The notes beneath the pieces were generated by a model. That model ran no database searches and was not told the DNA's origin. It saw nothing but the letters and a program-made list of their open reading frames with translations. 64,000 bases of DNA from Candidatus Zixiibacteriota bacterium (lineage in GTDB: Bacteria; Zixibacteria; MSB-5A5; GN15; PGXB01), in the NCBI GenBank assembly GCA_900498245.1, contig LS998015.1, forward strand, positions 463,866 to 527,865, given 5' to 3'. Made by a program: the position numbers and the translations under genes. Shown piece after piece: positions 1 through 64,000 of this stretch (positions within the stretch are counted from its first letter, which is position 1; each line of letters opens with the position of its first letter).

Positions 1-234
1 ATGTGGGCGGCGATTGTTTTCCTGATGCTGAAAAAAATGAAGGCGGTGCGGAAAGGGACGGTTCTTCATGGTTTGATGGCCGGGATATTGATGGCCAGCC
101 TGGTTTTTTTCATGACTTCCGTTTATGAGGCCACTTTTGCCGATGAAGAGGTTCGGCAGTTTCTGATGGCCCTCTGGGGGGCTTTTATCGCTTGTGCCGG
201 AATGGTTAAGGGGCGGGAGGAGTTGGCCGATTAA
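1..234 (+). CDS. C-terminal part of a multi-spanning membrane protein (partial)
   Basis: The reading frame is open at the left edge of the window, so only the last 77 residues are visible; the ATG at base 1 is probably internal. The segment has a basic stretch (KKMKAVRKG), one clear hydrophobic helix (about residues 24-43), a short acidic loop and a second hydrophobic helix (about 53-67), ending at TAA. This pattern fits the last two helices of a polytopic inner-membrane protein. The layout resembles the end of O-antigen ligase-like polymerases, but nothing visible is diagnostic. It belongs to the host chromosome left of the integrated element. Confidence 0.55.
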   Translation: MWAAIVFLMLKKMKAVRKGTVLHGLMAGILMASLVFFMTSVYEATFADEEVRQFLMALWGAFIACAGMVKGREELAD

Positions 235-246
235 GGGAGAAAAGGC

Positions 247-274
247 TTGACTTTTCGGTATAACCCTTTATAAT
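247..274 (+). promoter_or_regulatory. Strong sigma-70-type promoter for the small membrane protein
   Basis: TTGACT (247-252) and a perfect TATAAT (269-274) are separated by 16 bases. Transcription would start near 281, only about 12 bases before the ATG at 293, and no clear ribosome binding site fits in between, so the message would have a very short leader. Confidence 0.7.
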
Positions 275-292
275 AGGCTGCTGTTTTTTGAT

Positions 293-535
293 ATGGCAAA
301 GAAAGTAAAAAAAGCGGAAAAGGATCGGTTTGAATGGCCGTTTGGCCCCAAGAACTATTATATCTTCGGGGCGGCCCTCTTGATTATAATTTTGGGGTAT
401 ATCACGCTGGCAAGCGGTTCGATTACCCTGGCGCCGATTCTTTTGATTTTGGGCTACTGTGTCCTGATTCCGATTTCGATTATAATCGACGGTCGGAAGA
501 AAGTGCCCCCTTCGGATAATGTCAAAGTCGAATAG
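293..535 (+). CDS. Small two-helix membrane protein, DUF3098-like
   Basis: An 80-residue protein with a lysine-rich N-terminus (residues 1-12), an aromatic segment around residues 13-23 (FEWPFGPKNYY), then two hydrophobic helices (about 24-42 and 46-64) and a charged tail. Small proteins of this shape, with a short positively charged start followed by an F-x-x-x-NY motif and two helices, are common in the FCB group and match the DUF3098 pattern as I know it. Function is unknown. It lies directly upstream of tRNA-Val and is part of the host chromosome. Confidence 0.6.
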   Translation: MAKKVKKAEKDRFEWPFGPKNYYIFGAALLIIILGYITLASGSITLAPILLILGYCVLIPISIIIDGRKKVPPSDNVKVE

Positions 536-550
536 ACTGGGACAAATTGC

Positions 551-624
551 GGGCAGTTAGCTCAGTTGGTTAGAGCACCTGCCTTACACGCAGGGGGTCA
601 CTGGTTCGAGTCCAGTACTGCCCA
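551..624 (+). tRNA. tRNA-Val (anticodon UAC)
   Basis: Complete cloverleaf: acceptor GGGCAGT (551-557) pairs with ACTGCCC (617-623), discriminator A at 624. The anticodon stem CCTGC/GCAGG encloses the loop CTTACAC with anticodon TAC at 585-587, reading GUA. The T arm holds the canonical TTCGAGT loop. The 3' CCA is not encoded. Confidence 0.97.
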
Positions 625-726
625 ATTTTGAAATGCCGGACCGGACGGCATTTTTGGAGCTTTCAGAGACGGCAAAATGCTTTTCGAAACCGGCTGGTTT
701 CGATGTTGTTTGAAATAGAAGTGATC

Positions 727-801
727 GGGGTTGTAGTTCAGTTTGGTTAGAACGTCTGCCTGTCACGCAGAAGGCCGCGAGTTCGAGTCTCGTCAACCCC
801 G
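727..801 (+). tRNA. tRNA-Asp (anticodon GUC), insertion site of the element
   Basis: Acceptor GGGGTTG (727-733) pairs with CAACCCC (794-800), discriminator G at 801. The anticodon stem TCTGC/GCAGA encloses CTGTCAC, anticodon GTC at 762-764. No CCA is encoded. The gene is intact, so the insertion has kept a full tRNA on this side. The serine recombinase gene on the opposite strand ends inside its 3' end (stop codon at 793-795). Confidence 0.97.
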
Positions 802-802
802 C
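787..802 (+). other. Candidate left attachment core at the tRNA-Asp 3' end
   Basis: GTCTCGTCAACCCCGC covers the T stem, the acceptor strand and one base beyond. The recombinase stop codon lies within it. An imperfect copy (AA replaced by GG, and the same outer bases) occurs at 53,286-53,301. Confidence 0.4.
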
Positions 803-2346
803 TTTTTATCACTCTCAGCAAACTCTGGATGTTTCAGCAGATATTCCAGAGGCTTTTTTTTGTCTCCAAGCGGAAAAACAGAAATCTTTAACGTGTCTTC
901 CCCCAAGACAACTTCTTGAACCATAAGCTGTAACAGGCGCGTTTGCTCTTCAGGAGTAAGTTCGTTATAGATGGTTCGGAAATCCTGTAACGTCTTTGTG
1001 AGTAATTCTGTGTCTATTTGATAGTCTTTTAGCTGCCCAATCTCGAATTCCAGACGCTGAATCTGGGTTTCAAGTTGTTCTTTTCGGGTTTCCAGTTCTG
1101 GGAGACGGTCAGACATAGCTTTCGGTAGGTCGCCGCGCTTCTCCACGTATCGGATCATGTTGTCGATTGAGTCTTGAACCGGCTTCAGTTCCTTTTTCAG
1201 GGCATTCAGCTCTCTGGTCTTGGTCTTGGCGTTGGTCACTGAAGCCTTGTTGGCCTTGCGGACCGCTTCTTTGATGACAGCCTCGTCCGTTCCAATCTCG
1301 CAAAGCTTGTTGACGACCGCATCCTCAATCGCACGAGCACCAATCTTCCTGACTTTGCACTCTTCCTTGGAATACTTTGACACTCGGGTACACCGGTAGT
1401 AAAGGTATCGTCCACTCTTGGCAGGACTCGGTGTCATCATCGAGCCACAATCGCCGCACTTGAGAATACCTCTTAGCCGGAAATTATATTTGTTCTGGGT
1501 GGGCCCTGTTCGCGTCTGTTTGTTCTTTTCCAGCATCTTCTGCACATGATTGAATCTATTGACTGGGATGAGCGCTTTGTGTTTGCCGTCAAAGCTCTGT
1601 CCGCCGAAAGTCGTCTTTCCAATATATAGTGGATTGGAAAGAATGTAAGTGATCGTCCACTTCGAAAACTTCGTTTTCTTCTTACTCTTGGTCCGATAAC
1701 CCATGCCATTGATTTCTTTGGCTACCGCTGCCGGCGATCCCAATTTTACGAAGAGATCGAAAATCCTTTTCACAACCGCAGCTTCTGTCTTGTGCGGAAT
1801 CAGCAGGCCCTTCCTATCCTTATGGCGTTCGTAACCAAACGGGGATCGTCCACCGTGCCAGAGACCCTCCTCGGCCTGGGATAGCATCTTCGCCCGGGTT
1901 CTTTCCCTAATAGTTTCAAGTTCAAACTCCGCAAAACTCATCAGGATGTTGATGAAAAAACGGCCGTGAGCGGTCGTAGAGTTCAGTTCCTGTGTGGCGC
2001 AGACGAACTGGCAATCATGCTCCTGCATGACTTCATAGAGCGTCCAGAAGTCTTTGATATTCCTGGTCAGCCGATCCATCTTGGTCGTAACGACCACATC
2101 AACCTTGTTCTGCTTGATATGTTCGAGAAGCTCGCTCAGTCCGGGCCGGTCCGTGCTGCCGCCGGAGCTGAGGTCCTTGATTGTCGTAACATACTTCCAG
2201 CCGTTCGGCTCCTGGCTGGCGATGTAAGCCTTACAGACCTTTTTCTGACTCTCAAGCGACGAGTATTCGGCGCGCCGGTGCTGATCCTCCGTGGACAGCC
2301 TCGCGTAAACGTAACAGCGTTTCTTCTCACTGTTGACTGGACTCAA
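793..2346 (-). CDS. Large serine recombinase (integrase of the element)
   Basis: Catalyses site-specific insertion and excision through a serine-DNA intermediate. The 517-residue protein has the resolvase catalytic domain at the N-terminus, with the nucleophile probably Ser18 in YARLSTEDQ, and the conserved TKMDRLTR segment. It continues into the Recombinase domain, a zinc ribbon (CGDCGSMM and a later C-x-C region near residue 300-335), and a coiled coil (about residues 370-450), as expected for phage-type large serine integrases. Translation appears to start at a TTG that overlaps the TGA of the upstream small gene (TTGA), so the two are coupled. The last codons (KRG and stop) are read from the tRNA-Asp sequence, so its very C-terminus is supplied by the insertion site. 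Confidence 0.93.
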   Translation of the reverse strand: MSPVNSEKKRCYVYARLSTEDQHRRAEYSSLESQKKVCKAYIASQEPNGWKYVTTIKDLSSGGSTDRPGLSELLEHIKQNKVDVVVTTKMDRLTRNIKDFWTLYEVMQEHDCQFVCATQELNSTTAHGRFFINILMSFAEFELETIRERTRAKMLSQAEEGLWHGGRSPFGYERHKDRKGLLIPHKTEAAVVKRIFDLFVKLGSPAAVAKEINGMGYRTKSKKKTKFSKWTITYILSNPLYIGKTTFGGQSFDGKHKALIPVNRFNHVQKMLEKNKQTRTGPTQNKYNFRLRGILKCGDCGSMMTPSPAKSGRYLYYRCTRVSKYSKEECKVRKIGARAIEDAVVNKLCEIGTDEAVIKEAVRKANKASVTNAKTKTRELNALKKELKPVQDSIDNMIRYVEKRGDLPKAMSDRLPELETRKEQLETQIQRLEFEIGQLKDYQIDTELLTKTLQDFRTIYNELTPEEQTRLLQLMVQEVVLGEDTLKISVFPLGDKKKPLEYLLKHPEFAESDKKRG

Positions 2347-2522
2347 GACTGCTTCCCTCGCCCCGGTTTGACGTTCTTGTCGATTAGCTGTTCCACCCAG
2401 TCCTGAATTGTCTGATTCTCTTTGGCCACCTGAATTCGCAGCTGCTGGTGAAGTTCCTCACTTAGTCGAATGTGAATCATCTTCGGTTTCGTATGTGTCG
2501 TCTTCTCTCTGGGCATTGGCAT
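2343..2522 (-). CDS. Small ribbon-helix-helix (CopG/Arc-like) protein
   Basis: A 59-residue reading frame directly upstream of the recombinase on the minus strand. It starts at ATG 2522 (a second ATG is at 2516), behind AAGGTGG, and ends in a TGA that overlaps the recombinase TTG start. The sequence KMIHIRLSEELHQQLRIQ followed by two helices has the beta-strand, helix, helix layout of ribbon-helix-helix DNA-binding proteins. Such proteins bind short palindromes as dimers of dimers; an AGCTATA-type palindrome lies 24 bases upstream. Inference: an autoregulator or directionality factor for the recombinase. Confidence 0.75.
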   Translation of the reverse strand: MPMPREKTTHTKPKMIHIRLSEELHQQLRIQVAKENQTIQDWVEQLIDKNVKPGRGKQS

Positions 2523-2545
2523 CTACCACCTTGAAATGAAAGTGT

Positions 2546-2561
2546 AGCTATAAATATAGCT
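2546..2561. promoter_or_regulatory. Palindrome in the divergent promoter region, candidate operator
   Basis: AGCTATAAATATAGCT is an almost perfect 16-base palindrome between the recombinase operon (leftward) and the ABC-3C operon (rightward). It overlaps the only AT-rich, promoter-like sequence of this gap, so a dimeric repressor such as the adjacent ribbon-helix-helix protein could control either operon. Confidence 0.45.
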
Positions 2562-2670
2562 TGCGGATTCAGCAGCGTCCAGTTAAATTATTGCAGTTTC
2601 TCGATCAGGAGAGCAGTTTTGGATTTGCTATGTTAATAACCTCATCAAAGTCCGAAGAGAGGATTTGCAT

Positions 2671-3876
2671 GTGAGCGGAAACCAGCGTGGTCAGTTTTCG
2701 GCTTCGGCACCTACGCTTGGGTACTTCTACCAGTGTCGCTATGCGCTACTGGAGGCGTTACGTAGACTGCCAAGCGGTGACCGTATTTGTGTTAGCATCG
2801 AAACTCTGGATGACGTTGTATTCGAAACGGATGGTACGCCGATTGATATCCTCCAAACTAAGCACCATATCAATTCAGCAGGAAATCTGGGAGACGCCTC
2901 AATAGATCTTTGGAAGACACTCCGAATTTGGGTTGAGGGGCAATCCGACGGCAGCATTCCATTGGGAGCTCGTTTCTTCCTAATCACAACCTCGCTTTGT
3001 AGTGAAGGTACCGCGGTAGCCTATTTGCGACCAACCGGTCGCAATGTGTCGGCCGCTCTGGAACGATTGAGAGCCACAGCCACTACGTCAACAAATCAGA
3101 CGAATGCTGCCGCCTATCAGGTCTTTAGAGAACTCGAGAACAACGATCAAGTAAGGTTGGTCGAATCAATTACTGTCCTGGACTCTTCTCCATCAATAGG
3201 TCAATTAGACGATGACTTACACCAGGCGATATTTCATGCAGTCGAACGACAACACCTTGGATCCTTCCTTCAACGATTGGAAGGCTGGTGGTTTCAGCGA
3301 GTTATCAAGCATCTCTTGGACGACGAGGCATTACCGATCTTGGGTGAGGAATTAGAGGCAGAGGAAAGTCACATAAGATCGCAGTTTCGTCAAGACAACC
3401 TTCCGATTGATGATGACATTATGCAAGAGAGTGTTGATGCAACCGGATATCTGGACAGAATATTTGTCGAGCAACTTAAGTTGATTGGAGTCAATCAAAA
3501 CCGAATCCTGAGCGCTATAACAAACTATTATAGAGCATTTACACATCGCTCGCGTTGGATTCGAGAAAATCTCATTTATGTTGGGGACCTTGAGAGATAT
3601 GAAAGAAAGTTGATTGAGGAATGGGACGTCATGTTCCAGCAGATGCGAGACGAGCTAGGCAATAGCGCTGCCGAAAATGCAAAGACCAGAGCTGCGCAAC
3701 AGCTATATAAGTGGATTGAGGCAGGTTCACATATTCAGATAAGACCAGCGGTGACTGAACCCGCGATCGCCCGCGGGACATATCAAATGTTGGCTGATGG
3801 TTTGAAGGTTGGATGGCATCTGGAGTTTCGCGACCGCCTTGAAGCTCTTCTATCAGGTGTGGAGGCAAGCCAATGA
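2671..3876 (+). CDS. ABC-3C system effector with Cap4-like (DUF4297-type) nuclease domain
   Basis: First gene of an ABC-three-component defence system. The N-terminal 110 residues look like a restriction-endonuclease-fold domain of the DUF4297/Cap4 kind: GYFYQCRYAL helix, then E44, D48 and a QTKHH motif (Q62-x-K64), which supplies the usual D/E...QxK metal site. The rest (about residues 130-400) is helical and fits the C-terminal region shared by ABC-3C effectors. I place the start at GTG 2671, 7 bases after GAGAGGA, instead of the TTG at 2665. It overlaps the next gene by ATGA. Inferred role: DNA cleavage, held in check or triggered by the ATPase and middle component. Confidence 0.72.
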   Translation: MSGNQRGQFSASAPTLGYFYQCRYALLEALRRLPSGDRICVSIETLDDVVFETDGTPIDILQTKHHINSAGNLGDASIDLWKTLRIWVEGQSDGSIPLGARFFLITTSLCSEGTAVAYLRPTGRNVSAALERLRATATTSTNQTNAAAYQVFRELENNDQVRLVESITVLDSSPSIGQLDDDLHQAIFHAVERQHLGSFLQRLEGWWFQRVIKHLLDDEALPILGEELEAEESHIRSQFRQDNLPIDDDIMQESVDATGYLDRIFVEQLKLIGVNQNRILSAITNYYRAFTHRSRWIRENLIYVGDLERYERKLIEEWDVMFQQMRDELGNSAAENAKTRAAQQLYKWIEAGSHIQIRPAVTEPAIARGTYQMLADGLKVGWHLEFRDRLEALLSGVEASQ

Positions 3877-4370
3877 ATCCTTGGCCCCAGCGAATTCGAG
3901 AAGAGGCTCATCTTCTCAATCCTGCGTTTACTTGTTTGACTCTTATCTCAGCCTGTGCTGGTTTCATGGAGAAGTCCAGTCGGCCGATTCCCTTTGCACT
4001 TACGTTTATGGTGCTTCCAATCGCATTGCACAAACAAACGCGTGACACCCTGCCCCATACTACCCGAACATCGGTACCTGCTTGGTTACAGTGTAATGCG
4101 GAGGCTAGGATAGGGTTTTACGACAGGCTTATGGCACTGCGACCGTACACGAGAGAGGCGTTGCATTACGGACTTGCCTCAAACTGGCTGGAAGCCGTTG
4201 ACTCAGGAAACATTGCGTGTGTTGCGCCGCATTCACTAATCGACAGAGCAATTCGCCAGTTAAGTGGCGATGCTAAGGATTGCATATCCCGAGCGCGCTT
4301 TCTTGGTAAGTGGTTCGCTGTAACTCCTTCAGCATCAACAATTATGGCGCTTTGGGGGGTTCGTCCATGA
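3873..4370 (+). CDS. ABC-3C system middle component
   Basis: A 165-residue protein between effector and ATPase, overlapping both neighbours by ATGA. The early [18 protein letters not shown] segment and the length fit the small middle components of ABC-three-component systems, whose N-terminal helix begins with an N-P-A motif and which are thought to bridge ATPase and effector. No enzymatic motif is visible. The identification rests on gene order, size and the NPA segment, so the exact middle-component subtype is uncertain. Confidence 0.68.
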
Positions 4371-6352
4371 GTTTCCAAATCAAGAACATTGTCCTCTACA
4401 GTCATAGTGGTGCTATTCGCACTATTCAGCTCATTCCTGGAAAGCTAAACATCATTACGGGTTCGTCCAAAACTGGTAAGACGGCTCTGATAGCGATTCT
4501 GGAATACTGCTTTGGTTCATCAGAGTGTCGCATTCCTGAGGGTATTATACGCAGATCTGTCGCATGGGTCGCTGTCAAGCTGGCGGTTTCCGAGGGTGAA
4601 GCGTTCATTGCTAGGAGAGTGCCTGCCCCGGGACGCAACTCTTCGTCGGATGTCTATTACACAGTCGGGACTCAGGTGGCAATACCGCCGGCGGACCAAT
4701 TGATACAGACCACTAATGCTGATGCACTTCAAGGATTACTCACTGCTCACGCTGGCATCGGGGACAACCGCCATGATCCTCCGCCTGGGCAAACGAGACC
4801 TCCTTTACAAGCGAATATCAGCCATGCACTCATATATTGCTTGCAACACCAGACAGAGATTGACAGTAATCAGCAGCTTTTTCATAGGCAGAGTGAGCCG
4901 TTTCTACCTCAAGCTATTAAAGACACCATTCCATACTTTCTTGGAGCCGTTGACGATGATTATGTCGCACGCTTGGCGGAGTTGAGGCGATTGCGTCGGG
5001 AAATGCGAGCAATCGAGCGGCGGCTTGAGGAATACAACGCAGTAAAGGGCGAAGGTTTTTCTGTTGCGCAGGGACTCTTCTCCGAGGCGAAAGACCTTGG
5101 ATTGCACTCTGATCAAGAGGATCCGCAAACGTGGGATGATCTTCTTGAGGCACTCCGCCTGCTGTCCATTGCCCCGTCCCCACCCGAAGAACAGCAGATT
5201 AGTGACGAGGGAACTGAGTTCCGAAGGTTACAGGGTGAAAGAGAGGCAATAGTCCGAGAGTTACGAGTGGTTCAAGATCAACTTGAAGCCGCAAAGATGC
5301 TGAGTTCGGATCGTATTGGGTTTTCTCATGAGGCTAGTGCTCAAGTGCTTCGCTTGAAGAGTATTGAGCTGTTTGAAGCGAGTAGTGAAGAGGAAGGACC
5401 ATCAATCTGCCCACTGTGTCAGACCGAGCTACAGAGCAATGTTGCGCCACCTACCGTTAATGAAATCCGGACATCTCTCGCTAGGCTAGAAGAAGAGGTG
5501 CGGCAGGTTGAGGACCACGCACCTCAAATGCAAGCAGTGATCACAAAGCTTGAGGAAAGAGAGGGAAATCTCAAGTCTCGACTTCAAAACAACCGGGAAA
5601 CGCTTGATGCAATTCAAAGAGAAAACACGAGACTTCAAGAATTTCGCGATCGAAATGCCAGAAGAGCGCATATCATCGGAAGAATCAGCCTTTACCTTGA
5701 GAGTGTCCCTCCAGTAGAAGACCATAGTAACCTTCGAAGCCAGCTTTCAGCACTACGAGAACAAATTGACTCGCTCGAGCAGGAGCTGAGTGATGAAAAG
5801 ATAGAGGAACGAGTTCAATCAGCGTTGTCGATTATGTCCCGCCACATGAGTCAGTGGGCAGAAGAACTCCAACTTGAGCACGCAGAATTCCCACTCCGTC
5901 TAGATATTAGCAAATTGACTGTTATTGCCGATGGTCAAGATGGACCAATCCCGATGAATCGAATGGGTAGCGGCGAAAACTGGGTGGGATATCACTTAAT
6001 TGCACACTTTGCTCTGCACCGACGGTTCGTGTCGAAGAGCCGGCCTGTACCGCGTTTTATCTTTATAGATCAGCCATCTCAAGTGTACTTTCCTGAAGAC
6101 GAAGACTGGCAGCGCCGGGAAAATGGGACAGTTGGTATCAGTGAAGATAGACAAAAAGTCGAGCGGATGTTCAAGCTTTCTTATGATTTCGTCAACGAGT
6201 TTGATGGTCAGTTCCAAATTATCGTTACGGATCACGCAAACATAAACCAGCAATGGTTCCAAGACTGTGTAGTTGAGAGATGGCGCGAGGGGAGAAAGCT
6301 CGTTCCTCCAGAATGGGATGTGACTCCAGACGAGAATCACTCCGAAGGGTGA
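4367..6352 (+). CDS. ABC-3C system ATPase, DUF3732-type, Rad50/SMC-like
   Basis: A 661-residue ABC ATPase of the SMC/Rad50 type. Walker A is [10 protein letters not shown] (about residues 31-40). A long heptad-rich coiled coil (about 220-500) is interrupted by CPLCQ (C348 and C351), a zinc-hook-like hinge. The signature-like MGSGENWVG follows near 532, Walker [13 protein letters not shown] near 563, and the H-loop VTDHAN near 620. The IDQPSQ form of Walker B is typical of DUF3732 proteins. I place the start at ATG 4367, overlapping the previous stop (ATGA), instead of an earlier in-frame ATG inside that gene. Inferred role: sensing DNA structure and switching on the nuclease effector. Confidence 0.85.
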
Positions 6353-6568
6353 CGAAATCTGTGGCCGATAATCCAACGATACTTAACCACCGAACATACT
6401 TGTTATGGCGAGGAGAATGTCGTGTGTTTAGGTAGTATGTTGCCTGGTCCTTCCTGAAGGCTACCTTGGAGCTATCGTGATTGTTGTTTCTATCTGAAAT
6501 TATCTGCTAATCTTAGCCCCAGTTCTACTAAGATCATCATAGAGCGCTTGGTTCAAGTAGAACCAGAC

Positions 6569-7879
6569 TTAAGTTGTTTGTTGTGTCACCATAATGACTC
6601 TAATAGGATCAGCCATCCACAAGTCGATTTGTTTTTCAATTGCGATCTTGTCTTCCCCGTATCGTATACGAGAAAGCTGAACAATGGCATCACGGTGACT
6701 TTCTCTGATAGCCGTCTCCGGCAACGTCTGGGCGCTGAAGGCGTCAGTCGTTCTTCCGTTGATTGAGAGCTTGACGTAGATATCATATGCGGCCAGCGAT
6801 TGCAGGTCTGAGGCCCTGAATGTGGGCCAATATTCGCGTTCCAGGTATTCTCCGTCCTCAGCGCCTATTCTAAAAGCCATTATCGTTCCCACGTTGCCGA
6901 ATATGGCTGATTTGAGCTGTAAAGGTAGCTGGGCGAGGTATTGGTGCGCCAAGACTAAATGAAGGCCAAATTTGCGCATTTCAGAGAGAGTGTGGGAGAA
7001 GTTGTCTGATGCGAAACTCTGAAATTCGTCAATATACACAGTATATGGCTTTCTCTGGCTTTGCGGCGTATCTGACCGAGACATGGCCGTCAAGAATAGC
7101 TTGGAGACGATCAGCGACCCCAGAAGGCCGGTGTTGTCCTCTCCAAGCCGTCCTTTGGCCAGGTTCACGATCAGAATCTTGCCAGAATCCATTACCGAGC
7201 GGAAATCAACCTTGTTTTGGACCTGTCCGAGGATATTTCGCATCACGGGCACTGATAGGAACTGACCAACCTTGTTCTGGATTGGGGATATTGTTTCAGT
7301 CCGAAAAACCTTTGGATACAACTCGTATTCCACTTGCCAGAAGGTACGGACAACCGGATCTTGCACACGGCTTAGCACAGCCGCCCTGAATTCGGGATCT
7401 ATAAGCAGTCTCGGAATCGATAGCAGCGTGTGTCCAGCGCACTCAAGGAGTGCGAGAAGCGTGTTTCTGAGGATGTATTCCAGTCGTGGCCCCCAGGAAT
7501 CAGACCAAATCTTCTTGAAAATGTCAACCAGATGAGAGGCGATCAAATGGCGTCCGGCAGACTTGTCGCCATCCAGCAGGTTTATCCCTACTGGATATTC
7601 AGTGTCAGCCGGGTTGATGTAGATGACATCGGTCATTCGTCTCTGGGGGATATGATCTAACAGCTGCTCCGCCAAGTCGCCGTGCGGGTCTATCAGGGCT
7701 ACGCCCTTACCACGCTGGATGTCCTGAACCAGCATGTTTAGCAAGAGCGTAGATTTGCCCATTCCAGTCTGTCCGACGACGTAAACATGCCGTTGTCGGT
7801 CATGATCCTTGATCCCAAACCGCTCCCGCTGATTGCGGTAGTTTGTCTCGCCCAAAATCGTAATATCCTGATTCTCCAT
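6569..7879 (-). CDS. VirD4/TraG-like conjugation ATPase (first copy)
   Basis: A 436-residue ATPase with Walker A GQTGMGKST (residues 36-44), the DPHGDLAEQLL segment that follows it in VirD4/TraC/HerA-like motors, and Walker B YIDEFQSF near residue 290, followed by the HQYLAQLP region of TraM-recognition-like domains. Proteins like this drive DNA or protein through a secretion channel, or act as HerA-like translocases. It lacks an obvious membrane anchor, so it would be a soluble hexamer. It is transcribed away from the Mrr gene, with 136 bases between the two starts. It is related to the ATPase at 30,539. Confidence 0.8.
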   Translation of the reverse strand: MENQDITILGETNYRNQRERFGIKDHDRQRHVYVVGQTGMGKSTLLLNMLVQDIQRGKGVALIDPHGDLAEQLLDHIPQRRMTDVIYINPADTEYPVGINLLDGDKSAGRHLIASHLVDIFKKIWSDSWGPRLEYILRNTLLALLECAGHTLLSIPRLLIDPEFRAAVLSRVQDPVVRTFWQVEYELYPKVFRTETISPIQNKVGQFLSVPVMRNILGQVQNKVDFRSVMDSGKILIVNLAKGRLGEDNTGLLGSLIVSKLFLTAMSRSDTPQSQRKPYTVYIDEFQSFASDNFSHTLSEMRKFGLHLVLAHQYLAQLPLQLKSAIFGNVGTIMAFRIGAEDGEYLEREYWPTFRASDLQSLAAYDIYVKLSINGRTTDAFSAQTLPETAIRESHRDAIVQLSRIRYGEDKIAIEKQIDLWMADPIRVIMVTQQTT

Positions 7880-8015
7880 ATCGAGCTACCTTACCACAGC
7901 TCAATAAGGATTGTAAGGGCTACTAATTGCCGATTGTGGCAAACACCCCTATTAGTTATATTTATATCAACATCGACGTAAATTGGACCGCTAACGAATT
8001 CGTTGGGAGATAGTA

Positions 8016-9011
8016 ATGGGAAAGATAAGCCGGGCCTGGGTTGTGAGACCATATCCGCATGGAAAGTATCGGATGCAGGAGTTTCTTGAAAAGGGGATGG
8101 TCGCTATAGGTTGGCCGTCAACCGGTGATCTCGCATCAAAAACCAGAGACGAGATAGGTAATATTCTCAAGACCACGTATTACACTGGGGCCAGTAGTGG
8201 AACCTTGGGGCAAGTGACTGGCATTGTCAATCGCTTCGTCAATCAGATCCAGGAAGGTGACACAATCATTGTGCCGGATGGTAACTTCATCTATCTGGGC
8301 ACAACAACGTGTACTTATGAGTTCAGGCCAGAGCTTCAAGCTGACGATCAGGGTTACCCTCACTGGGTTAGAGTCGACTGGCTATTCGACAAAAGGCCGG
8401 TCGTACGGGCTGAACTGCCGGCGATACTATTCGATTCGCTCAAAGGACGACAAACAGTCTATGGTATCCCATCGGAAGCTATTGAACCTGTGATCAAGAG
8501 CCCGGATAGCTACATTGCATTCGACGCCTCAGTAGAATTCGAGTACAAGCGCACGTACATTGAACGGTTATCTAAGGGAACAGTCCCAGGCATCAACAGC
8601 CCCGCTTTCGAAAAAGCAGTGATGAGGGTGTTGAGGCTTTACTTCCCATCTTTGCGTCAATTGGCAACTACCAATGCTCCAGTAGGTGCCGATACTGATC
8701 TGATCGCTGAGCTCCCCGGTTCGGTTGTAGTTAGAATTCAGGTTAAGTGCTTCCAAGATAAGAGCGGACTTCTGAAACCGTGGGTAGTAACACAACTCCG
8801 CGACTCAATGGAGTCGGGTGAAAATGGCATCATTGTCACAACAAATCGGATTGGCCAGGATGCTCGAGAAGAGGCGGAACGAGATTCCGAGAGGCCAATT
8901 GACTTCATTGATGTTGCAGAATTTGCCCAGCTAGTTTTTGACAATCAAGTGAGTCTTACGGATCAAGACCTCTGGGCATTGGGGCTAAAGCGATCGATTA
9001 TCGGCCGCTAA
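8016..9011 (+). CDS. Mrr-type endonuclease with N-terminal PUA/EVE-like domain
   Basis: The C-terminal half (about residues 185-290) has the Mrr catalytic layout: FEKAVMRVLR helix, G-A-D-T-D near residue 225 and I-QVK near 242, the D...QxK metal-binding site. The N-terminal 130 residues (WVVRPYPHGKYRMQEFL, then GWP and a GDTIIVPD strand) look like a PUA/EVE-type module, which in related enzymes binds modified bases. Together this suggests a type IV restriction enzyme that cuts modified DNA, though substrate choice is inference. It stands alone with its own SD (GGGAGATAGTA). It adds a third defence activity beside ABC-3C and DISARM. Confidence 0.78.
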   Translation: MGKISRAWVVRPYPHGKYRMQEFLEKGMVAIGWPSTGDLASKTRDEIGNILKTTYYTGASSGTLGQVTGIVNRFVNQIQEGDTIIVPDGNFIYLGTTTCTYEFRPELQADDQGYPHWVRVDWLFDKRPVVRAELPAILFDSLKGRQTVYGIPSEAIEPVIKSPDSYIAFDASVEFEYKRTYIERLSKGTVPGINSPAFEKAVMRVLRLYFPSLRQLATTNAPVGADTDLIAELPGSVVVRIQVKCFQDKSGLLKPWVVTQLRDSMESGENGIIVTTNRIGQDAREEAERDSERPIDFIDVAEFAQLVFDNQVSLTDQDLWALGLKRSIIGR

Positions 9012-9192
9012 GTGCCGAGTTTTCGCATAGATCCGACTCTCCAACGATATCCTCGTATACTTCCAGACGCCTAATCTTCCCCGCCATGTTGCCAGCCCCG
9101 GCAATTGACGGTCTAAACAGACCTGTTAAGGTCCAGACTGATCACACAAAAACAGTCCTTTTCACAATCACCCCAAACCTAAGGAGGACAGT

Positions 9193-9882
9193 ATGTCTGG
9201 AAATGGCAGTCTGGTGAAGACGATTGAAATCAAGGATCGTCAGGGTCGAGTAATTGCGACCGAGGATGTTGTCACCTATGCGGGCTTGTTAAGCCTGGCT
9301 CACGACCAGGGGCTTAAGAGGATCGAGACCGCCTTGGTGCAGCTTCCCGAGGAAGCGAACGGTCACACCGCCGTTTTTCTGGCCATTGTGGAAACCGAAA
9401 GCGGTATCTACAAAGGTCACGGCGATGCCAGCCCGGATAATGTCGCGTCGAGGATCATTCCTCACATCATCCGGATGGCAGAGACCCGCGCGAAAGCAAG
9501 GGCACTCCGCGACGCCGTGAACATCGGTGTCGTGTCGATTGAGGAGTTGGCTCTGGAGGGCAACGGCCGACCTGTCAACGGCAATTCGACTGAACCGCAG
9601 CCAAACCACGGAAGCAACAGGATTCCCGGCGTCAGAAGCAGATCAAGGCCACAGAACGAATCCGATCAGCCAAGTAACTCGGATTCTCCAATGACCGATG
9701 CTCAACGCCGGTATCTGTTCCGACTTCTGGCCGAACGCCAGATTGAAGGCGACGACGCTCACCGACACTTACTTGAGAAAGCGAGTGTAGAGTCGCTGGA
9801 TCAGATCACCAAAGGCAAAGCGAGTATCCTGATTGACGAGATGGTCAACGCGGTCAAGCCGGCCGAGGAGGTACCGTTTTGA
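9193..9882 (+). CDS. Putative single-strand annealing/recombination protein
   Basis: A 229-residue protein behind a good SD (AAGGAGGACAGT). The N-terminal 120 residues contain the run MAETRAKARALRDAVNIG preceded by ASPDNV, a pattern I know from phage Rad52-like and similar annealing proteins. A disordered polar linker (about 125-165) leads to a C-terminal helical segment beginning MTDAQRRYLFRLL, also common at the end of such phage proteins. It overlaps the RecB/Cas4-like nuclease gene by TTGA, as in exonuclease-annealase pairs. The functional call is inference from motif style and context. Confidence 0.5.
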   Translation: MSGNGSLVKTIEIKDRQGRVIATEDVVTYAGLLSLAHDQGLKRIETALVQLPEEANGHTAVFLAIVETESGIYKGHGDASPDNVASRIIPHIIRMAETRAKARALRDAVNIGVVSIEELALEGNGRPVNGNSTEPQPNHGSNRIPGVRSRSRPQNESDQPSNSDSPMTDAQRRYLFRLLAERQIEGDDAHRHLLEKASVESLDQITKGKASILIDEMVNAVKPAEEVPF

Positions 9883-10664
9883 ACACCAATCGGAATGGTC
9901 ATCCAACAGATCATGTCTCAGTATCTCAGATCAACCTCTACCTAATGTGCCCGCTGAAGTACCGCTTCGTGTACGTTGATAAGCTATCGCGGCCGTTCAA
10001 ACCTATTGAATTGGCGCTTGGTACCGCATTCCACGCGGCGGTTGAATGGTGGCACCAACACAGGAAGAACGGTTCGACTCCGAGTGCTGAGGATGTTGCC
10101 AGGATTCTGACGGCTGACCTACGCGCGCAGGCTGAGGAGAAGTTGCAGTTCAAGAATGGCGAATCGCTCGATGACGTAATTCAGGTCGGAGGAAAGCTCG
10201 CTAGCACTTATGTAAAAGGCTTTCGCGGCAAGCCGGTAAACGACACGGAGGTTCCGTTTCGTGTGCCGCTTGTTGACCTCGAAACCGGTGAAGATCTGGG
10301 ATTGCCACTTGATGGCTACTTCGATCTTCTCGAAGCCGAGGACACCGTTGTCGAAACCAAGACAGCGGCCCGAGCCTACGACAATCTGACGATCCTGAAT
10401 CACCTGCAACTCACAGCCTATGGGTATGCCTATCGCATCCTATATGACCGCGAGCCGAACCTGCGAATTGATGTTGTCACCAAGACTAAGAATCCACGAC
10501 TGCAGACAGTCGAGGTGTTTCGAGACAAGTCAGACATGGTCCGGTTCTTTCACCTTGCCAAGTCGGTCTGCAGATCAATAAGCAGTGGCTGCTATCACCC
10601 CAATTACGGGTGGCAATGCGGCAACTGCGAGTTCGCTGACCCTTGCCGACGTTGGCGTGGATGA
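9879..10664 (+). CDS. PD-(D/E)XK exonuclease, RecB/Cas4-like, with Fe-S-type cysteines
   Basis: 261 residues with the order of motifs found in RecB-family and Cas4-like nucleases: an early cysteine (SQINLYLMCPLKYRF), GTAFHAAVEWW with the motif histidine, DGYFD with the motif aspartate and VVETKTA with the E-x-K pair, then YxYR-type helix, and a C-terminal CGNCEFADPC. The four cysteines could hold an iron-sulphur cluster. It probably resects DNA ends for the adjacent annealing protein. The start is a TTG that overlaps the previous stop. No cas genes are nearby, so it is not annotated as Cas4. Confidence 0.8.
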   Translation: MNTNRNGHPTDHVSVSQINLYLMCPLKYRFVYVDKLSRPFKPIELALGTAFHAAVEWWHQHRKNGSTPSAEDVARILTADLRAQAEEKLQFKNGESLDDVIQVGGKLASTYVKGFRGKPVNDTEVPFRVPLVDLETGEDLGLPLDGYFDLLEAEDTVVETKTAARAYDNLTILNHLQLTAYGYAYRILYDREPNLRIDVVTKTKNPRLQTVEVFRDKSDMVRFFHLAKSVCRSISSGCYHPNYGWQCGNCEFADPCRRWRG

Positions 10665-10737
10665 GCGGGCTAGTATTTGCAGGCTAGACTTTCTCCTAAC
10701 AGAAATCCCAAACAGAAATTCAAACATGGAGGAAATG

Positions 10738-11799
10738 ATGTCTTCGAATCTATACGATGCTCATCGTCAGTGGTGCATCCGACCACCTGACGAGAGGTTC
10801 CACGATCTGGATAGTCTGCAGGCGTTTACTCAGCGTCTGAAGGACGCATCCGAAGAGAAGGTCCGCGGACTTCCGGATGTCCATCTCGATGTCACCGGCC
10901 ATCTGGGAATAGCCCTAAACGGGTCCGAGGAACCAGCCATTCTGACGAATTGGTCATTCAACCAGCTTTGCACTACTGCTGGTGCTCCGGCAAAATACCT
11001 TCGCACGTTGCCACCGGAGATAGTAATCGAGTGTCTCAGGTACAGCCTCAACAGACGAGATACTCAGGCAAAGCTGCTCTTTCGGAACGGTACCGGAGAT
11101 CGAGTCGTATCGGCATTCACTGGACCAAAGTACGGACGTATCTGGGATGCAGACGTAGTGGCTTCTTTGAAAGACGCCGTTGAAGGGACGGGTTGGCGAG
11201 TGCCGCCCGCCCGCAACAACGGAGGCTCGGACAATGCAGGCCTGTATGCCTCGGATCGGGATATGTTTGCATTTTTCGTCAACGATGAAAGCCCTATCGA
11301 GGTTGGCAACGCCAAGCTCGGTCGCGGTTTTTTTTGCTGGAACTCTGAAACGGGGTCTTGCACATTTGGCCTTACCACATTCCTGTACAACTATGTCTGC
11401 GGTAACCACATTGTGTGGGGTGTCGAGCAAGTCCAGGAACTGAAGATTGTCCATCGGTCAAAGGCTACAGATCGCTTTCGGTCAGACGCCTTGCCAGCTC
11501 TTAACCGATTCGTGGAGAATCGCAAGGCTACCGAGGCAATCACTCGCGGAGTAGACCAAGCCGCACGGCTGAAGGTTGGCGACGATCTGGAAAAGGTCAC
11601 CGAGTGGTTCAAGGAGAAGCCGTTCACCGGCTCGGAGATCATCGCCGGATGGCGAGCTGGTCGAAACGAAGGTGACGACGTCTCCACACTCTGGGGCATG
11701 GTGCAGGGGCTCACTGCCTATGCCCGTCAGCTACCCCACACCGACGTTCGGGTGAACCTCGAGCGCCGAGCAGGGACATTGCTGAAATCCACTTATTAG
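10738..11799 (+). CDS. DUF932 domain protein (phage/plasmid-like)
   Basis: A 353-residue member of the DUF932 family carried on phages, plasmids and ICEs. Recognisable parts are the LYDAHRQWCIRPPDERF start, SFNQLCTTAGAPAKYLRTLP, the AFTGPKYGRIWDADVV segment and FLYNYVCGNHIVWG. The biochemical function of the family is not established. I choose ATG 10,738, 5 bases after GGAGGA, since an open frame upstream overlaps the nuclease gene. It closes the 9.2-11.8 kb recombination block and is followed by a terminator. Confidence 0.8.
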   Translation: MSSNLYDAHRQWCIRPPDERFHDLDSLQAFTQRLKDASEEKVRGLPDVHLDVTGHLGIALNGSEEPAILTNWSFNQLCTTAGAPAKYLRTLPPEIVIECLRYSLNRRDTQAKLLFRNGTGDRVVSAFTGPKYGRIWDADVVASLKDAVEGTGWRVPPARNNGGSDNAGLYASDRDMFAFFVNDESPIEVGNAKLGRGFFCWNSETGSCTFGLTTFLYNYVCGNHIVWGVEQVQELKIVHRSKATDRFRSDALPALNRFVENRKATEAITRGVDQAARLKVGDDLEKVTEWFKEKPFTGSEIIAGWRAGRNEGDDVSTLWGMVQGLTAYARQLPHTDVRVNLERRAGTLLKSTY

Positions 11800-11889
11800 T
11801 TCATTTCCGGAGTCTGAACCCAAATTCAGGCTACCGCTTCTCCTTCAATTGTCAATCAAATGCGACAATTCGAAAGAGAACACCCCCAA

Positions 11890-11922
11890 GAGGGATAGTC
11901 ATAAGGCTATCCCTCACTTTTT
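11890..11922 (+). terminator. Intrinsic terminator after the DUF932 gene
   Basis: GAGGGATAG (11,890-11,898) and CTATCCCTC (11,907-11,915) form a 9-bp stem with an 8-base loop, followed by ACTTTTT. It separates the recombination block from the DISARM operon. Confidence 0.75.
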
Positions 11923-12071
11923 AGCGAGACACTTGTCTCTTTTCGCGCAAACAGCCTTGACAATCGACAACAGTCGAGCTATTTTAGCATGATATAGCGG
12001 GATTTATTGGACACAGATGCCATTAGGTAAGCCCATGACGAATCCCGAACCTCTACTCAAGGGGAATTCAA

Positions 12072-12266
12072 GTGAAAGACGATCGCTGGCTATCCGTCGA
12101 CGAAATAGCCTCCTATTTGGGTGTTAAGCGGGATACCATTTACAAATGGATCAGACGGCGGGGGTTGCCTGCTCACAAAGTCGGCCGCCTGTGGAAATTC
12201 AGGTCAAAAGAGATCGATCAGTGGGTCACTGGTTCCAAGAGGGGTAGAAATTCTGATGCGAGGTGA
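12072..12266 (+). CDS. Small helix-turn-helix (MerR/excisionase-type) protein, first gene of the DISARM operon
   Basis: A 64-residue HTH_17-type protein: WLSVDEIASYLGVKRDTIYKW, then RRRGLPAHKVGRLWKF, the helix-turn-helix plus wing typical of excisionase/MerR-like regulators. The start is GTG 12,072 behind AAGGGGA. The stop lies 3 bases before the drmD start, so it belongs to the DISARM transcript. Inferred roles are control of the operon or an excisionase acquired with the element; position favours regulation. Confidence 0.78.
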   Translation: MKDDRWLSVDEIASYLGVKRDTIYKWIRRRGLPAHKVGRLWKFRSKEIDQWVTGSKRGRNSDAR

Positions 12267-12269
12267 GCG

Positions 12270-15200
12270 TTGGCTGTCAGGCAAGATGTAGTAATAGATG
12301 GCGTACCAGAACCAGGTCAGGTTGTAATGATCCGAAGCAAGGCTTGGGTTGTAACCGATGTCCAAAGCTCTCAAATACAACATTCAACGCCTGCAGCTAC
12401 TCGGCAAGCATCGACTCACGTTGTGGAGTTGTCATCCCTTGAAGATGATGCATTTGGTGAGGAATCGCAGGTTCTATGGGAGATTGAACCGAGCAAACAA
12501 ATCTATGAACGTGTCAGCCTGCCGGATGCATCAAAATTCGATGATCCTGTTCTTTTGGATGCCTTTCTTAATTCTGTAAGATGGGGCGCAATTTCATCCG
12601 CTGACCAAAGGTCGCTTCAGTCACCCTTTAGGAGTGGAATAGACCTGGAAGAGTATCAATTAGACCCGGTAGTCCGCGCTTTGCGGATGCCTAGGGCTAA
12701 TTTGCTGATTGCTGACGATGTTGGTCTTGGTAAAACAATTGAAACAGGGCTTGTTGCCCAAGAATTGTTCCTAAGGCATCGAGTGAGAACCATACTTGTT
12801 GTCTGTCCTTCATCTCTGCAGATTCAATGGGCAACCCAGATGAGGGATAAATTCGGCCTTGAGTTCCGAATCATTGATAGTGACTTCATGAAAGAACTGA
12901 GGCGCAGGAGAGGCTTGCACACGAACCCATGGACACATTTCCCTCGTTTGATTACGTCTATCGACTTTCTTAAGCGAGACCGTTCTATGAGACTTTTTAG
13001 AGAGACTCTTCCATCAGAGGGTGAAGCTCTCTACCCCAGACGATATGATCTACTGATCGTCGATGAAGCTCATAACATGGCCCCTTCCGGTAGAGGTCAC
13101 TATGCTACCGACTCACAGAGAACACAGGCAATTCGTACACTAGTTCCGCATTTCGAGCACCGGCTTTTCTTGACCGCAACACCACATAACGGATATACAG
13201 AAAGTTTTACAGCTCTCTTGGAGCTGCTCGATAATCAGCGCTTCGCACGAGGTGTAATGCCTGATCGGAAGCAACTTGAAACCGTTATGGTTCGACGAAT
13301 GAAGAGCGAACTTGAACTCAAATGGGATGGTTCAAGACGCTTCGCTGCCCGCGTGATCGAGCCAATCGAGGTCGAATACAGCAAAGCAGAGCAACTCGCC
13401 CACAAACAGCTTCGCGAGTATGCACAATCAAGGCAAAAAACTGCGTCATCTGAATCAGAACGACTGGCAACTGAGTTTGTGTTGAAACTACTGAAGAAGC
13501 GGCTGTTCTCTTCCCCAGCAGCCTTTGCTTCGACCTTGGACAAGCACGAGCAATCTCTGTTTACTGCAAGGCGTCGAAAATCTGTAGCCACATCGCCTTC
13601 TGTTAAAGTGTTGCGTCGAACGATAGATGAAGTCGAGGAAGAATTTGCTGATGATGAGTCGTACGATGAGGCCACGAATGAGGCTATAAGTGTTACAGGA
13701 CGCCTGTTCACAGATCCCTCAAAGGATGAGAGCACTCTGCTTAGGGCCCTAAAGGAATATGCGAGAAATGCATCAGCCCGTCCCGACAGCAAAGCGGCTG
13801 AACTGATCAAATGGCTGAAAGAAAATATCTTTGTCAATGGCCAATGGACTGACAACAGGGTTCTAATCTTCACCGAGTACCGAGCCACACAGAAGTGGCT
13901 GCACGGAATCTTCGCTTCCGAGGGACTCGCGGATCAGAATCGGCTCATGCTTCTATACGGTGGGATGGATTCAGATGAGCGTGAACGAATCAAGGCGGCT
14001 TTTCAGGCGGATCCGGCTGTTTCGCCAATTCGCATTCTCCTTGCCACTGACGCTGCTTCTGAAGGTATTGACCTACAGAACCATTGCTCCAATTTGATTC
14101 ACTATGAGATTCCGTGGAATCCCAACCGCCTTGAACAGCGCAACGGACGCCTCGACCGGCATGGCCAAAGAGCAGCCGATGTCAAAATCTACCACTTTGT
14201 GACCAAAGGGTTTAAGGAATCGAGTACGCAAAAATCCCCCGGTGAATTGGATGCCGACTTAGAGTTTCTCATGCGGGCGGTGCTCAAAGTTGAGACTATC
14301 CGGGAGGACATCGGAAAAGTCGGTCCGGTCATTGCCACGCAGGTGGAAGAGGCAATGCTTGGCGCCCGCAAGGTCATGGACACACGTCAGGCCGAGCGAG
14401 AAGCTGAGCCAGTGCGCCATATCCTGAAGTTTGAAAGAGAACTCAGGAAACAGCTTGAACAACTCCATTCACAGCTGCTTGATACTCGCAAAGAACTTCA
14501 CATCAGCCCTGAGAACGTCCAGAAGATAATCGAAATTGGACTCCAGATGGCTGGGCAGCCAGCTCTTATGGAAGCAAAGTTGCCGGGCGTTTGGCCGGAT
14601 CCCAGTGGTAAGAGAAAGACCTCTCCGGTATTCAATGTGCCCGCCCTGTCTGGAAGTTGGGCAAGATGTGCCGAGGGGCTTGCGCATCCTCATACGGGAG
14701 CTATCAGGCCGATAACATTTGATCACAATATTGTGGATGGTAGAGATGATGTAGTTCTGGCTCACTTAAACCATCGGCTTGTGCAAATGTGTCTGCGTTT
14801 GCTTCGAGCAGAGATTTGGTCTCAGGAAGGCGCGAAGCACCTAAATCGAGTTTCGGCCCGCATCTCTTCAGATACCGCAATGGTTCACCCGGCAGTAATT
14901 GCCCATGGTCGGATTGTCGTTCTAAGCGGTGACAATCAGAGAGTTCATGAAGAAGTAATTACGGCCGGTGGGGCGATTAGGGAGGGTCGATTCTCGCGAC
15001 TAAATGTCGGCGAGGTCCAATCTGCTTTGGACAGTGGAACTGACGAAGAAGCTCCGGAGGCGATTAAAAAGAGTATCCAATCCCTTTGGCCCAAAATATC
15101 CGAACCCCTCTTGCAGTCCCTTGAAGCGCGAATGCAGGATCGTACAAAGAATCTGCAGAAGAACCTTGATGAACGCGCGGAAAAAGAAGTTGCCGACATG

Positions 15201-15473
15201 ACCGCGATCATGAACGAATTGGCCAGGTCAATTAGGGACCAGCTTGATAAACCACCGGAACAGCTTGAGCTATTCTCTTCGACCGAAAAGGAGCAGTATC
15301 AAGCGGATACGAATAGCCTGCAGAGAAGGCTAGACAAAATCCCCGAGGAAATAGAGCAGGAATCTCAGTCTATACGAAATCGATACAAGAATCCTCAGCC
15401 GCGATTATTCCCGGTCGCGGTCACATTCATTATTCCAAGGAAGATAGCATCTCAAGCGGGAGGGCTGACATAA
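12270..15473 (+). CDS. drmD: DISARM SNF2-family helicase DrmD
   Basis: 1,067-residue SNF2-type helicase, the hallmark of class 1 DISARM. Walker A is DDVGLGKTIE near residue 147, motif II VDEAHN near 264, motif III TATPHNG near 301, and the C-terminal helicase domain has LLATDAASEGIDL and the arginine-finger region RNGRLDRHGQ near 625. A coiled, charged region follows. Start is TTG 12,270, preceded by GAGGTGAG. Its TAA overlaps the ATG of drmMI by one base. In DISARM the helicase is thought to act with DrmA/DrmB on incoming, unmodified DNA. Confidence 0.92.
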   Translation: MAVRQDVVIDGVPEPGQVVMIRSKAWVVTDVQSSQIQHSTPAATRQASTHVVELSSLEDDAFGEESQVLWEIEPSKQIYERVSLPDASKFDDPVLLDAFLNSVRWGAISSADQRSLQSPFRSGIDLEEYQLDPVVRALRMPRANLLIADDVGLGKTIETGLVAQELFLRHRVRTILVVCPSSLQIQWATQMRDKFGLEFRIIDSDFMKELRRRRGLHTNPWTHFPRLITSIDFLKRDRSMRLFRETLPSEGEALYPRRYDLLIVDEAHNMAPSGRGHYATDSQRTQAIRTLVPHFEHRLFLTATPHNGYTESFTALLELLDNQRFARGVMPDRKQLETVMVRRMKSELELKWDGSRRFAARVIEPIEVEYSKAEQLAHKQLREYAQSRQKTASSESERLATEFVLKLLKKRLFSSPAAFASTLDKHEQSLFTARRRKSVATSPSVKVLRRTIDEVEEEFADDESYDEATNEAISVTGRLFTDPSKDESTLLRALKEYARNASARPDSKAAELIKWLKENIFVNGQWTDNRVLIFTEYRATQKWLHGIFASEGLADQNRLMLLYGGMDSDERERIKAAFQADPAVSPIRILLATDAASEGIDLQNHCSNLIHYEIPWNPNRLEQRNGRLDRHGQRAADVKIYHFVTKGFKESSTQKSPGELDADLEFLMRAVLKVETIREDIGKVGPVIATQVEEAMLGARKVMDTRQAEREAEPVRHILKFERELRKQLEQLHSQLLDTRKELHISPENVQKIIEIGLQMAGQPALMEAKLPGVWPDPSGKRKTSPVFNVPALSGSWARCAEGLAHPHTGAIRPITFDHNIVDGRDDVVLAHLNHRLVQMCLRLLRAEIWSQEGAKHLNRVSARISSDTAMVHPAVIAHGRIVVLSGDNQRVHEEVITAGGAIREGRFSRLNVGEVQSALDSGTDEEAPEAIKKSIQSLWPKISEPLLQSLEARMQDRTKNLQKNLDERAEKEVADMTAIMNELARSIRDQLDKPPEQLELFSSTEKEQYQADTNSLQRRLDKIPEEIEQESQSIRNRYKNPQPRLFPVAVTFIIPRKIASQAGGLT

Positions 15474-18400
15474 TGTCTATTGCGCGGCATCACGCAGAAT
15501 GGCTTTCCCTTGTAGACCAATCGGGGCCGTTTCTTTCAGTCCCGGTCTTGATGCGCGCGTTTCCGCAGGGTCTCGACAAACCTGATGCCGACCTAAAGCG
15601 GGAGATGCGTCTCGCATATGATGAATGGTTACAGCAGCAACATGATCCTGCCATACAAACTGCCTGGATTCGTTTTGTTCTTACACAATTACTGGAATAC
15701 CCTGATGATCTTATTGCCGAAGGTCAGTCTTTACCAGGCGGATTGTCCGCGCTTGTCTCGGAGCAGAATGAGACGCTCCGGCCTGACCTGGCGATTATTC
15801 ATAGCAATGGCAATCCAAGTAACGGCAAGCCGTCCTTGTTGATTCAGAAATACCGGCCCAACCAGAGACTAGAGAGCGCAGTTGCTGGCAAGCATTGGAA
15901 GGCTTCTCCTGCGACGCGAATGATGGAGTTGCTGCATGCCACTGATGTCCCCCTGGGTTTAGTCACCAATGGTGAGCAGTGGATGCTAGTATATGCGCCC
16001 CGAAATGAAACTACGGGTTTCGCATCTTGGTACGCTTCGCTTTGGTCAGAGGAGCCTGCAACTTTTCAGGCTTTCGTCAGTCTTTTGTCGGTCAGGCGCT
16101 TCTTTGGAGTTGCTGATTCAGATACGCTTCCTGCGTTGTTGGATGAAAGTGCCAAGAACCAGCAGGAAGTCACCGATCAGTTGGGCCTTCAAGTTCGCCA
16201 GGCGGTTGAGGTCTTGGTTCAGGCTTTTGATCGAATTGACCAGGATTCAGGCCGCATCTTGCTAAAAGGTATGGACGAAAAACGCCTCTATGAAGCGTCT
16301 CTGACAGTCATGATGCGTCTGGTTTTCCTTTTCTGCGCCGAGGAGAGAAAACTTCTACCTATCGATGAGTATGCACTGTATGCGCAGTCGTATGCGGTGT
16401 CCAATTTGGGGGCACAACTGCGCGAGGTGGCTGATAAACATGGTGAGGAGATCCTCGAGCGAAGCTTCGATGCCTGGAGCCGATTGCTGGCGGCTTTCCG
16501 AATCGTTTATGCAGGTGTCGATCACGAATCCATGCGTTTGCCTCCTTATGGTGGCAACCTGTTCAACCCCGATCGTTTTCCATTTCTGGAAGGTCGTCCG
16601 CCACACGGCACATGGCGCGATACCCCGGCCGAACCACTACGGATAGATAATAGAACCGTACTGCATCTTCTGGAAGCCCTGCAGTGGCTGGTTGTGAAGA
16701 TTCCCGGTGGCGGCCCCCGAGAGCGACGCCGCCTATCATTTCGGGCGCTCGATATCGAGCAGATTGGCCACGTGTATGAGGGCTTACTTGATCACACCGC
16801 TGTTCGGGCTACTGATAGTATTCTCGGTTTATCGGGCGGTAAAGGAAAAGAGCCTGAAATCGCTCTAAGCAAGCTGGAACAGTTGCGCGATAAGGGTGAA
16901 GACGATCTTGTGGAGTTTCTCACAAAGGAAACAGGTCGGAGTGAGAAAGCTCTTCTGAAGGCAGTATCTGAACCTGTTATGATTGATGAGGCCAAATTGC
17001 GCGTGGCCTGCCGGAACGACACGAATCTGATGAAACGAGTTCTGCCGTTTGTGTCGTTGATCCGCGATGATACGTTTGGCTATCCTGTGATAATCGCAGA
17101 AGGCTCGGTGTATGTCACCGCGGGCACGGACCGCCGTAGCTCTGGAACTCACTATACCCCAAGAAGCCTGACCGAGCCTATCGTCCAGCACACTTTGGAG
17201 CCACTTGTGTATGAGGGTCCGGCCGAAGGAGTACCAAAGGACAAATGGAGACTCAAGACTGCCCGCGAAATCCTCGATCTGAATGTCTGTGACATGGCCA
17301 TGGGATCGGGGGCGTTCTTGGTTCAGTCGTGCCGGTATCTCTCCGAACGGCTGCTTGAGGCCTGGGAAACGGCTGAGAAGGAGCTGGGCGGAAGTATCCA
17401 GATTACGCCCGAAGGTGAAAGGTCTAAAGGGGTACCTGAGGAGCGCCTTGTGCCTACTGACCCTGATGAGCGGTCGGCTATCGCGATGAGGATTGTGGCT
17501 GAGCGGTGTCTTTATGGCGTAGATAAGAACCCACTGGCGGTCGAGATGGCCAAGCTATCGCTTTGGCTGATCACACTTTCTAAGGGCAAGCCCTTTACGT
17601 TCCTCGATCATGCTCTCAAATGCGGTGACTCGCTGGTCGGGGCGGATGCGAAGATGTTCCTCGACTGGGCGCGGGGTGGCACCAAAGAACAGGTGACCAT
17701 ATTCGATGAGAAACTCAAGAAGCTGCTCGATGATGCCCGGCTGAAGCGAAAAGAGCTTGAGTCATTTGAGGTCAAGGATGTTAGAGATGCCGAGCGTAAG
17801 TCTGATCTGCTTGACGAAGCGGAAATGGCTATGCAGTGGGTAAAGCAAGGTTGTAATCTTTTGATAGGGACACTGCTCTCCGACAGGAGCGCCGCTGAGA
17901 AAAGAACTCAACTGAACAAACTCCTCATCGGTTATCTCAAAGACCTAACAGTCCCCGGACCGGAGGCTGTCGAAGCCATCAAACTCGCAGATAACGAGCG
18001 CGCGTTTCACTGGCCGTTTGAGTTTCCAGAAGTATTTGAACGAGGTGGGTTTGATGCCTTTATTGGAAATCCTCCCTTCATGGGAGGCCAACGAATTACT
18101 GGCAATCTTGGAACTTACTATCGTGAGTACATCGTCATTGAACTGGCTGGAGGTAAGCGCGGGACAGCAGATCTGTGTGTTTTCTTTTTCATACGGGGTT
18201 ACCAGCTGATCAAGCATCGTGGCATTTTGGGCATGTTAGCAACCAATACAATTAGCCAGGGAGATTCACGAGAAGTAGGTCTTGAGCAAATCTGTAATAC
18301 TAATGGAGCTATACTGAGGGCAATTCCAACTCAGAAATGGCCGGGACAGATAAATCTCCAAGTCTCTGTAGTTTGGATAGGAAAAGGAGATTGGAATTAT

Positions 18401-19588
18401 AAGAGAACTCTTGACGATGCATCAGTAGATAATATAACACCCTACTTAACCGAATCCGGTTCCGAGTTCGAGAAACCACTGAAATTGTCAGAAAGCGCGA
18501 CTCTCGCATTCATAGGGTCCTATATTCTTGGCTTGGGCTTCATTCTTACGCCTGATGAGCGGCACAAGTTGGTTAACGGCAACAGTCATAATGAAGACGT
18601 CATATTTCCGTTCATAAACGGCGAGGAAATAAATGCGGATCCTGGAAGGTCTCAACCTCGATTTGCCATTAACTTCTTCGATTGGCCTCTAGATAGATCA
18701 CAATCCGGCTCTTGGAAGGATGCGTCAGCCCAACAGCGGCGTCAATGGCTAAGGACGGGCCGAGTACCAAGCGATTATCCAGATCCTGTAGCCGCTGATT
18801 ATCCAGATTGCCTCAATATCGTTCAAACTCGAGTTAAACCTGTTCGCGATAAAGTCACATATAGCAAGAGTGCAAGAGAGCAATGGTGGCTTTATGAACG
18901 ATTGAGAAAGGAGATGTACGCTGCTACGAGTGGCATGACGAGAATTATCGTATGTTCGTTGATTTCAAAATACACAGCTGTGGAGTTTGTACAACTTCCA
19001 GCAGTGTGTAGTCACAATACTGTGGTTTTTGCTCGAGACGACTTTGCTCACTTCGCCTTTCTACAGTCGACTGTAAACGCTATCTGGGTTAGCGAAAACA
19101 TGTCAACATTTGGCAAGACCCAGATTTATGCTGTTGGCGACTGTGTAGAGACTCTTGTTCTGCCACCTAGAATTAACACTATGTCAACAATAGGCGAAGA
19201 ATACTATGTGGCGCGGCGAAAGCTAATGGTCTCTGGCGGCTTAGGGTTGACCTCCTTCTATAACTGCGTGCATGATCCAGAGAACAAGGATCAAGGGATG
19301 TCATATATACGAGAACTCCAGTGTGAGGTGGATGCTGTAGTTTGCAGCCTTTATGGCTGGAGTGACCTCCAGTTGAACCATGGTTTCTATAAAACGAGGC
19401 ATGGAGTAAGATACACATTATGTGATGAGGCTCGTAATGCCATCTTTGTTAGACTACTTGAGCTTAATCATCATCAGTATCAGGATGAATGCGAGCAAGG
19501 ACTTCACGACAAGAAATCCAACAAGACCAAGAACAAGCGGGTAGGTAAAAGGAAGAAGGGACATGGCAACGCCGAATTGCCGTTGTGA
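15473..19588 (+). CDS. drmMI: DISARM class 1 adenine-specific DNA methyltransferase DrmMI
   Basis: A 1,371-residue N6-adenine methyltransferase. SAM-binding motif I is MAMGSGAFLVQS near residue 608, and the catalytic motif IV NPPF is near 865. Long N-terminal (about 1-550) and C-terminal (about 950-1330) parts surround the catalytic core, as in PglX-like and type IIG-like enzymes, and probably read the target site. A very basic lysine-rich tail ends the protein. It marks host DNA so that DISARM spares it. The ATG overlaps the drmD stop (TAATG). No disrupted motif was seen, so modification is likely active. Confidence 0.92.
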   Translation: MSIARHHAEWLSLVDQSGPFLSVPVLMRAFPQGLDKPDADLKREMRLAYDEWLQQQHDPAIQTAWIRFVLTQLLEYPDDLIAEGQSLPGGLSALVSEQNETLRPDLAIIHSNGNPSNGKPSLLIQKYRPNQRLESAVAGKHWKASPATRMMELLHATDVPLGLVTNGEQWMLVYAPRNETTGFASWYASLWSEEPATFQAFVSLLSVRRFFGVADSDTLPALLDESAKNQQEVTDQLGLQVRQAVEVLVQAFDRIDQDSGRILLKGMDEKRLYEASLTVMMRLVFLFCAEERKLLPIDEYALYAQSYAVSNLGAQLREVADKHGEEILERSFDAWSRLLAAFRIVYAGVDHESMRLPPYGGNLFNPDRFPFLEGRPPHGTWRDTPAEPLRIDNRTVLHLLEALQWLVVKIPGGGPRERRRLSFRALDIEQIGHVYEGLLDHTAVRATDSILGLSGGKGKEPEIALSKLEQLRDKGEDDLVEFLTKETGRSEKALLKAVSEPVMIDEAKLRVACRNDTNLMKRVLPFVSLIRDDTFGYPVIIAEGSVYVTAGTDRRSSGTHYTPRSLTEPIVQHTLEPLVYEGPAEGVPKDKWRLKTAREILDLNVCDMAMGSGAFLVQSCRYLSERLLEAWETAEKELGGSIQITPEGERSKGVPEERLVPTDPDERSAIAMRIVAERCLYGVDKNPLAVEMAKLSLWLITLSKGKPFTFLDHALKCGDSLVGADAKMFLDWARGGTKEQVTIFDEKLKKLLDDARLKRKELESFEVKDVRDAERKSDLLDEAEMAMQWVKQGCNLLIGTLLSDRSAAEKRTQLNKLLIGYLKDLTVPGPEAVEAIKLADNERAFHWPFEFPEVFERGGFDAFIGNPPFMGGQRITGNLGTYYREYIVIELAGGKRGTADLCVFFFIRGYQLIKHRGILGMLATNTISQGDSREVGLEQICNTNGAILRAIPTQKWPGQINLQVSVVWIGKGDWNYKRTLDDASVDNITPYLTESGSEFEKPLKLSESATLAFIGSYILGLGFILTPDERHKLVNGNSHNEDVIFPFINGEEINADPGRSQPRFAINFFDWPLDRSQSGSWKDASAQQRRQWLRTGRVPSDYPDPVAADYPDCLNIVQTRVKPVRDKVTYSKSAREQWWLYERLRKEMYAATSGMTRIIVCSLISKYTAVEFVQLPAVCSHNTVVFARDDFAHFAFLQSTVNAIWVSENMSTFGKTQIYAVGDCVETLVLPPRINTMSTIGEEYYVARRKLMVSGGLGLTSFYNCVHDPENKDQGMSYIRELQCEVDAVVCSLYGWSDLQLNHGFYKTRHGVRYTLCDEARNAIFVRLLELNHHQYQDECEQGLHDKKSNKTKNKRVGKRKKGHGNAELPL

Positions 19589-19609
19589 CAAATGATACTT
19601 GGAGAATAA

Positions 19610-22600
19610 ATGACAGAATTGCTAGACAAGCCATCAGCATTTGCGATAAGAGATGAACTGCATAAGCTAGTACTCAACGACCTGCTTGGGCCAGCCGGCG
19701 GCCCCTCTGAGGAGGTCGATGAGCAGGCGGTGCGTGAGCGGTATCTGGTCGGTATGTTGGCACCACGCAGGACATCGACAGAACCGAATCAGCAGGATGA
19801 ATTAGCCGTCGCCGGTACCGGGATGGATGAAGATGGTAATGCCGACACTGGTGCCATGCAGGCGGACTCGCTTATCCCGTCATCCTTTGGATTGACCTTT
19901 TCAGTGGATTCCAAGGCCACCGCTATAAGGGTCACGGCTCGTTGGGGTCGATACCAGCGTGAGGAAAGTGCTACACTGACAAATGACAAGGGCAACCCCG
20001 CCCGAATCTGGAAACGCTATCAGATCGAAGCGACGTCGCCAGATATCACACTTGCCGAAGGGAATATCACGCCCTGGGTGGTTGATAAGAACTACCCTGA
20101 TGTAGTTGTCCGCGGTGTAATCCGCAAACCAAAGGACAATTACACTGATTGGATCGTGACTTTATTTTTAGTTAACGGCCAACTGGAAACAAAAACACTC
20201 AAAGATGAACAGTGGCTGTTTCAGCCAGAGCTGATCGTCGAAGCCCCCGACAAAAGCCCAATTTTCGTCCGACGGTCTTACAAGCACGATGCCACCCGGA
20301 TGGACCCGGTAGCATACTTCGAAGAACAGACTATGGCGATGCTATATCGGCACAAGAAGGAGTTCGCGGTAGGTCATGGCGTCGCGGTTAATGTAACACA
20401 GAGCGAAGGGGACAACAGCCGAGCCGTCAGAATCTCAACCGTATCCGTTCCCGTTAGTGAAGTGCCGATGCAGACACCGCCCACAAAAGACGAAATCCCG
20501 GAACTATCCAGTTTGACGCTGGACATGAAGGCGCTTGCTGAGACTCCGCCAGATCAACTTCCCAGTAAGCTGGAGGCACTACCCAAGGCATATGCTGAAT
20601 GGATCGAAAAGGAACGAGCCAAAATTGACTCCGATTCGAGTCTGTCTGAGTTTGAAAAACAAGCCCAGGACGCGGTTGGTAATTGTTCCAAAGCGTGTAA
20701 GCGCATTGAAGATGGAATAGCGCTTCTTAAGAACGATACTAAGGCCGCCGACGCATTCCTCTTTGCGAACAAGGCTATGTGGTTACAACGCATCCACACC
20801 ATCTTTGCTGAGCAGGTCCGCCGCGGCGGCAAGCCGAAACTGGAAGACATTGATAGCGAGAACAACCGAAGCTGGTATCCCTTCCAGCTTGCGTTCATTC
20901 TCCTGAATCTGCCGGGGATCACCATTCTCGACCACCCGGACCGTACGGAAAAGCAGTCTGCCACGGCTGATTTGCTTTGGTTTCCGACGGGCGGCGGTAA
21001 GACCGAAGCGTACCTTGGACTAGCGGCCTACACTCTGGCTATCAGACGATTACAAGGAGAGATCGGCGGACTCGATGGCGAGCACGGAGTCGCGGTCCTG
21101 ATGCGATATACGCTACGAGTGCTGACCCTTCAGCAATTCCAGCGTGCGACGACGTTAATCTGCGCTTGTGAATCAATTCGTCGAGAGAGAATCAAGGACG
21201 GTGACAACAGTTTGGGCAACGAACCATTCCGAATCGGTATCTGGGTCGGTCAACGCACGACTCCGAATACGACGGACCAAAGTGCCGAGGCTGTACGTCT
21301 TGACCACGGCCACTTCCGAAGAGCAAGTATTGCCGCCGGGTCAGGATCACCTGCACAGCTCAAGACCTGCCCCTGGTGTGGCATGGAAATCAAGCCGGGA
21401 CGAGACATTCAAGTTGAGGCGTTTACTCAAGGCCGGTGCCGGACATTCACCTACTGCTCGGATCCGCTAGGTCAATGCCTTTTCAGCAGGAAGCAATCCC
21501 CGGATGAAGGTATCCCGGTTCTGCTAGTCGATGAAGAGATATATCGCAGGTTGCCATCACTCCTGATTGCGACCGTCGATAAGTTTGCACAGATGCCCTG
21601 GAAGGGCGAGGTGCAAATGTTGTTTGGTCGGGTAAACGGATACTGCCCAAGACATGGCTTCCGGTCACCTGAGATAGACGACAGCGATTCGCACCCTAAG
21701 AGAGGTTCATTTCCTGCAGTTAAAACCGTACCTCATGGTCGGCTGCGCCCACCGGACTTGATAATCCAAGATGAGCTACACCTTATTAGCGGACCACTTG
21801 GTACCTTGGTTGGCCTATATGAGACGGCAGTCGATAAGCTGGCATCTTTCGACCTAAACGGAAAGACGGTAAGGCCAAAGGTCATTGCCTCTACTGCTAC
21901 TATTCGCCGAGCCGAACAACAGGTTCATCAGCTATTCCTCAGGAGAGTCAATATCTTCCCCCCTCACGGTACCGATGTTCGGGACAACTTCTTCTCAATT
22001 CAGAGAGAACCGAGCGAGAAGTTCCCCGGACGAAGGTATTTGGGTATCTGTGCGGTGGGCAAACGCATAAAGACAGCAATCATCAGAACAGACTTGGCAT
22101 ATCTGGCGGCTGCTCAGAAACTCTACGAAAAATACGGAACGAATGCTGATCCGTGGATGACACTCGTAGCCTACTTCAACTCTATGCGAGAGCTTGGCGG
22201 GGCGAGGCGTCTGGTTGATGACTCAATCCGCTCAATGTTAAGAGAAACGATTCGCCGTGGACTCGCCAACAGAGGCAGACCCCTTGTCAAGGAGCTGACG
22301 TCGCGTATGACCGCGACGGATATCCCTGAGATCCTTGATCAGCTCGAAGTGACATTCGATCCGGAAATTGAGCGGCAAAGAAAAGAAGCCAGGAAAGCGG
22401 GGCGCATGCTCGATCTCCAGTATCCAATTGACGTGCTCCTGGCGACAAACATGGTCTCGGTCGGTGTTGACGTTAAGCGTCTTGGTTTGATGGTAGTGGT
22501 TGGCCAACCAAAGACAACGGCAGAATACATTCAGGCCACCAGCCGTATTGGACGAAACAAGCCCGGTATTGTCTGCACCGTATATAATTGGGCACGCCCC

Positions 22601-23146
22601 CGGGATTTGTCACATTATGAGCGATTTGATCACTACCATGGCACCTTCTATCAGCAGGTCGAAGCTCTATCTCTTACACCATTTGCTGCTCGCGCTATTG
22701 ATCGCGGCTTGGCGGCACTCCTGGTGTCCCTGATTCGACTGGAAAGTGATACCTATAACGCCAACAAATCTGCTGCTGGAGTCAATGCTCAGGATCAACA
22801 GGTGATGAATGCGATCAAGAGTATCATCGAACGCGCTGAACTACTTGCCGACAGGGATGAGTTTAAACAAGTTCGCGACCGCCTCATGCCATTGTTAGAC
22901 AAGTGGCGAAATTATGCCAAGCGACCGACTGGCGGGCAGCTGTTGGGGTATCGAACCGAAAAGGACGGTGTTACGGTCGGTCTGCTTCAGCTCGCTGGAT
23001 TGGGGACGTGGGAAGACTTTACGTGCCTAATGTCGCTTCGGGAAGTTGAGCCAAGCGTAAGCCTTATTCTGGACAATCAGGACATTCAAGCCGTTCCTGT
23101 TGGTCCGGAAAGCGCTGACGTCGAGGGAGGGGTTGCCAGTGCCTAA
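19610..23146 (+). CDS. drmA: DISARM helicase DrmA
   Basis: 1,178-residue superfamily 2 helicase. Walker A is FPTGGGKTEAYLGL near residue 457, motif II is IQDELHLISGPLG near 720, motif III STATI near 762, and the C-terminal domain has LLATNMVSVGVD and QATSRIGRN near 945-985. A cysteine group (TCPWCG near 587 and later C residues) probably binds zinc. DrmA with DrmB forms the core DNA-translocating complex of DISARM. The start ATG has GGAGAAT upstream; the end overlaps drmB by 8 bases. Confidence 0.92.
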   Translation: MTELLDKPSAFAIRDELHKLVLNDLLGPAGGPSEEVDEQAVRERYLVGMLAPRRTSTEPNQQDELAVAGTGMDEDGNADTGAMQADSLIPSSFGLTFSVDSKATAIRVTARWGRYQREESATLTNDKGNPARIWKRYQIEATSPDITLAEGNITPWVVDKNYPDVVVRGVIRKPKDNYTDWIVTLFLVNGQLETKTLKDEQWLFQPELIVEAPDKSPIFVRRSYKHDATRMDPVAYFEEQTMAMLYRHKKEFAVGHGVAVNVTQSEGDNSRAVRISTVSVPVSEVPMQTPPTKDEIPELSSLTLDMKALAETPPDQLPSKLEALPKAYAEWIEKERAKIDSDSSLSEFEKQAQDAVGNCSKACKRIEDGIALLKNDTKAADAFLFANKAMWLQRIHTIFAEQVRRGGKPKLEDIDSENNRSWYPFQLAFILLNLPGITILDHPDRTEKQSATADLLWFPTGGGKTEAYLGLAAYTLAIRRLQGEIGGLDGEHGVAVLMRYTLRVLTLQQFQRATTLICACESIRRERIKDGDNSLGNEPFRIGIWVGQRTTPNTTDQSAEAVRLDHGHFRRASIAAGSGSPAQLKTCPWCGMEIKPGRDIQVEAFTQGRCRTFTYCSDPLGQCLFSRKQSPDEGIPVLLVDEEIYRRLPSLLIATVDKFAQMPWKGEVQMLFGRVNGYCPRHGFRSPEIDDSDSHPKRGSFPAVKTVPHGRLRPPDLIIQDELHLISGPLGTLVGLYETAVDKLASFDLNGKTVRPKVIASTATIRRAEQQVHQLFLRRVNIFPPHGTDVRDNFFSIQREPSEKFPGRRYLGICAVGKRIKTAIIRTDLAYLAAAQKLYEKYGTNADPWMTLVAYFNSMRELGGARRLVDDSIRSMLRETIRRGLANRGRPLVKELTSRMTATDIPEILDQLEVTFDPEIERQRKEARKAGRMLDLQYPIDVLLATNMVSVGVDVKRLGLMVVVGQPKTTAEYIQATSRIGRNKPGIVCTVYNWARPRDLSHYERFDHYHGTFYQQVEALSLTPFAARAIDRGLAALLVSLIRLESDTYNANKSAAGVNAQDQQVMNAIKSIIERAELLADRDEFKQVRDRLMPLLDKWRNYAKRPTGGQLLGYRTEKDGVTVGLLQLAGLGTWEDFTCLMSLREVEPSVSLILDNQDIQAVPVGPESADVEGGVASA

Positions 23147-24995
23147 GCAGTTTACCAAGAACAAAGTCGGCGATCTGAGGCCCAGTCAACTCCTGTACTC
23201 GTTCGGAATTGGATCCATGGTTGATCTGCCCAATCTGTCAGTCATGGTCATGGGGATTGAAGATTGGGATACAACTCAGATGGTGGCGATCGCTGAAGAC
23301 CGGCTTCTAGCCGCAGTCCGGAAGGAAGTAGGCAACCAGTTGGAGAGACTCTGTTTTCCACCAATTCCTGAACAGTCCAGTTTGAGTTGGGGAAATCCTT
23401 TTGACGAAAGCGCACGAGTCGGAGTACCAGTGGCACCGTTCCCCCACTGGGTACGCTGTCCCATGTGTGATCTCCTGGCTCCGTTGGATTTTGGGGTTTT
23501 TGAACTGAAAACGCGGGCTTTTCATCACGACCAAACTCGATATGTTCACATAAACTGTAACAAGGCACCTTCACCGCCAACGGTCTTGCCAGCACGTTTT
23601 CTGATGGCCTGCGAGAACGGGCATATCGATGATTTCCCGTGGATTCAGTACGTGCATAATGGCAGTCCGTGCAAGAACCCAGTGCTTCGTTTACGTGAAT
23701 GGGGTGTCTCGGGTACAGTCTCGGAGGTTCAAGTCAGTTGTGACACCTGTGGTAAAAAGAGAAGAATGCGAGATGCGTTCTTTGAAGATGCGAAGAGTGT
23801 TATGCCGATGTGTAATGCGAGGAGGCCACACCTTAGAGACCATGACGAAGCGGGATGTAAGCAGCAGATGAAAGCTATTCTACTTGGTGCCTCAAATGCA
23901 TGGTTTCCGATTACACTATCATCGCTTTACATCCCGAAAGCCAAGGATAAGCTATCTAGACTGGTTGAAACGCACTGGAACAATCTGATTCCGGTAACAA
24001 CTAAGGATATTCTTTCGGCGTTTAGACAAACACCTCTCCTGAGGCCGTTTTCTGAGTTCTCGGATGACGAAGTTTGGCAAGCCATTGAAACGAAGAGAAA
24101 CGCGGATAAAGATGGATCACAAGAAAGAGCCGCTGATCTTAAGACTCCCGAATGGGAAGCTTTTACCAATCCAGATTCTGTTGGGCATTCCGATGATTTT
24201 GAATTGCGCGAGGTCGACCCACCTGAACCGCTGAGGGAAGTTTTCGAGCGAGTTATCAAAGTCGAACGAATACGTGAAGTACGTGCACTCACTGGATTCA
24301 CGAGAATCGAATCCCCCGGTGATTATGACGATATTGGAACGATACCTGAGGAAAAGCGAGCTCCTTTATCGCGAAAGCCGCCATTATGGGTGCCCGCAGC
24401 TGAGATCCGAGGTGAAGGGATATTCATTCAATTCCGCGAGGAAATTCTATCAGCGTGGATAAAGAAAAACGCGGAGAGAGAAGGTGAGTTTAGGCAAGCT
24501 CATATCAATTGGCGCAAAGTTCGGGGCATCAAACCACCCGAAGCAGGATTCCCCGGAATACTGTACGTTCTGCTACATTCATTTTCGCATGCGCTCATGA
24601 GGCAAATCACACTTGAGTGTGGGTATACTGCCGCAAGTATTAGAGAGCGCATTTACTCAAGAGATGCTGGCGCTGACTCAACACCCATGTCTGGAATCTT
24701 GATATATACCGGTGCAAGTGATAGTGAAGGAACGTTAGGTGGATTGGCAAGCCTGGCGAAGCCTCAATTACTCCTGCGGCACATCGACCAAGCACTAGAG
24801 GCAATGCGGCTATGTGCTTCAGATCCACTCTGTAGCGAACACCATCCCTTCAAGGAGGGAATCACACTTCACGGGGCTGCTTGTCACGCCTGCCTATTCG
24901 CTCCGGAAACATCCTGCGAACGTGGCAATAAGTATCTTGATAGAACTGTGCTGGTAAAGACATTTGATTCAAACGTTGTGCCATTCTTTGGATGA
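23139..24995 (+). CDS. drmB: DISARM protein DrmB (DUF1998)
   Basis: 618 residues from GTG 23,139, which has GGGAGGGG seven bases upstream and overlaps the end of drmA; a longer in-frame extension into drmA is less likely. The C-terminal part carries the DUF1998 signature: LHSFSHALMRQI near residue 490 and the cysteine-rich CHACLFAPETSCERGNKYLD near 583-600. Further CxxC pairs (CPMCDL near 105, CDTCG near 203) suggest zinc binding. DrmB is the partner of DrmA in the core complex. Its stop overlaps the drmC ATG (ATGA). Confidence 0.92.
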   Translation: MPKQFTKNKVGDLRPSQLLYSFGIGSMVDLPNLSVMVMGIEDWDTTQMVAIAEDRLLAAVRKEVGNQLERLCFPPIPEQSSLSWGNPFDESARVGVPVAPFPHWVRCPMCDLLAPLDFGVFELKTRAFHHDQTRYVHINCNKAPSPPTVLPARFLMACENGHIDDFPWIQYVHNGSPCKNPVLRLREWGVSGTVSEVQVSCDTCGKKRRMRDAFFEDAKSVMPMCNARRPHLRDHDEAGCKQQMKAILLGASNAWFPITLSSLYIPKAKDKLSRLVETHWNNLIPVTTKDILSAFRQTPLLRPFSEFSDDEVWQAIETKRNADKDGSQERAADLKTPEWEAFTNPDSVGHSDDFELREVDPPEPLREVFERVIKVERIREVRALTGFTRIESPGDYDDIGTIPEEKRAPLSRKPPLWVPAAEIRGEGIFIQFREEILSAWIKKNAEREGEFRQAHINWRKVRGIKPPEAGFPGILYVLLHSFSHALMRQITLECGYTAASIRERIYSRDAGADSTPMSGILIYTGASDSEGTLGGLASLAKPQLLLRHIDQALEAMRLCASDPLCSEHHPFKEGITLHGAACHACLFAPETSCERGNKYLDRTVLVKTFDSNVVPFFG

Positions 24996-25807
24996 GCAAT
25001 ATGAGTATTTCTGCAGAAATCGCGGATCTAATAAGACGAGTAGCTCGGATATCATCCCCCAACCTCCTGCTACCTGTATGCGACGAACTCGAGCAATTAC
25101 CGGCTGATGCTGATTTCGATCACATAACTTCTCTGCTTCGCCATGTTCAACATGCTGATACCCGAACCTGTCTCTTGGAAATCGTGTCAGCCTTCAAATC
25201 TCATGATCTTCAAGTAAATGCGGCTTCTCTCTCATTGGCCCTAAGATCTGCCATACCCAGCTTAGAAAGTCAGGGTGAAGAAACGGTTCTGGAACTTGTA
25301 TGGAGTGGCCCTTCAAAGCCATTTTCTACCATTCGACGTACTGATCAAGCGTTGGCTGACATCATTGCAGAATCTCAGCAGTCGATTCTAATAGTCTCCT
25401 TTGCTGTCTACAAGGTTCCAGGAATTATGAATAGTTTGCGAGAGGCTGTCGACTGAGGCGTGTCAGTCAAGATCATAATCGAGACGGAAAAGGATAGCCA
25501 CGGAAGACTCAAGGCCGATGGTTTGAATGAAATCTTAGGCTCAGGTATCCAGATAGCAGATGTATACGTGTGGCCAGAGTCCGAGAGACCTAGTAGTGAC
25601 AAAGGCTACACGGGAGTGTTGCATGCCAAATGCTCGGTAGCGGATTCGCGGGTGGCTCTGATTTCAAGCGCAAATTTGACAGAGGCTGCTATGGATTTGA
25701 ATATGGAAATGGGTATCGTCATCCGCGGGTCTGAGGTTCCCTCAATTATTCATGATCACTTCAATTCACTCATTAGCAAAGGGGTCATCTCTCGGGTCGG
25801 CCATTAG
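24992..25807 (+). pseudogene. drmC: DISARM phospholipase D-like DrmC, interrupted by an in-frame TGA
   Basis: Two open stretches in the same frame, 24,992-25,456 (154 residues) and 25,460-25,807 (115 residues), are separated only by TGA at 25,454-25,456. Read through, they form one protein of about 271 residues, the usual DrmC size. The second half holds the phospholipase D motif HAKCSVADSRVALISSANLT (H-x-K ... S-S-A-N). The context EAVD-stop-GVSVKI suggests that an Arg codon CGA became TGA. TGA serves as a normal stop elsewhere in the window, so general recoding is unlikely. Real nonsense mutation, readthrough or sequencing error are all possible. DrmC is reported as dispensable for DISARM protection, so loss may be tolerated. 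Confidence 0.82.
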
Positions 25808-25844
25808 TCAGAGTGATCCCTTGCGCGCGATGAATTGATGGGTA

Positions 25845-26012
25845 TCAATTGTCGTTAGCTCTTTCGGCGAGCTCCGTATCCGAGACCTCGCGAATGCGCT
25901 CCTCAACAAGCAAGTCCGCTATGAATTCAATCAATCTGCTTAAGTCCGCTGCAGCTATCTGCTCCTTGAACTCGTCACTTAGGTCAATAAAGACCTCCTG
26001 TCCTTTTGCCAT
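25845..26012 (-). CDS. Small acidic protein of 55 residues, unknown function
   Basis: A short gene downstream of the replication-protein gene on the minus strand. The ATG at 26,012 follows AGGAGTGAG at the proper distance. The product begins MAKGQEVFIDLSDEFKEQI and is strongly helical and acidic, ending at TGA 25,845. The 25-base gap to the upstream gene and the good SD argue that it is real and co-transcribed. No family is recognised; a small regulator or partner of the replication protein is conceivable. Confidence 0.6.
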   Translation of the reverse strand: MAKGQEVFIDLSDEFKEQIAAADLSRLIEFIADLLVEERIREVSDTELAERANDN

Positions 26013-26037
26013 TGTTCTCACTCCTATTGGTTATAGT

Positions 26038-26925
26038 TCATCTTCTGCCATAACGCCCAACCATCATTATTTCAGATGGTGCTGATAACTCCGCCGGTCT
26101 GGATTCCTGCTCCGCCCTCATTTCGTTGGCACCGTCGTCCTTAGTGAAGTCTATCCCCAACTCCTTTGCTTTGCGCTTGATCAAATCTGTGAACATTGCG
26201 CCAGGACGCTCGCGGATGCGGCCGAGCTGCTCGGCTTCCTTCACTTGACTAAGGGCTTCATGTATTGCTCGCTCAGGTAGCAACCTCACTATCTTGCGGT
26301 AGAATGCCAATGATCTCTTGTCTCTGCATTGTTCCAGAATCTGTCGTGCCATGTATTCACGCTTGTCACGGGTAGACTTATCCACAGGTACTCTTCTAAT
26401 GGGTTTATTAACGGTGTTACTAAACGTTATAGATGTCTTTTGTTGATCTGTATCTTGTGTGTGGTCTTTTTCTACCAGGGCTTGTGGACTTTCTTCTACA
26501 AGAGGCCTTGTAGTATTGTTCCACCAGGGGGTATTAACAATGTTCAGGGCATATTCCGACGATTCATTACCATTTTCCGGAGAGGATTTCCTTGTGTGAA
26601 CCAAGATTCCCTTGGAAACAAGCGCTCTTACGGCTCTAATAACAGTCTTCTTGTCCAAACCAGTGCCTTTATCAAGAATACTACCATCCTTCTTCTGGAT
26701 GCCGTTTGTCATCTGTGAGAGGCTGATGTGATCAGAATCACGCTTAAATCCAAACGTGCGCCTTACTACATATAGCAAGACCTTTACTTCAGATCCAGAA
26801 AGCTCCGAGAGTAGCTCATCGAACAACTCATCGGGAACCTGTGTATATCTTGGGCTGGAAAAGCCAACAAACTGGCCGTTTTCGTTTCTCATATGAGGAA
26901 ATATACTATAAGACATCCTTAGCAT
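26038..26925 (-). CDS. Phage-type replication protein (RepO-like N-terminus)
   Basis: The N-terminal 110 residues match phage replication protein O/replisome organiser domains: FSSPRYTQVPDELFDELLSELSGSEVKVLLYVVRRTFGF followed by a winged helix with TGLDKKTVIRAVRALVSKGILV (described in short pieces here). The middle is polar and the C-terminal third (about 200-260) is helical. Such proteins bind an origin and recruit helicase. Start choice is open: the first ATG (26,925) lies within a candidate -10 box, so translation may begin at the ATG at 26,916 or 26,892. It is divergent from the XRE gene. Confidence 0.75.
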   Translation of the reverse strand: MLRMSYSIFPHMRNENGQFVGFSSPRYTQVPDELFDELLSELSGSEVKVLLYVVRRTFGFKRDSDHISLSQMTNGIQKKDGSILDKGTGLDKKTVIRAVRALVSKGILVHTRKSSPENGNESSEYALNIVNTPWWNNTTRPLVEESPQALVEKDHTQDTDQQKTSITFSNTVNKPIRRVPVDKSTRDKREYMARQILEQCRDKRSLAFYRKIVRLLPERAIHEALSQVKEAEQLGRIRERPGAMFTDLIKRKAKELGIDFTKDDGANEMRAEQESRPAELSAPSEIMMVGRYGRR

Positions 26926-26950
26926 AGCACATTTTCAATAGTACTGTCAA
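26921..26950 (-). promoter_or_regulatory. Candidate promoter for the replication-protein operon
   Basis: On the minus strand, TTGACA (26,950-26,945) and TATGCT (26,926-26,921) are 18 bases apart. This would give a transcript beginning near 26,914. Confidence 0.5.
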
Positions 26951-26972
26951 ATGTGACCCAACATTTATCCCC

Positions 26973-27000
26973 TTGACAGGTTCTGTGAGTGTGCTAAGCT
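26973..27000 (+). promoter_or_regulatory. Candidate promoter for the XRE/RuvC/Replic_Relax operon
   Basis: TTGACA (26,973-26,978) and TAAGCT (26,995-27,000) are 16 bases apart, facing right. It is back-to-back with the leftward promoter, so the 23 bases between the two -35 boxes are a natural switch site for the XRE protein. Confidence 0.45.
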
Positions 27001-27124
27001 GTGCCGTTTTATTGAGCATCGTGATCCACGCTTAGTAGAATTGCAAATAGCCCTTTCCGGCAATTGCCACGCGTCATTGGTTATGTACAATGAATCGGTA
27101 CAGAAACAAAAACAAACAATAACT

Positions 27125-27409
27125 ATGTCCTTCAGTGCGAATTCACAATGCACCAACAGAATAAGAGCAGTCCGTCGGCGCCGCGGACTACTCTTGAAGG
27201 ACGTGGCCAAAATGGCCGGCTTAACTGGTGCTGCTCATATTAGTCACTGGGAGAAATCCCGAAAGATGCCCAGTCTGAGAAACGCCTTGTTGCTTTCGGC
27301 AGCGTTGAAGTGTCCGGTCGAGATTTTGTTTCTGGACCTGTTTAACCAAGTAAGAAAACAAACCTATGAAAACCAATCACGTCACGGGATCAAACTCAAC
27401 TACGACTAA
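27125..27409 (+). CDS. XRE-family helix-turn-helix regulator
   Basis: A 94-residue DNA-binding protein. The helix-turn-helix spans about residues 12-65 (IRAVRRRRGLLLKDVAKMAG, then HISHWEKSRKMPS), the lambda repressor/Cro type. ATG 27,125 gives the usual size; the frame extends upstream to 27,041 but that part is not domain-like. It sits at the switch between the replication gene and the rightward operon, and overlaps the next gene by 44 bases. Inferred role: element maintenance repressor. Confidence 0.75.
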   Translation: MSFSANSQCTNRIRAVRRRRGLLLKDVAKMAGLTGAAHISHWEKSRKMPSLRNALLLSAALKCPVEILFLDLFNQVRKQTYENQSRHGIKLNYD

Positions 27410-27917
27410 TACTCGAGATCGAAAAGCTCCTATTGCGTTAGTTGCAATAGACCCAGGCATTGCCAATCTTGGCTTAGCGACCTTTGAAGGGCGAAAGTTA
27501 ACTGACTACACGGTCAAAACAATTCCTCAAAGACCCCTTGTAAGGAGCCGGCTCCTTCTACTACAGGAGATATTGGAGCGTTATCTTGATGAGAAACATC
27601 CCTCGAAGATCGCTCTCGAAAAAACGAACTTCTCTTCATCTACGCATAACGGTCTTTTGGTGCTGGTTTACTACAAGATTCTTGCCATTGCCCGGCACAA
27701 GCGAATAGAAGTCAGCGAGTATAGCCCGATCACTGTGCGTAAGGCAGTTTGTGGCAATGGACACGCCACGAAACGAGACGTCATGAAGATCCTTGTTAGT
27801 CGGTATCCGGAACTACGTGTCTTTTCGGGGTCTGATCGCCGATATAAGGAACGCCATTTTTATAATCTATTCGATGCAGTGGCTGTGGGTTTGGCCCATC
27901 TGAAGCGAAGAAGTTAA
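27366..27917 (+). CDS. RuvC-like Holliday junction resolvase
   Basis: 183 residues with an RNase H-fold resolvase pattern: first acidic residue in AIDPGIANLGLA near residue 29, second in KIALEKTNF near 84, and a C-terminal NLFDAVAVGLAHL near 168 that gives the last aspartate. Size and motifs match RuvC/phage resolvases. It would cut four-way junctions during recombination or element replication. The gene overlaps the XRE gene and is followed by a Replic_Relax gene after one base. Confidence 0.78.
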   Translation: MKTNHVTGSNSTTTNTRDRKAPIALVAIDPGIANLGLATFEGRKLTDYTVKTIPQRPLVRSRLLLLQEILERYLDEKHPSKIALEKTNFSSSTHNGLLVLVYYKILAIARHKRIEVSEYSPITVRKAVCGNGHATKRDVMKILVSRYPELRVFSGSDRRYKERHFYNLFDAVAVGLAHLKRRS

Positions 27918-27918
27918 G

Positions 27919-28875
27919 ATGGCCCAAAAACAACATAGTCACCTTACTACAATAGCATCTGAAATCAGGAATACTACACCAATCATAGAGTCAGGAATTA
28001 GAATAACACCGAGGGATATTTGTGTCTTGGAATCGGTAGCAGAGAATCAATTTCTCACAACGACCCAGATATGTGCGTCGCACTTTCCATCCCTGCACCG
28101 CACCCGGAAAAGATTGAACAGGCTCTGGAGCTGTGGTTTTCTCCAGAGAATAATAGTGCCACATGGGCTTGAAGGCCTGCCTCCTGAAGCAGTGTATTCT
28201 ATCAGTAGAAGGGGGCGACAATTACTCCTGTCGCACGGCGGGGGTATCGAGAGTATCGCAATTCCGAAGCTGAAATCACGTCCCGGTAGCCTTTTGTTTC
28301 TAAGTCACACACTGTTCAGAAATAGCTTTAGAATCGCCCTTGAGGACTTCGTGCGGAATAATCCCTCCGTTTCACTACAAGCTTGGAGGCATGATGCATC
28401 TATCACGCTCCGACTAGTTGTCCCAGACAAGCGAACTCAGACACTCCAGAGAGTCTCGCTTAGAGCCGATGCCTATTTCCGGCTGATCAAAAACGATTGG
28501 GAATCTGAGTTCTATCTAGAAGCAGACAATGGAACAATGACCTTGACTCGGCTAACGGCAAAACTAAAAGCATATCAAATCTGGCGACAATCTCCGATGC
28601 ATGCCACCAACGCTACCACCATGTGTACACGTGTTCTTGTTCTGATGTCTTCAAGGAAGCGCGCCGAGAACCTGGTTGAGACGATATCGAGATCCTCCCG
28701 AACTAGCCCGGCCAACCCATTGTTGCTCATTGCCTACATCAAGCGAGACACTCTTATTAAAACGTGTGTTCTCGGAAACCTGCATTGGTGCCAGTTTGAG
28801 CATAAGAGAGCCAGAAAGGTCACTTTACTGCAAGAACTGGACCGACTTAGCACTGGACAAAAGGACGCACCATAG
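27919..28875 (+). CDS. Replication-relaxation family protein (first copy)
   Basis: A 318-residue protein with the Replic_Relax layout: N-terminal winged helix (ITPRDICVLESVAENQFLTTTQI) followed by LHRTRKRLNRLWSCGFLQR, YSISRRGRQLL, an LSHTLFRN segment and a mid-protein DAYFRL...FYLEADNGT region, which resembles a degraded nuclease fold. The family occurs on plasmids and ICEs near VirD4-like ATPases and is linked to DNA nicking or relaxation at replication or transfer. A paralogue lies at 32,299. It follows the RuvC-like gene directly. Confidence 0.8.
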   Translation: MAQKQHSHLTTIASEIRNTTPIIESGIRITPRDICVLESVAENQFLTTTQICASHFPSLHRTRKRLNRLWSCGFLQRIIVPHGLEGLPPEAVYSISRRGRQLLLSHGGGIESIAIPKLKSRPGSLLFLSHTLFRNSFRIALEDFVRNNPSVSLQAWRHDASITLRLVVPDKRTQTLQRVSLRADAYFRLIKNDWESEFYLEADNGTMTLTRLTAKLKAYQIWRQSPMHATNATTMCTRVLVLMSSRKRAENLVETISRSSRTSPANPLLLIAYIKRDTLIKTCVLGNLHWCQFEHKRARKVTLLQELDRLSTGQKDAP

Positions 28876-28916
28876 ATATATTTATAACAATCTATAAGAT
28901 TGGCGAATAGATATGG

Positions 28917-30485
28917 TTGGGTAAGACAGTCGCACTAGAGGTACAAGAAATGCCATCCAAGGTTGTGAGAAAACGAGCTGCCGAGCTTTTTAACGAAGCA
29001 TTGAGGGCACAGAGTCAATGGGACTTCAGAAAAAGCAGGCAGTTGAGTGCCAAAGCGTACAGAGTCGCCTTCATTGCGGCCGACTATGACATGTGTATTA
29101 AATGCTTAATTCTTGAATCCAATTGTAGTTGGTACCTCGGTGACTTTGTGGTCTACGATAGGTCAATTGGCCAAGCAGTTACACTCAGTGAACAATATGC
29201 AGTGACCCCGCATTCGTACATGATTGCCCACCTCCGAAAGTGCGCTTATCTCCGAGAGCAAATGCACTTTAAAGAAGCAATTTCTTACGCGAACAAAGCA
29301 CTCCGATTAGCAAGAAAAGAGCAGGATAGTGAGATCGAATACTATGCATTGCTCGCGCTCGCTAGGATCCATGAGGAAAACTATAACCACGAATACAGTC
29401 TCGTTTACTGTCGTACTGCAAAGGATGTTGCTGCGAAAATGAACAGGCCAACTGTAACGGCAGAAGTGCAATATCAGACGGCGAAAGTACTTGTGGGGCA
29501 GAAGCGATTCTCTGATGCACTTGACCTACTCGCAAGTGCCGAGCAACAACTGAATATACACAAAAACCCAGAGCTCATTTCCGACATGCGGTATCTGGCA
29601 TCTTGTATTTATGGTGAGGTTGGGGACAGAGGCAAAGTAGAAGACACATTTAAGGATTTGTTTTTCATAAGGTCCTCTTTCAGGGAATCAGATCACTTTG
29701 CCGCAGAGATCGAGGGTCGCAACCGTGTACCAGATGTGGTAGCACGTCAACCTAATTCTGTATCGCAGCTTGAGTCCATAAGACTTAACTTGGAACAAAG
29801 TGGCCTTCAAGATCATTTTCCCCTTGTGTATGTGTTTTTGGGAGGTTCCTTCCTGCTAGCAAAGAACTATGTGAGAGCGACGGAGAGCTATTGGAACGCC
29901 GCGGAGTTGCTGTGCAAGCTCCTCCCGGACAATCACATCAAGTTCTTCTTTGTCCTCCGGCAGCTTTGTACCTGTCTACAAATGACAGATAACGACAAAA
30001 GTGCGGTCCAATTGGGATCACTTGGGACAAAGGGTGAAAAGCTCTTTGAGAAAACAGGATCCGTAGAAGATGTCATTACCGAGAAGCGGCGAGCGTACAT
30101 TCATGGGCTTCCAGCAAATCTGCATGCCATTCGTTACTATTTGAGTCGGTACTTCAAGTGGAACAAAATCACAATTGACTTTGAAACGGGCGAAATTAGG
30201 AAGAACAAAAGGGTGGTGAAAAGGAAAATCCGCCAAAAACTAGTCCCTGTTAAGTTGACCAGCCGACAGATAAGAGTCCTCAGGAAGCTTGCAGAACGAA
30301 TGCCAATGCCTGTAACATTTGATGAGATTGTCGAGGCGGCGGACGGATGCTCGCCGGCCGCAGGTGTTCCTACACGTGATCGCGCGAAATACTATCGAGA
30401 CGAAATATGCGAGCGAGTAGGAGTCAATTTCATTGTATCTTCTTGGGGAACTGGCTTTCATATTCCAAAGGAAACCGCCTCCTAA
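28917..30485 (+). CDS. TPR protein with C-terminal winged-helix domain
   Basis: A 522-residue protein made of helical TPR-like pairs (about residues 20-400; for example HFKEAISYANKALRLARK and RFSDALDLLASAEQQL), then a basic linker and a C-terminal domain beginning KLTSRQIRVLRKLAERM and ending VNFIVSSWGTGFHIP, like an OmpR/SARP-type winged helix. This order (TPR first, DNA-binding last) suggests a signal-responsive regulator. The frame starts with TTG at 28,917; an ATG at 28,950 is also possible. It separates the two ATPase/Replic_Relax units and may regulate transfer genes. Confidence 0.6.
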   Translation: MGKTVALEVQEMPSKVVRKRAAELFNEALRAQSQWDFRKSRQLSAKAYRVAFIAADYDMCIKCLILESNCSWYLGDFVVYDRSIGQAVTLSEQYAVTPHSYMIAHLRKCAYLREQMHFKEAISYANKALRLARKEQDSEIEYYALLALARIHEENYNHEYSLVYCRTAKDVAAKMNRPTVTAEVQYQTAKVLVGQKRFSDALDLLASAEQQLNIHKNPELISDMRYLASCIYGEVGDRGKVEDTFKDLFFIRSSFRESDHFAAEIEGRNRVPDVVARQPNSVSQLESIRLNLEQSGLQDHFPLVYVFLGGSFLLAKNYVRATESYWNAAELLCKLLPDNHIKFFFVLRQLCTCLQMTDNDKSAVQLGSLGTKGEKLFEKTGSVEDVITEKRRAYIHGLPANLHAIRYYLSRYFKWNKITIDFETGEIRKNKRVVKRKIRQKLVPVKLTSRQIRVLRKLAERMPMPVTFDEIVEAADGCSPAAGVPTRDRAKYYRDEICERVGVNFIVSSWGTGFHIPKETAS

Positions 30486-30538
30486 TCCTCCCAGTTTCCT
30501 TCCTATCGTAATCCTATCCTGAAGCCCTTATTAAGGGC

Positions 30539-32302
30539 ATGATAAGAAGGATTATTGCCATTTCGTTTGGTCTGATTCTGGGCGTAAGCAGCCCTATCCC
30601 ATCACAATCGGACAACTATCATGCTACGGACGTCTATTCGAGCCACATTACAGAATCCAGTTTCAAGATAGAACCGTCGCCCGATAAGCTCCCGTCAGCT
30701 TACCGAGTGACATCAGCAACAAGCCAGTCGCCGGGTGCGCTGAATCGGACATGCGACAATACTCTAGCATGGAGGTGCACTATAGGTATCAGAAAACCAA
30801 CTAAGAACGAGAGTCAAGCATGTGGAACTTTCCTAGAACGCCAGTTCCTCAACGTCCTTCAACCCATTACTGATCTAATTGGTAGGACATTACACCAGCG
30901 CGGTCGGCCTCCGACAGAGCAGTCTATCAGTATAGGCTACTCACGCAATGCCTTTCATCCAACCGAGGTGATCGAAGAACTCTTATCGATATCACACCTA
31001 ACTAAGGGCATTTATGTCTGCGGTAAGTCCGGCATGGGCAAGACAACGTTCATTCGACTACTGACAACTCAATTTATGAGGGCTGGTTTAGGATTCATAG
31101 TCATTGATCCACATGGCGACCTCTCACAGGCAATTTTGAATGTCATTTGCCAAACATGCAGGACTGAAGAGGAATTCGACTTCGTATGTGAACGCCTGAT
31201 ACTGCTTGAGCTATTCCATCCAACTTTAGTGCCTCGCATCAACTTGCTTCACTCTAATCGCCCCGAGCAGGCTTACGTTGAGGCCATTGAAATGTTGGCG
31301 ATCTTTAAGAGAATCTTTAGTGATGTGGCATGGGGAGCACGAATGGAGGAAACCTTACGAAACGTGCTCTTGACCCTCTCCCTGAGTGGCCACCCCCTTA
31401 TCGACGCTCCCCGGCTACTTACTGATTCAGCATTTCAAGATGAAATCGTCAACTCACTCAGCGATCCCGACCTGCTCTTCTATTGGAAATCTCGCTTTGC
31501 GGGATTTTCTGATAGGATGAAGCCGATGATAACAGAGCCTGTCTCGAATAAGCTATCGGTACTGACAGAGGGTCCGTTGATGCGCCATCTGGCGGCTCAA
31601 ACAGAGTCACTCATCGACTTCCGCCGCCTGCTTGATAACCGCAACTGGGTAATTATTAACCTCAGCAAAGGACTACTCGGTCAACATTCCAAGCTGCTGG
31701 GATCGATATTCACTGCCAAAATCAAATCTTCGGCAATGTCTCGAGCAGATATCCCGGAAGCTGACCGTATTGTATCACCACTCCTCATTGACGAATTTCA
31801 GAACTTCTCTGGTGATAACTACGAGGAGATACTTTCAGAGGCACGTAAGTATCGCTTGGCGCTTCTTTTAGCTCATCAGAACCTCGACCAGATCAAGCGG
31901 TCCATGCGTGCTGCTATCTTTGGTAATGTCGGGACAATGCTGTTGTTCAGACTTGGTCACCGTGATATCAGCGAGTTTGCGCAGGAATTCAACTCGACGA
32001 ATCAACCGTTGGTGAGACAGGCGCTTGCCAGCCTACAGATCGGAGAGATGGTCAAACGTGAGGATGATGGTAGTTTCTGCAGAATTCAGGTGCCGCGACC
32101 TAACGAGTTGGTGGTTAATGGTGCGGTTGAGGAACGGCTTCGACAGGCTTGCTACGCCAAATACTACCGGCCACGCGCTGAGATCGATGCCGAGCTAATC
32201 AAGGCACGCAGCGCTTCAGCGCGACCGTCTGTGGTCATCTACGGTACTTCAAAGTCGGCGGGAAAACCGCCGTCAGACGCTGCTGACGAGGTGTCACGAT
32301 GA
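30539..32302 (+). CDS. VirD4/TraG-like conjugation ATPase (second copy), with N-terminal anchor
   Basis: 587 residues. A hydrophobic N-terminus (RRIIAISFGLILGVSSP) may be a signal or membrane anchor, absent from the paralogue at 6,569. Walker A is CGKSGMGKTTF near residue 163, then VIDPHGDLSQAIL, and Walker B LLIDEFQNFSGD near 420 followed by AHQNLDQIKRSM. The two ATPases share these blocks but differ throughout. A 15-base palindrome (GCCCTT-ATT-AAGGGC, 30,524-30,538) touches the start codon and could hide the ribosome site. It overlaps the next gene by ATGA. Inferred role: coupling protein or translocase of the element. Confidence 0.82.
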   Translation: MIRRIIAISFGLILGVSSPIPSQSDNYHATDVYSSHITESSFKIEPSPDKLPSAYRVTSATSQSPGALNRTCDNTLAWRCTIGIRKPTKNESQACGTFLERQFLNVLQPITDLIGRTLHQRGRPPTEQSISIGYSRNAFHPTEVIEELLSISHLTKGIYVCGKSGMGKTTFIRLLTTQFMRAGLGFIVIDPHGDLSQAILNVICQTCRTEEEFDFVCERLILLELFHPTLVPRINLLHSNRPEQAYVEAIEMLAIFKRIFSDVAWGARMEETLRNVLLTLSLSGHPLIDAPRLLTDSAFQDEIVNSLSDPDLLFYWKSRFAGFSDRMKPMITEPVSNKLSVLTEGPLMRHLAAQTESLIDFRRLLDNRNWVIINLSKGLLGQHSKLLGSIFTAKIKSSAMSRADIPEADRIVSPLLIDEFQNFSGDNYEEILSEARKYRLALLLAHQNLDQIKRSMRAAIFGNVGTMLLFRLGHRDISEFAQEFNSTNQPLVRQALASLQIGEMVKREDDGSFCRIQVPRPNELVVNGAVEERLRQACYAKYYRPRAEIDAELIKARSASARPSVVIYGTSKSAGKPPSDAADEVSR

Positions 32303-33186
32303 CAATCAAGAGAAAAGGACAGCGTCAATCTCGTTTCACCCGCCACAAGCGCGTTAGGCAGGTGATACTTCAACCACGTGACATGGATATTATCGTTGCT
32401 GTCTTTCAATCCCGCTTCCTCACCCGTGAGCAGATCCAGGGGATGTTTGATGTTTCCTGCGTAACGGTTGTCAATCGTACGCTGCGGAGACTCTTTGATG
32501 CGGGATTCCTCGACCGTCGATTTCTGCCACTTCTCCAGGGAAGTTCCCAAGCCATGTATTTTCTTGGTCAGCGCGGGATCCCCATTGTCAGCGAACGGTT
32601 GAATCTTGATCCTGATGAAGTGGCTCGTAAACGTCGGCGCGACCAGGCACTTCGGACAGACCTGTTCCAGCATGAACGTCTTATCAATGACTTTCGGATA
32701 CAATTGGAGACAGGGGGTTCAGAATCTTCAGTGTCCGTGGAACGCTTTCTGCATGCAAGAGAGTGCGAATGTAAGTTCGGCATACGGACCGGAGGTCGAG
32801 AGGTCAAATACTACCTGAAACCAGACGGCTACTTCGAGTTGAAGTCATCTCGGTCGCTGAGCAGCTATTTCCTCGAAATTGATCGTTCCACCAGCGGATT
32901 ACGTAAGCTGAGTACGAAGTTCAAAACTTACCTGGCCTATCAAAACGCAGGCATTTTTGAGAAGCTATTCAACCGAGATTGCTTCACCGTTCTCATTGTA
33001 ACTCTGAGTCCTCAAAGAGCTACGAACCTTATAAAACTCGCTGAGAGGCTCCAGTGTGACTTCTTCTACTGCACCAGCCAGCCCTTATTGACAGAAAAGG
33101 GGGCACTCGGTGGCGTCTGGATTCAACCAGGCTCGACCACTCCGGGGCCACTTCCCTCAATCAGCGTGAGGCGGGCTGAGATATGA
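32299..33186 (+). CDS. Replication-relaxation family protein (second copy)
   Basis: 295 residues with the same plan as the protein at 27,919: N-terminal winged helix (LQPRDMDIIVAVFQSRFLTR), TVVNRTLRRLFDAGFLDRR, MYFLGQRG, then a KPDGYFEL...YFLEIDRST segment. Immediate coupling to a VirD4-like ATPase by ATGA is a recurring arrangement for this family on plasmids and ICEs. It might nick or relax the element's DNA so that the ATPase can move it; no direct motif for a tyrosine relaxase is seen. Confidence 0.8.
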   Translation: MTIKRKGQRQSRFTRHKRVRQVILQPRDMDIIVAVFQSRFLTREQIQGMFDVSCVTVVNRTLRRLFDAGFLDRRFLPLLQGSSQAMYFLGQRGIPIVSERLNLDPDEVARKRRRDQALRTDLFQHERLINDFRIQLETGGSESSVSVERFLHARECECKFGIRTGGREVKYYLKPDGYFELKSSRSLSSYFLEIDRSTSGLRKLSTKFKTYLAYQNAGIFEKLFNRDCFTVLIVTLSPQRATNLIKLAERLQCDFFYCTSQPLLTEKGALGGVWIQPGSTTPGPLPSISVRRAEI

Positions 33187-33593
33187 GACTTTGCTTCCAT
33201 TGCCTACGGTGGAGAGCCGGTGATAGCCCCAGATGCCCATATTGTGGATTGGGGCGGTCCGCACTATGCTCGGCTGGCCATGAAAATCCGCCAGATGCCA
33301 ATGTGTGCGGTACTTGCGGTCGTGGAGATCTGTCACCGGCAGCTCCACCGCCTCGTTCCCTTCGTGTTCTTCGAGTCGTCTTCAAATTGACCCTCTGGCT
33401 GATAATTATCATTTTTGGATTCAGCCTTATTCAAGGGATGACTCAAGCTGTACGTGGGGGAATGGCAACTCCGTTTATCTTGGCCATCGCATTCCTGCTT
33501 GTAGCCCTGAACGTCTGCTCGAGAGTACTCGGATTCAAAATCGGCAAAGCCATAGTGAGACTAATATGGAAACTGTTTTCCAGAAAACACTAA
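33183..33593 (+). CDS. Double zinc-ribbon membrane protein
   Basis: 136 residues. The N-terminus has two ribbon-like metal sites: C4-x2-C7 with C18-x2-C21, and C29/H33 with C42-x2-C45. Two transmembrane helices follow (about residues 69-85 and 95-112), and the tail is basic. The zinc part would face the cytoplasm. It overlaps the Replic_Relax gene by ATGA. A function is not known; a similar zinc-ribbon plus helix design recurs in the larger protein at 43,167. Confidence 0.65.
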   Translation: MRLCFHCLRWRAGDSPRCPYCGLGRSALCSAGHENPPDANVCGTCGRGDLSPAAPPPRSLRVLRVVFKLTLWLIIIIFGFSLIQGMTQAVRGGMATPFILAIAFLLVALNVCSRVLGFKIGKAIVRLIWKLFSRKH

Positions 33594-33729
33594 CAAACCA
33601 TCTGTGGAACAGAATATCCACGGGTCAAATCGTTTGCCGACGGCGAGTGATTGACGGGGATAAGCCTGCATCCAAGTTCTTGTTTGGCAATTGCTTTTCA
33701 GTCCGACCCCTGTGTGAAGAAGTCAGCTC

Positions 33730-33760
33730 AAAGGTAGTGCAATTGACTACACTACCTTTT
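33730..33760. terminator. Probable bidirectional terminator
   Basis: AAAGGTAGTG (33,730-33,739) and CACTACCTTT (33,750-33,759) make a perfect 10-bp stem with a 10-base loop and A/T tracts on both sides. It lies in the 388-base stretch 33,594-33,981, which otherwise shows no supported gene apart from a possible upstream extension of the next one. Confidence 0.6.
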
Positions 33761-33981
33761 ACACCGGGTGGTATTCCCCTCACTTCTAGGATCCTTGCGA
33801 GGCTGACGTTGTGAGAAAAGGCGTGGAAACATCAAGAGGAGAAAGGAAGGAAAGGATTGAGATGATTGCTGAACATCTTCTAACAGGAGCTACCAGAGTC
33901 ATGGTTTCGGCTATCTCCGGACAAACGGAGACAGCCGTCATAGAAGAAAACAAACAACCTCTATCAAAGGAGATTATAGTC

Positions 33982-34389
33982 ATGAGAACCACACTAACAA
34001 TTCAGACTATTAGTAGTCTTGCAGATTTCGTGGAATGGGTGCGGTCTGCTTGCCACGCCTCCTACGAAGAAACGAATTCGCAACCGCGCAAGAAGGACAA
34101 GATCAACCTCAACGCAGTGCCTGAGGCAGCCGCCTCAATAGCCGCTGATGAATTTGTCCAAAAACTGCCCCCGGAGTATACAAAGCGGACAACCAAACCC
34201 AACCCCCTTCTGTCCACTGGCAGGAAGATTGACCTGCGAAAACCTGTTCCGGCAGAAATCGTCCTCAGTACGTTGAAACGAATGAAAACTCTTATTGTAG
34301 GCGATGAACCCGATAATGAAGCCTCTGGCTTCAATACCTGCAAAAGAGCCCTCTCTACTCCATCTAGCACTCGTCTGGAGGTACAATGA
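33982..34389 (+). CDS. Unknown protein, first gene of the envelope operon
   Basis: 135 residues from ATG 33,982, which follows AAAGGAG at a suitable distance; the frame is open back to a GTG at 33,811, giving up to 192 residues. The product starts MRTTLTIQTISSLADFVEWV, has a basic, proline-containing middle (residues 35-80) and no signal peptide or transmembrane helix. No family is recognised. It overlaps the lipoprotein gene by ATGA. Confidence 0.5.
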   Translation: MRTTLTIQTISSLADFVEWVRSACHASYEETNSQPRKKDKINLNAVPEAAASIAADEFVQKLPPEYTKRTTKPNPLLSTGRKIDLRKPVPAEIVLSTLKRMKTLIVGDEPDNEASGFNTCKRALSTPSSTRLEVQ

Positions 34390-35195
34390 TGTATGTCACT
34401 GACGCCTTAAAAGTGTTGCTGACTGCATTGCTCATAATAGGTCTCCTATCCTTAGGAGGATGCACAAACCAAGAAGGTCACGTAGAACCATTGATCAGGA
34501 TGCAATACATACCTATTAGAGTAGTCACATTCTTCGACATAACCGGCTCTGCGGTCGAGCACGGGGTACCGATAGTTGACAGCATCAGCATGGCCCCAAT
34601 TGTCGAGTACGTGCTTGAAAACGGTGGTGAAGTAGCGATCGGGACTATCGAATCGGTCAGTGAACGCCCACTATTACGGTTGCGAGTCGATGTTCCTCCT
34701 CAGCCACCGACCGATGGCTCACAACAGAGCCAGAATGTCTTTCTCGCTGCCAAGCAAAAGGCAGCCTATGAAAAGAGGTTTACTTCATACCAGAGCCGTC
34801 TGAAAAGGTGGAAGGACAAAAACCAACTGGCTATGAGGGGATTCTGGCAGTCAGTTCGAGAATTGCTGGCTATGCCAGCTAAGGAAAGTTCCACCGACGT
34901 CAGAAATGCCGTGCTTCGGGGAAATGCATTCTTGTCTGAATCGGATGCGTCCTGGAACGGTCCTACTCTCAGGTTTGCCATTTTATGCACGGACGGAGAG
35001 CACAATGTCAAAAGCCAACCGACAATCGTACCGGTCGATAGCACGGTTTACATTCTGGTTCCGGGAATTCGGGAAGGATGCCTGACATCCCTAAATCCTA
35101 TCAAGTTCGAGAGCCTTCCCTCGGCTATTCGCTATGTAATATCCGGTGAGAAGTTTGTATCAAATGCAGCGGTCACTGCACAGAAAGGAGGCTAA
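34386..35195 (+). CDS. Lipoprotein with von Willebrand A-like metal site
   Basis: 269 residues. Signal peptide with a lipobox LSLGGC puts the lipid on C26. The mature part has VVTFFDITGSA (D51-x-T-x-S55), matching the D-x-S/T-x-S start of a von Willebrand A metal-ion site, and later FAILCTDGEHN near residue 197-207, matching the T-D-G loop that completes such domains. A charged helical insertion (about 115-165) sits between them. vWA domains bind partners through a metal ion, so this may be an adhesion or assembly factor at the envelope. It is in one operon with the membrane protein, the DsbA-like protein and the cysteine-rich peptide. Confidence 0.65.
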   Translation: MMYVTDALKVLLTALLIIGLLSLGGCTNQEGHVEPLIRMQYIPIRVVTFFDITGSAVEHGVPIVDSISMAPIVEYVLENGGEVAIGTIESVSERPLLRLRVDVPPQPPTDGSQQSQNVFLAAKQKAAYEKRFTSYQSRLKRWKDKNQLAMRGFWQSVRELLAMPAKESSTDVRNAVLRGNAFLSESDASWNGPTLRFAILCTDGEHNVKSQPTIVPVDSTVYILVPGIREGCLTSLNPIKFESLPSAIRYVISGEKFVSNAAVTAQKGG

Positions 35196-35197
35196 TA

Positions 35198-36130
35198 ATG
35201 CGTTCACCTCATCTTTCCGCGCCGCTGCGCCGTCTTCGGCTGACAATCTTTGAATCGTATCAGACCTTGGTCTACTGGGGACCGAAGCTTGGACGATCCC
35301 AGTTTGAAATCAAGAAGATCAATGAGCGAATTGATCAGATGGATAAGGCTCACCCGCACTGGGCCAACCCCAACATGGACGAAATCGCCACTCATATCAA
35401 AGTCCTTTTAATGTTGCCAATAGCCGCGGCTATCGACGCTTTGTTTTTGTCACCTACCGCTGATTATGCAGCGAGGGTGTTCTTCCCCAACCAGCCAATT
35501 TTCGCAACGGTGTCAAGAATCGTGGTTCCGATCTTTATGGTGTGGATTGAAGCGACCTTGGGGGTTCTGATCCATAACGCCGAGGAGACCCCCAAATGGG
35601 ACGGCTCGAATCCTGAATACCGGATCCTGAAGGCAATTGGGTACGGATTCGTTTTGGTAACGCCCTTGCTCGTTATAGCAACGTTTTTTGCTGCCCGAGC
35701 CGCCGGTGAGGGTGACTTTCCGTTGCTCGCCTTTGTATTCGCACTATTTGCCGCAGTTCTCCACCTCGCCATCCTGAAAAGCGGTCGCTGGATACGCGAT
35801 GCATTTGGCTGGCTTGCCTACACTATCAAGCGAAAGTATCTCTGTTCCTGTGAGGAAAAAGCCCAGCAAAAGCACGACGAAGCAGCTGAATCAGTTCTGA
35901 CGGCCTATCCTGTGTTTCATACTTCCTGCAATCAGTATATGAAATCTCTTCCAGAAGATGCCTCTGTCATCAGACGCCTTCCTGAAGGTGTCGATAAGGC
36001 CGTCAGATTGCTCTTTCATGAGGAGGATGAGCAACAACTATCGCCGAGTCTCCATGATGGTTCCGAGGATCGAAGAATTACTCAGGAATCAGAGGACTTC
36101 CCCAGAATAAGAGAGGACTTTAAGTCATGA
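35198..36130 (+). CDS. Four-helix inner-membrane protein of unknown function
   Basis: 310 residues. A basic N-terminal cytoplasmic part (1-65) precedes four hydrophobic helices (about 67-87, 100-125, 146-170 and 174-196). A soluble C-terminal part of about 110 residues contains cysteines (CSCEEKAQQKH near 212) and an acidic tail. No family is recognised. It is separated by two bases from the lipoprotein gene and overlaps the DsbA-like gene by ATGA, so it is probably part of the same envelope complex. Confidence 0.6.
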   Translation: MRSPHLSAPLRRLRLTIFESYQTLVYWGPKLGRSQFEIKKINERIDQMDKAHPHWANPNMDEIATHIKVLLMLPIAAAIDALFLSPTADYAARVFFPNQPIFATVSRIVVPIFMVWIEATLGVLIHNAEETPKWDGSNPEYRILKAIGYGFVLVTPLLVIATFFAARAAGEGDFPLLAFVFALFAAVLHLAILKSGRWIRDAFGWLAYTIKRKYLCSCEEKAQQKHDEAAESVLTAYPVFHTSCNQYMKSLPEDASVIRRLPEGVDKAVRLLFHEEDEQQLSPSLHDGSEDRRITQESEDFPRIREDFKS

Positions 36131-36804
36131 ATACACGAAGTTGGATATTAGTTGTACTTGTGATTCTGATTCTGCAGGTACTAACAAGCATGCGCCTTGT
36201 GGTCACCACAACGGAACTCGCCGCCGAGATGGGCCGCGCAATTAGCCATATAGAACCTCCTGGATCCGTTCGAACAGTCAACATTTCAATCGACACGAGT
36301 AGGGCTTACATCGGAAACCCTGATGCGCCCGTTCATATGGTTATCTTTTCGGATTTCGATTGTCCTGCCTGTGCCATGCTCGCTGAGCAGATCCCCCAGC
36401 TTGTTAGCCGGTTTGGAGACAGTCTGTGTATCTCATATCGCTATTTTCCTTTGTCGTCCAATACCAGGAGCAAGACACTTGCTGAGTTGGCTGAGGTGGC
36501 ACGAGGACAAGGCAATTTCTGGCCCTATCATGATTCAATATTCGCCCTTCAAGATGAATTGAATCAGGACAAACTGGCCGCGCTGATTGAGGTACTTGGT
36601 CTTCCAGAACAAGGAGTCGCTTCACAAACTAAGGCGGTGGATCAGGATATAGCCTTCGCAAAGAAGCTGGAAGTAAAGTCTACCCCGACCGTATTCATCA
36701 ACGGAAGGCGGATAATCGGGGCATATCCGCTGCCAATTATTGAGAAAATAATCGAAGAAGAGTTGCGGTCGCCGCTGCAGAGGCCCGCAATATGTGAGGA
36801 ATAA
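36127..36804 (+). CDS. DsbA/DsbG-like thiol oxidoreductase (Thioredoxin_4), membrane-anchored
   Basis: 225 residues. A hydrophobic helix at residues 7-20 anchors or exports it. The thioredoxin fold has the active site DFDCPACAML (C79-P-A-C82), the strand YIGNPDAPVHMVIFSDF before it, and the cis-proline loop KSTPTVFING near residue 186. CPxC sites of this kind form or isomerise disulphides in exported proteins. Directly downstream lies a gene for a six-cysteine secreted peptide, a likely substrate, and an upstream partner is a lipoprotein. Confidence 0.85.
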   Translation: MNTRSWILVVLVILILQVLTSMRLVVTTTELAAEMGRAISHIEPPGSVRTVNISIDTSRAYIGNPDAPVHMVIFSDFDCPACAMLAEQIPQLVSRFGDSLCISYRYFPLSSNTRSKTLAELAEVARGQGNFWPYHDSIFALQDELNQDKLAALIEVLGLPEQGVASQTKAVDQDIAFAKKLEVKSTPTVFINGRRIIGAYPLPIIEKIIEEELRSPLQRPAICEE

Positions 36805-36820
36805 CCATTAAACATGTCCG

Positions 36821-36830
36821 AGGAGGTGAT
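36821..36830 (+). promoter_or_regulatory. Near-perfect ribosome binding site of the peptide gene
   Basis: AGGAGGTGAT is fully complementary to the 16S rRNA tail, five bases before the ATG. It is the strongest SD of the whole window and suggests high translation of the small peptide relative to its operon. Confidence 0.8.
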
Positions 36831-36835
36831 GACAA

Positions 36836-37066
36836 ATGACACTATCGAGTTTGAAAGCCAAGCTGTCCCAAACAGTTGCCGTAGTATTGATTCTTGCAGC
36901 TCTGTTCACGATGGCGGCAACCATTCTGCCCACAGCCGCAATGGCTGCCACATCTAGCAATAGCTGTGTCACAGGTCTCTGCTGCACTGCCGACAGCTGG
37001 TGGAAATGTCTTTGGGTGCCGAACTGGCGCTTCAAATACAATCCTATCACTATGAAGTGCTGCTAA
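36836..37066 (+). CDS. Secreted cysteine-rich peptide precursor (76 residues)
   Basis: A long signal peptide (basic start, hydrophobic core about residues 13-30, then PTAAMA with cleavage near A37/A38) leads to a mature part of about 38 residues with six cysteines at C44, C49, C50, C58, C75 and C76, a C-CC-C-CC pattern, and four tryptophans. No helix follows, so it does not look like a conjugative pilin. Even cysteine number and an adjacent DsbA-like enzyme point to three disulphides. The SD is perfect and hairpins follow the gene, so it is likely the abundant product of the operon. I do not recognise a family; a bacteriocin-like, toxin-like or structural peptide are all open. Confidence 0.7.
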   Translation: MTLSSLKAKLSQTVAVVLILAALFTMAATILPTAAMAATSSNSCVTGLCCTADSWWKCLWVPNWRFKYNPITMKCC

Positions 37067-37084
37067 TGAAACGTTGATTGCCGA

Positions 37085-37105
37085 CGAGGTCAGGCGCCGA
37101 CCTCG
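37085..37105 (+). other. Hairpin just after the peptide gene
   Basis: CGAGGTC and GACCTCG form a 7-bp stem with a 7-base loop 18 bases after the stop codon. It has no T tract, so it may stabilise the 3' end of the peptide message. Confidence 0.45.
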
Positions 37106-37154
37106 CTTAGGCGTAAAGCAGTCGAAGAAGTCAAGTAATGTTACGATATCTCAG

Positions 37155-37195
37155 GCCGGTCTGTGCGTCTGGGCACCGCAGACCGGCTATTTTTC
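37155..37195 (+). terminator. Intrinsic terminator of the envelope operon
   Basis: GCCGGTCTG (37,155-37,163) and CAGACCGGC (37,179-37,187) form a 9-bp GC-rich stem with a 15-base loop, followed by TATTTTTC. The stretch 37,067-37,412 otherwise holds the upstream hairpin and a possible promoter. Confidence 0.75.
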
Positions 37196-37252
37196 TACAT
37201 TTCCGGCTTCCGGGACCTATTATCTTTCTGTGTGGAATGTGAGAAAAATCAC

Positions 37253-37280
37253 TTGCAAGAGAGGGCAGATCCCATATATT
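37253..37280 (+). promoter_or_regulatory. Possible promoter of the giant secreted-protein operon
   Basis: TTGCAA and TATATT are 16 bases apart, about 130 bases before the ATG at 37,413 and just after the terminator of the preceding operon. Confidence 0.35.
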
Positions 37281-37412
37281 TGGATTTAGTTATATTTGTA
37301 GCTAGGGCGATCCTGTCTGCCCTCATCGTTTCTTTTCATCACGTCGTTGCATCTACAATAGGGGCGGGGGTTTCCGGCGATAATTGGATGAAGTCCACAA
37401 TCGGAGAGAGAC

Positions 37413-40400
37413 ATGGGCGAATATCATTTTCTTCATGCTAAGAACTCTGATCCTGGCAGATGCAAGCAGGTTCTTTTCCTTTTCTGCAGGTCTATATTTA
37501 TTTTCCTGATCATCGGCGTTACCGGCACGGGCGCATTCGCAGCTGCTAATGCAGACATCACAATAACCTCCACAAGTCCAAATCCGGTAGTTGCAGGAAA
37601 CACTGTTCGAATAAACTTCAACGTGACCAATACAGGCACTACGTCGCAGACATTCGGAGTCGGAGGTGAAATCAGACAAGGCTCAAGTGTACTAGCTGGC
37701 CTTGGTACTAAGACCACTTCTTATGTCAGCCCAGGTTACTCATCCAGCGGTTACTTCGATTTCGTTGTCCCTAGTGGTTGGTCAGGCACCTATACTGCCA
37801 GAGTAGCAGTCTGGACAGGTTCCCCCGGCTCCAGTACGTGGCTTGACAGCTATGACCGAGATTTCACTGTTCAGGCTCAGAGTATTGACGGAAGTATCAC
37901 TGTATCCTCAATATCTACAGTAGTGTCTGGTAATGCAATCACAGTGAGTTACACGGTCACTAATAGTGGTAACGTCTCTCACAGCTTCGGCGTGGGGTGT
38001 GAAATCAGGCAGGGATCGACTGTCCGTGCGGACCTTGGAACGCAAACAACACCTTCTATTTCACCGGGTGCCAATAGAACAGGGTCGTTCTCGTACACTA
38101 TTCCTGCAGGTTGGTCTGGGGGAACGTATACGGCAAGAGCCGTGCTGTGGTCTGGCACACCCGGCTCCAGTACGTGGCTTGACAACTATGACCGCGATTT
38201 TACAGTCCAGGCTCAAAATGTAGATGGGAGTATTACTGTTGCATCAATCTCAACAGTGATCGCCGGTAACTCAGTGACAATCAACTACACCGTCACTAAC
38301 GATGGCAATGTCTCCCACAGCTTCGGCGTGGGATGTGAGATCAGACAGGGGTCGACTGTCCGTGCAGACCTTGGCACCCAGACCACTTCTTCGATATCCC
38401 CCGGAGCTAATAGATCAGGCTCATTCTCATATACCGTTCCTTCAGGTTGGTCTGGCGGGACATATACTGCAAGAGCCGTCCTGTGGTCTGGTACTCCTGG
38501 TTCCAGTACGTGGCTTGACAGCTACGACCGGGATTTCACCGTTCAGGCTCAGAGTATTGACGGAAGTATCACTGTATCCTCAATATCTACAGTAGTGTCT
38601 GGTAATTCAATCACAGTGAGTTACACGGTCACTAATAGTGGTAACGTCTCTCACAGCTTCGGCGTGGGGTGTGAGATTAGAAGAAATGATGTTGTCCAGG
38701 CTGATTTGGGCGCACAGACGACCGCCCAAATTGGAGTGGGCTCCAATTCTTCTGGTAGCTTTGTCTTCGATGTTCCCGCTTACTGGACTGCTGGTACATA
38801 CATAGCTAGGGCTGTACTCTGGACTGGGACGCCGGGATCAAGTACTTGGCTGGATTCATATGATCGTAGCTTCCAGGTAGAGAATCAATCGCCAGAACTC
38901 ACTGGTAGAATTGCACTTCACAGAGATAGCGATAACCACACGTTACATTCGGCCGTAAATAGCGATGATGGTAATGTGTTCATCTACAATCCTGACGGCG
39001 GACTCTTGAGCAATGTAACTCAAATGAAGTCAATTGGGAACTGCATGAACCCGGATTTTGCACCGGATGGTTCGGCACTGACTTTTATGGCGATTCCGTC
39101 AGGTGAAACCCTTTCGTGGGCAAATATGCGAGTTTTCGTGTTTGATCTTGCACAGGGTGAATTGGTGGATTTGGGAAGTGGACAAGATCCAAAATTCTCT
39201 GCAGACGGGCTCTCAATTGTATACAAGAAGAATGAGCAGCTATGGCAAATGAACAGAGACGGCTCATCAAACACTCCATTAACGTCAAGCGAAGGGGAAA
39301 AATCTGGACCCAATTTCTCCCCAGTGATTGGCGATAACCGCATCGTGTACTGGAACACATACTGGGTAGGGTCATCAAAACGCGGTGATATCGCGATTCG
39401 TTATCCCAGCGGTGCCGAGCAGACTCTCGTTTATGGCTCCGATACAAGATACTGCTACTATCCGATGTGGCGAGACGCCGATCGCATTCTGTATACTGTG
39501 TCTGATGGAGGTGATGATCTTTATGAATATGTGGTATCGACAGGATCAAATCTCGCACTTCCTTCTCCTCTAAATGGTCCTTCTGAAGATGCCGACCCAT
39601 TTCCTGTTAATGACTTGATAGGCTTTTCGAGCACTCGTGTGGAGAATTCTGGTGGAGGCTATGATCTATACCTGGCAAGCGCCACTGGAACATCTGTACA
39701 AGAACTAACAGAGGTGAGTTCTTCACTACATGAACTTGGTGGTTCCTATACACCATATGGGCACTCGCGGAAGCTTGTAGTGCTTGCTCCGATAGGCGGA
39801 GAGACTGTTCAATCGGGTACGGTCTACACGTTGCAGGTTCAAGCGTATTCTGACAGAGCCGTATGGTCGGGAGTCGACATCACGGTGAAAATGTCCGGTC
39901 CAACGAATGTGTCCTTCGCAGGACTAAATGATAATGGGACTTCTGGCGATCAGGTGGCGGGCGATGGCATATATTCAATAACAATAACTTTGCCATCAGT
40001 GAGTGGGGATTATACGGTTGGCGCGTCTGCGATATCTATTGACAACGGCCTTGAAATTGACATCGTGTCGAATAGTCAGAGCGTAACATTATATGACCCA
40101 ACTGGCTCACTCCAGGTCACTTTGGAACCAGATGGTGCTATTACTGCTGGAGCTCAGTGGCGGGTTGATGGTGGAGCATGGCACAATAGCGGCTATACTC
40201 AGACAGGTTTGAAGGTCGGCCAGCACGAAGTGTCGTTCAATTCCATCGTTGACTGGACTGCACCAAGTCCACAGACTGTTACTATCAACGACAACCTGCT
40301 CACCACAGCGACCGGTACATATGTCCAGCACACTGGCGCTCTGACGGTCACCATCCTTCCTCAAGAAGCCGTTGATGCTGGTGCCAAATGGAGACGAGCC

Positions 40401-42419
40401 GGAACCTCCACATGGCATTACAGTGGCTATACGGAATCTGAAATACCGGTCGGCGAGTACGATGTCGAGTTTTCGGACATCGCCTCCTGGACACCTCCGG
40501 CCAATGTGCCAGTTACCGTAACTCACAACGAAATGAGCACCGTCGAAGGCACTTACACTCAGGAGACAGGTTCGGTTGTTGTAACTATCGAGCCACAAGG
40601 CGCCAGAGACGCTGGTGCACAATGGCGGCTTGATGGAGGACCCTGGCTCAATAGCGGGGCGACCAGCGGAGGCATTGCTGTTGGGGCGCATACAGTTGAA
40701 TTCAAGCCAATTGATTGTTGGGTAGAACCAGATCCAATCATTGTGCAAGTCACCCTTGGTGAGTTGGTATCCGAGACCGGGACTTATGAGTTTGACTCAA
40801 AGCCAATTACTCCATCATTTACCTGCACTCCTGGCTGCGGGCACATTGACGTAGAAATTATAGCAACCAACGATAAGTCCTACGCTATGACATTGTCCAT
40901 GTACAACGGTAGTACGCAAATGTGGTCACAGCCGGTTGCCCCTGGCCAGACACTAACCACTACAAACGAATTCATAACCACAACGACCGATGAGTACTGT
41001 CTGACTGCAATTCTGTCTGGAATGTGCGGCAACAGTGATCCCGCTACCTGTTGCGCGACACCCCTGTCACCCCCCCCATCGCCAAATTCGTTCTCATCCT
41101 CGAGCGGATGTAACTCGGTCACCTATATATGGAACGCAGTTCCCGGCGCAGACGGATACTGTGTTTACATCAACGGTGACTCAGTATGGTCGGGTACGGA
41201 AACCAGTCACGAATTCACAGGTTTGGAGCCTGTCGTTCACATGTTCACTGTTGCATCCTATAATGAGTGTGGCCCGGGAGAGCAGTCGACCGGGCTGGGG
41301 AAAACTCCGTTGGCCATTCCTGATGTCCCCAGTTGGTGCACTGCCAGCGACAACAATTGTGGCTACATTTCGCTTTCTTGGGAAAATGTGGAAAGAGACG
41401 GAGGTTATGTCATCTACCGCGACGGCAGTAGCACGCCTATTGACACGGTGCCTCATGATACCACGAACTATTTTGACAGCACAATTGGGCAGCACGACTA
41501 CGCAGTGTCCGCGTTCAATTACACCTGCGGTGAATCAGAAAAGAGCAGTATTGCGACAGGTGTCGGCCGCGCCGTTCCGTCTGGTAGTCAGCCTTCCATT
41601 GAACCTTTAGTTAATCGAATAGAGATCACTTGGCCCGTAAACTCAGCGGCGCTTTCTTACGAGCTTCGAGTAACCACTCCTGAATCGGTTGGCGATATGG
41701 TTGTGTCGCTCAGTGGGGCCGGATTCGTCTTTGCGTTGCCAACGGACTCTATCGGGCTGGCTACATCTGGCTTGTATGGAGTTGAGCTGACCTGCATAAA
41801 CGATTGTGGCCGGTCGGATCCTCTGACTGACTCCATCGAGTTGTATCACATTGGCGGGGAGGTTCTCTTTTCGGATCCTGGTGATCACCCAGGACCTTAC
41901 TGGGTCTATATAGGCTCTCAGGAAGGACTTTATCTGTCCGCCATGCTTTCTGTGATGGATTCAGCTTTGACCAATGATAGCGGTCTCTACCGGTTCGTCA
42001 TTCCCTCGGGCAGTTACCGCGTGTGGTGTGAACTTGACACCATCCATGTTCAGGATGTTGACGTTGTTGATGCGCCAATTGATGACGTGAATCTCGATGT
42101 CGCCACCGGTGTAGATGATATTGATGAGTCTGGATTACCAAACACCTTTTCGTTATCCCAGAATTACCCCAACCCATTCAATCCGACGACTCAGATTGAG
42201 TTTGAGATTCCGAGGGCGAGTTTTGTCGAGATTCATATATATAACACGCTGGGGCAGCAGCTTCGCATACTGGTCAGCGAACGACTTTCAGCTGGTCGCA
42301 AGGTCGTGAGTTGGGATGGTACTGATGACGGAGGGATGCCGGTTGCTTCCGGGATATATTTCTACCGGATCAGCACGGATGGTTATGCCGAAGCCAAAAA
42401 GATGATCTTGCTGAAGTAG
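37413..42419 (+). CDS. Giant secreted repeat protein with type IX-like C-terminal sorting domain
   Basis: 1,668 residues. A signal peptide (hydrophobic core about 20-43) precedes four tandem Ig-like repeats of about 112 residues (about 47-490), each ending WLDSYDRDF-type. A TolB/PD40-like propeller region follows (about 500-790), then an Ig-like domain, three PEGA-like repeats of about 76 residues (about 900-1127; motif AGAQWRVDGGAW), fibronectin-III-like modules with cysteine pairs (about 1130-1470) and a carboxypeptidase-regulatory-like domain. The last 90 residues (LSQNYPNPFNPTTQIEFEIP, ending in a basic strand) are the sorting domain used for type IX secretion in FCB bacteria. Likely a cell-surface adhesin or binding protein; the ligand is unknown. 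Two repeats are almost identical in DNA. Confidence 0.88.
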   Translation: MGEYHFLHAKNSDPGRCKQVLFLFCRSIFIFLIIGVTGTGAFAAANADITITSTSPNPVVAGNTVRINFNVTNTGTTSQTFGVGGEIRQGSSVLAGLGTKTTSYVSPGYSSSGYFDFVVPSGWSGTYTARVAVWTGSPGSSTWLDSYDRDFTVQAQSIDGSITVSSISTVVSGNAITVSYTVTNSGNVSHSFGVGCEIRQGSTVRADLGTQTTPSISPGANRTGSFSYTIPAGWSGGTYTARAVLWSGTPGSSTWLDNYDRDFTVQAQNVDGSITVASISTVIAGNSVTINYTVTNDGNVSHSFGVGCEIRQGSTVRADLGTQTTSSISPGANRSGSFSYTVPSGWSGGTYTARAVLWSGTPGSSTWLDSYDRDFTVQAQSIDGSITVSSISTVVSGNSITVSYTVTNSGNVSHSFGVGCEIRRNDVVQADLGAQTTAQIGVGSNSSGSFVFDVPAYWTAGTYIARAVLWTGTPGSSTWLDSYDRSFQVENQSPELTGRIALHRDSDNHTLHSAVNSDDGNVFIYNPDGGLLSNVTQMKSIGNCMNPDFAPDGSALTFMAIPSGETLSWANMRVFVFDLAQGELVDLGSGQDPKFSADGLSIVYKKNEQLWQMNRDGSSNTPLTSSEGEKSGPNFSPVIGDNRIVYWNTYWVGSSKRGDIAIRYPSGAEQTLVYGSDTRYCYYPMWRDADRILYTVSDGGDDLYEYVVSTGSNLALPSPLNGPSEDADPFPVNDLIGFSSTRVENSGGGYDLYLASATGTSVQELTEVSSSLHELGGSYTPYGHSRKLVVLAPIGGETVQSGTVYTLQVQAYSDRAVWSGVDITVKMSGPTNVSFAGLNDNGTSGDQVAGDGIYSITITLPSVSGDYTVGASAISIDNGLEIDIVSNSQSVTLYDPTGSLQVTLEPDGAITAGAQWRVDGGAWHNSGYTQTGLKVGQHEVSFNSIVDWTAPSPQTVTINDNLLTTATGTYVQHTGALTVTILPQEAVDAGAKWRRAGTSTWHYSGYTESEIPVGEYDVEFSDIASWTPPANVPVTVTHNEMSTVEGTYTQETGSVVVTIEPQGARDAGAQWRLDGGPWLNSGATSGGIAVGAHTVEFKPIDCWVEPDPIIVQVTLGELVSETGTYEFDSKPITPSFTCTPGCGHIDVEIIATNDKSYAMTLSMYNGSTQMWSQPVAPGQTLTTTNEFITTTTDEYCLTAILSGMCGNSDPATCCATPLSPPPSPNSFSSSSGCNSVTYIWNAVPGADGYCVYINGDSVWSGTETSHEFTGLEPVVHMFTVASYNECGPGEQSTGLGKTPLAIPDVPSWCTASDNNCGYISLSWENVERDGGYVIYRDGSSTPIDTVPHDTTNYFDSTIGQHDYAVSAFNYTCGESEKSSIATGVGRAVPSGSQPSIEPLVNRIEITWPVNSAALSYELRVTTPESVGDMVVSLSGAGFVFALPTDSIGLATSGLYGVELTCINDCGRSDPLTDSIELYHIGGEVLFSDPGDHPGPYWVYIGSQEGLYLSAMLSVMDSALTNDSGLYRFVIPSGSYRVWCELDTIHVQDVDVVDAPIDDVNLDVATGVDDIDESGLPNTFSLSQNYPNPFNPTTQIEFEIPRASFVEIHIYNTLGQQLRILVSERLSAGRKVVSWDGTDDGGMPVASGIYFYRISTDGYAEAKKMILLK
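37870..38002 (+). repeat. Intragenic direct repeat, copy A
   Basis: This 133-base stretch is identical to 38,542-38,674 except for one base, far closer than the other repeat units of the gene. It covers the junction of Ig-like repeats 1/2. Confidence 0.9.
38542..38674 (+). repeat. Intragenic direct repeat, copy B
   Basis: Matches 37,870-38,002 at 132 of 133 positions, 672 bases downstream, so exactly two repeat units apart. Recombination between the copies would remove or add 224 residues in frame. Confidence 0.9.
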
Positions 42420-42426
42420 GTTCACC

Positions 42427-43170
42427 GTGAAGAAGTGCTATTTGCATTTGCCAACGTTTGTGACTTTGGTAGCAGCCCTGTTTTTACCTTTTGGAGCCTC
42501 GGCCCAAGACATGGAGATATATGACACCAAATTTGGTATTAAGAACATCACACCCAGCATCATAATTGATGAGAATAGTCTCACTGGCGACTATGACGTG
42601 TACTCGGTCAGCAAATATGGTCTAAGGACCATCTCTCCGGACGCCGTAATTGAGAACAACGAATACTTGGGTATCTGGAAAGTTTATCGAGTCAGTGACT
42701 ACGGAGTGAAGGATTTCATGCCATCAATGGAAGCCGAAGAAAGTGAGTTTGATGGGACCGTTCGCATCTACGACGTCAATGAGTTGGGGTTGAAGGACAT
42801 AGCACCGTCAGCTATCATTGAGAGGTCCTCATACTCCGATGAGATCAAAATCTATGATGTAAATGAGTACGGCATCAAGAATATCTCCCCTTCCGAGGTA
42901 ATTCGTAAACAAGGTGACCAGTACAGTGTCTACAATGTAAGTGAGTATGGCATTCCCGAAGTCACGCCATCCCGCATTATCGAGGTCAAAGAGCAGCCTA
43001 CCGTCTTTGGAATTGTGCTTCTACCTTCAATAACGCAAATCAAGTATGATCCTGCGAACACCAAGCTCAAAGCCATTCAGCGTTTCAAGGAATTGCCCGA
43101 TAGTCTAAGCGAAAAGGAGGAATGGCGATCCAGCAAGAATAAGAAAGAGTCTGAGGGGAGTGATTTGTGA
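42427..43170 (+). CDS. Secreted protein with six short tandem repeats, unknown family
   Basis: 247 residues. The signal peptide ends at ASA near residue 26. Six units of about 28 residues follow (about 29-195), with the core (I/V)Y-x-V-(N/S)-x-(Y/L)-G-(I/L/V)-K-x-I-x-PS-x-I-I-E, for example IYDVNEYGIKNISPS. The tail is charged and low in complexity. The pattern suggests a repeated beta-turn structure, perhaps a solenoid, but I know no named family. Start is GTG 42,427, seven bases after the giant protein gene; the stop overlaps the next gene (GTGA), so all belong to one operon. Confidence 0.72.
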   Translation: MKKCYLHLPTFVTLVAALFLPFGASAQDMEIYDTKFGIKNITPSIIIDENSLTGDYDVYSVSKYGLRTISPDAVIENNEYLGIWKVYRVSDYGVKDFMPSMEAEESEFDGTVRIYDVNELGLKDIAPSAIIERSSYSDEIKIYDVNEYGIKNISPSEVIRKQGDQYSVYNVSEYGIPEVTPSRIIEVKEQPTVFGIVLLPSITQIKYDPANTKLKAIQRFKELPDSLSEKEEWRSSKNKKESEGSDL

Positions 43171-45632
43171 ACCAGAATGCAGGCGAAGAATACATTGTAT
43201 GTCCGTACTGTGATGCCACACTCAGGATTCCGAAGACTCAGCAGACACTCAAGATAACATGCCCCAGCTGCACTTCCGTCTTCTTCCACAATCTTCCAAG
43301 AAAACGGCCAAGAATAAATAAGAAGCTGGTTTGGGGAGCGATAATTGTAGCGGTCATCGTTCTGTTTGCTTTACTGAATCAGAATGATAGGCCACATTTG
43401 CCAACAAGTACGGGTCGTGATGCTGCAAGAAGCACCCCGAGCAATTGGATTTCTATTTCCTATGGCGGCCTTGTAGACAAGAATCTATTTACCCATAGCG
43501 GTGAGACGGTTGGCGCCATAATTACACGGATTCCACAATACGACGACGAGTTCAAGGGGCTAGTTCAGCCTTACTTGGAGCCGTTTTCTGTACTTTGCCA
43601 TGACGTGCTGCTAGCCGTCAATGGTCCGGACACATTGCCGTTCGTCAATATTGTCAGTCACTACCCAGTTGGCTCTGAACAACCAGCATGGGCAGCCCTA
43701 TTTAGGGAAGGTCATTATCAGCTCTATTATAGTCCGACCAAGATAAGGCTGTTTTTGGAGGGTACTGACCCACATCGGAGTTTCGAGAAGAACAGATCTG
43801 TAGTGCGACATGCCATAAATGATGTCGTTAGCAACGGGGCAACAAAGATTGATACCGTGGAGATCTATGTATTCACTAACGATTATGCTACTACCACCAT
43901 TAAGCTCAATACGATTCCTGCCTCATATGCTATCGGAGACATAGATCTTGGACCAGAACATCACTCAATCGACCTTGATGCGATCGCTGAGTTCCTGGAT
44001 GAGGGGGTGACTTTGGAGGCTGTAGAAGTTGACCAGAACAACGATCTATATTTCTATGGCAAAGCATCACAAAAACAGACATTAGCGGGCAATGCATTAT
44101 CAACTGCCGACTTGGCTGTTATCTACCGGTCCGTATTTCATTATGGCAATAACTCTCCCTATATTAGCCTCGATAAGCACGAAGACAATAGATTCGCAAA
44201 GGTCAACTTCGGAGGATATTTAGAGGATACTCACGCTGGCAACGTTGTTTTGGAGGCTGATAAACTGTTCAAAGCCCTAAGTACTGGGATTGATCCAAAT
44301 ACTCACAGGATCATACGGGATCGCATTACAAGAGCAGTACCAGATTTTTTAACAGAGGACGAGCGATCGTTAATGGAGAATTCTGGAACGGGCCACACTC
44401 AGATACGCTACTGGTTTTACCCCGATTCAATTGGAACCGTTACTGATGGCTCTATTGGTGCAGTTCTTACAAATCAATTTCTAGCGGACGTCGAGCGAAT
44501 GGACATGCCACTAAACGTCAGCAGTGCTGTTCGTCGCACTATCGGCCACCTTAACAACCATTTTGTTCAATATGAAAGTGCATTCCAGACGTTTCGGGAG
44601 CTGAGTACCGTAGGCAGGTTAATGGCGCTAGTGAACTGGCTACAAGGAATGGATATTTCCAGCAGGGTGGAACTTGATGAGCTACTGACTGTTAGACTCC
44701 CGGCTTTTCAGACTCCGAGAAAAACCACGAAGATGCTGGCAGTAACAGCTGCAGCATATCCGAAGTCGTCTTTCGTTGGTTCAGGAGATATCCGTGATAA
44801 CTCAAAAGTCTACTACATCTCGGATCTGCTGGAAAAGTGTGCCACAAACACAACTGACAAACAGTTTTTGGAGATAGCCGGCACTTACTTCGATAACCTC
44901 AACGCTGATGATCTCGCTCCGCCCCAATATGTAAGCCTTAAGGCTAAGGCTGAATCAATGGAAACAACAATCAATTACTATGATGGGCAGTTGGAATCCT
45001 TGGATAGGCAGATTCAGCAGAGTGAGCGTACACTGGTTGAGTACAGTTCGGTATCCATAAATCAACATAACACACTAGTAGATAAGTATAACGACATGCT
45101 CATCGCCCAGAGAAAAAGAATTGACGACTACAACGTCATCATAAACAGAATCAATAATATGAATTTGGTCACAAACTGTATCACATCAGTCGGTGGCGGC
45201 ATAAACCTGAGGCCTAAAGAGTTTAGAAAGATCACTCGTTCCAAAACCGCCCCGAAAATCGAGGAAATTGCATCACTTAAAGGTAAAGTCAAGTTGATCG
45301 GCAAAATCGCAAGGGCTGGCGACTGGATAAAGAGCCGGGTTGTGAATGGCGGCGCTCGGATAAATGAAATCTCACTTGACACATGGAAGATGGTGAAGTC
45401 CAGTAATGGTACGACAGTCTATTCATACTCTGCTGGCAAAACTGATAAGATGTCAACGACTGTTTCTCCTGCGGGCGGGGGTTGGAAAACTGAGATTGTC
45501 ATTAATGGGCAGGCAGAATTGGCTCAGTATTCAGAGGGAATGAGCTCTGTTCGGGTTAGCCATTCGGAAGGAAACATCCAGGGGGTTGGGAAATTGAACA
45601 AACAAGGTAGTGCAGTGGTATTCTCAAAATGA
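43167..45632 (+). CDS. Zinc-ribbon plus transmembrane protein with large extracytoplasmic domain
   Basis: 821 residues. A cytoplasmic zinc ribbon (C12-x2-C15 and C32-x2-C35) is followed by a basic stretch and one transmembrane helix (about 53-70), as in many MJ0042-type finger proteins. The remaining 750 residues would be outside; they have mixed alpha/beta character, a coiled coil (about 580-650, with ESLDRQIQQSERTLVEY) and a beta-rich glycine/serine end. No enzymatic motif is recognised. Translation overlaps the repeat-protein gene by GTGA. Confidence 0.62.
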   Translation: MNQNAGEEYIVCPYCDATLRIPKTQQTLKITCPSCTSVFFHNLPRKRPRINKKLVWGAIIVAVIVLFALLNQNDRPHLPTSTGRDAARSTPSNWISISYGGLVDKNLFTHSGETVGAIITRIPQYDDEFKGLVQPYLEPFSVLCHDVLLAVNGPDTLPFVNIVSHYPVGSEQPAWAALFREGHYQLYYSPTKIRLFLEGTDPHRSFEKNRSVVRHAINDVVSNGATKIDTVEIYVFTNDYATTTIKLNTIPASYAIGDIDLGPEHHSIDLDAIAEFLDEGVTLEAVEVDQNNDLYFYGKASQKQTLAGNALSTADLAVIYRSVFHYGNNSPYISLDKHEDNRFAKVNFGGYLEDTHAGNVVLEADKLFKALSTGIDPNTHRIIRDRITRAVPDFLTEDERSLMENSGTGHTQIRYWFYPDSIGTVTDGSIGAVLTNQFLADVERMDMPLNVSSAVRRTIGHLNNHFVQYESAFQTFRELSTVGRLMALVNWLQGMDISSRVELDELLTVRLPAFQTPRKTTKMLAVTAAAYPKSSFVGSGDIRDNSKVYYISDLLEKCATNTTDKQFLEIAGTYFDNLNADDLAPPQYVSLKAKAESMETTINYYDGQLESLDRQIQQSERTLVEYSSVSINQHNTLVDKYNDMLIAQRKRIDDYNVIINRINNMNLVTNCITSVGGGINLRPKEFRKITRSKTAPKIEEIASLKGKVKLIGKIARAGDWIKSRVVNGGARINEISLDTWKMVKSSNGTTVYSYSAGKTDKMSTTVSPAGGGWKTEIVINGQAELAQYSEGMSSVRVSHSEGNIQGVGKLNKQGSAVVFSK

Positions 45633-45660
45633 TGAAAATCAAGTCCGGTGATATGGATTA

Positions 45661-46068
45661 ATGGAGATTATTCTAGCAATAATGGGCGTGATTATCGGGC
45701 TGTTCTCGTTTCTGTATGCGCTCAAGACCCAACGTGAAAAGCGCAAATTCGAGAGGTTGGTTAAGTCGAACCTTGCAGGCCTAGCTGGCAGCATCGTAAT
45801 GATTCGGAATAACCCGGCGCTAGCTCACAAGAACATTGATTATATACTGAAACATCTGGATGTAATAGAATCGACGCCTGAATTGAACCGCATTCTGAAT
45901 CGGTTGGCATGGGCTCAAGGCGATTCTGCGGCCGCTCATAGGTTGCTGGAAGTCCTGCTTAACGATGTATTGACACTTCAAGAAGGCCTTTTCGGAACAA
46001 GAGACATTGTTCGCCCTGACAGCCATGAGGAAGGCAATGTAACAAATGAAGTTGAGGGTGCTTCATGA
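45661..46068 (+). CDS. Small membrane-anchored helical protein
   Basis: 135 residues. One N-terminal transmembrane helix (residues 3-20, IILAIMGVIIGLFSFLYAL) is followed by a basic stretch and a TPR-like helical body (HKNIDYILKHLDVIESTPEL and later AAAHRLLEVLL). The tail is acidic. No family is recognised. It lies 28 bases after the zinc-ribbon protein and overlaps the next gene by ATGA. Confidence 0.6.
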   Translation: MEIILAIMGVIIGLFSFLYALKTQREKRKFERLVKSNLAGLAGSIVMIRNNPALAHKNIDYILKHLDVIESTPELNRILNRLAWAQGDSAAAHRLLEVLLNDVLTLQEGLFGTRDIVRPDSHEEGNVTNEVEGAS

Positions 46069-46937
46069 GTGATAATGATCGCGAACAAACCCGGGATCAG
46101 ATACGAAAAGCCAAGGAATTTGTTACTCACTCGAAGGAACGAATAGGCGAACAGATAGAAAAATACCGGGGATTATATGACCAACTTGAGTATTCAGAGT
46201 ATTATCTATCTGAACAGGAGAAGATTCTGTCTCAAGAAGTCTCCGTCCCTCCTATATATACATCAACTGCCAGCGGAATGGCTCACTCTGGAAGCATGAT
46301 TTCCAGTGAAATTGATGGAATGTTGAACTCACAAGAATTGGTATTTCGCGGTATTGAAGACCACACTAAGTTACTTACTAGTTCTGTAACCGGCACTTAT
46401 TCAATGTTAGCAATGCAGACAACTGGTACAATTCACTTCGGTGGCCCTTTACCTAGCTTGGAAATAGATTGGGACTCCCTAGATAGGAGTGTCTCGGAGA
46501 TCGATCCGGATCTGGGCAAAATAGTGCGGGGTGCCAGAGCAGCACTCGACGATCCGTCACCAGATAGCGTTCGCCACGCATGTCATTCCCTACGCGATTG
46601 CCTAACTCATGTGATGGATCGATTGGCTCCTATTGAGGATGTGAAACAAGCCAATTGGTATATAGAAGACAAAACTTCCAAAACTGGTGTCACCAGAAAA
46701 CAACGACTAATCTACATCGCTCTAGGTAGTCACGCCAAAGACACCAATCCTGACGACCTATCCGAATCAGAGCTCGAACTTGTAGCAAATACTATCGAAG
46801 TCAACAATGAGATCATCAAGAACTCGCATAAGCTAAAAGAAGCTCCGGCAGAGAAGATAAAACCCTCGGTGCGGGGTTACTGCTCGAATATCGTTACTCT
46901 CCTAGACCTACACAAGTCTAATAGCCATATCAGCTAA
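46065..46937 (+). CDS. Soluble protein of unknown function
   Basis: 290 residues. N-terminal coiled coil (about 5-60), a serine/threonine-rich middle, then a helical domain with DPDLGKIVRGARAALDDPSPDSVRHACHSLRDCLTHVM (about 145-185, given in parts) and a final helical segment. The RHACHSLRDCL-type helix resembles a segment found in some defence-associated predicted nuclease families, but no catalytic residues can be pointed out, so no function is given. It is the last gene of the 42.4-46.9 kb operon and precedes the first copy of the interspersed repeat. Confidence 0.58.
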   Translation: MSDNDREQTRDQIRKAKEFVTHSKERIGEQIEKYRGLYDQLEYSEYYLSEQEKILSQEVSVPPIYTSTASGMAHSGSMISSEIDGMLNSQELVFRGIEDHTKLLTSSVTGTYSMLAMQTTGTIHFGGPLPSLEIDWDSLDRSVSEIDPDLGKIVRGARAALDDPSPDSVRHACHSLRDCLTHVMDRLAPIEDVKQANWYIEDKTSKTGVTRKQRLIYIALGSHAKDTNPDDLSESELELVANTIEVNNEIIKNSHKLKEAPAEKIKPSVRGYCSNIVTLLDLHKSNSHIS

Positions 46938-46966
46938 TCGCGACCTGCCCCCCCCTAACTTATTGA

Positions 46967-47060
46967 TTTCCAACGAGTTCCGCTTGATGTGGAGTAGCGT
47001 GTTCTTACCGGGAAACTGAATCTCACAAAAGTTTGGGGAGAGTGATATTGGGGCCGCTTT
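46967..47060 (+). repeat. Interspersed repeat R1 (about 94 bp)
   Basis: First of five related copies in the same orientation. It starts TTTCCAACGAGTTCCGCTTG and ends GGGGAGAGTGATATTGGGGC plus CGCTTT. It follows the stop of the 46,065 gene by 30 bases and precedes a strong terminator. Confidence 0.82.
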
Positions 47061-47069
47061 TAACTTTAG

Positions 47070-47095
47070 CCCCGCCGGATGGCGGGTTTTTTTTT
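47070..47095 (+). terminator. Strong intrinsic terminator after R1
   Basis: CCCGCC (47,071-47,076), GGAT loop and GGCGGG (47,081-47,086) are followed by nine T residues. It ends rightward transcription before the convergent PD40 gene. Confidence 0.9.
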
Positions 47096-47143
47096 GGTGA
47101 GTAGACGACAGCAGTCAGGAAGATGGCAAACCCTTCAGGATCG

Positions 47144-48073
47144 CTACATCTTCAGATGTTGTCTTACCGAGTCGATTATCGAGGCATCCATCCAGTAGAT
47201 TCTATTCATTAGACCGTTCTTCTGGCTGATAAAGAACAGATATTTCCCATCCGGGCTGACTGAAGCGCATAGGTCATTGGCCTCACTGTTGATATTATCT
47301 TCCATGCTTCCGGCTTCCGTCCAGTGCCCCAGGGAATCCTTGAAACTGATATACAGATCCGCCTTGCTGGTCTCGGTCCCAACACGTGTGAAGATCAGGT
47401 AACTCTCATCCCGGGCGACGAACGGCGCCAGGTCCATTCCGTCGCTGTTTATGGCAGGGCCGACATCGACCGGCTCAAGGTACTTCTCACCGTCGAAACG
47501 AGCCATGTAAATGTCCTGTTCACCTCTGACACCCGGCATCTCAGAAGTAAAGTATAGATTCTTGTTATCAGCAAATGAGAATGTCCAATGAGTCGGGTGG
47601 GCCAGTACAGCGTCATCGATAAGCCGAGGAGCAGACCAGCTGTTTCCATCACGTTCGGCATACCAGATTCTTTCCTTTTCAGGCGCGTTGGGATACGGAG
47701 GATGGAAAGAAGTGAAGTAGACTCTGCTACCGTCGGGCCAGAAGGTGGCATCGCCGACCCCGCATTCAAGGCCGAAATTTATCTCTCTGGGTATCGACCA
47801 ATGCCCATCGACTATCGTGGATATCTCCAGACAGTCCTCCTGTTTCATCGGGCTCCATACCGCCTCGGTGAAGTCAGGGGCGAATACCACCGGGGAGTGG
47901 TAACCATGCTCAGCGTTAAAAAGATCTGGGGCGAATAGTTCGGGGGGTATTCCTGGAGGTTCCTGTCCAAAATACCGACCTTGTAGTCTCGGGAAACCGC
48001 CTTCCCGTACTCCAGCAAACGAAGTCAGTACTACCGCAGCCATTATTGCAGGGTAGTTTACGCCGCACTTCAT
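47144..48073 (-). CDS. PD40/TolB-like beta-propeller protein, secreted
   Basis: 309 residues with a weak signal peptide and repeated WD40-like PD40 blocks: AEVWSPM-type, FWPDGSRVYFTSF near residue 110, SFADNKNLYFTSEMPG near 170, FVARDESYLIFTRVG near 220 and VSPDGKYLFFISQKNG near 275. Such propellers bind partners at the envelope. It is the only gene between repeats R1 and R2 and runs against the neighbours, so it is a block of its own. Confidence 0.8.
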   Translation of the reverse strand: MKCGVNYPAIMAAVVLTSFAGVREGGFPRLQGRYFGQEPPGIPPELFAPDLFNAEHGYHSPVVFAPDFTEAVWSPMKQEDCLEISTIVDGHWSIPREINFGLECGVGDATFWPDGSRVYFTSFHPPYPNAPEKERIWYAERDGNSWSAPRLIDDAVLAHPTHWTFSFADNKNLYFTSEMPGVRGEQDIYMARFDGEKYLEPVDVGPAINSDGMDLAPFVARDESYLIFTRVGTETSKADLYISFKDSLGHWTEAGSMEDNINSEANDLCASVSPDGKYLFFISQKNGLMNRIYWMDASIIDSVRQHLKM

Positions 48074-48147
48074 ACGTCCGATACTTTCAATTCGATGTTC
48101 AACTGTACTACGTCTGAGAGCATATTTTGTTACGAGTCATTTTATTA

Positions 48148-48240
48148 TTTTCCAACGACTTCCGCTGGCCGTCGAGTAGTGTAACCGGATATTAATTTTG
48201 AAAGCACCAAAGTTTGGGGAGAGTGATATCGGGGCCACTT
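48148..48240 (+). repeat. Interspersed repeat R2 (about 93 bp)
   Basis: Starts TTTTCCAACGACTTCCGCTG and ends AAAGTTTGGGGAGAGTGATA, then TCGGGGCCACTT. It is closest to R1 and R5. It lies upstream of the PD40 gene start and before the TetR block. Confidence 0.82.
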
Positions 48241-48515
48241 AATAATATCTCTTCATACTGCAATCAATTACGGTTGCAAAAAAATCCAATATCACACTCC
48301 TCAAACTCTCCATAAATCGACTTAAGGGCACAACTATTCGCACAAGTCCCTGTAGTCGAAAAGTCCTGGGATGAAATTGTCTCATGAGACCCGAGAGCCT
48401 GGTCTTCGTCCCACGGTGCTCCCAACTAGATTTCTGTTGTCGATAAGAGTCTTTCCGCGTCTTTAAAGGTGCAGATATCAAGATTGCAGAAAGCTCATAA
48501 AAAAGTAACCTATCC
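48241..48515. other. Non-coding stretch before the TetR block
   Basis: No supported gene on either strand. A small hairpin GCAATC/GGTTGC follows R2 and precedes a run of A residues, which could terminate leftward transcription. Together with R2 and the operator it makes a gene-free gap of 495 bases. Confidence 0.4.
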
Positions 48516-48539
48516 ATGCAAACAAATACTTGCTTGCAT
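48516..48539. promoter_or_regulatory. 24-base palindrome, probable TetR operator
   Basis: ATGCAA...TTGCAT arms with an inner CAA-TA-TTG-like core match their reverse complement at 20 of 24 positions. It ends 29 bases before the TetR start codon and overlaps the promoter region, the standard place for autorepression. Confidence 0.6.
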
Positions 48540-48568
48540 ACGTTATGCTAATTGGAAAGGCCAAACCA

Positions 48569-49183
48569 ATGGGAAGAATAAAGAAAAGTATACCGAGCAA
48601 GAAGTCTACCGATGTGAGGCAGCGTGAGATTATCGATGCCGCTATGAAGATACTTACCTCAGATGGTGCACGGCAGTTTACGGCTGAAAGATTGGGCAAA
48701 GAGGTGGGTTTGGCCAGCGGCTCCATTTTTCGGCATTTCCGTTCCTTAGAAGAGATTCTTGACGGCGTCGTGGACAGGGTCGAGGAAATCATCTTTACAG
48801 ATCCACCTTCACGGGGGAATAGCCCGCTGGAGACACTGCGTCTTTTCTTTGAATTCCGGGTACTAGCCATCCATGAACACCCGGAGGTTTCGAGACTTCT
48901 GCTGACGAGTATACTGATTCCCAAGGGCAAGAGGTCGGCGCGGGACCGACGCTTACGGGAATTTAGACTGCGTTCAAGACGGATAATTATGGACTGCCTG
49001 AAGGAAGCAAAAAAGGAAGGCGCCCTAAGTAAAGGGATTCACCTTGAGGCCGCCACTATGTTAGTACTGGGTGCCATATATGCTATTGGTCACGTACCAG
49101 CGGGATCAAACCAAGGCAATATCGATAGCGGCTTGATCCGGCACATTTGGCATCTGCTCGAAAGATCACTAACGAATGGATAA
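48569..49183 (+). CDS. TetR-family transcriptional regulator
   Basis: 204 residues from ATG 48,569, which has GGAAAGG ten bases before it; earlier in-frame starts lie over the palindrome. The helix-turn-helix is at about residues 36-58 (FTAERLGKEVGLASGSIFRHF). The C-terminal helical part has no recognised ligand. It is transcribed with azurin and NirK genes and may respond to nitric oxide, nitrite or copper stress; that part is inference. Confidence 0.85.
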   Translation: MGRIKKSIPSKKSTDVRQREIIDAAMKILTSDGARQFTAERLGKEVGLASGSIFRHFRSLEEILDGVVDRVEEIIFTDPPSRGNSPLETLRLFFEFRVLAIHEHPEVSRLLLTSILIPKGKRSARDRRLREFRLRSRRIIMDCLKEAKKEGALSKGIHLEAATMLVLGAIYAIGHVPAGSNQGNIDSGLIRHIWHLLERSLTNG

Positions 49184-49197
49184 CAAGGAGTTTCACA

Positions 49198-49710
49198 ATG
49201 AAATCTAGCCTACTTATACCGTCAAATCTGGCTCTCACTGTGCTATTGTTACTTGCAATAGTCTTCCAGGGATGCAGTAATAAGGCCGAGAATCGGACTC
49301 ACACTAACCAGGTACAGCAGTCTTCCAGCAGAGATACCGTTCGGCTGGAGATTACCGGTAATGACCAGATGAGATACAATGAAAAGGAGTTGCGGGTTAA
49401 GGCAGGTGACGTGGTAGTACTCACCATGAAGCATGTGGGCCAGATGCCCAAGACGGTAATGGGCCATAATTGGGTCCTATTGAAGCACGGAGTTGACATG
49501 GCCAGCTTCGCACAGGATGCAATGCAGGCCAAGGCCACTGACTATATTCCAGCAGCTCGTAGTGGTGACATTATCGCTCATACAAAACTGCTTGGTGGCG
49601 GAGAATCAGATACTATCACCTTCGACGCTCCAGCCCAAGGAACATATACTTTTCTTTGTTCATTTCCCGGACATTATGGAACCATGAATGGACTGTTTAT
49701 CGTCGAGTAG
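49198..49710 (+). CDS. Azurin-like cupredoxin lipoprotein
   Basis: 170 residues. Lipobox FQGC sets the lipidated cysteine at C26. The mature protein is a type 1 blue copper protein: GHNWVL gives the first histidine, and CSFPGHYGTMNG supplies cysteine, histidine and methionine. It carries electrons at the envelope, here most likely to the nitrite reductase encoded next. SD AGGAG lies nine bases before the ATG. Confidence 0.9.
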   Translation: MKSSLLIPSNLALTVLLLLAIVFQGCSNKAENRTHTNQVQQSSSRDTVRLEITGNDQMRYNEKELRVKAGDVVVLTMKHVGQMPKTVMGHNWVLLKHGVDMASFAQDAMQAKATDYIPAARSGDIIAHTKLLGGGESDTITFDAPAQGTYTFLCSFPGHYGTMNGLFIVE

Positions 49711-49831
49711 GCCGATCCAGCTTCCCAAGCGATCCCCGGACAAAAATGCCAATTGGTATCGGGTATTTGTCCCATCTGGATCGCGAGCAGGGGTCATAGT
49801 ATACGGGAATGGATACGACCGACGGCAAGGA

Positions 49832-49860
49832 GAATGGAGTATAAAGAAGAATGGAGTATA
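49832..49860 (+). repeat. Short tandem repeat at the nirK ribosome site
   Basis: GAATGGAGTATA occurs at 49,832-49,843 and 49,849-49,860. The second copy carries the GGAG used for the GTG start at 49,864, so the ribosome site is duplicated. Confidence 0.7.
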
Positions 49861-49863
49861 TAA

Positions 49864-51006
49864 GTGAGTAAGGCGCTGAATACAATAGATAAGGATCTGG
49901 GCTCTACAGGTATGTCGCGGTTGACCTTTCTCAAGTTGAGCGGTGCATTGTTGGGCACAGGCCTGCTCGTAGCCTGCAATCTTGGAACAAGTGAGGATGG
50001 CTCATCAAGTAAGTCTGATGAGCCTTTGGATAGCAATGCTGGTTCTGCCGCGGCTGCAGCAGCTGTTCCGTTGGTAGTCAAAAGGGTAGCAGCAGAGCCC
50101 TCGAAAATTCCTCCACCTGTCAAACACACCATGCCTAAACTCCACCGGGTCAGTATTTCCTGCCAGGAGATCGTGGGAGAAATTGAAACGGGGAAGCGCT
50201 TTCAGTATATGACCTTCAACGGTCAGGTGCCGGCCCCAATGCTGCGTGCAAGGCAGGGTGATACTATCGACTTATCGGTTACCAATGCCAGTACTGCAAT
50301 GCATCCTCATAGCGTAGACTTTCATGCCGTATATGGTCCGGGCGGAGGTGCCGAAGCAACCATGGTTGCACCTGGACAGACAAGACATCTCAAATTCAAA
50401 CTGATGTATCCAGGAGCATTCATCTATCACTGCGCGGTACCTAACCTGGATTACCACATCAGTAGTGGTATGTATGGCCTAATTTTGGTGGAGCCATACA
50501 AGGGACTTCCGCCGGTAGATCATGAATTCTACTTCGGTCAAAATGAAATCTATGTTCAGACCCGGAACATAGGATCTAATGGCCTGTTGCCGTTTGATTT
50601 CATCGCTTTAACGGACGAGAATCCGCAGTATGTTGTGCTCAATGGTGAAAGTGAAGCAATTACAGACTTCCGATATGGCTCGCTGAAAGTCAAAAAAGGT
50701 GAAACCGCAAGGATCTTCTTTGTGAATGGCGGACCTAATCTGATCAGCAGTTTCCATGCGATTGGCAATGTCTGGACCAAAGTTTGGCGTGAAGGTGCGC
50801 TAATCAATACACCCGAGCGGTATCTACAGACTGTGGCTGTCAGCCCGGGTAGTTGTGCGGTACTCGAGATGGAATTTCCTGTGCCGGGATCCATAAAACT
50901 GGTAGATCACTCACTAAGCAGGGTCGTTCATAAAGGGGTAATGGCGACAATCGATGTCGAAGGTGCACCTGAGCTGGAGATATTTGACCCAACCAACACA
51001 CAGTGA
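49864..51006 (+). CDS. nirK: Copper nitrite reductase NirK-like, lipoprotein
   Basis: 380 residues. An N-terminal MSRLTFLKLSGALLGTGLLVAC region resembles a Tat/lipoprotein signal with one arginine of the twin pair missing. Two cupredoxin domains follow. Type 1 copper ligands are HPHSVDFH, YHCAVP and SSGMYG; type 2 ligands are the histidine in VDFHA, the one in YHC and another in DHSLSRVVHKG. It reduces nitrite to nitric oxide in denitrification. The azurin gene just upstream is the obvious electron donor. No nitric oxide reductase is visible here. Confidence 0.88.
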   Translation: MSKALNTIDKDLGSTGMSRLTFLKLSGALLGTGLLVACNLGTSEDGSSSKSDEPLDSNAGSAAAAAAVPLVVKRVAAEPSKIPPPVKHTMPKLHRVSISCQEIVGEIETGKRFQYMTFNGQVPAPMLRARQGDTIDLSVTNASTAMHPHSVDFHAVYGPGGGAEATMVAPGQTRHLKFKLMYPGAFIYHCAVPNLDYHISSGMYGLILVEPYKGLPPVDHEFYFGQNEIYVQTRNIGSNGLLPFDFIALTDENPQYVVLNGESEAITDFRYGSLKVKKGETARIFFVNGGPNLISSFHAIGNVWTKVWREGALINTPERYLQTVAVSPGSCAVLEMEFPVPGSIKLVDHSLSRVVHKGVMATIDVEGAPELEIFDPTNTQ

Positions 51007-51157
51007 GTTCCCGATTGATAGGTGCTGATGTAACTGGGTCAGATCAGATGGCGCGAAGTAGTGTTCTGTATCGTGTAAAGAAAGATCGCTGACGCTATTT
51101 GTAAGGTGAAAGGCCGGGCAAACACTTGGCAATTACTGTTGAAATTAGGAGTCAAAA

Positions 51158-51616
51158 ATGAGTGCTATGAATCCAAGAATCGACTTCAATAAAAAATACA
51201 GACAAGCGCTTGCAGGGTTATTTGAACTGGAACGATTTGTTGAGGCGGCTGGAATCGACAAATCACTTCTTGAGCTTGTAAAGTTACGGGCATCACAGAT
51301 AAATGGTTGCGCATTCTGTATAGATATGCATACCAAAAATGCACGCAAGGCAGGTGAGTCAGAACAACGGCTTTATGCCTTAAGTGCCTGGCATGAAACT
51401 CCGTTCTACACTGACCGTGAGCGGATAGCTCTGCAATGGACCGAAGCGCTCACGCTTATTGCTCAAACTGAAATTAGTGATGGACTTTACTCTGCCGCAA
51501 AGGAGCAATTTGGTGAAGATGGACTTGTTGTCCTTACGATGGCGATTGTGAGCATCAACGGCTGGAACCGTCTGGCCATAAGCTTCAGAACGGTCCCTGG
51601 TTCGTATAATGTCTGA
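51158..51616 (+). CDS. AhpD/carboxymuconolactone decarboxylase family protein
   Basis: 152 residues with the CMD signature ASQINGCAFCIDMHTKNARK, where CAFC is the redox pair and H the proton relay, followed by YALSAWHETPFYTDRERIAL. Proteins of this family act as peroxidase or alkylhydroperoxidase partners. The gene follows nirK by 151 bases and has AGGAG before the ATG. It may protect from reactive nitrogen or oxygen species. Confidence 0.88.
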   Translation: MSAMNPRIDFNKKYRQALAGLFELERFVEAAGIDKSLLELVKLRASQINGCAFCIDMHTKNARKAGESEQRLYALSAWHETPFYTDRERIALQWTEALTLIAQTEISDGLYSAAKEQFGEDGLVVLTMAIVSINGWNRLAISFRTVPGSYNV

Positions 51617-51658
51617 AGAACTGGGTGGGAAACGGCCCACTGTCGCGGAGTATTAGAA

Positions 51659-52015
51659 ATGGCGATTCACGTTCAAATCAAGCGCATTTATGAGATGCCT
51701 GACGATAAGGACGGCCACCGAATTCTGATCGATCGGCTCTGGCCTCGTGGAATCAGAAAGGCTGATGCGAACCTGGATGAGTGGAACAAGGCAATTGCGC
51801 CGTCCGCCGAACTCCGAAAGTGGTTTGGCCATCGCGAGGATCGGTTTGCAGATTTTGCAGAGCGCTACAGGCGTGAACTGCGTCAGAAGAACGGTGAACT
51901 CGGGCGCCTTAGGAAGATCGCAGATAAAGACGGACTAACATTGCTGTATGGTGCCAAGAGCGAAAAGATCAACCAGGCAGTAGTGCTGCAGCAGGTTCTA
52001 GAGACCAATGAGTAA
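51659..52015 (+). CDS. DUF488 family protein
   Basis: 118 residues with the family features IKRIYEMP, ILIDRLWPRGIRK near residues 21-33 and WNKAIAPSAELRKWFGH. The family is widespread and has no assigned reaction. It lies 43 bases after the AhpD-like gene, in the same direction, and closes the block in front of repeat R3. Confidence 0.88.
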   Translation: MAIHVQIKRIYEMPDDKDGHRILIDRLWPRGIRKADANLDEWNKAIAPSAELRKWFGHREDRFADFAERYRRELRQKNGELGRLRKIADKDGLTLLYGAKSEKINQAVVLQQVLETNE

Positions 52016-52096
52016 GGGGGTACATTTATCCTCGGCATATGTGAACGCCTCAATTTGATAACGTGAGAAATCTATGCGCAACCAGCTAACAGATTG

Positions 52097-52191
52097 TTTG
52101 CCAACGCGTTCCACTTGAGCTGGGGTGGCCAAAACGCACCCGGAGTACAAACTCGATAAAAGTACGGGGAGAGTGAGGTCGGGGCCGCTTT
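52097..52191 (+). repeat. Interspersed repeat R3 (about 95 bp)
   Basis: Starts TTTGCCAACGCGTTCCACTT and ends GGGGAGAGTGAGGTCGGGGC plus CGCTTT. It follows the DUF488 stop by 81 bases; the rest of the stretch 52,016-52,354 holds a terminator and no gene. Confidence 0.82.
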
Positions 52192-52204
52192 GATTGAAAC
52201 TCGG

Positions 52205-52236
52205 ACCCTTTAGCAAATATGTCAAAGGGTTTTTTG
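52205..52236 (+). terminator. Intrinsic terminator after R3
   Basis: ACCCTTT (52,205-52,211) and AAAGGGT (52,224-52,230) form a 7-bp stem with a 12-base loop, followed by TTTTT. Confidence 0.78.
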
Positions 52237-52354
52237 TATATAGGGCATAATACCGCTTATAGTGACTCCGCCAATCCGGAACCAAGCCGGAGTTACTTCC
52301 CAATTGACAAATGGGTCCTTAAAGTAGTAATTTCCTTTTAAATATAAATGCGGA

Positions 52355-53110
52355 GTGGCTTTGGATATCTGGAAATTCTACGGTATTACGCATAAAAAGC
52401 ACCTGGTTTGCAATCCCACAAGCGAAGCCAAACTAGTACATCTCGTCAAGATTCTGAACCTGCCTAAAGGGGCCGGAGTGGTCGATATCGCCTGCGGCAA
52501 AGGAGAGTTTTTGATTCGACTGGCCGAGCAATATGAAGTAAGAGGATTCGGAGTAGATATATCCCCATACTGCATCGAAGATTGCAAAAAGAAAGCCGCC
52601 GACAGATTGTTCAAGCCCAACATCGAATTCACAAAGATGGATGGTGCCGATTTCAGGCCGGAACAACCTGCGAGCCTGCAAATGGCCGCCTGCATCGGGG
52701 CCAGCTGGGTATTTAAAGGCCACAATGAAACGCTAGAAACATTGAAAAGCTGGGTTGTCCCGGGCGGCCTGGTAATCGTAGGCGAGCCATTCTGGCTCCG
52801 TGATCCCTCGCAGGAATATCTGGATGCATCAGGCAGTCAAAAGGGGGACTTTGGGACTCATGCCGATAATGTCAAGGCTGGAGAGAAACAGGGGCTTCAA
52901 CTTGTCTATACCATTGTCAGCGACAAAAATGACTGGGATCAATATGAGGGCCTGCAGTGGTTGGCGGCTGATGAATACGCGCGTCAGAATCCCGATGACC
53001 CGGACATAACCGAACTCATGAACCGAGTTACGTCGGATAAGGACATCTACCTCAAGTGGGGCAGAGATACTATAGGATGGGCGATTTATATTTTCAGACG
53101 TAATGAATGA
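52355..53110 (+). CDS. Class I SAM-dependent methyltransferase
   Basis: 251 residues. Motif I VVDIACGKGEFLIRLA (residues 42-57) and motif II FGVDISPYCI give the SAM fold, with the post-motif AACIGASWVF and VPGGLVIVGEPFW following. The substrate cannot be told from sequence. GTG 52,355 is the likely start. It stands alone between R3 and R4. Confidence 0.85.
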   Translation: MALDIWKFYGITHKKHLVCNPTSEAKLVHLVKILNLPKGAGVVDIACGKGEFLIRLAEQYEVRGFGVDISPYCIEDCKKKAADRLFKPNIEFTKMDGADFRPEQPASLQMAACIGASWVFKGHNETLETLKSWVVPGGLVIVGEPFWLRDPSQEYLDASGSQKGDFGTHADNVKAGEKQGLQLVYTIVSDKNDWDQYEGLQWLAADEYARQNPDDPDITELMNRVTSDKDIYLKWGRDTIGWAIYIFRRNE

Positions 53111-53145
53111 GGTTACTTTCCCTGCCCATTTTCATTATCTTAATA

Positions 53146-53239
53146 CTCTCGAATACGTTACGTCAAGAATCGCATAGTTAAGCGGCACGTCGAAGGCAAA
53201 TTGTACAGAAATCAGGGGAGAGTGAGGTTGGGGCCGCTT
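53146..53239 (+). repeat. Interspersed repeat R4 (3' half well conserved)
   Basis: The last 25 bases, GGGGAGAGTGAGGTTGGGGC plus CGCTT (53,215-53,239), match the other copies. The 5' half is diverged and its start is set only by length. Confidence 0.65.
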
Positions 53240-53303
53240 GTATTGGGAGTATCACGTAGGAGGTCGTTACGCCCCGGGACGGAAAGTCTCGTCGGCCCCG
53301 CCA
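53230..53303 (+). other. 74-base tRNA-like fold after R4
   Basis: GGGGCCG (53,230-53,236) pairs with CGGCCCC (53,293-53,299), followed by GCCA, and CGTAG/TTACG makes a 5-bp stem with a 7-base loop in the middle. The total of 74 bases is tRNA-sized. There is no proper D arm, no T loop and no U33, so it is not a functional tRNA. It may be a decayed tRNA fragment or chance. Confidence 0.3.
53286..53301 (+). other. Candidate right attachment site (imperfect tRNA-Asp match)
   Basis: GTCTCGTCGGCCCCGC agrees with 787-802 at 14 of 16 positions, in the same orientation. A strong terminator follows. Two mismatches in the centre weaken the case for a recombinase core. Confidence 0.3.
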
Positions 53304-53310
53304 TAGAATG

Positions 53311-53339
53311 AAAAAGCCCCGGTTTCGGCCGGGGTTTTT
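53311..53339. terminator. Strong bidirectional terminator
   Basis: CCCCGG (53,317-53,322) and CCGGGG (53,329-53,334) form a stem flanked by AAAAA on the left and TTTTT on the right. With R4 and the tRNA-like fold it fills the gene-free stretch 53,111-53,480. Confidence 0.88.
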
Positions 53340-53480
53340 GATTGGCATTAAAGCATCATATTTTTCTGTTAAAAACAACTGTAGTGATTATATTGAGGCC
53401 GTGAGCTGGAACCAGACAATGCCACGCTTTGAACGGCCCTCCCTCCACTTGGCACCGTCAGACTGTGTTAGGCTATTCCA

Positions 53481-53864
53481 ATGAGCCGATTTCTTTTCAA
53501 ACGCAAGGCTATCGCGGTGTCCGTCGCCGTGATCGTTGGATTACTTCACTTCATCACAGGTCCAACTTATCATGGTCCTTTTCGGGCTTTCGTCAACGGT
53601 TATATGATCGACATCCTCCTTCCATTAGCAATGTATCTGGTTCTTGGTGTCAGCGTGCAACCGATCGCGCGCAGTGGCATTGCCAGAGGTACCTTTGTAT
53701 TCGCGATTGGAGCCATTACGGAAACGATGCAGTGCTTCGGCGTTCCGATTTTTGGTCGAACATTTGATCCGCTGGACTACCTCATGTTTGGGATAGGAAT
53801 CGGGCTGGCAGCACTTTTTGAGAAAATTATGTTTTTCAACAATCCGATCGGGAGTCGCTCTTAA
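53481..53864 (+). CDS. VanZ-like membrane protein
   Basis: 127 residues with three to four hydrophobic helices (about 10-28, 43-60, 70-85 and 95-113). The segment TETMQCFGVPIFGRTFDPLDYLMFGIGIGL is split here as TETMQCFGVPIFGRTFD and PLDYLMFGIG; the acidic D-x-x-D and Q/E pattern fits the VanZ-like domain. No other resistance genes are nearby, so a role in glycopeptide resistance is not implied. It stands alone between R4 and R5. Confidence 0.72.
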   Translation: MSRFLFKRKAIAVSVAVIVGLLHFITGPTYHGPFRAFVNGYMIDILLPLAMYLVLGVSVQPIARSGIARGTFVFAIGAITETMQCFGVPIFGRTFDPLDYLMFGIGIGLAALFEKIMFFNNPIGSRS

Positions 53865-53955
53865 AAGCAGGGGAGTCGTGGTCTGATTTCCTGTCAGGTA
53901 ACTTCAGTCGTTTGCAACAGGCTCGATCGGCAGCCTTTTTATAAACTCATATTAT

Positions 53956-54047
53956 TTTCCACCGACTTCCGTCGATTCCGGTGTAGTGTAAACGGACTCG
54001 GAACTGGAAGCTCAAAAGAGTCTGAGGAGAGTGAGGTCGGGTCCATT
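53956..54047 (+). repeat. Interspersed repeat R5 (about 92 bp)
   Basis: Starts TTTCCACCGACTTCCGTCGA and ends GAGGAGAGTGAGGTCGGGTC, with a T run next. Its ends can pair (TCCACCGACT with AGTCTGAGGA, 8 of 10). It is in the gap 53,865-54,215, which holds no gene. Confidence 0.75.
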
Positions 54048-54124
54048 TTTTTTTCCAGGGAATTCAGCCTGCGCTTTCGACTACCGGTCGCAGAATTCGT
54101 CCCGTAGGGTCCACCATTTTTGAT

Positions 54125-54147
54125 AAGCCGCTGTGATACAGCGGCTT
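54125..54147. terminator. Perfect hairpin between R5 and the GNAT gene
   Basis: AAGCCGCTGT and ACAGCGGCTT form a 10-bp stem with a GAT loop. It can serve as a terminator for the leftward GNAT gene, though no T tract follows directly. Confidence 0.55.
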
Positions 54148-54215
54148 ATGTGTTTATAAGATACTGTCACCGAAGAGTGGCGCTCGGCTCTCATAACGAT
54201 CGGTCGAACCTCGGT

Positions 54216-55037
54216 CTATCTTTTCAATCTCCATGTCTCCATAACCCGGAATGGGGGCCGGCCAAGGCGTGCGAAAAGAGCCAGCGCTGCTGCGTTTCTC
54301 GATGCGGTTCCGTCATGGTAGGTTTTCCCGCCCATGGTCTTTAGAGAATGGAGCGCCTGAAGCATAGCGGCTGCACCAAATCCGCGCCCGCGGAAGGAGG
54401 GCAAAACGCCAAGGTAGTAGATAGTCGACCATCCGTCACTAGGATAGGTTTTGAGCGCGAGAACCGCGGCGGGATCGTTCCCACACATCCCGATCTGGAG
54501 TCGTTCGGGGGCCTGGACCGTTTCTTTCTCCTCGATAAGGGCTCTTAAAAATCCCGTAATATCTTCGTCCGGATTCGATGCCGGGTCGCTCTCGCTTGCC
54601 TGACGGAACAAGTCGACCGCCCGCGCGAGATCCGACTCGCATTCCGCGTTGACGCATTCCCAGACAAGATCAGCGTCATTCTCCGCCGCATCAAGCCTAC
54701 TTAGTGCATCCGCGAGATCCATTTGGTACTCGACGCGATCCTCGCCCCTCGCAAAACCGCGGGCGGAGAGGAAATTGCGATGAAGCGCGGCGCGAGCGGA
54801 TGTCAGCGCTTCATCGACACCTTCGTTTGCAGTAATCACACGACTGCTAATGTAGAGCGCACCCTCCTTCTCGCATTCCGCGATGCTTGATTCGAGAGCT
54901 TCATGGAAGCTGCGCTCATCCGGAAGTCCATCGACTCCCTTTTTCCAGGAGACAACGATGGCCCACCCCGCGCGATCCTCTTGAAAAACAATCAGGCTGG
55001 CGCAGTTGATACCGTTTTCATTTGTAAGGTTGATCAT
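54216..55037 (-). CDS. GNAT-family N-acetyltransferase
   Basis: 273 residues. The C-terminal half is a GNAT domain: IYYLGVLPSFRGRGFGAAAM (residues about 208-227) supplies the acetyl-CoA loop R-G-R-G-F-G, and SRNAAALALFARLG is the following helix. The N-terminal 140 residues are helical and not recognised. The ATG at 55,037 has AGGAG eight bases upstream. Substrate unknown. Confidence 0.82.
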   Translation of the reverse strand: MINLTNENGINCASLIVFQEDRAGWAIVVSWKKGVDGLPDERSFHEALESSIAECEKEGALYISSRVITANEGVDEALTSARAALHRNFLSARGFARGEDRVEYQMDLADALSRLDAAENDADLVWECVNAECESDLARAVDLFRQASESDPASNPDEDITGFLRALIEEKETVQAPERLQIGMCGNDPAAVLALKTYPSDGWSTIYYLGVLPSFRGRGFGAAAMLQALHSLKTMGGKTYHDGTASRNAAALALFARLGRPPFRVMETWRLKR

Positions 55038-55485
55038 TCATGACTCCTTTTACCGTGTTTTGAAACTCGGAGCCATTTTGGAGGAATCGGGTTTGAAGTT
55101 AGCCGAGGTTGGCGAAGGTGATCCGACTCGCTTTCACAGTATGACTCCGCGCAAAATTCATACGCATAACTCGAATTACCTCCTTTCCGGTTAGCCGCAC
55201 GGATCCCGACGTGGGGCCGGTACGGCGCAAAGACCATCGGAAATATATCATAGTTTCCCCGGTGTGTCAAGTGCAGCCTACTTAAATAGATGCAACTCGG
55301 GTGTCGACATAGCCTGAATTCCCGGGTTACGCTGCCGTGTTTCTCAATCAGCCGGTTGCGGAATTCATCTCCTAAGCCCCTCTTTTGCAATTGGTTTTAT
55401 TTAGATGGAAAAGACTACTGGTGTCCGGGTCCCATTATTATTTGCCCCTTACAAGTAAACTCAGGGATAGTTGTCAAAGGCGTCC
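55038..55485. other. Gene-free stretch
   Basis: 448 bases without a supported gene. Short open frames occur on both strands, but they lack SD sequences and have unlikely composition. It separates the GNAT gene from the end of the exporter/two-component operon. Confidence 0.5.
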
Positions 55486-56790
55486 TCAATTCCCAAATAC
55501 TATCTGAAATTCCGTTTTGTCGTCATCGTTTTTTTTCAGGCTAAAAGCAAATCCGTGATTCATCAGTATTTCCCGGATCAGGGTGAGTCCGATGCCCTGA
55601 CCATTCTTCTTTGTGGTAAAAAAGGGAACAAATAAATTGGATGAAATATAGGGATCAAAACCCCGACCGGAATCAATGATGCTAAGCATTTTGGGATTGG
55701 GGCAAGTGCGGATAATTATGAACCCGTTCCGGTCGATGGCTTCGGTAGCATTTTTAAAAATATTTATCAAGGCCTGTTCCATCTGACTGACATCGATTTC
55801 GACATCAAGGGTATGAGGAGAAAGTTCCAGGCGCCATTCGATATTTCGTGCCGAACTGTTCTCATTCATCAGGGAGTGGATCGATTTGAGTAATTTGTGC
55901 ACATCATATTTTACTTTATTCGGCGGCGGGATTCGTACCACATCGGCAAAATTTTCCACGAATTTGCCCAGACGGCGATTTCGTTCGATGGCTACGCTGA
56001 CGGCTTCATGATAATCGGTGCGATCATTCTCATTCAGCTGAAATTCGTAGTCGAGGACGGAATTAAGGATGGAGTTTATGGCCCCAACCGAATTGTTGAC
56101 TTCATGCGACATGGCCCGGATGACTTTCTCATAGGCGGTCCGCTGTGTCCCGATTATCTCCGCCGTCAACTCCTCAAGCAGAAGAAACTGGCGATGAAAA
56201 CCGCGGTCCAGAAATTGCGATTTATGGCAGCGATAAACGCGGATGCCGCCGAACCGGATGATGCGCGACTCTCCCGGTTCCATTTCCGCCAGGCAATTGA
56301 ACGGCTCACCTCCTTTGTCAATAAGAGGTCGACCGGCGGTTAAAGGGAGAGAAGCGCCGAGTATTTTTTCGGCGGCCGGATTAATAAGGGAGACCTTCTT
56401 GTCCAGATCGAGGACCACCACGCCGATTGAGGCCGCATTAATCAGGCGCTCCAGGAAATAATTCTGCTCCTGCTGGCTGAGCCGCTCCAGCCGCAACTGT
56501 TCAATCATCCGATTGTAAACTTCAATCAGATGATCCAGTTCGTCATTTCCTGTTTTCGTAACGGTGCAACTGAAATCGCGGTCGCGAATCGAATCCACTC
56601 CGGCCGCCAGAATTTCAAGCGGCCTGACAAAGTTGCGATAAAGACGATAGGAAACGGCGGCGCTGATAAGGACGAGCAATTGCATTCCAAAGAAGAGAAA
56701 TTTATTGTATGCCAGCAGGAAATAGGCCAAAACGGTAAGAATCAGATGAAGAGCTATTACAAAATAAAGAAATTTATTGCGAAGTTTCAT
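55486..56790 (-). CDS. Sensor histidine kinase (NtrB-like) of the exporter operon
   Basis: 434 residues. Two transmembrane helices (about 7-28 and 34-50) flank a very short periplasmic loop, so sensing is probably in the membrane or cytoplasm. HAMP follows (about 52-100), then a PAS domain (about 110-210), HisKA with the phosphoacceptor in AMSHEVNNSVG near residue 229, and the ATPase domain with N box NIFKNATEA, DSGRGFDP and GQGIGLTL. It overlaps the regulator gene by 17 bases. Confidence 0.9.
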   Translation of the reverse strand: MKLRNKFLYFVIALHLILTVLAYFLLAYNKFLFFGMQLLVLISAAVSYRLYRNFVRPLEILAAGVDSIRDRDFSCTVTKTGNDELDHLIEVYNRMIEQLRLERLSQQEQNYFLERLINAASIGVVVLDLDKKVSLINPAAEKILGASLPLTAGRPLIDKGGEPFNCLAEMEPGESRIIRFGGIRVYRCHKSQFLDRGFHRQFLLLEELTAEIIGTQRTAYEKVIRAMSHEVNNSVGAINSILNSVLDYEFQLNENDRTDYHEAVSVAIERNRRLGKFVENFADVVRIPPPNKVKYDVHKLLKSIHSLMNENSSARNIEWRLELSPHTLDVEIDVSQMEQALINIFKNATEAIDRNGFIIIRTCPNPKMLSIIDSGRGFDPYISSNLFVPFFTTKKNGQGIGLTLIREILMNHGFAFSLKKNDDDKTEFQIVFGN

Positions 56791-58156
56791 AGGGAAGACC
56801 GTATTTTTCGAGCCGGCGGTACAAAGCGCCTCGGCTCAACCCCAGGGAGCGGGCCACTTTGCTGATATTCCCCTGATGAAATTGCATCGCCCTGTTAATC
56901 ATCGACTTTTCCATCTCTTCCAGAGTCACGGTTCCGACCGCCGGAAGCGTAATGGTCTCCGCCTGCCGCGGCGACAATTCATAATGCCTTTGAAAATCTC
57001 CGATTTCAAGGGAATCGTGCGTCGTGACCAGCACTGTCCTTTCGACGAGGTTCTTTAACTCCCGGATATTTCCGGGCCAGGGCAGGGCTTGAAGCCAATT
57101 CATGGCGGCGGGGCTTATCTGCAATTCGGGACGTTCATAAAGCTGCTTGATGTTGTCGGCAAAAAACTGCACCAGGAGGGGGATATCCTTGCGGCGTTCC
57201 CGCAGTGGAGGCAGATATAGAGATATGAGATTTATTCGATAAAAGAGATCCTCCCGAAATTGACCGGAGGCCACCTTCCGTGCCAGGTCTTGATTGGTGG
57301 CGCTGATCAGGCGAAAATCGGCGGTTCGGGGGATACTTGTCCCCAGGGCCTCAAAACTTCGATCTTGAAGGACACGCAGGAGTTTCACCTGACTGGCGGC
57401 ATCGATGTCACCAATCTCATCGAGAAATATCGTGCCTTCATGAGCCAATTCAAATCGTCCGACACGATTCTGAATGGCGCCGGTGAAAGCCCCTTTCTTA
57501 TGCCCGAACATCTCACTCTCAAATAGTTCCGTATGTATCCCGCCGAGGTTGACTTTTATAAACGGCCCATTTTTCCGCCGGCTATTGGCGTGAATGGCTT
57601 CAGCCACTATTTCTTTTCCGGTGCCGCTTTCGCCCAGGATCAGGACCGAAGCGTCGGTAGAACTCACCTTCCCCGCAATCCTCAATACTTCCAGTAATTT
57701 CTCGTCCGATCCGATTATACTTTCAAAATTGTATAATTGATTTAGTCCGGTTCGATCATACGTTGCCGTATCCGGCGAACCATCTTGTTGCGACAGATGC
57801 AGAATTGTCTTTACCGAAGCCAGAAGGAAGTCATTGTTCCACGGCTTGGTGATAAAATCGGAAGCCCCCAGTTTCATCCCCTTCACCGCCAGCGATATTG
57901 AACCCCAGGCGGTTATGAGGATTACCGGCAGATCGGGATAATCCGTTTTGATTTGTTTCAGAAGCGCCAGTCCTTCTTCACCCGAGGTGGCACGGGAAAA
58001 ATTCATATCAAGAATGCATAAAGATGGGATTTTACCGGCGATTGCCGCAAGAGCCCCTTGGGGATCCTCGGCCTCGGCCGTCTCATACCCGGATTTTCTC
58101 AAGAGAAAATTAAGAGAAGCTCTGACAGCATTGTCATCATCGACAATCAATATCAT
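56774..58156 (-). CDS. NtrC-family sigma-54 response regulator
   Basis: 460 residues. Receiver domain with acidic pocket VDDD (residues 5-8), phospho-aspartate in CILDMNF near residue 50, T in ITAWG and K in TKPW. The AAA+ domain has Walker A GESGTGKE near 175, the sigma-54 contact loop GAFTGA, and Walker B IFLDEIGDI. The C-terminal HTH_8 is NISKVARSLGLSRGALYRRL. It should activate a sigma-54 promoter, most simply the one of its own exporter operon. It follows the permease gene by 41 bases. Confidence 0.92.
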   Translation of the reverse strand: MILIVDDDNAVRASLNFLLRKSGYETAEAEDPQGALAAIAGKIPSLCILDMNFSRATSGEEGLALLKQIKTDYPDLPVILITAWGSISLAVKGMKLGASDFITKPWNNDFLLASVKTILHLSQQDGSPDTATYDRTGLNQLYNFESIIGSDEKLLEVLRIAGKVSSTDASVLILGESGTGKEIVAEAIHANSRRKNGPFIKVNLGGIHTELFESEMFGHKKGAFTGAIQNRVGRFELAHEGTIFLDEIGDIDAASQVKLLRVLQDRSFEALGTSIPRTADFRLISATNQDLARKVASGQFREDLFYRINLISLYLPPLRERRKDIPLLVQFFADNIKQLYERPELQISPAAMNWLQALPWPGNIRELKNLVERTVLVTTHDSLEIGDFQRHYELSPRQAETITLPAVGTVTLEEMEKSMINRAMQFHQGNISKVARSLGLSRGALYRRLEKYGLPYETSQ

Positions 58157-58197
58157 TGTGTTTTTTTCCTGAGGCGCTTTATTGATCGTTCGGACTC

Positions 58198-59412
58198 CTA
58201 CTCATCATGGAGCGCCTCCGCCGGCTGGATCCGAGCCGCCAGCAAACTGGGATAAACCGCACATACCGTTAAAATAAGATATATCAATCCGCCAGCGGAT
58301 ACAATAGATAAGAAAAAGACCCCGCTTCCGAAAGGTCGGGACAATCCCAGGACGGCCAGATTGACCACAATCGGAATTCCGGCCAGCATGGCGAATGTCC
58401 CAAGGGCCATTGTTTCGCCCCAGATTTGAAAAGGTATTTTTCGGGAATCGGCTCCCATGGCGCGCCTCAGACCGATTTCGCTTCGGCGACGGCTAATTGA
58501 CTGCCAAAAGATTCCAAACAGACCCAGGGCCACGTTGAACAGCAGGAAAGCGGCGATGAACAGCGGAAGCAAAATAGTGAGTCCAATTTCCAGTAATTTA
58601 TCTTGACGGGCTTCCGAGAGAGGGACTATTCGAAAATTGATATCGGGGGCCAGCGATGATAACCGCCGCTGCAGATTGAGTTCAAAGGCGGCAGTGGTGC
58701 CATCCTGCACGCGGACCATCGCCGCATAGGGAGTACTTGACGAATCATCCCACAACTGGCGCATAAACAGTTCGCCTTCCGGTTCATTCAGCTCCCCGCG
58801 CGGGCGAAAGGTCGTGACAACGCCAATTATATTATATTTTACCTCTTTCTTATTTTGTTCCTCGGCAGCCATATCCTCGATATGTTCTCCAACCGCCCGG
58901 TTGTCCCCGAAAATTTTCCTTTTTAGTGTCTCATCTATGACAATCGGTTCCACGACGGCGCCGTTATCCTGATTGTCGAACCATCTTCCCTCGACCAACG
59001 ACATTTGCATGGTCTCGAGATAATCGTCGCCCACATAGCTGACTCCGGTATATATCGGCGAACCATTGGACCCAAAGGTATTATTGAACCGCATGTTGCC
59101 GTAGGGGATGTTTCCGATTACGAAGCCGGCTTGCCGGACCTCAGGAAATGATTTTATTTCACTGAGAAGCAGACGGTATTTGGTTGCATTTTCCGCGCCG
59201 AGTTTTCCAAAAGGCTCTCCTTTGGTGGCCTCAAAGCGGACATCCCAGAGATTTTTGTAATTATAACCAAGCGGGCTGGTATAATTGATTATGCTCGAAA
59301 TAAGCAGGTCGCACACAATGAAGGCGACAATAAAGGACATAAAGATTTCTATCAGAAGAAGGGACATGTTTTTCTTCCGGTTCCAGATTAGTTTTATGAT
59401 TTGGCGGATCAT
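58198..59412 (-). CDS. MacB/FtsX-type ABC transporter permease (second)
   Basis: 404 residues. One N-terminal helix (about 19-40), a large periplasmic MacB-PCD domain (about 45-270) and three C-terminal helices (about 275-300, 330-355 and 365-390) with the FtsX motif SRRRSEIGLRRAMGA before the last pair. It works as a mechanotransmission permease with the ATPase and adaptor encoded upstream. It overlaps the other permease gene by 4 bases. The two permeases are diverged paralogues and probably form a heterodimer. Confidence 0.88.
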   Translation of the reverse strand: MIRQIIKLIWNRKKNMSLLLIEIFMSFIVAFIVCDLLISSIINYTSPLGYNYKNLWDVRFEATKGEPFGKLGAENATKYRLLLSEIKSFPEVRQAGFVIGNIPYGNMRFNNTFGSNGSPIYTGVSYVGDDYLETMQMSLVEGRWFDNQDNGAVVEPIVIDETLKRKIFGDNRAVGEHIEDMAAEEQNKKEVKYNIIGVVTTFRPRGELNEPEGELFMRQLWDDSSSTPYAAMVRVQDGTTAAFELNLQRRLSSLAPDINFRIVPLSEARQDKLLEIGLTILLPLFIAAFLLFNVALGLFGIFWQSISRRRSEIGLRRAMGADSRKIPFQIWGETMALGTFAMLAGIPIVVNLAVLGLSRPFGSGVFFLSIVSAGGLIYLILTVCAVYPSLLAARIQPAEALHDE

Positions 59413-60638
59413 CGGCTAATTCCTTTCAGCGCTTCGGCGGGATGAAGGCGCGACATTCGGTACGACGGCAGGGCTCCAGAAAAGACACCGAAGAATATGG
59501 TGACAACCATGCAATAAAAGAACACCGTGGTATCGAGGCGAATGTATCCCCACGGGACCACCCCGCTACCGTTTATAAGTATGAGAATTATTCCCGACAA
59601 TAAATATGCCAGTACGCCCCCGATCAGGGTGAGAATTATGTTTTCGATGATGAATTGGCCCATTAATGCGGATGAGGAAGCCCCAAAGGCTTTCCGTATG
59701 CCAATTTCAGGATATCTCTCCATGATACGGCTTATGTTGATGGTGGTGAGATTTATGGCCGGCAGGAGCATAAAGAGGAGAATTAGTCCAACTATTCCCG
59801 CGAAGTAGGCCGTTTCGGATTGATTCACCATATTCGCCATCGACTCACTCATCGTTCCGATGAAACAATCAAATGATCTCAATTGCTTTTCATCTTTGAA
59901 ATCTTTAATCAACTGATCCATATGATTTTGGAATTCACTTTTTATGGACGCAAATTGCGATCTATTAGCGGCCTGAACGAGGGCCGATTCGGCACCCCAT
60001 AATTCTCTATTATTCATTTTCCCCGAGGCGGTTGTAATGGGTACATAGATGTCGGCGTTAAGCGTCGGGGCGGTTATTTCTTTATAGGGGATAATTCCGA
60101 TAATTCGGTAGGTCCCTTTGGAGGTTTCGAGATATTCACCGAGAGCCGGCTTCACGCCGAATATCTGTTTTTCGGCGCGATCCGTAATTACGGTCACCAT
60201 ATCGGCTTTATCGACGGACTCCTTCCCGTACGAAGCACCTCCGATAAAGGGCAATTCGGCAATTTCCCAGAAGACGTCATCGGTGTATCTGACTTTTAAA
60301 GGCACTCTTGTACTTGCAGAATATATGATTACTTCATGAGCATCGGAAAAAATGGAAACCGCCTCGGGACCTTTAAGATTGCGGACATACCTGTCAAGCA
60401 TGTAATAACTTGGCTTGCTTATAATGTTGCCCCTTTTGAATTCTGATTCCAGACGGTCCACAATCAGGCACCGACTCAGGCGGGATCCCGGTCGCCCCAG
60501 TGTAGCCATTTGATTCATTAGAGCGACGGAAATTGTAAGGACCACCAGAGTGACGACTATTCCGAAAAGGCTGATAAAAGTATAATATTTTTTCCTTATC
60601 AATCCCTTGAAGGCGATCTTAAGATAATTTTTCAACAT
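59409..60638 (-). CDS. MacB/FtsX-type ABC transporter permease (first)
   Basis: 409 residues with the same layout: N-terminal helix (about 17-40), periplasmic domain (about 45-275), and C-terminal helices (about 280-305, 330-360 and 370-395) with RIMERYPEIGIRKAFGA. The SVGA-like catalytic motif is not expected, since this is a structural permease. It is 9 bases after the ATPase gene and overlaps the following permease gene. Confidence 0.88.
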   Translation of the reverse strand: MLKNYLKIAFKGLIRKKYYTFISLFGIVVTLVVLTISVALMNQMATLGRPGSRLSRCLIVDRLESEFKRGNIISKPSYYMLDRYVRNLKGPEAVSIFSDAHEVIIYSASTRVPLKVRYTDDVFWEIAELPFIGGASYGKESVDKADMVTVITDRAEKQIFGVKPALGEYLETSKGTYRIIGIIPYKEITAPTLNADIYVPITTASGKMNNRELWGAESALVQAANRSQFASIKSEFQNHMDQLIKDFKDEKQLRSFDCFIGTMSESMANMVNQSETAYFAGIVGLILLFMLLPAINLTTINISRIMERYPEIGIRKAFGASSSALMGQFIIENIILTLIGGVLAYLLSGIILILINGSGVVPWGYIRLDTTVFFYCMVVTIFFGVFSGALPSYRMSRLHPAEALKGISR

Positions 60639-60647
60639 AGCATTCCC

Positions 60648-61313
60648 CTAGGCTACCTGACTGCCGTCAAAGAGGCGGATTATTTTATCAGTACGATCGG
60701 CGATTGACTGATTATGCGTCACCAGGGCGACCGTGACATTATCTTCCTTGTTCAGCGCGAGAAGAATATCCATTATTTCATCGCTCATGGCCGAATCGAG
60801 GTTGCCGGTCGGCTCATCGGCCAGGATTATTTCGGGACTGCCGACAAAAGCCCGGGCGACGGCCACCCGTTGACATTGCCCTCCCGAAAGCTGGGTCGGA
60901 AAGTGCTTGACTCGCGCGCTCAGACCAACTTTCCCCAGGGCCTCCAGCGCCCGACGCCTTCGTTCTCCGGCCGACATCTTGCGATAAATAAGGGGTAATT
61001 CAACATTGTCAACGACGCTGAGATCGGCGATCAAATGAAAACTCTGGAAGACAAAACCGATCATCTTATTGCGCAGACGGGCCAGTTCCTTTTCATTCAT
61101 CCCGACAACATTTTTGCCATTGACCCGGACATCCCCTTTGGTCGGGGCATCGATCAGCCCCATGATGTTGAGGAGAGTGCTTTTGCCGGAACCGGAAGGT
61201 CCCATGATGGAAAAAAAGGCCCCGGCCGGAACATCGATGTTTATTTCCCGAAGCGCCAATGTTTCCACGCTGGAGGTCCGATAGATTTTTTCAACCTGTG
61301 TCAGATTTATCAT
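60648..61313 (-). CDS. ABC transporter ATPase, MacB/LolD type
   Basis: 221 residues from ATG 61,313, which has GAGG upstream; a GTG 12 bases earlier is less likely. Walker A GPSGSGKST near residue 41, Q-loop VFQSFHLI, signature LSGGQCQRVAVARA near 139, Walker B IILADEPTGNLDS and H-loop VTHNQ are intact. The LNIMGLIDAPTKGDV segment marks the LolD/MacB subgroup. It powers the two permeases encoded next. Confidence 0.93.
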   Translation of the reverse strand: MINLTQVEKIYRTSSVETLALREINIDVPAGAFFSIMGPSGSGKSTLLNIMGLIDAPTKGDVRVNGKNVVGMNEKELARLRNKMIGFVFQSFHLIADLSVVDNVELPLIYRKMSAGERRRRALEALGKVGLSARVKHFPTQLSGGQCQRVAVARAFVGSPEIILADEPTGNLDSAMSDEIMDILLALNKEDNVTVALVTHNQSIADRTDKIIRLFDGSQVA

Positions 61314-61333
61314 TTTTATCCTCACGAGTTTTG

Positions 61334-62596
61334 TTAATTGTCAGCATATCGATTTTTTATTTTGAGTCCTTTAGTCTCGCGGAGTTTTTTCATATCCGAG
61401 ATAATAACCGTATCGCCCGGGGAAATATCCCCCCGGATTTCGACCCAGTCATAATTGGCGGCGCCGATATCGACTTTTCGGGCTTCAGCCCGGTCACCCC
61501 TGATGACAAATATAGTCTGATCGTGAAGCCCTTCATAAAAGGGCCCATTTGAGACCCTTAGGACATTTCTGGCACCGGAAGTTACCACGAAAACCTCCGT
61601 TTGCTGATTCGGTCGCAGAACCGGGTCACCGGGCGTGTCGAGCCGGACGTCAAAAGAAGTCAGGCTGTTGCGGACCAATGGAGAAATTGAAATGATTTTG
61701 CCGTCAATAGTTTTTTCGCCGATTCTAATTCGCACTGTTTGACCCGGCGCCAGAAGGCCCGAATTTATGGAAGATATTTCGCCCCGCAATTTGTAGCGGC
61801 TTAAATCCGCCACCCGCGCCACAACATCTCCTTCTCTGATGGGAAATCCGATGGAGTCGTTTACCCAGGTGACGATGCCGTCAAGAGGGGAAGGAGCATT
61901 TGACAGGGTCAGGCGACGGCTGATGTCGTTCAGGGCTCTTTCCTGGAGATGAATCTGCAGTACCAGAGATTGCAGTTCCATATCCATCGAAGCCCGCTGA
62001 TTGTCGATTTGAAGATTCAGGACCGCCGATTCCCTCTCGGCAATTTCGGAGGCGAGCGTGGCCCTTTGCAGTTCTTCATCGCTGCACGCCCCGATTTCAT
62101 TCAGCCGTTTGGTTCGTTCGTACTGAATCTTTTCGAATCGTGCCTCGAGATCCTTGACTTCTTTAGACGCCTGCAACTCCGTCAGTTTCCGTTCCAATTC
62201 TGATTCCATCTGCGTCTTTTTGTACTGTAATAATTCCAATTGCTCTTTGGTCTTTTCATATTCGATCTGAAGGTCGTTCCGCTCCAATTCAAGAATCGAC
62301 TGTCCGGTCCTGACAATATCACCGGGTCGAAGAAGAGTCTTGCGAAGGATGCTGTTATTGGGTGCGGTAATCGCCTGCTCGATTTCGGGGACTATGGTTC
62401 CGGAGGCGTTGACAGTGGCTTCAACGGCGCCAATCTCGGCCACCGAATATCTGATTCGGGACCATTCCACGGACCGGGTGGCTAATTGTCCCATCGCCCA
62501 AATAAAAAGGAGAATTAGGACAGGTCCCGCTGCTCCAAAGATCCATTGGCGCCGGCGCCGTTTCGAAATAACTTCCTTTGGCAATTCTCGATCCAT
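61334..62596 (-). CDS. HlyD/MacA-like periplasmic adaptor
   Basis: 420 residues. Transmembrane anchor at about 19-40, then a first lipoyl half (ASGTIVPEIEQAI and LRPGDIVRTGQSILEL), a coiled-coil hairpin (about 105-225) and the second lipoyl half and barrel (APSPLDGIVTWVND, VRIRIGEKTIDGKI). It links the inner-membrane permease to an outer-membrane channel, which is not encoded here. It is the first gene of the six-gene operon, with AAGGATA upstream. Confidence 0.9.
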   Translation of the reverse strand: MDRELPKEVISKRRRRQWIFGAAGPVLILLFIWAMGQLATRSVEWSRIRYSVAEIGAVEATVNASGTIVPEIEQAITAPNNSILRKTLLRPGDIVRTGQSILELERNDLQIEYEKTKEQLELLQYKKTQMESELERKLTELQASKEVKDLEARFEKIQYERTKRLNEIGACSDEELQRATLASEIAERESAVLNLQIDNQRASMDMELQSLVLQIHLQERALNDISRRLTLSNAPSPLDGIVTWVNDSIGFPIREGDVVARVADLSRYKLRGEISSINSGLLAPGQTVRIRIGEKTIDGKIISISPLVRNSLTSFDVRLDTPGDPVLRPNQQTEVFVVTSGARNVLRVSNGPFYEGLHDQTIFVIRGDRAEARKVDIGAANYDWVEIRGDISPGDTVIISDMKKLRETKGLKIKNRYADN

Positions 62597-63166
62597 ACAT
62601 TTTTATCCTTGCATTATCCAGAATATCTTTATCAATTTTTGTGCCAATGCTTATTTCTATGTGTTTCAATAGATTAAGATGTAAGTCGGCCGTTCCGATC
62701 GTTCGGAAATGGACAGTTTGTGCAATAATGGATAATTTCCCCGGAATCCGGAAAGGGGTTGAATATTCGACGGCAGTGAAAAATTTTGTGAGCGGCGCAT
62801 TTTAAGAGTAAAATAATGGCGATAAGAGAAGTTCCAACGATCATCGAAGGGCTCAATCAAAGTGGGAACCGAAAAATTTAATAAATGTCGGGGAAGTATA
62901 TTGTTAGCGCGGGGGCCATTGGGTGCTCAGCGTCGGGAGTTAGCGGCGGAAAGTCGAGTGGCGTCCGTGAGTGTTTGCACGCGTGCCCGCAAACGACCGA
63001 TCGGGAGCTCCTTATGTGGATAATATGGGTCCAAATTTATTGAAACGACGCAACCAGGAACATTTGCAGCCGTTCCCTTGTTTAGATCACGTGAACTTCG
63101 TTTGATTGGACTCGAAAGAGTCCAAGTTCATAATTGTTCGTCCCTAAGACAAGGAAAGGGTATCCA
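62597..63166. other. Intergenic region with exporter promoter and no gene
   Basis: 570 bases between the divergent exporter operon and the cupin gene. Short open frames on the minus strand lack SD sequences. A palindrome lies at 62,693-62,708, and another inverted pair, GTTTGC and GCAAAC, near 62,980. I could not point to a convincing sigma-54 -24/-12 sequence by eye. Confidence 0.5.
62693..62708. promoter_or_regulatory. Palindrome upstream of the exporter operon
   Basis: TTCCGATCGTTCGGAA has perfect 6-bp arms around TCGT. At about 100 bases upstream of the adaptor start it is placed like an enhancer site for the NtrC-type regulator of the operon. Confidence 0.35.
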
Positions 63167-63610
63167 ATGACCGTTGACACGAAAAGCGAAGAAATCAGAA
63201 TAGGCCGGGTGGCGGTCCGCTTTCTGCTCGAGGGTAAATCATCCGGAGGTTCGGTCGCCATCTTTGAGTTCGATGTTCCGGTTGGCGCCAAGGTGCCTGC
63301 CGCCCATAGCCACGATGCTTATGAAGAGACTATTTACGGACTCGAGGGTGTATTAACATGGACCGTTAATGGTGAGAAAACCGACATTGGGCCCGGCGAT
63401 ATTCTATGTATCCCTCGCGGAGCGGTACATCGTTTCGATAACATCTACTCGCAGGATACGAAAATGCTTGCCGTCGTCACCCCCGGCATTCTCGGGCCCG
63501 ACTATTTTCGCGAATGTGCAGAGATTATCAGTGCCGCCGTCAGCGGCCCGCCCAATCTTGTCGCGCTCGGCGAAGTGATGCGAAAACACGGTCTGACGCC
63601 GGCGCCATAG
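63167..63610 (+). CDS. Cupin-domain protein
   Basis: 147 residues from ATG 63,167, behind AAGGAAAGGG. Cupin motif 1 is AAHSHDAYEETIYGLEG (two histidines and the glutamate of a metal site), and motif 2 is PGDILCIPRGAVHRF with the last histidine. Small single-domain cupins bind a metal and act as dioxygenases, isomerases or sensors; no substrate is suggested. It is transcribed away from the exporter operon. Confidence 0.85.
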   Translation: MTVDTKSEEIRIGRVAVRFLLEGKSSGGSVAIFEFDVPVGAKVPAAHSHDAYEETIYGLEGVLTWTVNGEKTDIGPGDILCIPRGAVHRFDNIYSQDTKMLAVVTPGILGPDYFRECAEIISAAVSGPPNLVALGEVMRKHGLTPAP

Positions 63611-63778
63611 TCGCGTTTTCGATTTCAACAAACCAAAATTGGCTGCATGCCTGGAGAAACAGTCAATTTCACTCTGCCAGAACCTGGCTGCGACGTAGTC
63701 AATTTCCCCCGCATGGAGACTTTTGATTCGGTTGTTCTTGACGTAGGGCCGGATAATTGCTCCATTGGCAGCAATTCT

Positions 63779-64000
63779 TCATTTATTCAACCCTATCGCC
63801 ATTCTATAAGCTGTTGCAGCGTCGGGAAGCGGTGTCAAGGCGTCCGACAAAATATTGTAAGTTCCTTTCTCGGACAGTTCATCGGCGACTTTTTTGATTA
63901 GAGCCAATGTGGCCTTCATTAGACTCGAACCGAGACTTAAACGGGCCACGCCTAAATCCTGTAGTTCGCGGGCAGATGGAGGTATTCCTTTCCCGATCGC
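63779..64000 (-). CDS. Isocitrate lyase/PEP mutase family protein, C-terminal part (partial)
   Basis: The minus strand is open from the right edge to TGA at 63,781-63,779, giving the last 73 residues. Starting GIPPSARELQDLGVARLSLG and continuing SLMKATLALIKKVADEL, it has the G-x-P-S, L-x-x-L-G-V-A-R-x-S-L-G pattern at the end of PEP phosphonomutase-like proteins. The catalytic part lies outside the window. The family cleaves or forms C-C or C-P bonds in 2-oxo or 2-hydroxy acids. Confidence 0.78.
   Translation of the reverse strand, partial: AIGKGIPPSARELQDLGVARLSLGSSLMKATLALIKKVADELSEKGTYNILSDALTPLPDAATAYRMAIGLNK

Follow-up and report, generated by a model that had tools for sequence, protein, structure and literature searches.

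Tandem ~100-bp repeats 3' of a tRNA-Asp gene in Zixibacteria as probable attachment-site junctions of serine recombinase elements

ICEs and cis-mobilizable elements stack at one att site, and those that lack an integrase are moved by a neighbour. The closest precedents for the locus described here are the ssrA-specific islands of Dehalococcoides and SCC. For the integrase DsiB of the Dehalococcoides islands, it was suggested that full function might require the circle, or an adjacent element that supplies the missing 3' fragment, and the integrase tail was reported to be divergent in both length and sequence (PMC3146451). SCC/SCCmec and the Enterococcus cassette chromosome use CcrA/CcrB at rlmH (PMC6222049). 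The term tandem accretion is used in PMC5704250 and PMC3146451. Here we analyse five repeats, R1-R5, in a window (the whole 64-kb stretch of DNA under study) from a complete Zixibacteria genome. From comparison of sequences, we conclude that they are very probably attachment-site junctions between integrative elements which large serine recombinases (LSRs) move and which have accreted in tandem 3' of tRNA-Asp.

The repeats and their tRNA-Asp target

A profile search of the window found R1-R5 as direct repeats of about 100 bp, all on the plus strand, and these matches agree with the coordinates and single orientation given by an earlier, sequence-only reading of this DNA.

46958-47060, plus strand: R1, putative attachment-site junction; minus strand codes tail RPQYHSPQTFVRFSFPVRTRYSTSSGTRWKSIS, then stop
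48140-48240, plus strand: R2, putative junction; an indel breaks the tail frame
52090-52191, plus strand: R3, putative junction; tail RPRPHSPRTFIEFVLRVRFGHPSSSGTRWQTIC, then stop
53138-53239, plus strand: R4, putative junction; tail RPQPHSPLISVQFAFDVPLNYAILDVTYSRVLR, then stop
53948-54047, plus strand: R5, putative last junction; tail RPHSPQTLLSFQFRVRLHYTGIDGSRWKII, then stop

The conserved right part, GGGGAGAGTGANNTNGGGNCC, has exactly five matches in the window at up to three mismatches, which are R1-R5 (0.07 expected by chance; five reached in 0/100 shuffles). The corresponding exact pattern is confined to the array in the complete 3,508,505-bp genome, with five occurrences, all on the plus strand, and a search of that genome revealed no repeat copies elsewhere. 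The copies are thus not strewn at random genome-wide, and the proposal of a non-autonomous mobile repeat fails in the form in which it was put, since the copies are unscattered and it is the cassettes that move, not the repeat alone. All five copies are intergenic, as had been claimed, and their ends are not inverted repeats. The description of their middles as variable did not survive comparison: site length is fixed, with no indel in 136/159 site copies, and in the left 75 bp the amino acids read from the minus strand are conserved.

The probable target of insertion lies near the start of the window.

551..624, plus strand: tRNA-Val (tac), upstream partner of the target tRNA (ARAGORN)
727..802, plus strand: tRNA-Asp (gtc), putative insertion target of the integrase elements, attB side (ARAGORN)

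In a pattern search of 132 genomes, the gene at 727..802 was the only tRNA-Asp match in this genome. On the 19 contigs that carry both features, 39/40 sites lie 3' of tRNA-Asp on the same strand, the exception in orientation being in genome G087. In G091 and G023, truncated 3' ends of tRNA-Asp lie beyond a site; this genome has no such fragment at the far end of its array. The core and the tRNA-Asp end show a partial likeness (12/18 bases). G023, G025, G027 and G079 have sites for which no nearby tRNA-Asp was seen, and a search of some of these assemblies yielded no intact tRNA-Asp with which to judge proximity. No tyrosine recombinase lies beside the array, the nearest being about 260 kb off.

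Across Zixibacteria the sites number 134, distributed over 41 loci. Thirty of these loci have at least two sites, in each case all in one orientation, and arrays reach about 20 same-strand sites per contig. Only 1/123 sites falls inside a large ORF, and neighbouring genes show no orientation bias (75 with the site strand, 94 against). The near-identical stretch between sites is limited to about 25-30 bp of core. Viral contigs gave no match, either by site pattern or by LSR-III protein.

Integrases, relics and exchanged cassettes

The remaining features of the window are the following.

793..2346, minus strand: LSR-III, 517-aa large serine recombinase (PF00239, PF07508, PF13408)
2347..46957, no strand: island DNA from the tRNA-Asp-proximal integrase to R1, with ABC-3C-like genes, a coupling-protein-like ATPase and DISARM genes (Pfam, PADLOC)
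47061..48139, no strand: cassette R1-R2, PD40 protein (47144-48073, minus; PF07676)
48241..52089, no strand: cassette R2-R3, TetR, cupredoxin, multicopper oxidase, CMD and DUF488 (Pfam)
52188..52256, minus strand: LSR 3'-end relic CPIYKKPFDIFAKGSEFQSK, sharing the reading frame of the R3 tail (58.6% over 29 aa, tblastn E 3e-4)
52192..53137, no strand: cassette R3-R4, methyltransferase (52355-53110, plus)
53240..53947, no strand: cassette R4-R5, small VanZ-like membrane protein (53481-53864, plus; no Pfam hit)
54112..55362, no strand: GNAT block, also directly after a site in G040 (81% over 1256 bp)
55486..62739, minus strand: chromosomal flank, kinase/NtrC-type regulator and transport block, with synteny within the genus

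In the mechanism that we propose, elements would insert successively at the 3' end of tRNA-Asp, and each boundary would keep a composite site, in which a shared core, GGGGAGAGTGANNTYGGGGCCGC, joins the 75-bp far arm of one element to the integrase-side end of the following one. The integrase gene would abut the core and read into it, stopping almost at once where it meets tRNA-Asp; once the element is excised as a circle, or adjoins another element, the gene would continue in frame into the 75-bp arm, which codes a conserved tail of 33 residues. Most cassettes would have lost their integrase or never had one, leaving cargo between the sites. The enzymes that carry out recombination at the sites are presumably the LSRs, with a crossover probably within GGGGAGAGTGANNTYGGGGCC, and cassettes without an integrase could be mobilised in trans.

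The integrase genes are arranged in keeping with this proposal. LSR-III enters the 3' end of tRNA-Asp and terminates there (...SDKKRG, then stop), and the LSR of G063 has the same domains (PF00239, PF07508, PF13408). An LSR or LSR relic is present at a minority of sites, and every one that has a site nearby points into that site; one intact LSR reads through a site, and LSR-II of G064 enters its site in a different frame. LSR-I matches the SPbeta integrase YokA (PDB 9dxh and others; E 1e-9, residues 40-376). A literature search on Zixibacteria integrases returned nothing relevant. The T-tailed terminators that had been described after R1, R3 and R4 do exist, but they lie outside the repeat and belong to the start of the next cassette; that of R3 is 52188..52256 read on the plus strand, the same bases being leftover integrase coding sequence.

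Genomes share cassettes as units that extend from one core to the next. The R3-R4 methyltransferase cassette is homologous to one in G040 in this way, with similarity outside the cores at background, and matching cassettes are also found in G090, G115 and G083. The sister species G063 and G064 have the same site followed by two different LSR elements. Genomes exchange blocks, and relatives do not keep them in fixed order. Left-arm similarity shows linkage inside the arm (r 0.30, p 0.0005) and none across the core (r 0.01, p 0.38). Blocks between sites can hold several genes. The island DNA at 2347..46957 may be one element or several, with homology to G063/G083 only in parts of 793-11.9 kb. 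At the other end, the flank at 55486..62739 is 78% identical over 7.28 kb to G089 and has homologues beyond the array in G078. The suggestion of recombination sites of an unknown insertion system was right as to kind; the system can, however, be given a name, very probably that of LSR elements in tandem at tRNA-Asp.

The coding arm and alternative explanations

Read antisense, the 75-bp left arm codes the 33-residue LSR tail, and this tail is under amino-acid selection: in a BLOSUM-based test, z was 4.97 and 0/1000 column shuffles scored as high. We rely on this test as the decisive one, codon-position entropy and pN/pS tests being weak. The tail frame is open in 111/143 copies, with the stop at codon 33 in 53/143. 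The LSRs at tRNA-Asp end short, and 14/14 are in phase and would gain the tail in frame if joined to a site. Such a tail may be functionally important. A predicted structure of LSR plus tail had a mean pLDDT of 57 (tail <50), and the hairpin drawn at 507-520 carries no evidential weight. We also considered the tail as a free protein-coding gene and rejected this, as the tail profile gave no long ORF except LSR and no Pfam family. These observations suggest that the junctions carry the missing end of the integrase, with the enzyme complete only when its element is excised or stacked. A possibility that we take seriously, short of favouring it, is that the integrase gene is split, its C-terminal tail lying at the opposite end of its own or a neighbouring element. 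The enzyme would then be whole only in the excised circle or where two elements meet, and its form would report, and might control, the state of integration.

A different history, in which the repeats were once integrase att sites and present cassette sharing occurs through homologous recombination between repeats or flanks, is unlikely but has points in its favour: most cassettes have no integrase gene or only relics, no site-reading integrase remains within the array of this genome, and the tail frame of R2 is broken. Yet conservation of tail and core persists across genera, the near-identical core offers little substrate for homologous exchange, and LSR-III is 95-96% identical to the tRNA-Asp LSRs of G063, G064 and G083, members of different families, which argues for recent transfer. 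An integrase-less chromosomal integron, with the repeats as divergent attC sites and the blocks as cassettes moved by IntI via folded single strands, would share the unidirectional, intergenic sites and the exchange of cassettes between genomes, and is nevertheless very improbable. Folding of 126 copies falls slightly short of that of shuffles on both strands (mean z +0.37 and +0.31), the sites are of fixed length with indels almost absent, the blocks are multigene and show no orientation bias, and the sites carry serine integrases instead; an integron integrase (TIGR02249) exceeded the cut-off only in G107, a genome without sites. The sequence-only reading, which had likened the layout to a cassette array while setting it apart from integron attC sites, is borne out on both counts, there being neither attC-like folding nor an integron integrase in this genome. 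An attC-like pairing of TCTTCCAAC with GTTTGGGGAGA was ruled out by the folding z-scores and the lack of complementary covariation.

It is scarcely conceivable that the repeats are a structured or regulatory RNA family at gene 3' ends followed by its own terminator, as had also been proposed. Terminator-like hairpins are indeed enriched just right of the sites (26/153 vs 4/153 random positions), but terminators also directly follow tRNA-Asp (17/43), where they end the tRNA transcript. Moreover, folding does not exceed that of shuffles, no Rfam family matches, covarying columns are non-complementary and adjacent genes have no preferred strand.

Comparison with described systems

With R1-R5 attributed to LSR-moved elements, what had been an unexplained repeat would belong to a phylum-wide system of gene capture in uncultured bacteria in which integrons have no part, with a hot spot 3' of tRNA-Asp where exchangeable cassettes of defence systems (here DISARM), enzymes and regulators gather. 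This attribution would also bring sequence evidence to a question left by the Dehalococcoides islands, namely whether a serine integrase whose gene crosses its own attachment site has a real, selected tail, present solely in the circle or next to another element. If true, the split integrase gene would be a simple, built-in dependence of integrase activity on integration state.

Several features of tandem LSR islands at an RNA gene, of the ssrA and SCC kind, are found here: an LSR by the att site whose domains are resolvase, recombinase and zinc ribbon, insertion at the 3' terminus of a conserved gene, and tandem islands of which some are integrase-less. In comparison with the Dehalococcoides islands, the target is tRNA-Asp and not ssrA, the tail is conserved at 33 residues with a fixed stop in many copies, and the cassettes are often 1-3 kb and far more numerous. 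SPbeta YokA, a solved full-length serine integrase, has low similarity to LSR-I, with no counterpart of the 33-residue tail in the match. Compared with accretion of ICEs and cis-mobilizable elements, these arrays are phylum-wide, hold about 20 sites per contig at most, and involve a serine integrase and a coding att arm. Like integrons, they have unidirectional sites that separate swapped gene cassettes, but there is no IntI, the sites are unfoldable, genes lie on mixed strands and cassettes are multigene. SCC/SCCmec and the Enterococcus cassette chromosome resemble them in having large serine recombinases, a target at the 3' end of a conserved gene, att sites in repeated copies, and composite elements with and without recombinase genes; in contrast to those systems, there is a single recombinase gene, the target is a tRNA gene, and the integrase gene enters the att site, the arm of which codes part of the enzyme.

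A same-strand repeat family outside the attC and structured-RNA classes

The five repeats, their single orientation and their position between genes, all described by the sequence-only reading, were confirmed. Their right-hand pattern has exactly five matches in the 3.5-Mb, single-contig host genome that includes the window, all on the plus strand and all inside one 7-kb stretch, with 0.07 matches expected by chance in the window. The pattern is present in 32 of the 132 genomes of the phylum (the highest count being 39 matches, in G014), and a left-arm profile search gave positives in 72 of the 132. Orientation was mixed in none of the 30 loci having at least two sites, which are spaced at a median of 1.9 kb; one long same-strand array (G020:C5) holds about 20 sites across 48 kb. 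Nearly every named public record that carries this repeat belongs to Candidatus Zixiibacteriota. It also occurs on contigs labelled Spirochaetales, Neomarinimicrobiota and Abyssobacteria (L054, L061 and L065), where interphylum transfer or misbinning may be the cause. About 50 bp to the right of R2 lies an inverted core fragment (CCAATATCACACTCCTCAAACT; window 48286-48307) that is 91% complementary to the R1 core.

That reading had also held that the sites lack attC structure and had offered a structured RNA family as one option. Single strands of 126 copies fold slightly worse than their dinucleotide shuffles, with z averaging +0.37 on one strand and +0.31 on the other, an Rfam search of the repeats gave no match, and most covarying columns are either adjacent or non-complementary; the lack of attC structure is thus borne out, and we reject both an attC site and a structured RNA. 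No tyrosine recombinase was found near the array, and the phylum's one integron integrase, a true one by TIGR02249 (361.7 bits), belongs to G107 (G107:C318:33120-34063, L067), where these sites are absent.

A recombinase tail encoded by the left arm

The sites align without gaps in 136 of 159 copies, which raised the suspicion that they are coding. Translated from the minus strand, the left arm gives RP[QR][YP]HSPQTFVxFxFxVxxxYxxxxGxRWKxI and then a stop codon. In a BLOSUM-based score against column-shuffled alignments this frame was the strongest (z 4.97, reached by 0 of 1000 shuffles), and one plus-strand frame scored z 2.8. Of 143 copies, 111 keep the tail frame open for 30 codons, compared with 35 and 71 for the other two frames of the same strand, and in 53 of the 143 the stop falls exactly at codon 33. 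We infer that the tail has a function; its predicted structure is unreliable.

Across the 132 genomes, the sole long gene found with the tail peptide in frame encodes a large serine recombinase (LSR). It is found in G063 as an open frame of 533 codons that encodes resolvase, recombinase and zinc-ribbon domains, crosses a site and ends with the tail peptide; all LSRs or LSR fragments having a nearby site read into that site. The right flank of R3 encodes CPIYKKPFDIFAKGSEFQSK, which shares the reading frame of the R3 tail and is the leftover 3' end of an LSR gene. The T-tailed terminator noticed earlier after R3 is real on the plus strand, but the same bases are this LSR leftover. At window 52188-52256, and to the right of tRNA-Asp in several genomes, the KPFDILAKG codons close to the 3' end of the LSR form an intrinsic terminator on the opposite strand, positioned to end the tRNA-Val/tRNA-Asp transcript. 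A second, distant integrase type, LSR-II, uses the same site and reads into it in another frame (L165 5449-7017 in G064, ending GPNITLPKLL*; L019 in G077), so the tail is not universal.

tRNA-Asp as the probable target and the extent of the island

LSR relatives elsewhere end ...RGRRDSNSRPPA, an antisense reading of a tRNA 3' end, and are located at tRNA-Asp, beside tRNA-Val. Other members of the integrase family lie at or beside tRNA-Gln, Asn, Ser, Arg or Glu (L173-L201), which points to frequent change of target.

Features of the tRNA-Asp island and its right flank (window coordinates)
551-624: tRNA-Val, at the start of the window
727-802: tRNA-Asp, paired with tRNA-Val
793-2346, minus strand: LSR-III, reading into tRNA-Asp
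2665-6352: ABC-3C-like genes (CTD7 domain; DUF3732), directly behind the proximal integrase
12270-24995: DISARM-type defence genes (DrmD, MmeI/Eco57I-like methylase, DrmA, DrmB), within the island
55486-62739: syntenic block right of R5, 78% to G089 of the same genus

Among the 40 sites on the 19 contigs that carry both sites and tRNA-Asp, to which this count is limited (sites in several genomes fall outside it), 39 are on the tRNA-Asp strand and 3' of that gene, at a distance of 1.4-78 kb. What follows the core at the sites is the same kind of DNA as what directly follows tRNA-Asp (CCGC, then TT or CA), with the same types of integrase 3' end and of terminator. Hairpins resembling terminators were seen in 26 of 153 site right flanks and 17 of 43 tRNA-Asp flanks, compared with 4 of 153 random positions. 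In G091 and G023, a truncated tRNA-Asp 3' end is present past a site. Several contigs break off just past tRNA-Asp, which is expected of a hot spot that is variable and rich in repeats.

The gene left of tRNA-Val is common to several relatives, and homologues of the block right of R5 come after the array in G078; these shared flanks delimit a variable region of about 54.7 kb in this genome, against about 14 kb in G078. Its contents here are an LSR, the ABC-3C-like genes, the DISARM locus and the cassettes of R1-R5. G063, G064 and G083, members of other genera and partly of other families, have LSR-III at 95-96% identity, indicating recent movement of the proximal element. Within the gene for a 1668-aa protein, the segment coding for the C-terminal FlgD/type IX sorting-like domain (window 42138-42420) matches loci in G014 and G028 at 78-79% identity, and the rest of that gene has no such match.

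Core-to-core cassette sharing and a proposed mechanism

The R3-R4 methyltransferase cassette is homologous, core to core, to one in G040. At the upstream site, likeness of the left arms is 49%, no more than the background level between sites, but to the right it is 95% for the first 22 bases and 74% farther on; at the downstream site likeness stops past the core. In G090, G115 and G083, matching cassettes retain the left arm of the downstream site (82-86% for G090 and G115), and similarity falls to 21-26% past GGGGCCGCTT. In the sister species G063 and G064, one and the same site, with 5-6 kb of its left flank, leads into two different LSR elements that are only 33% alike. Among 122 dereplicated sites, similarity is correlated inside the left arm (r 0.30, p 0.0005) and uncorrelated across the core (r 0.01, p 0.38); the NNT dimorphism shows faint linkage to either side and nothing more. 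Sharing bounded by the core and loss of linkage across it are what recombination at the core predicts. The GNAT block (window 54112-55362), which follows a site in G040, begins here about 65 bp past R5, after a poly-T and an unshared stretch.

We propose a probable scheme in which LSRs would act on these sites and integrase-less cassettes would move in trans. The attP of an excised element would consist of its far arm, the core and the integrase end, and the element would insert at tRNA-Asp or at the site adjacent to it. The newest element would adjoin the tRNA, and older boundaries would join one element's far arm to its neighbour's integrase end. An integrase gene lying at tRNA-Asp ends there immediately (KKRG*) or after GRRDSNSRPPA; 14 of 14 tRNA-Asp LSRs examined share phase, and joining to R1 would add the 33-residue tail. 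Selection on the tail suggests that it matters in the circular or stacked form. A role of this kind, in circle or stack, was raised as a possibility for the tail of the Dehalococcoides integrase DsiB (PMC3146451); the DsiB tails are divergent (PMC3146451), whereas the 33-residue tail here is under selection.
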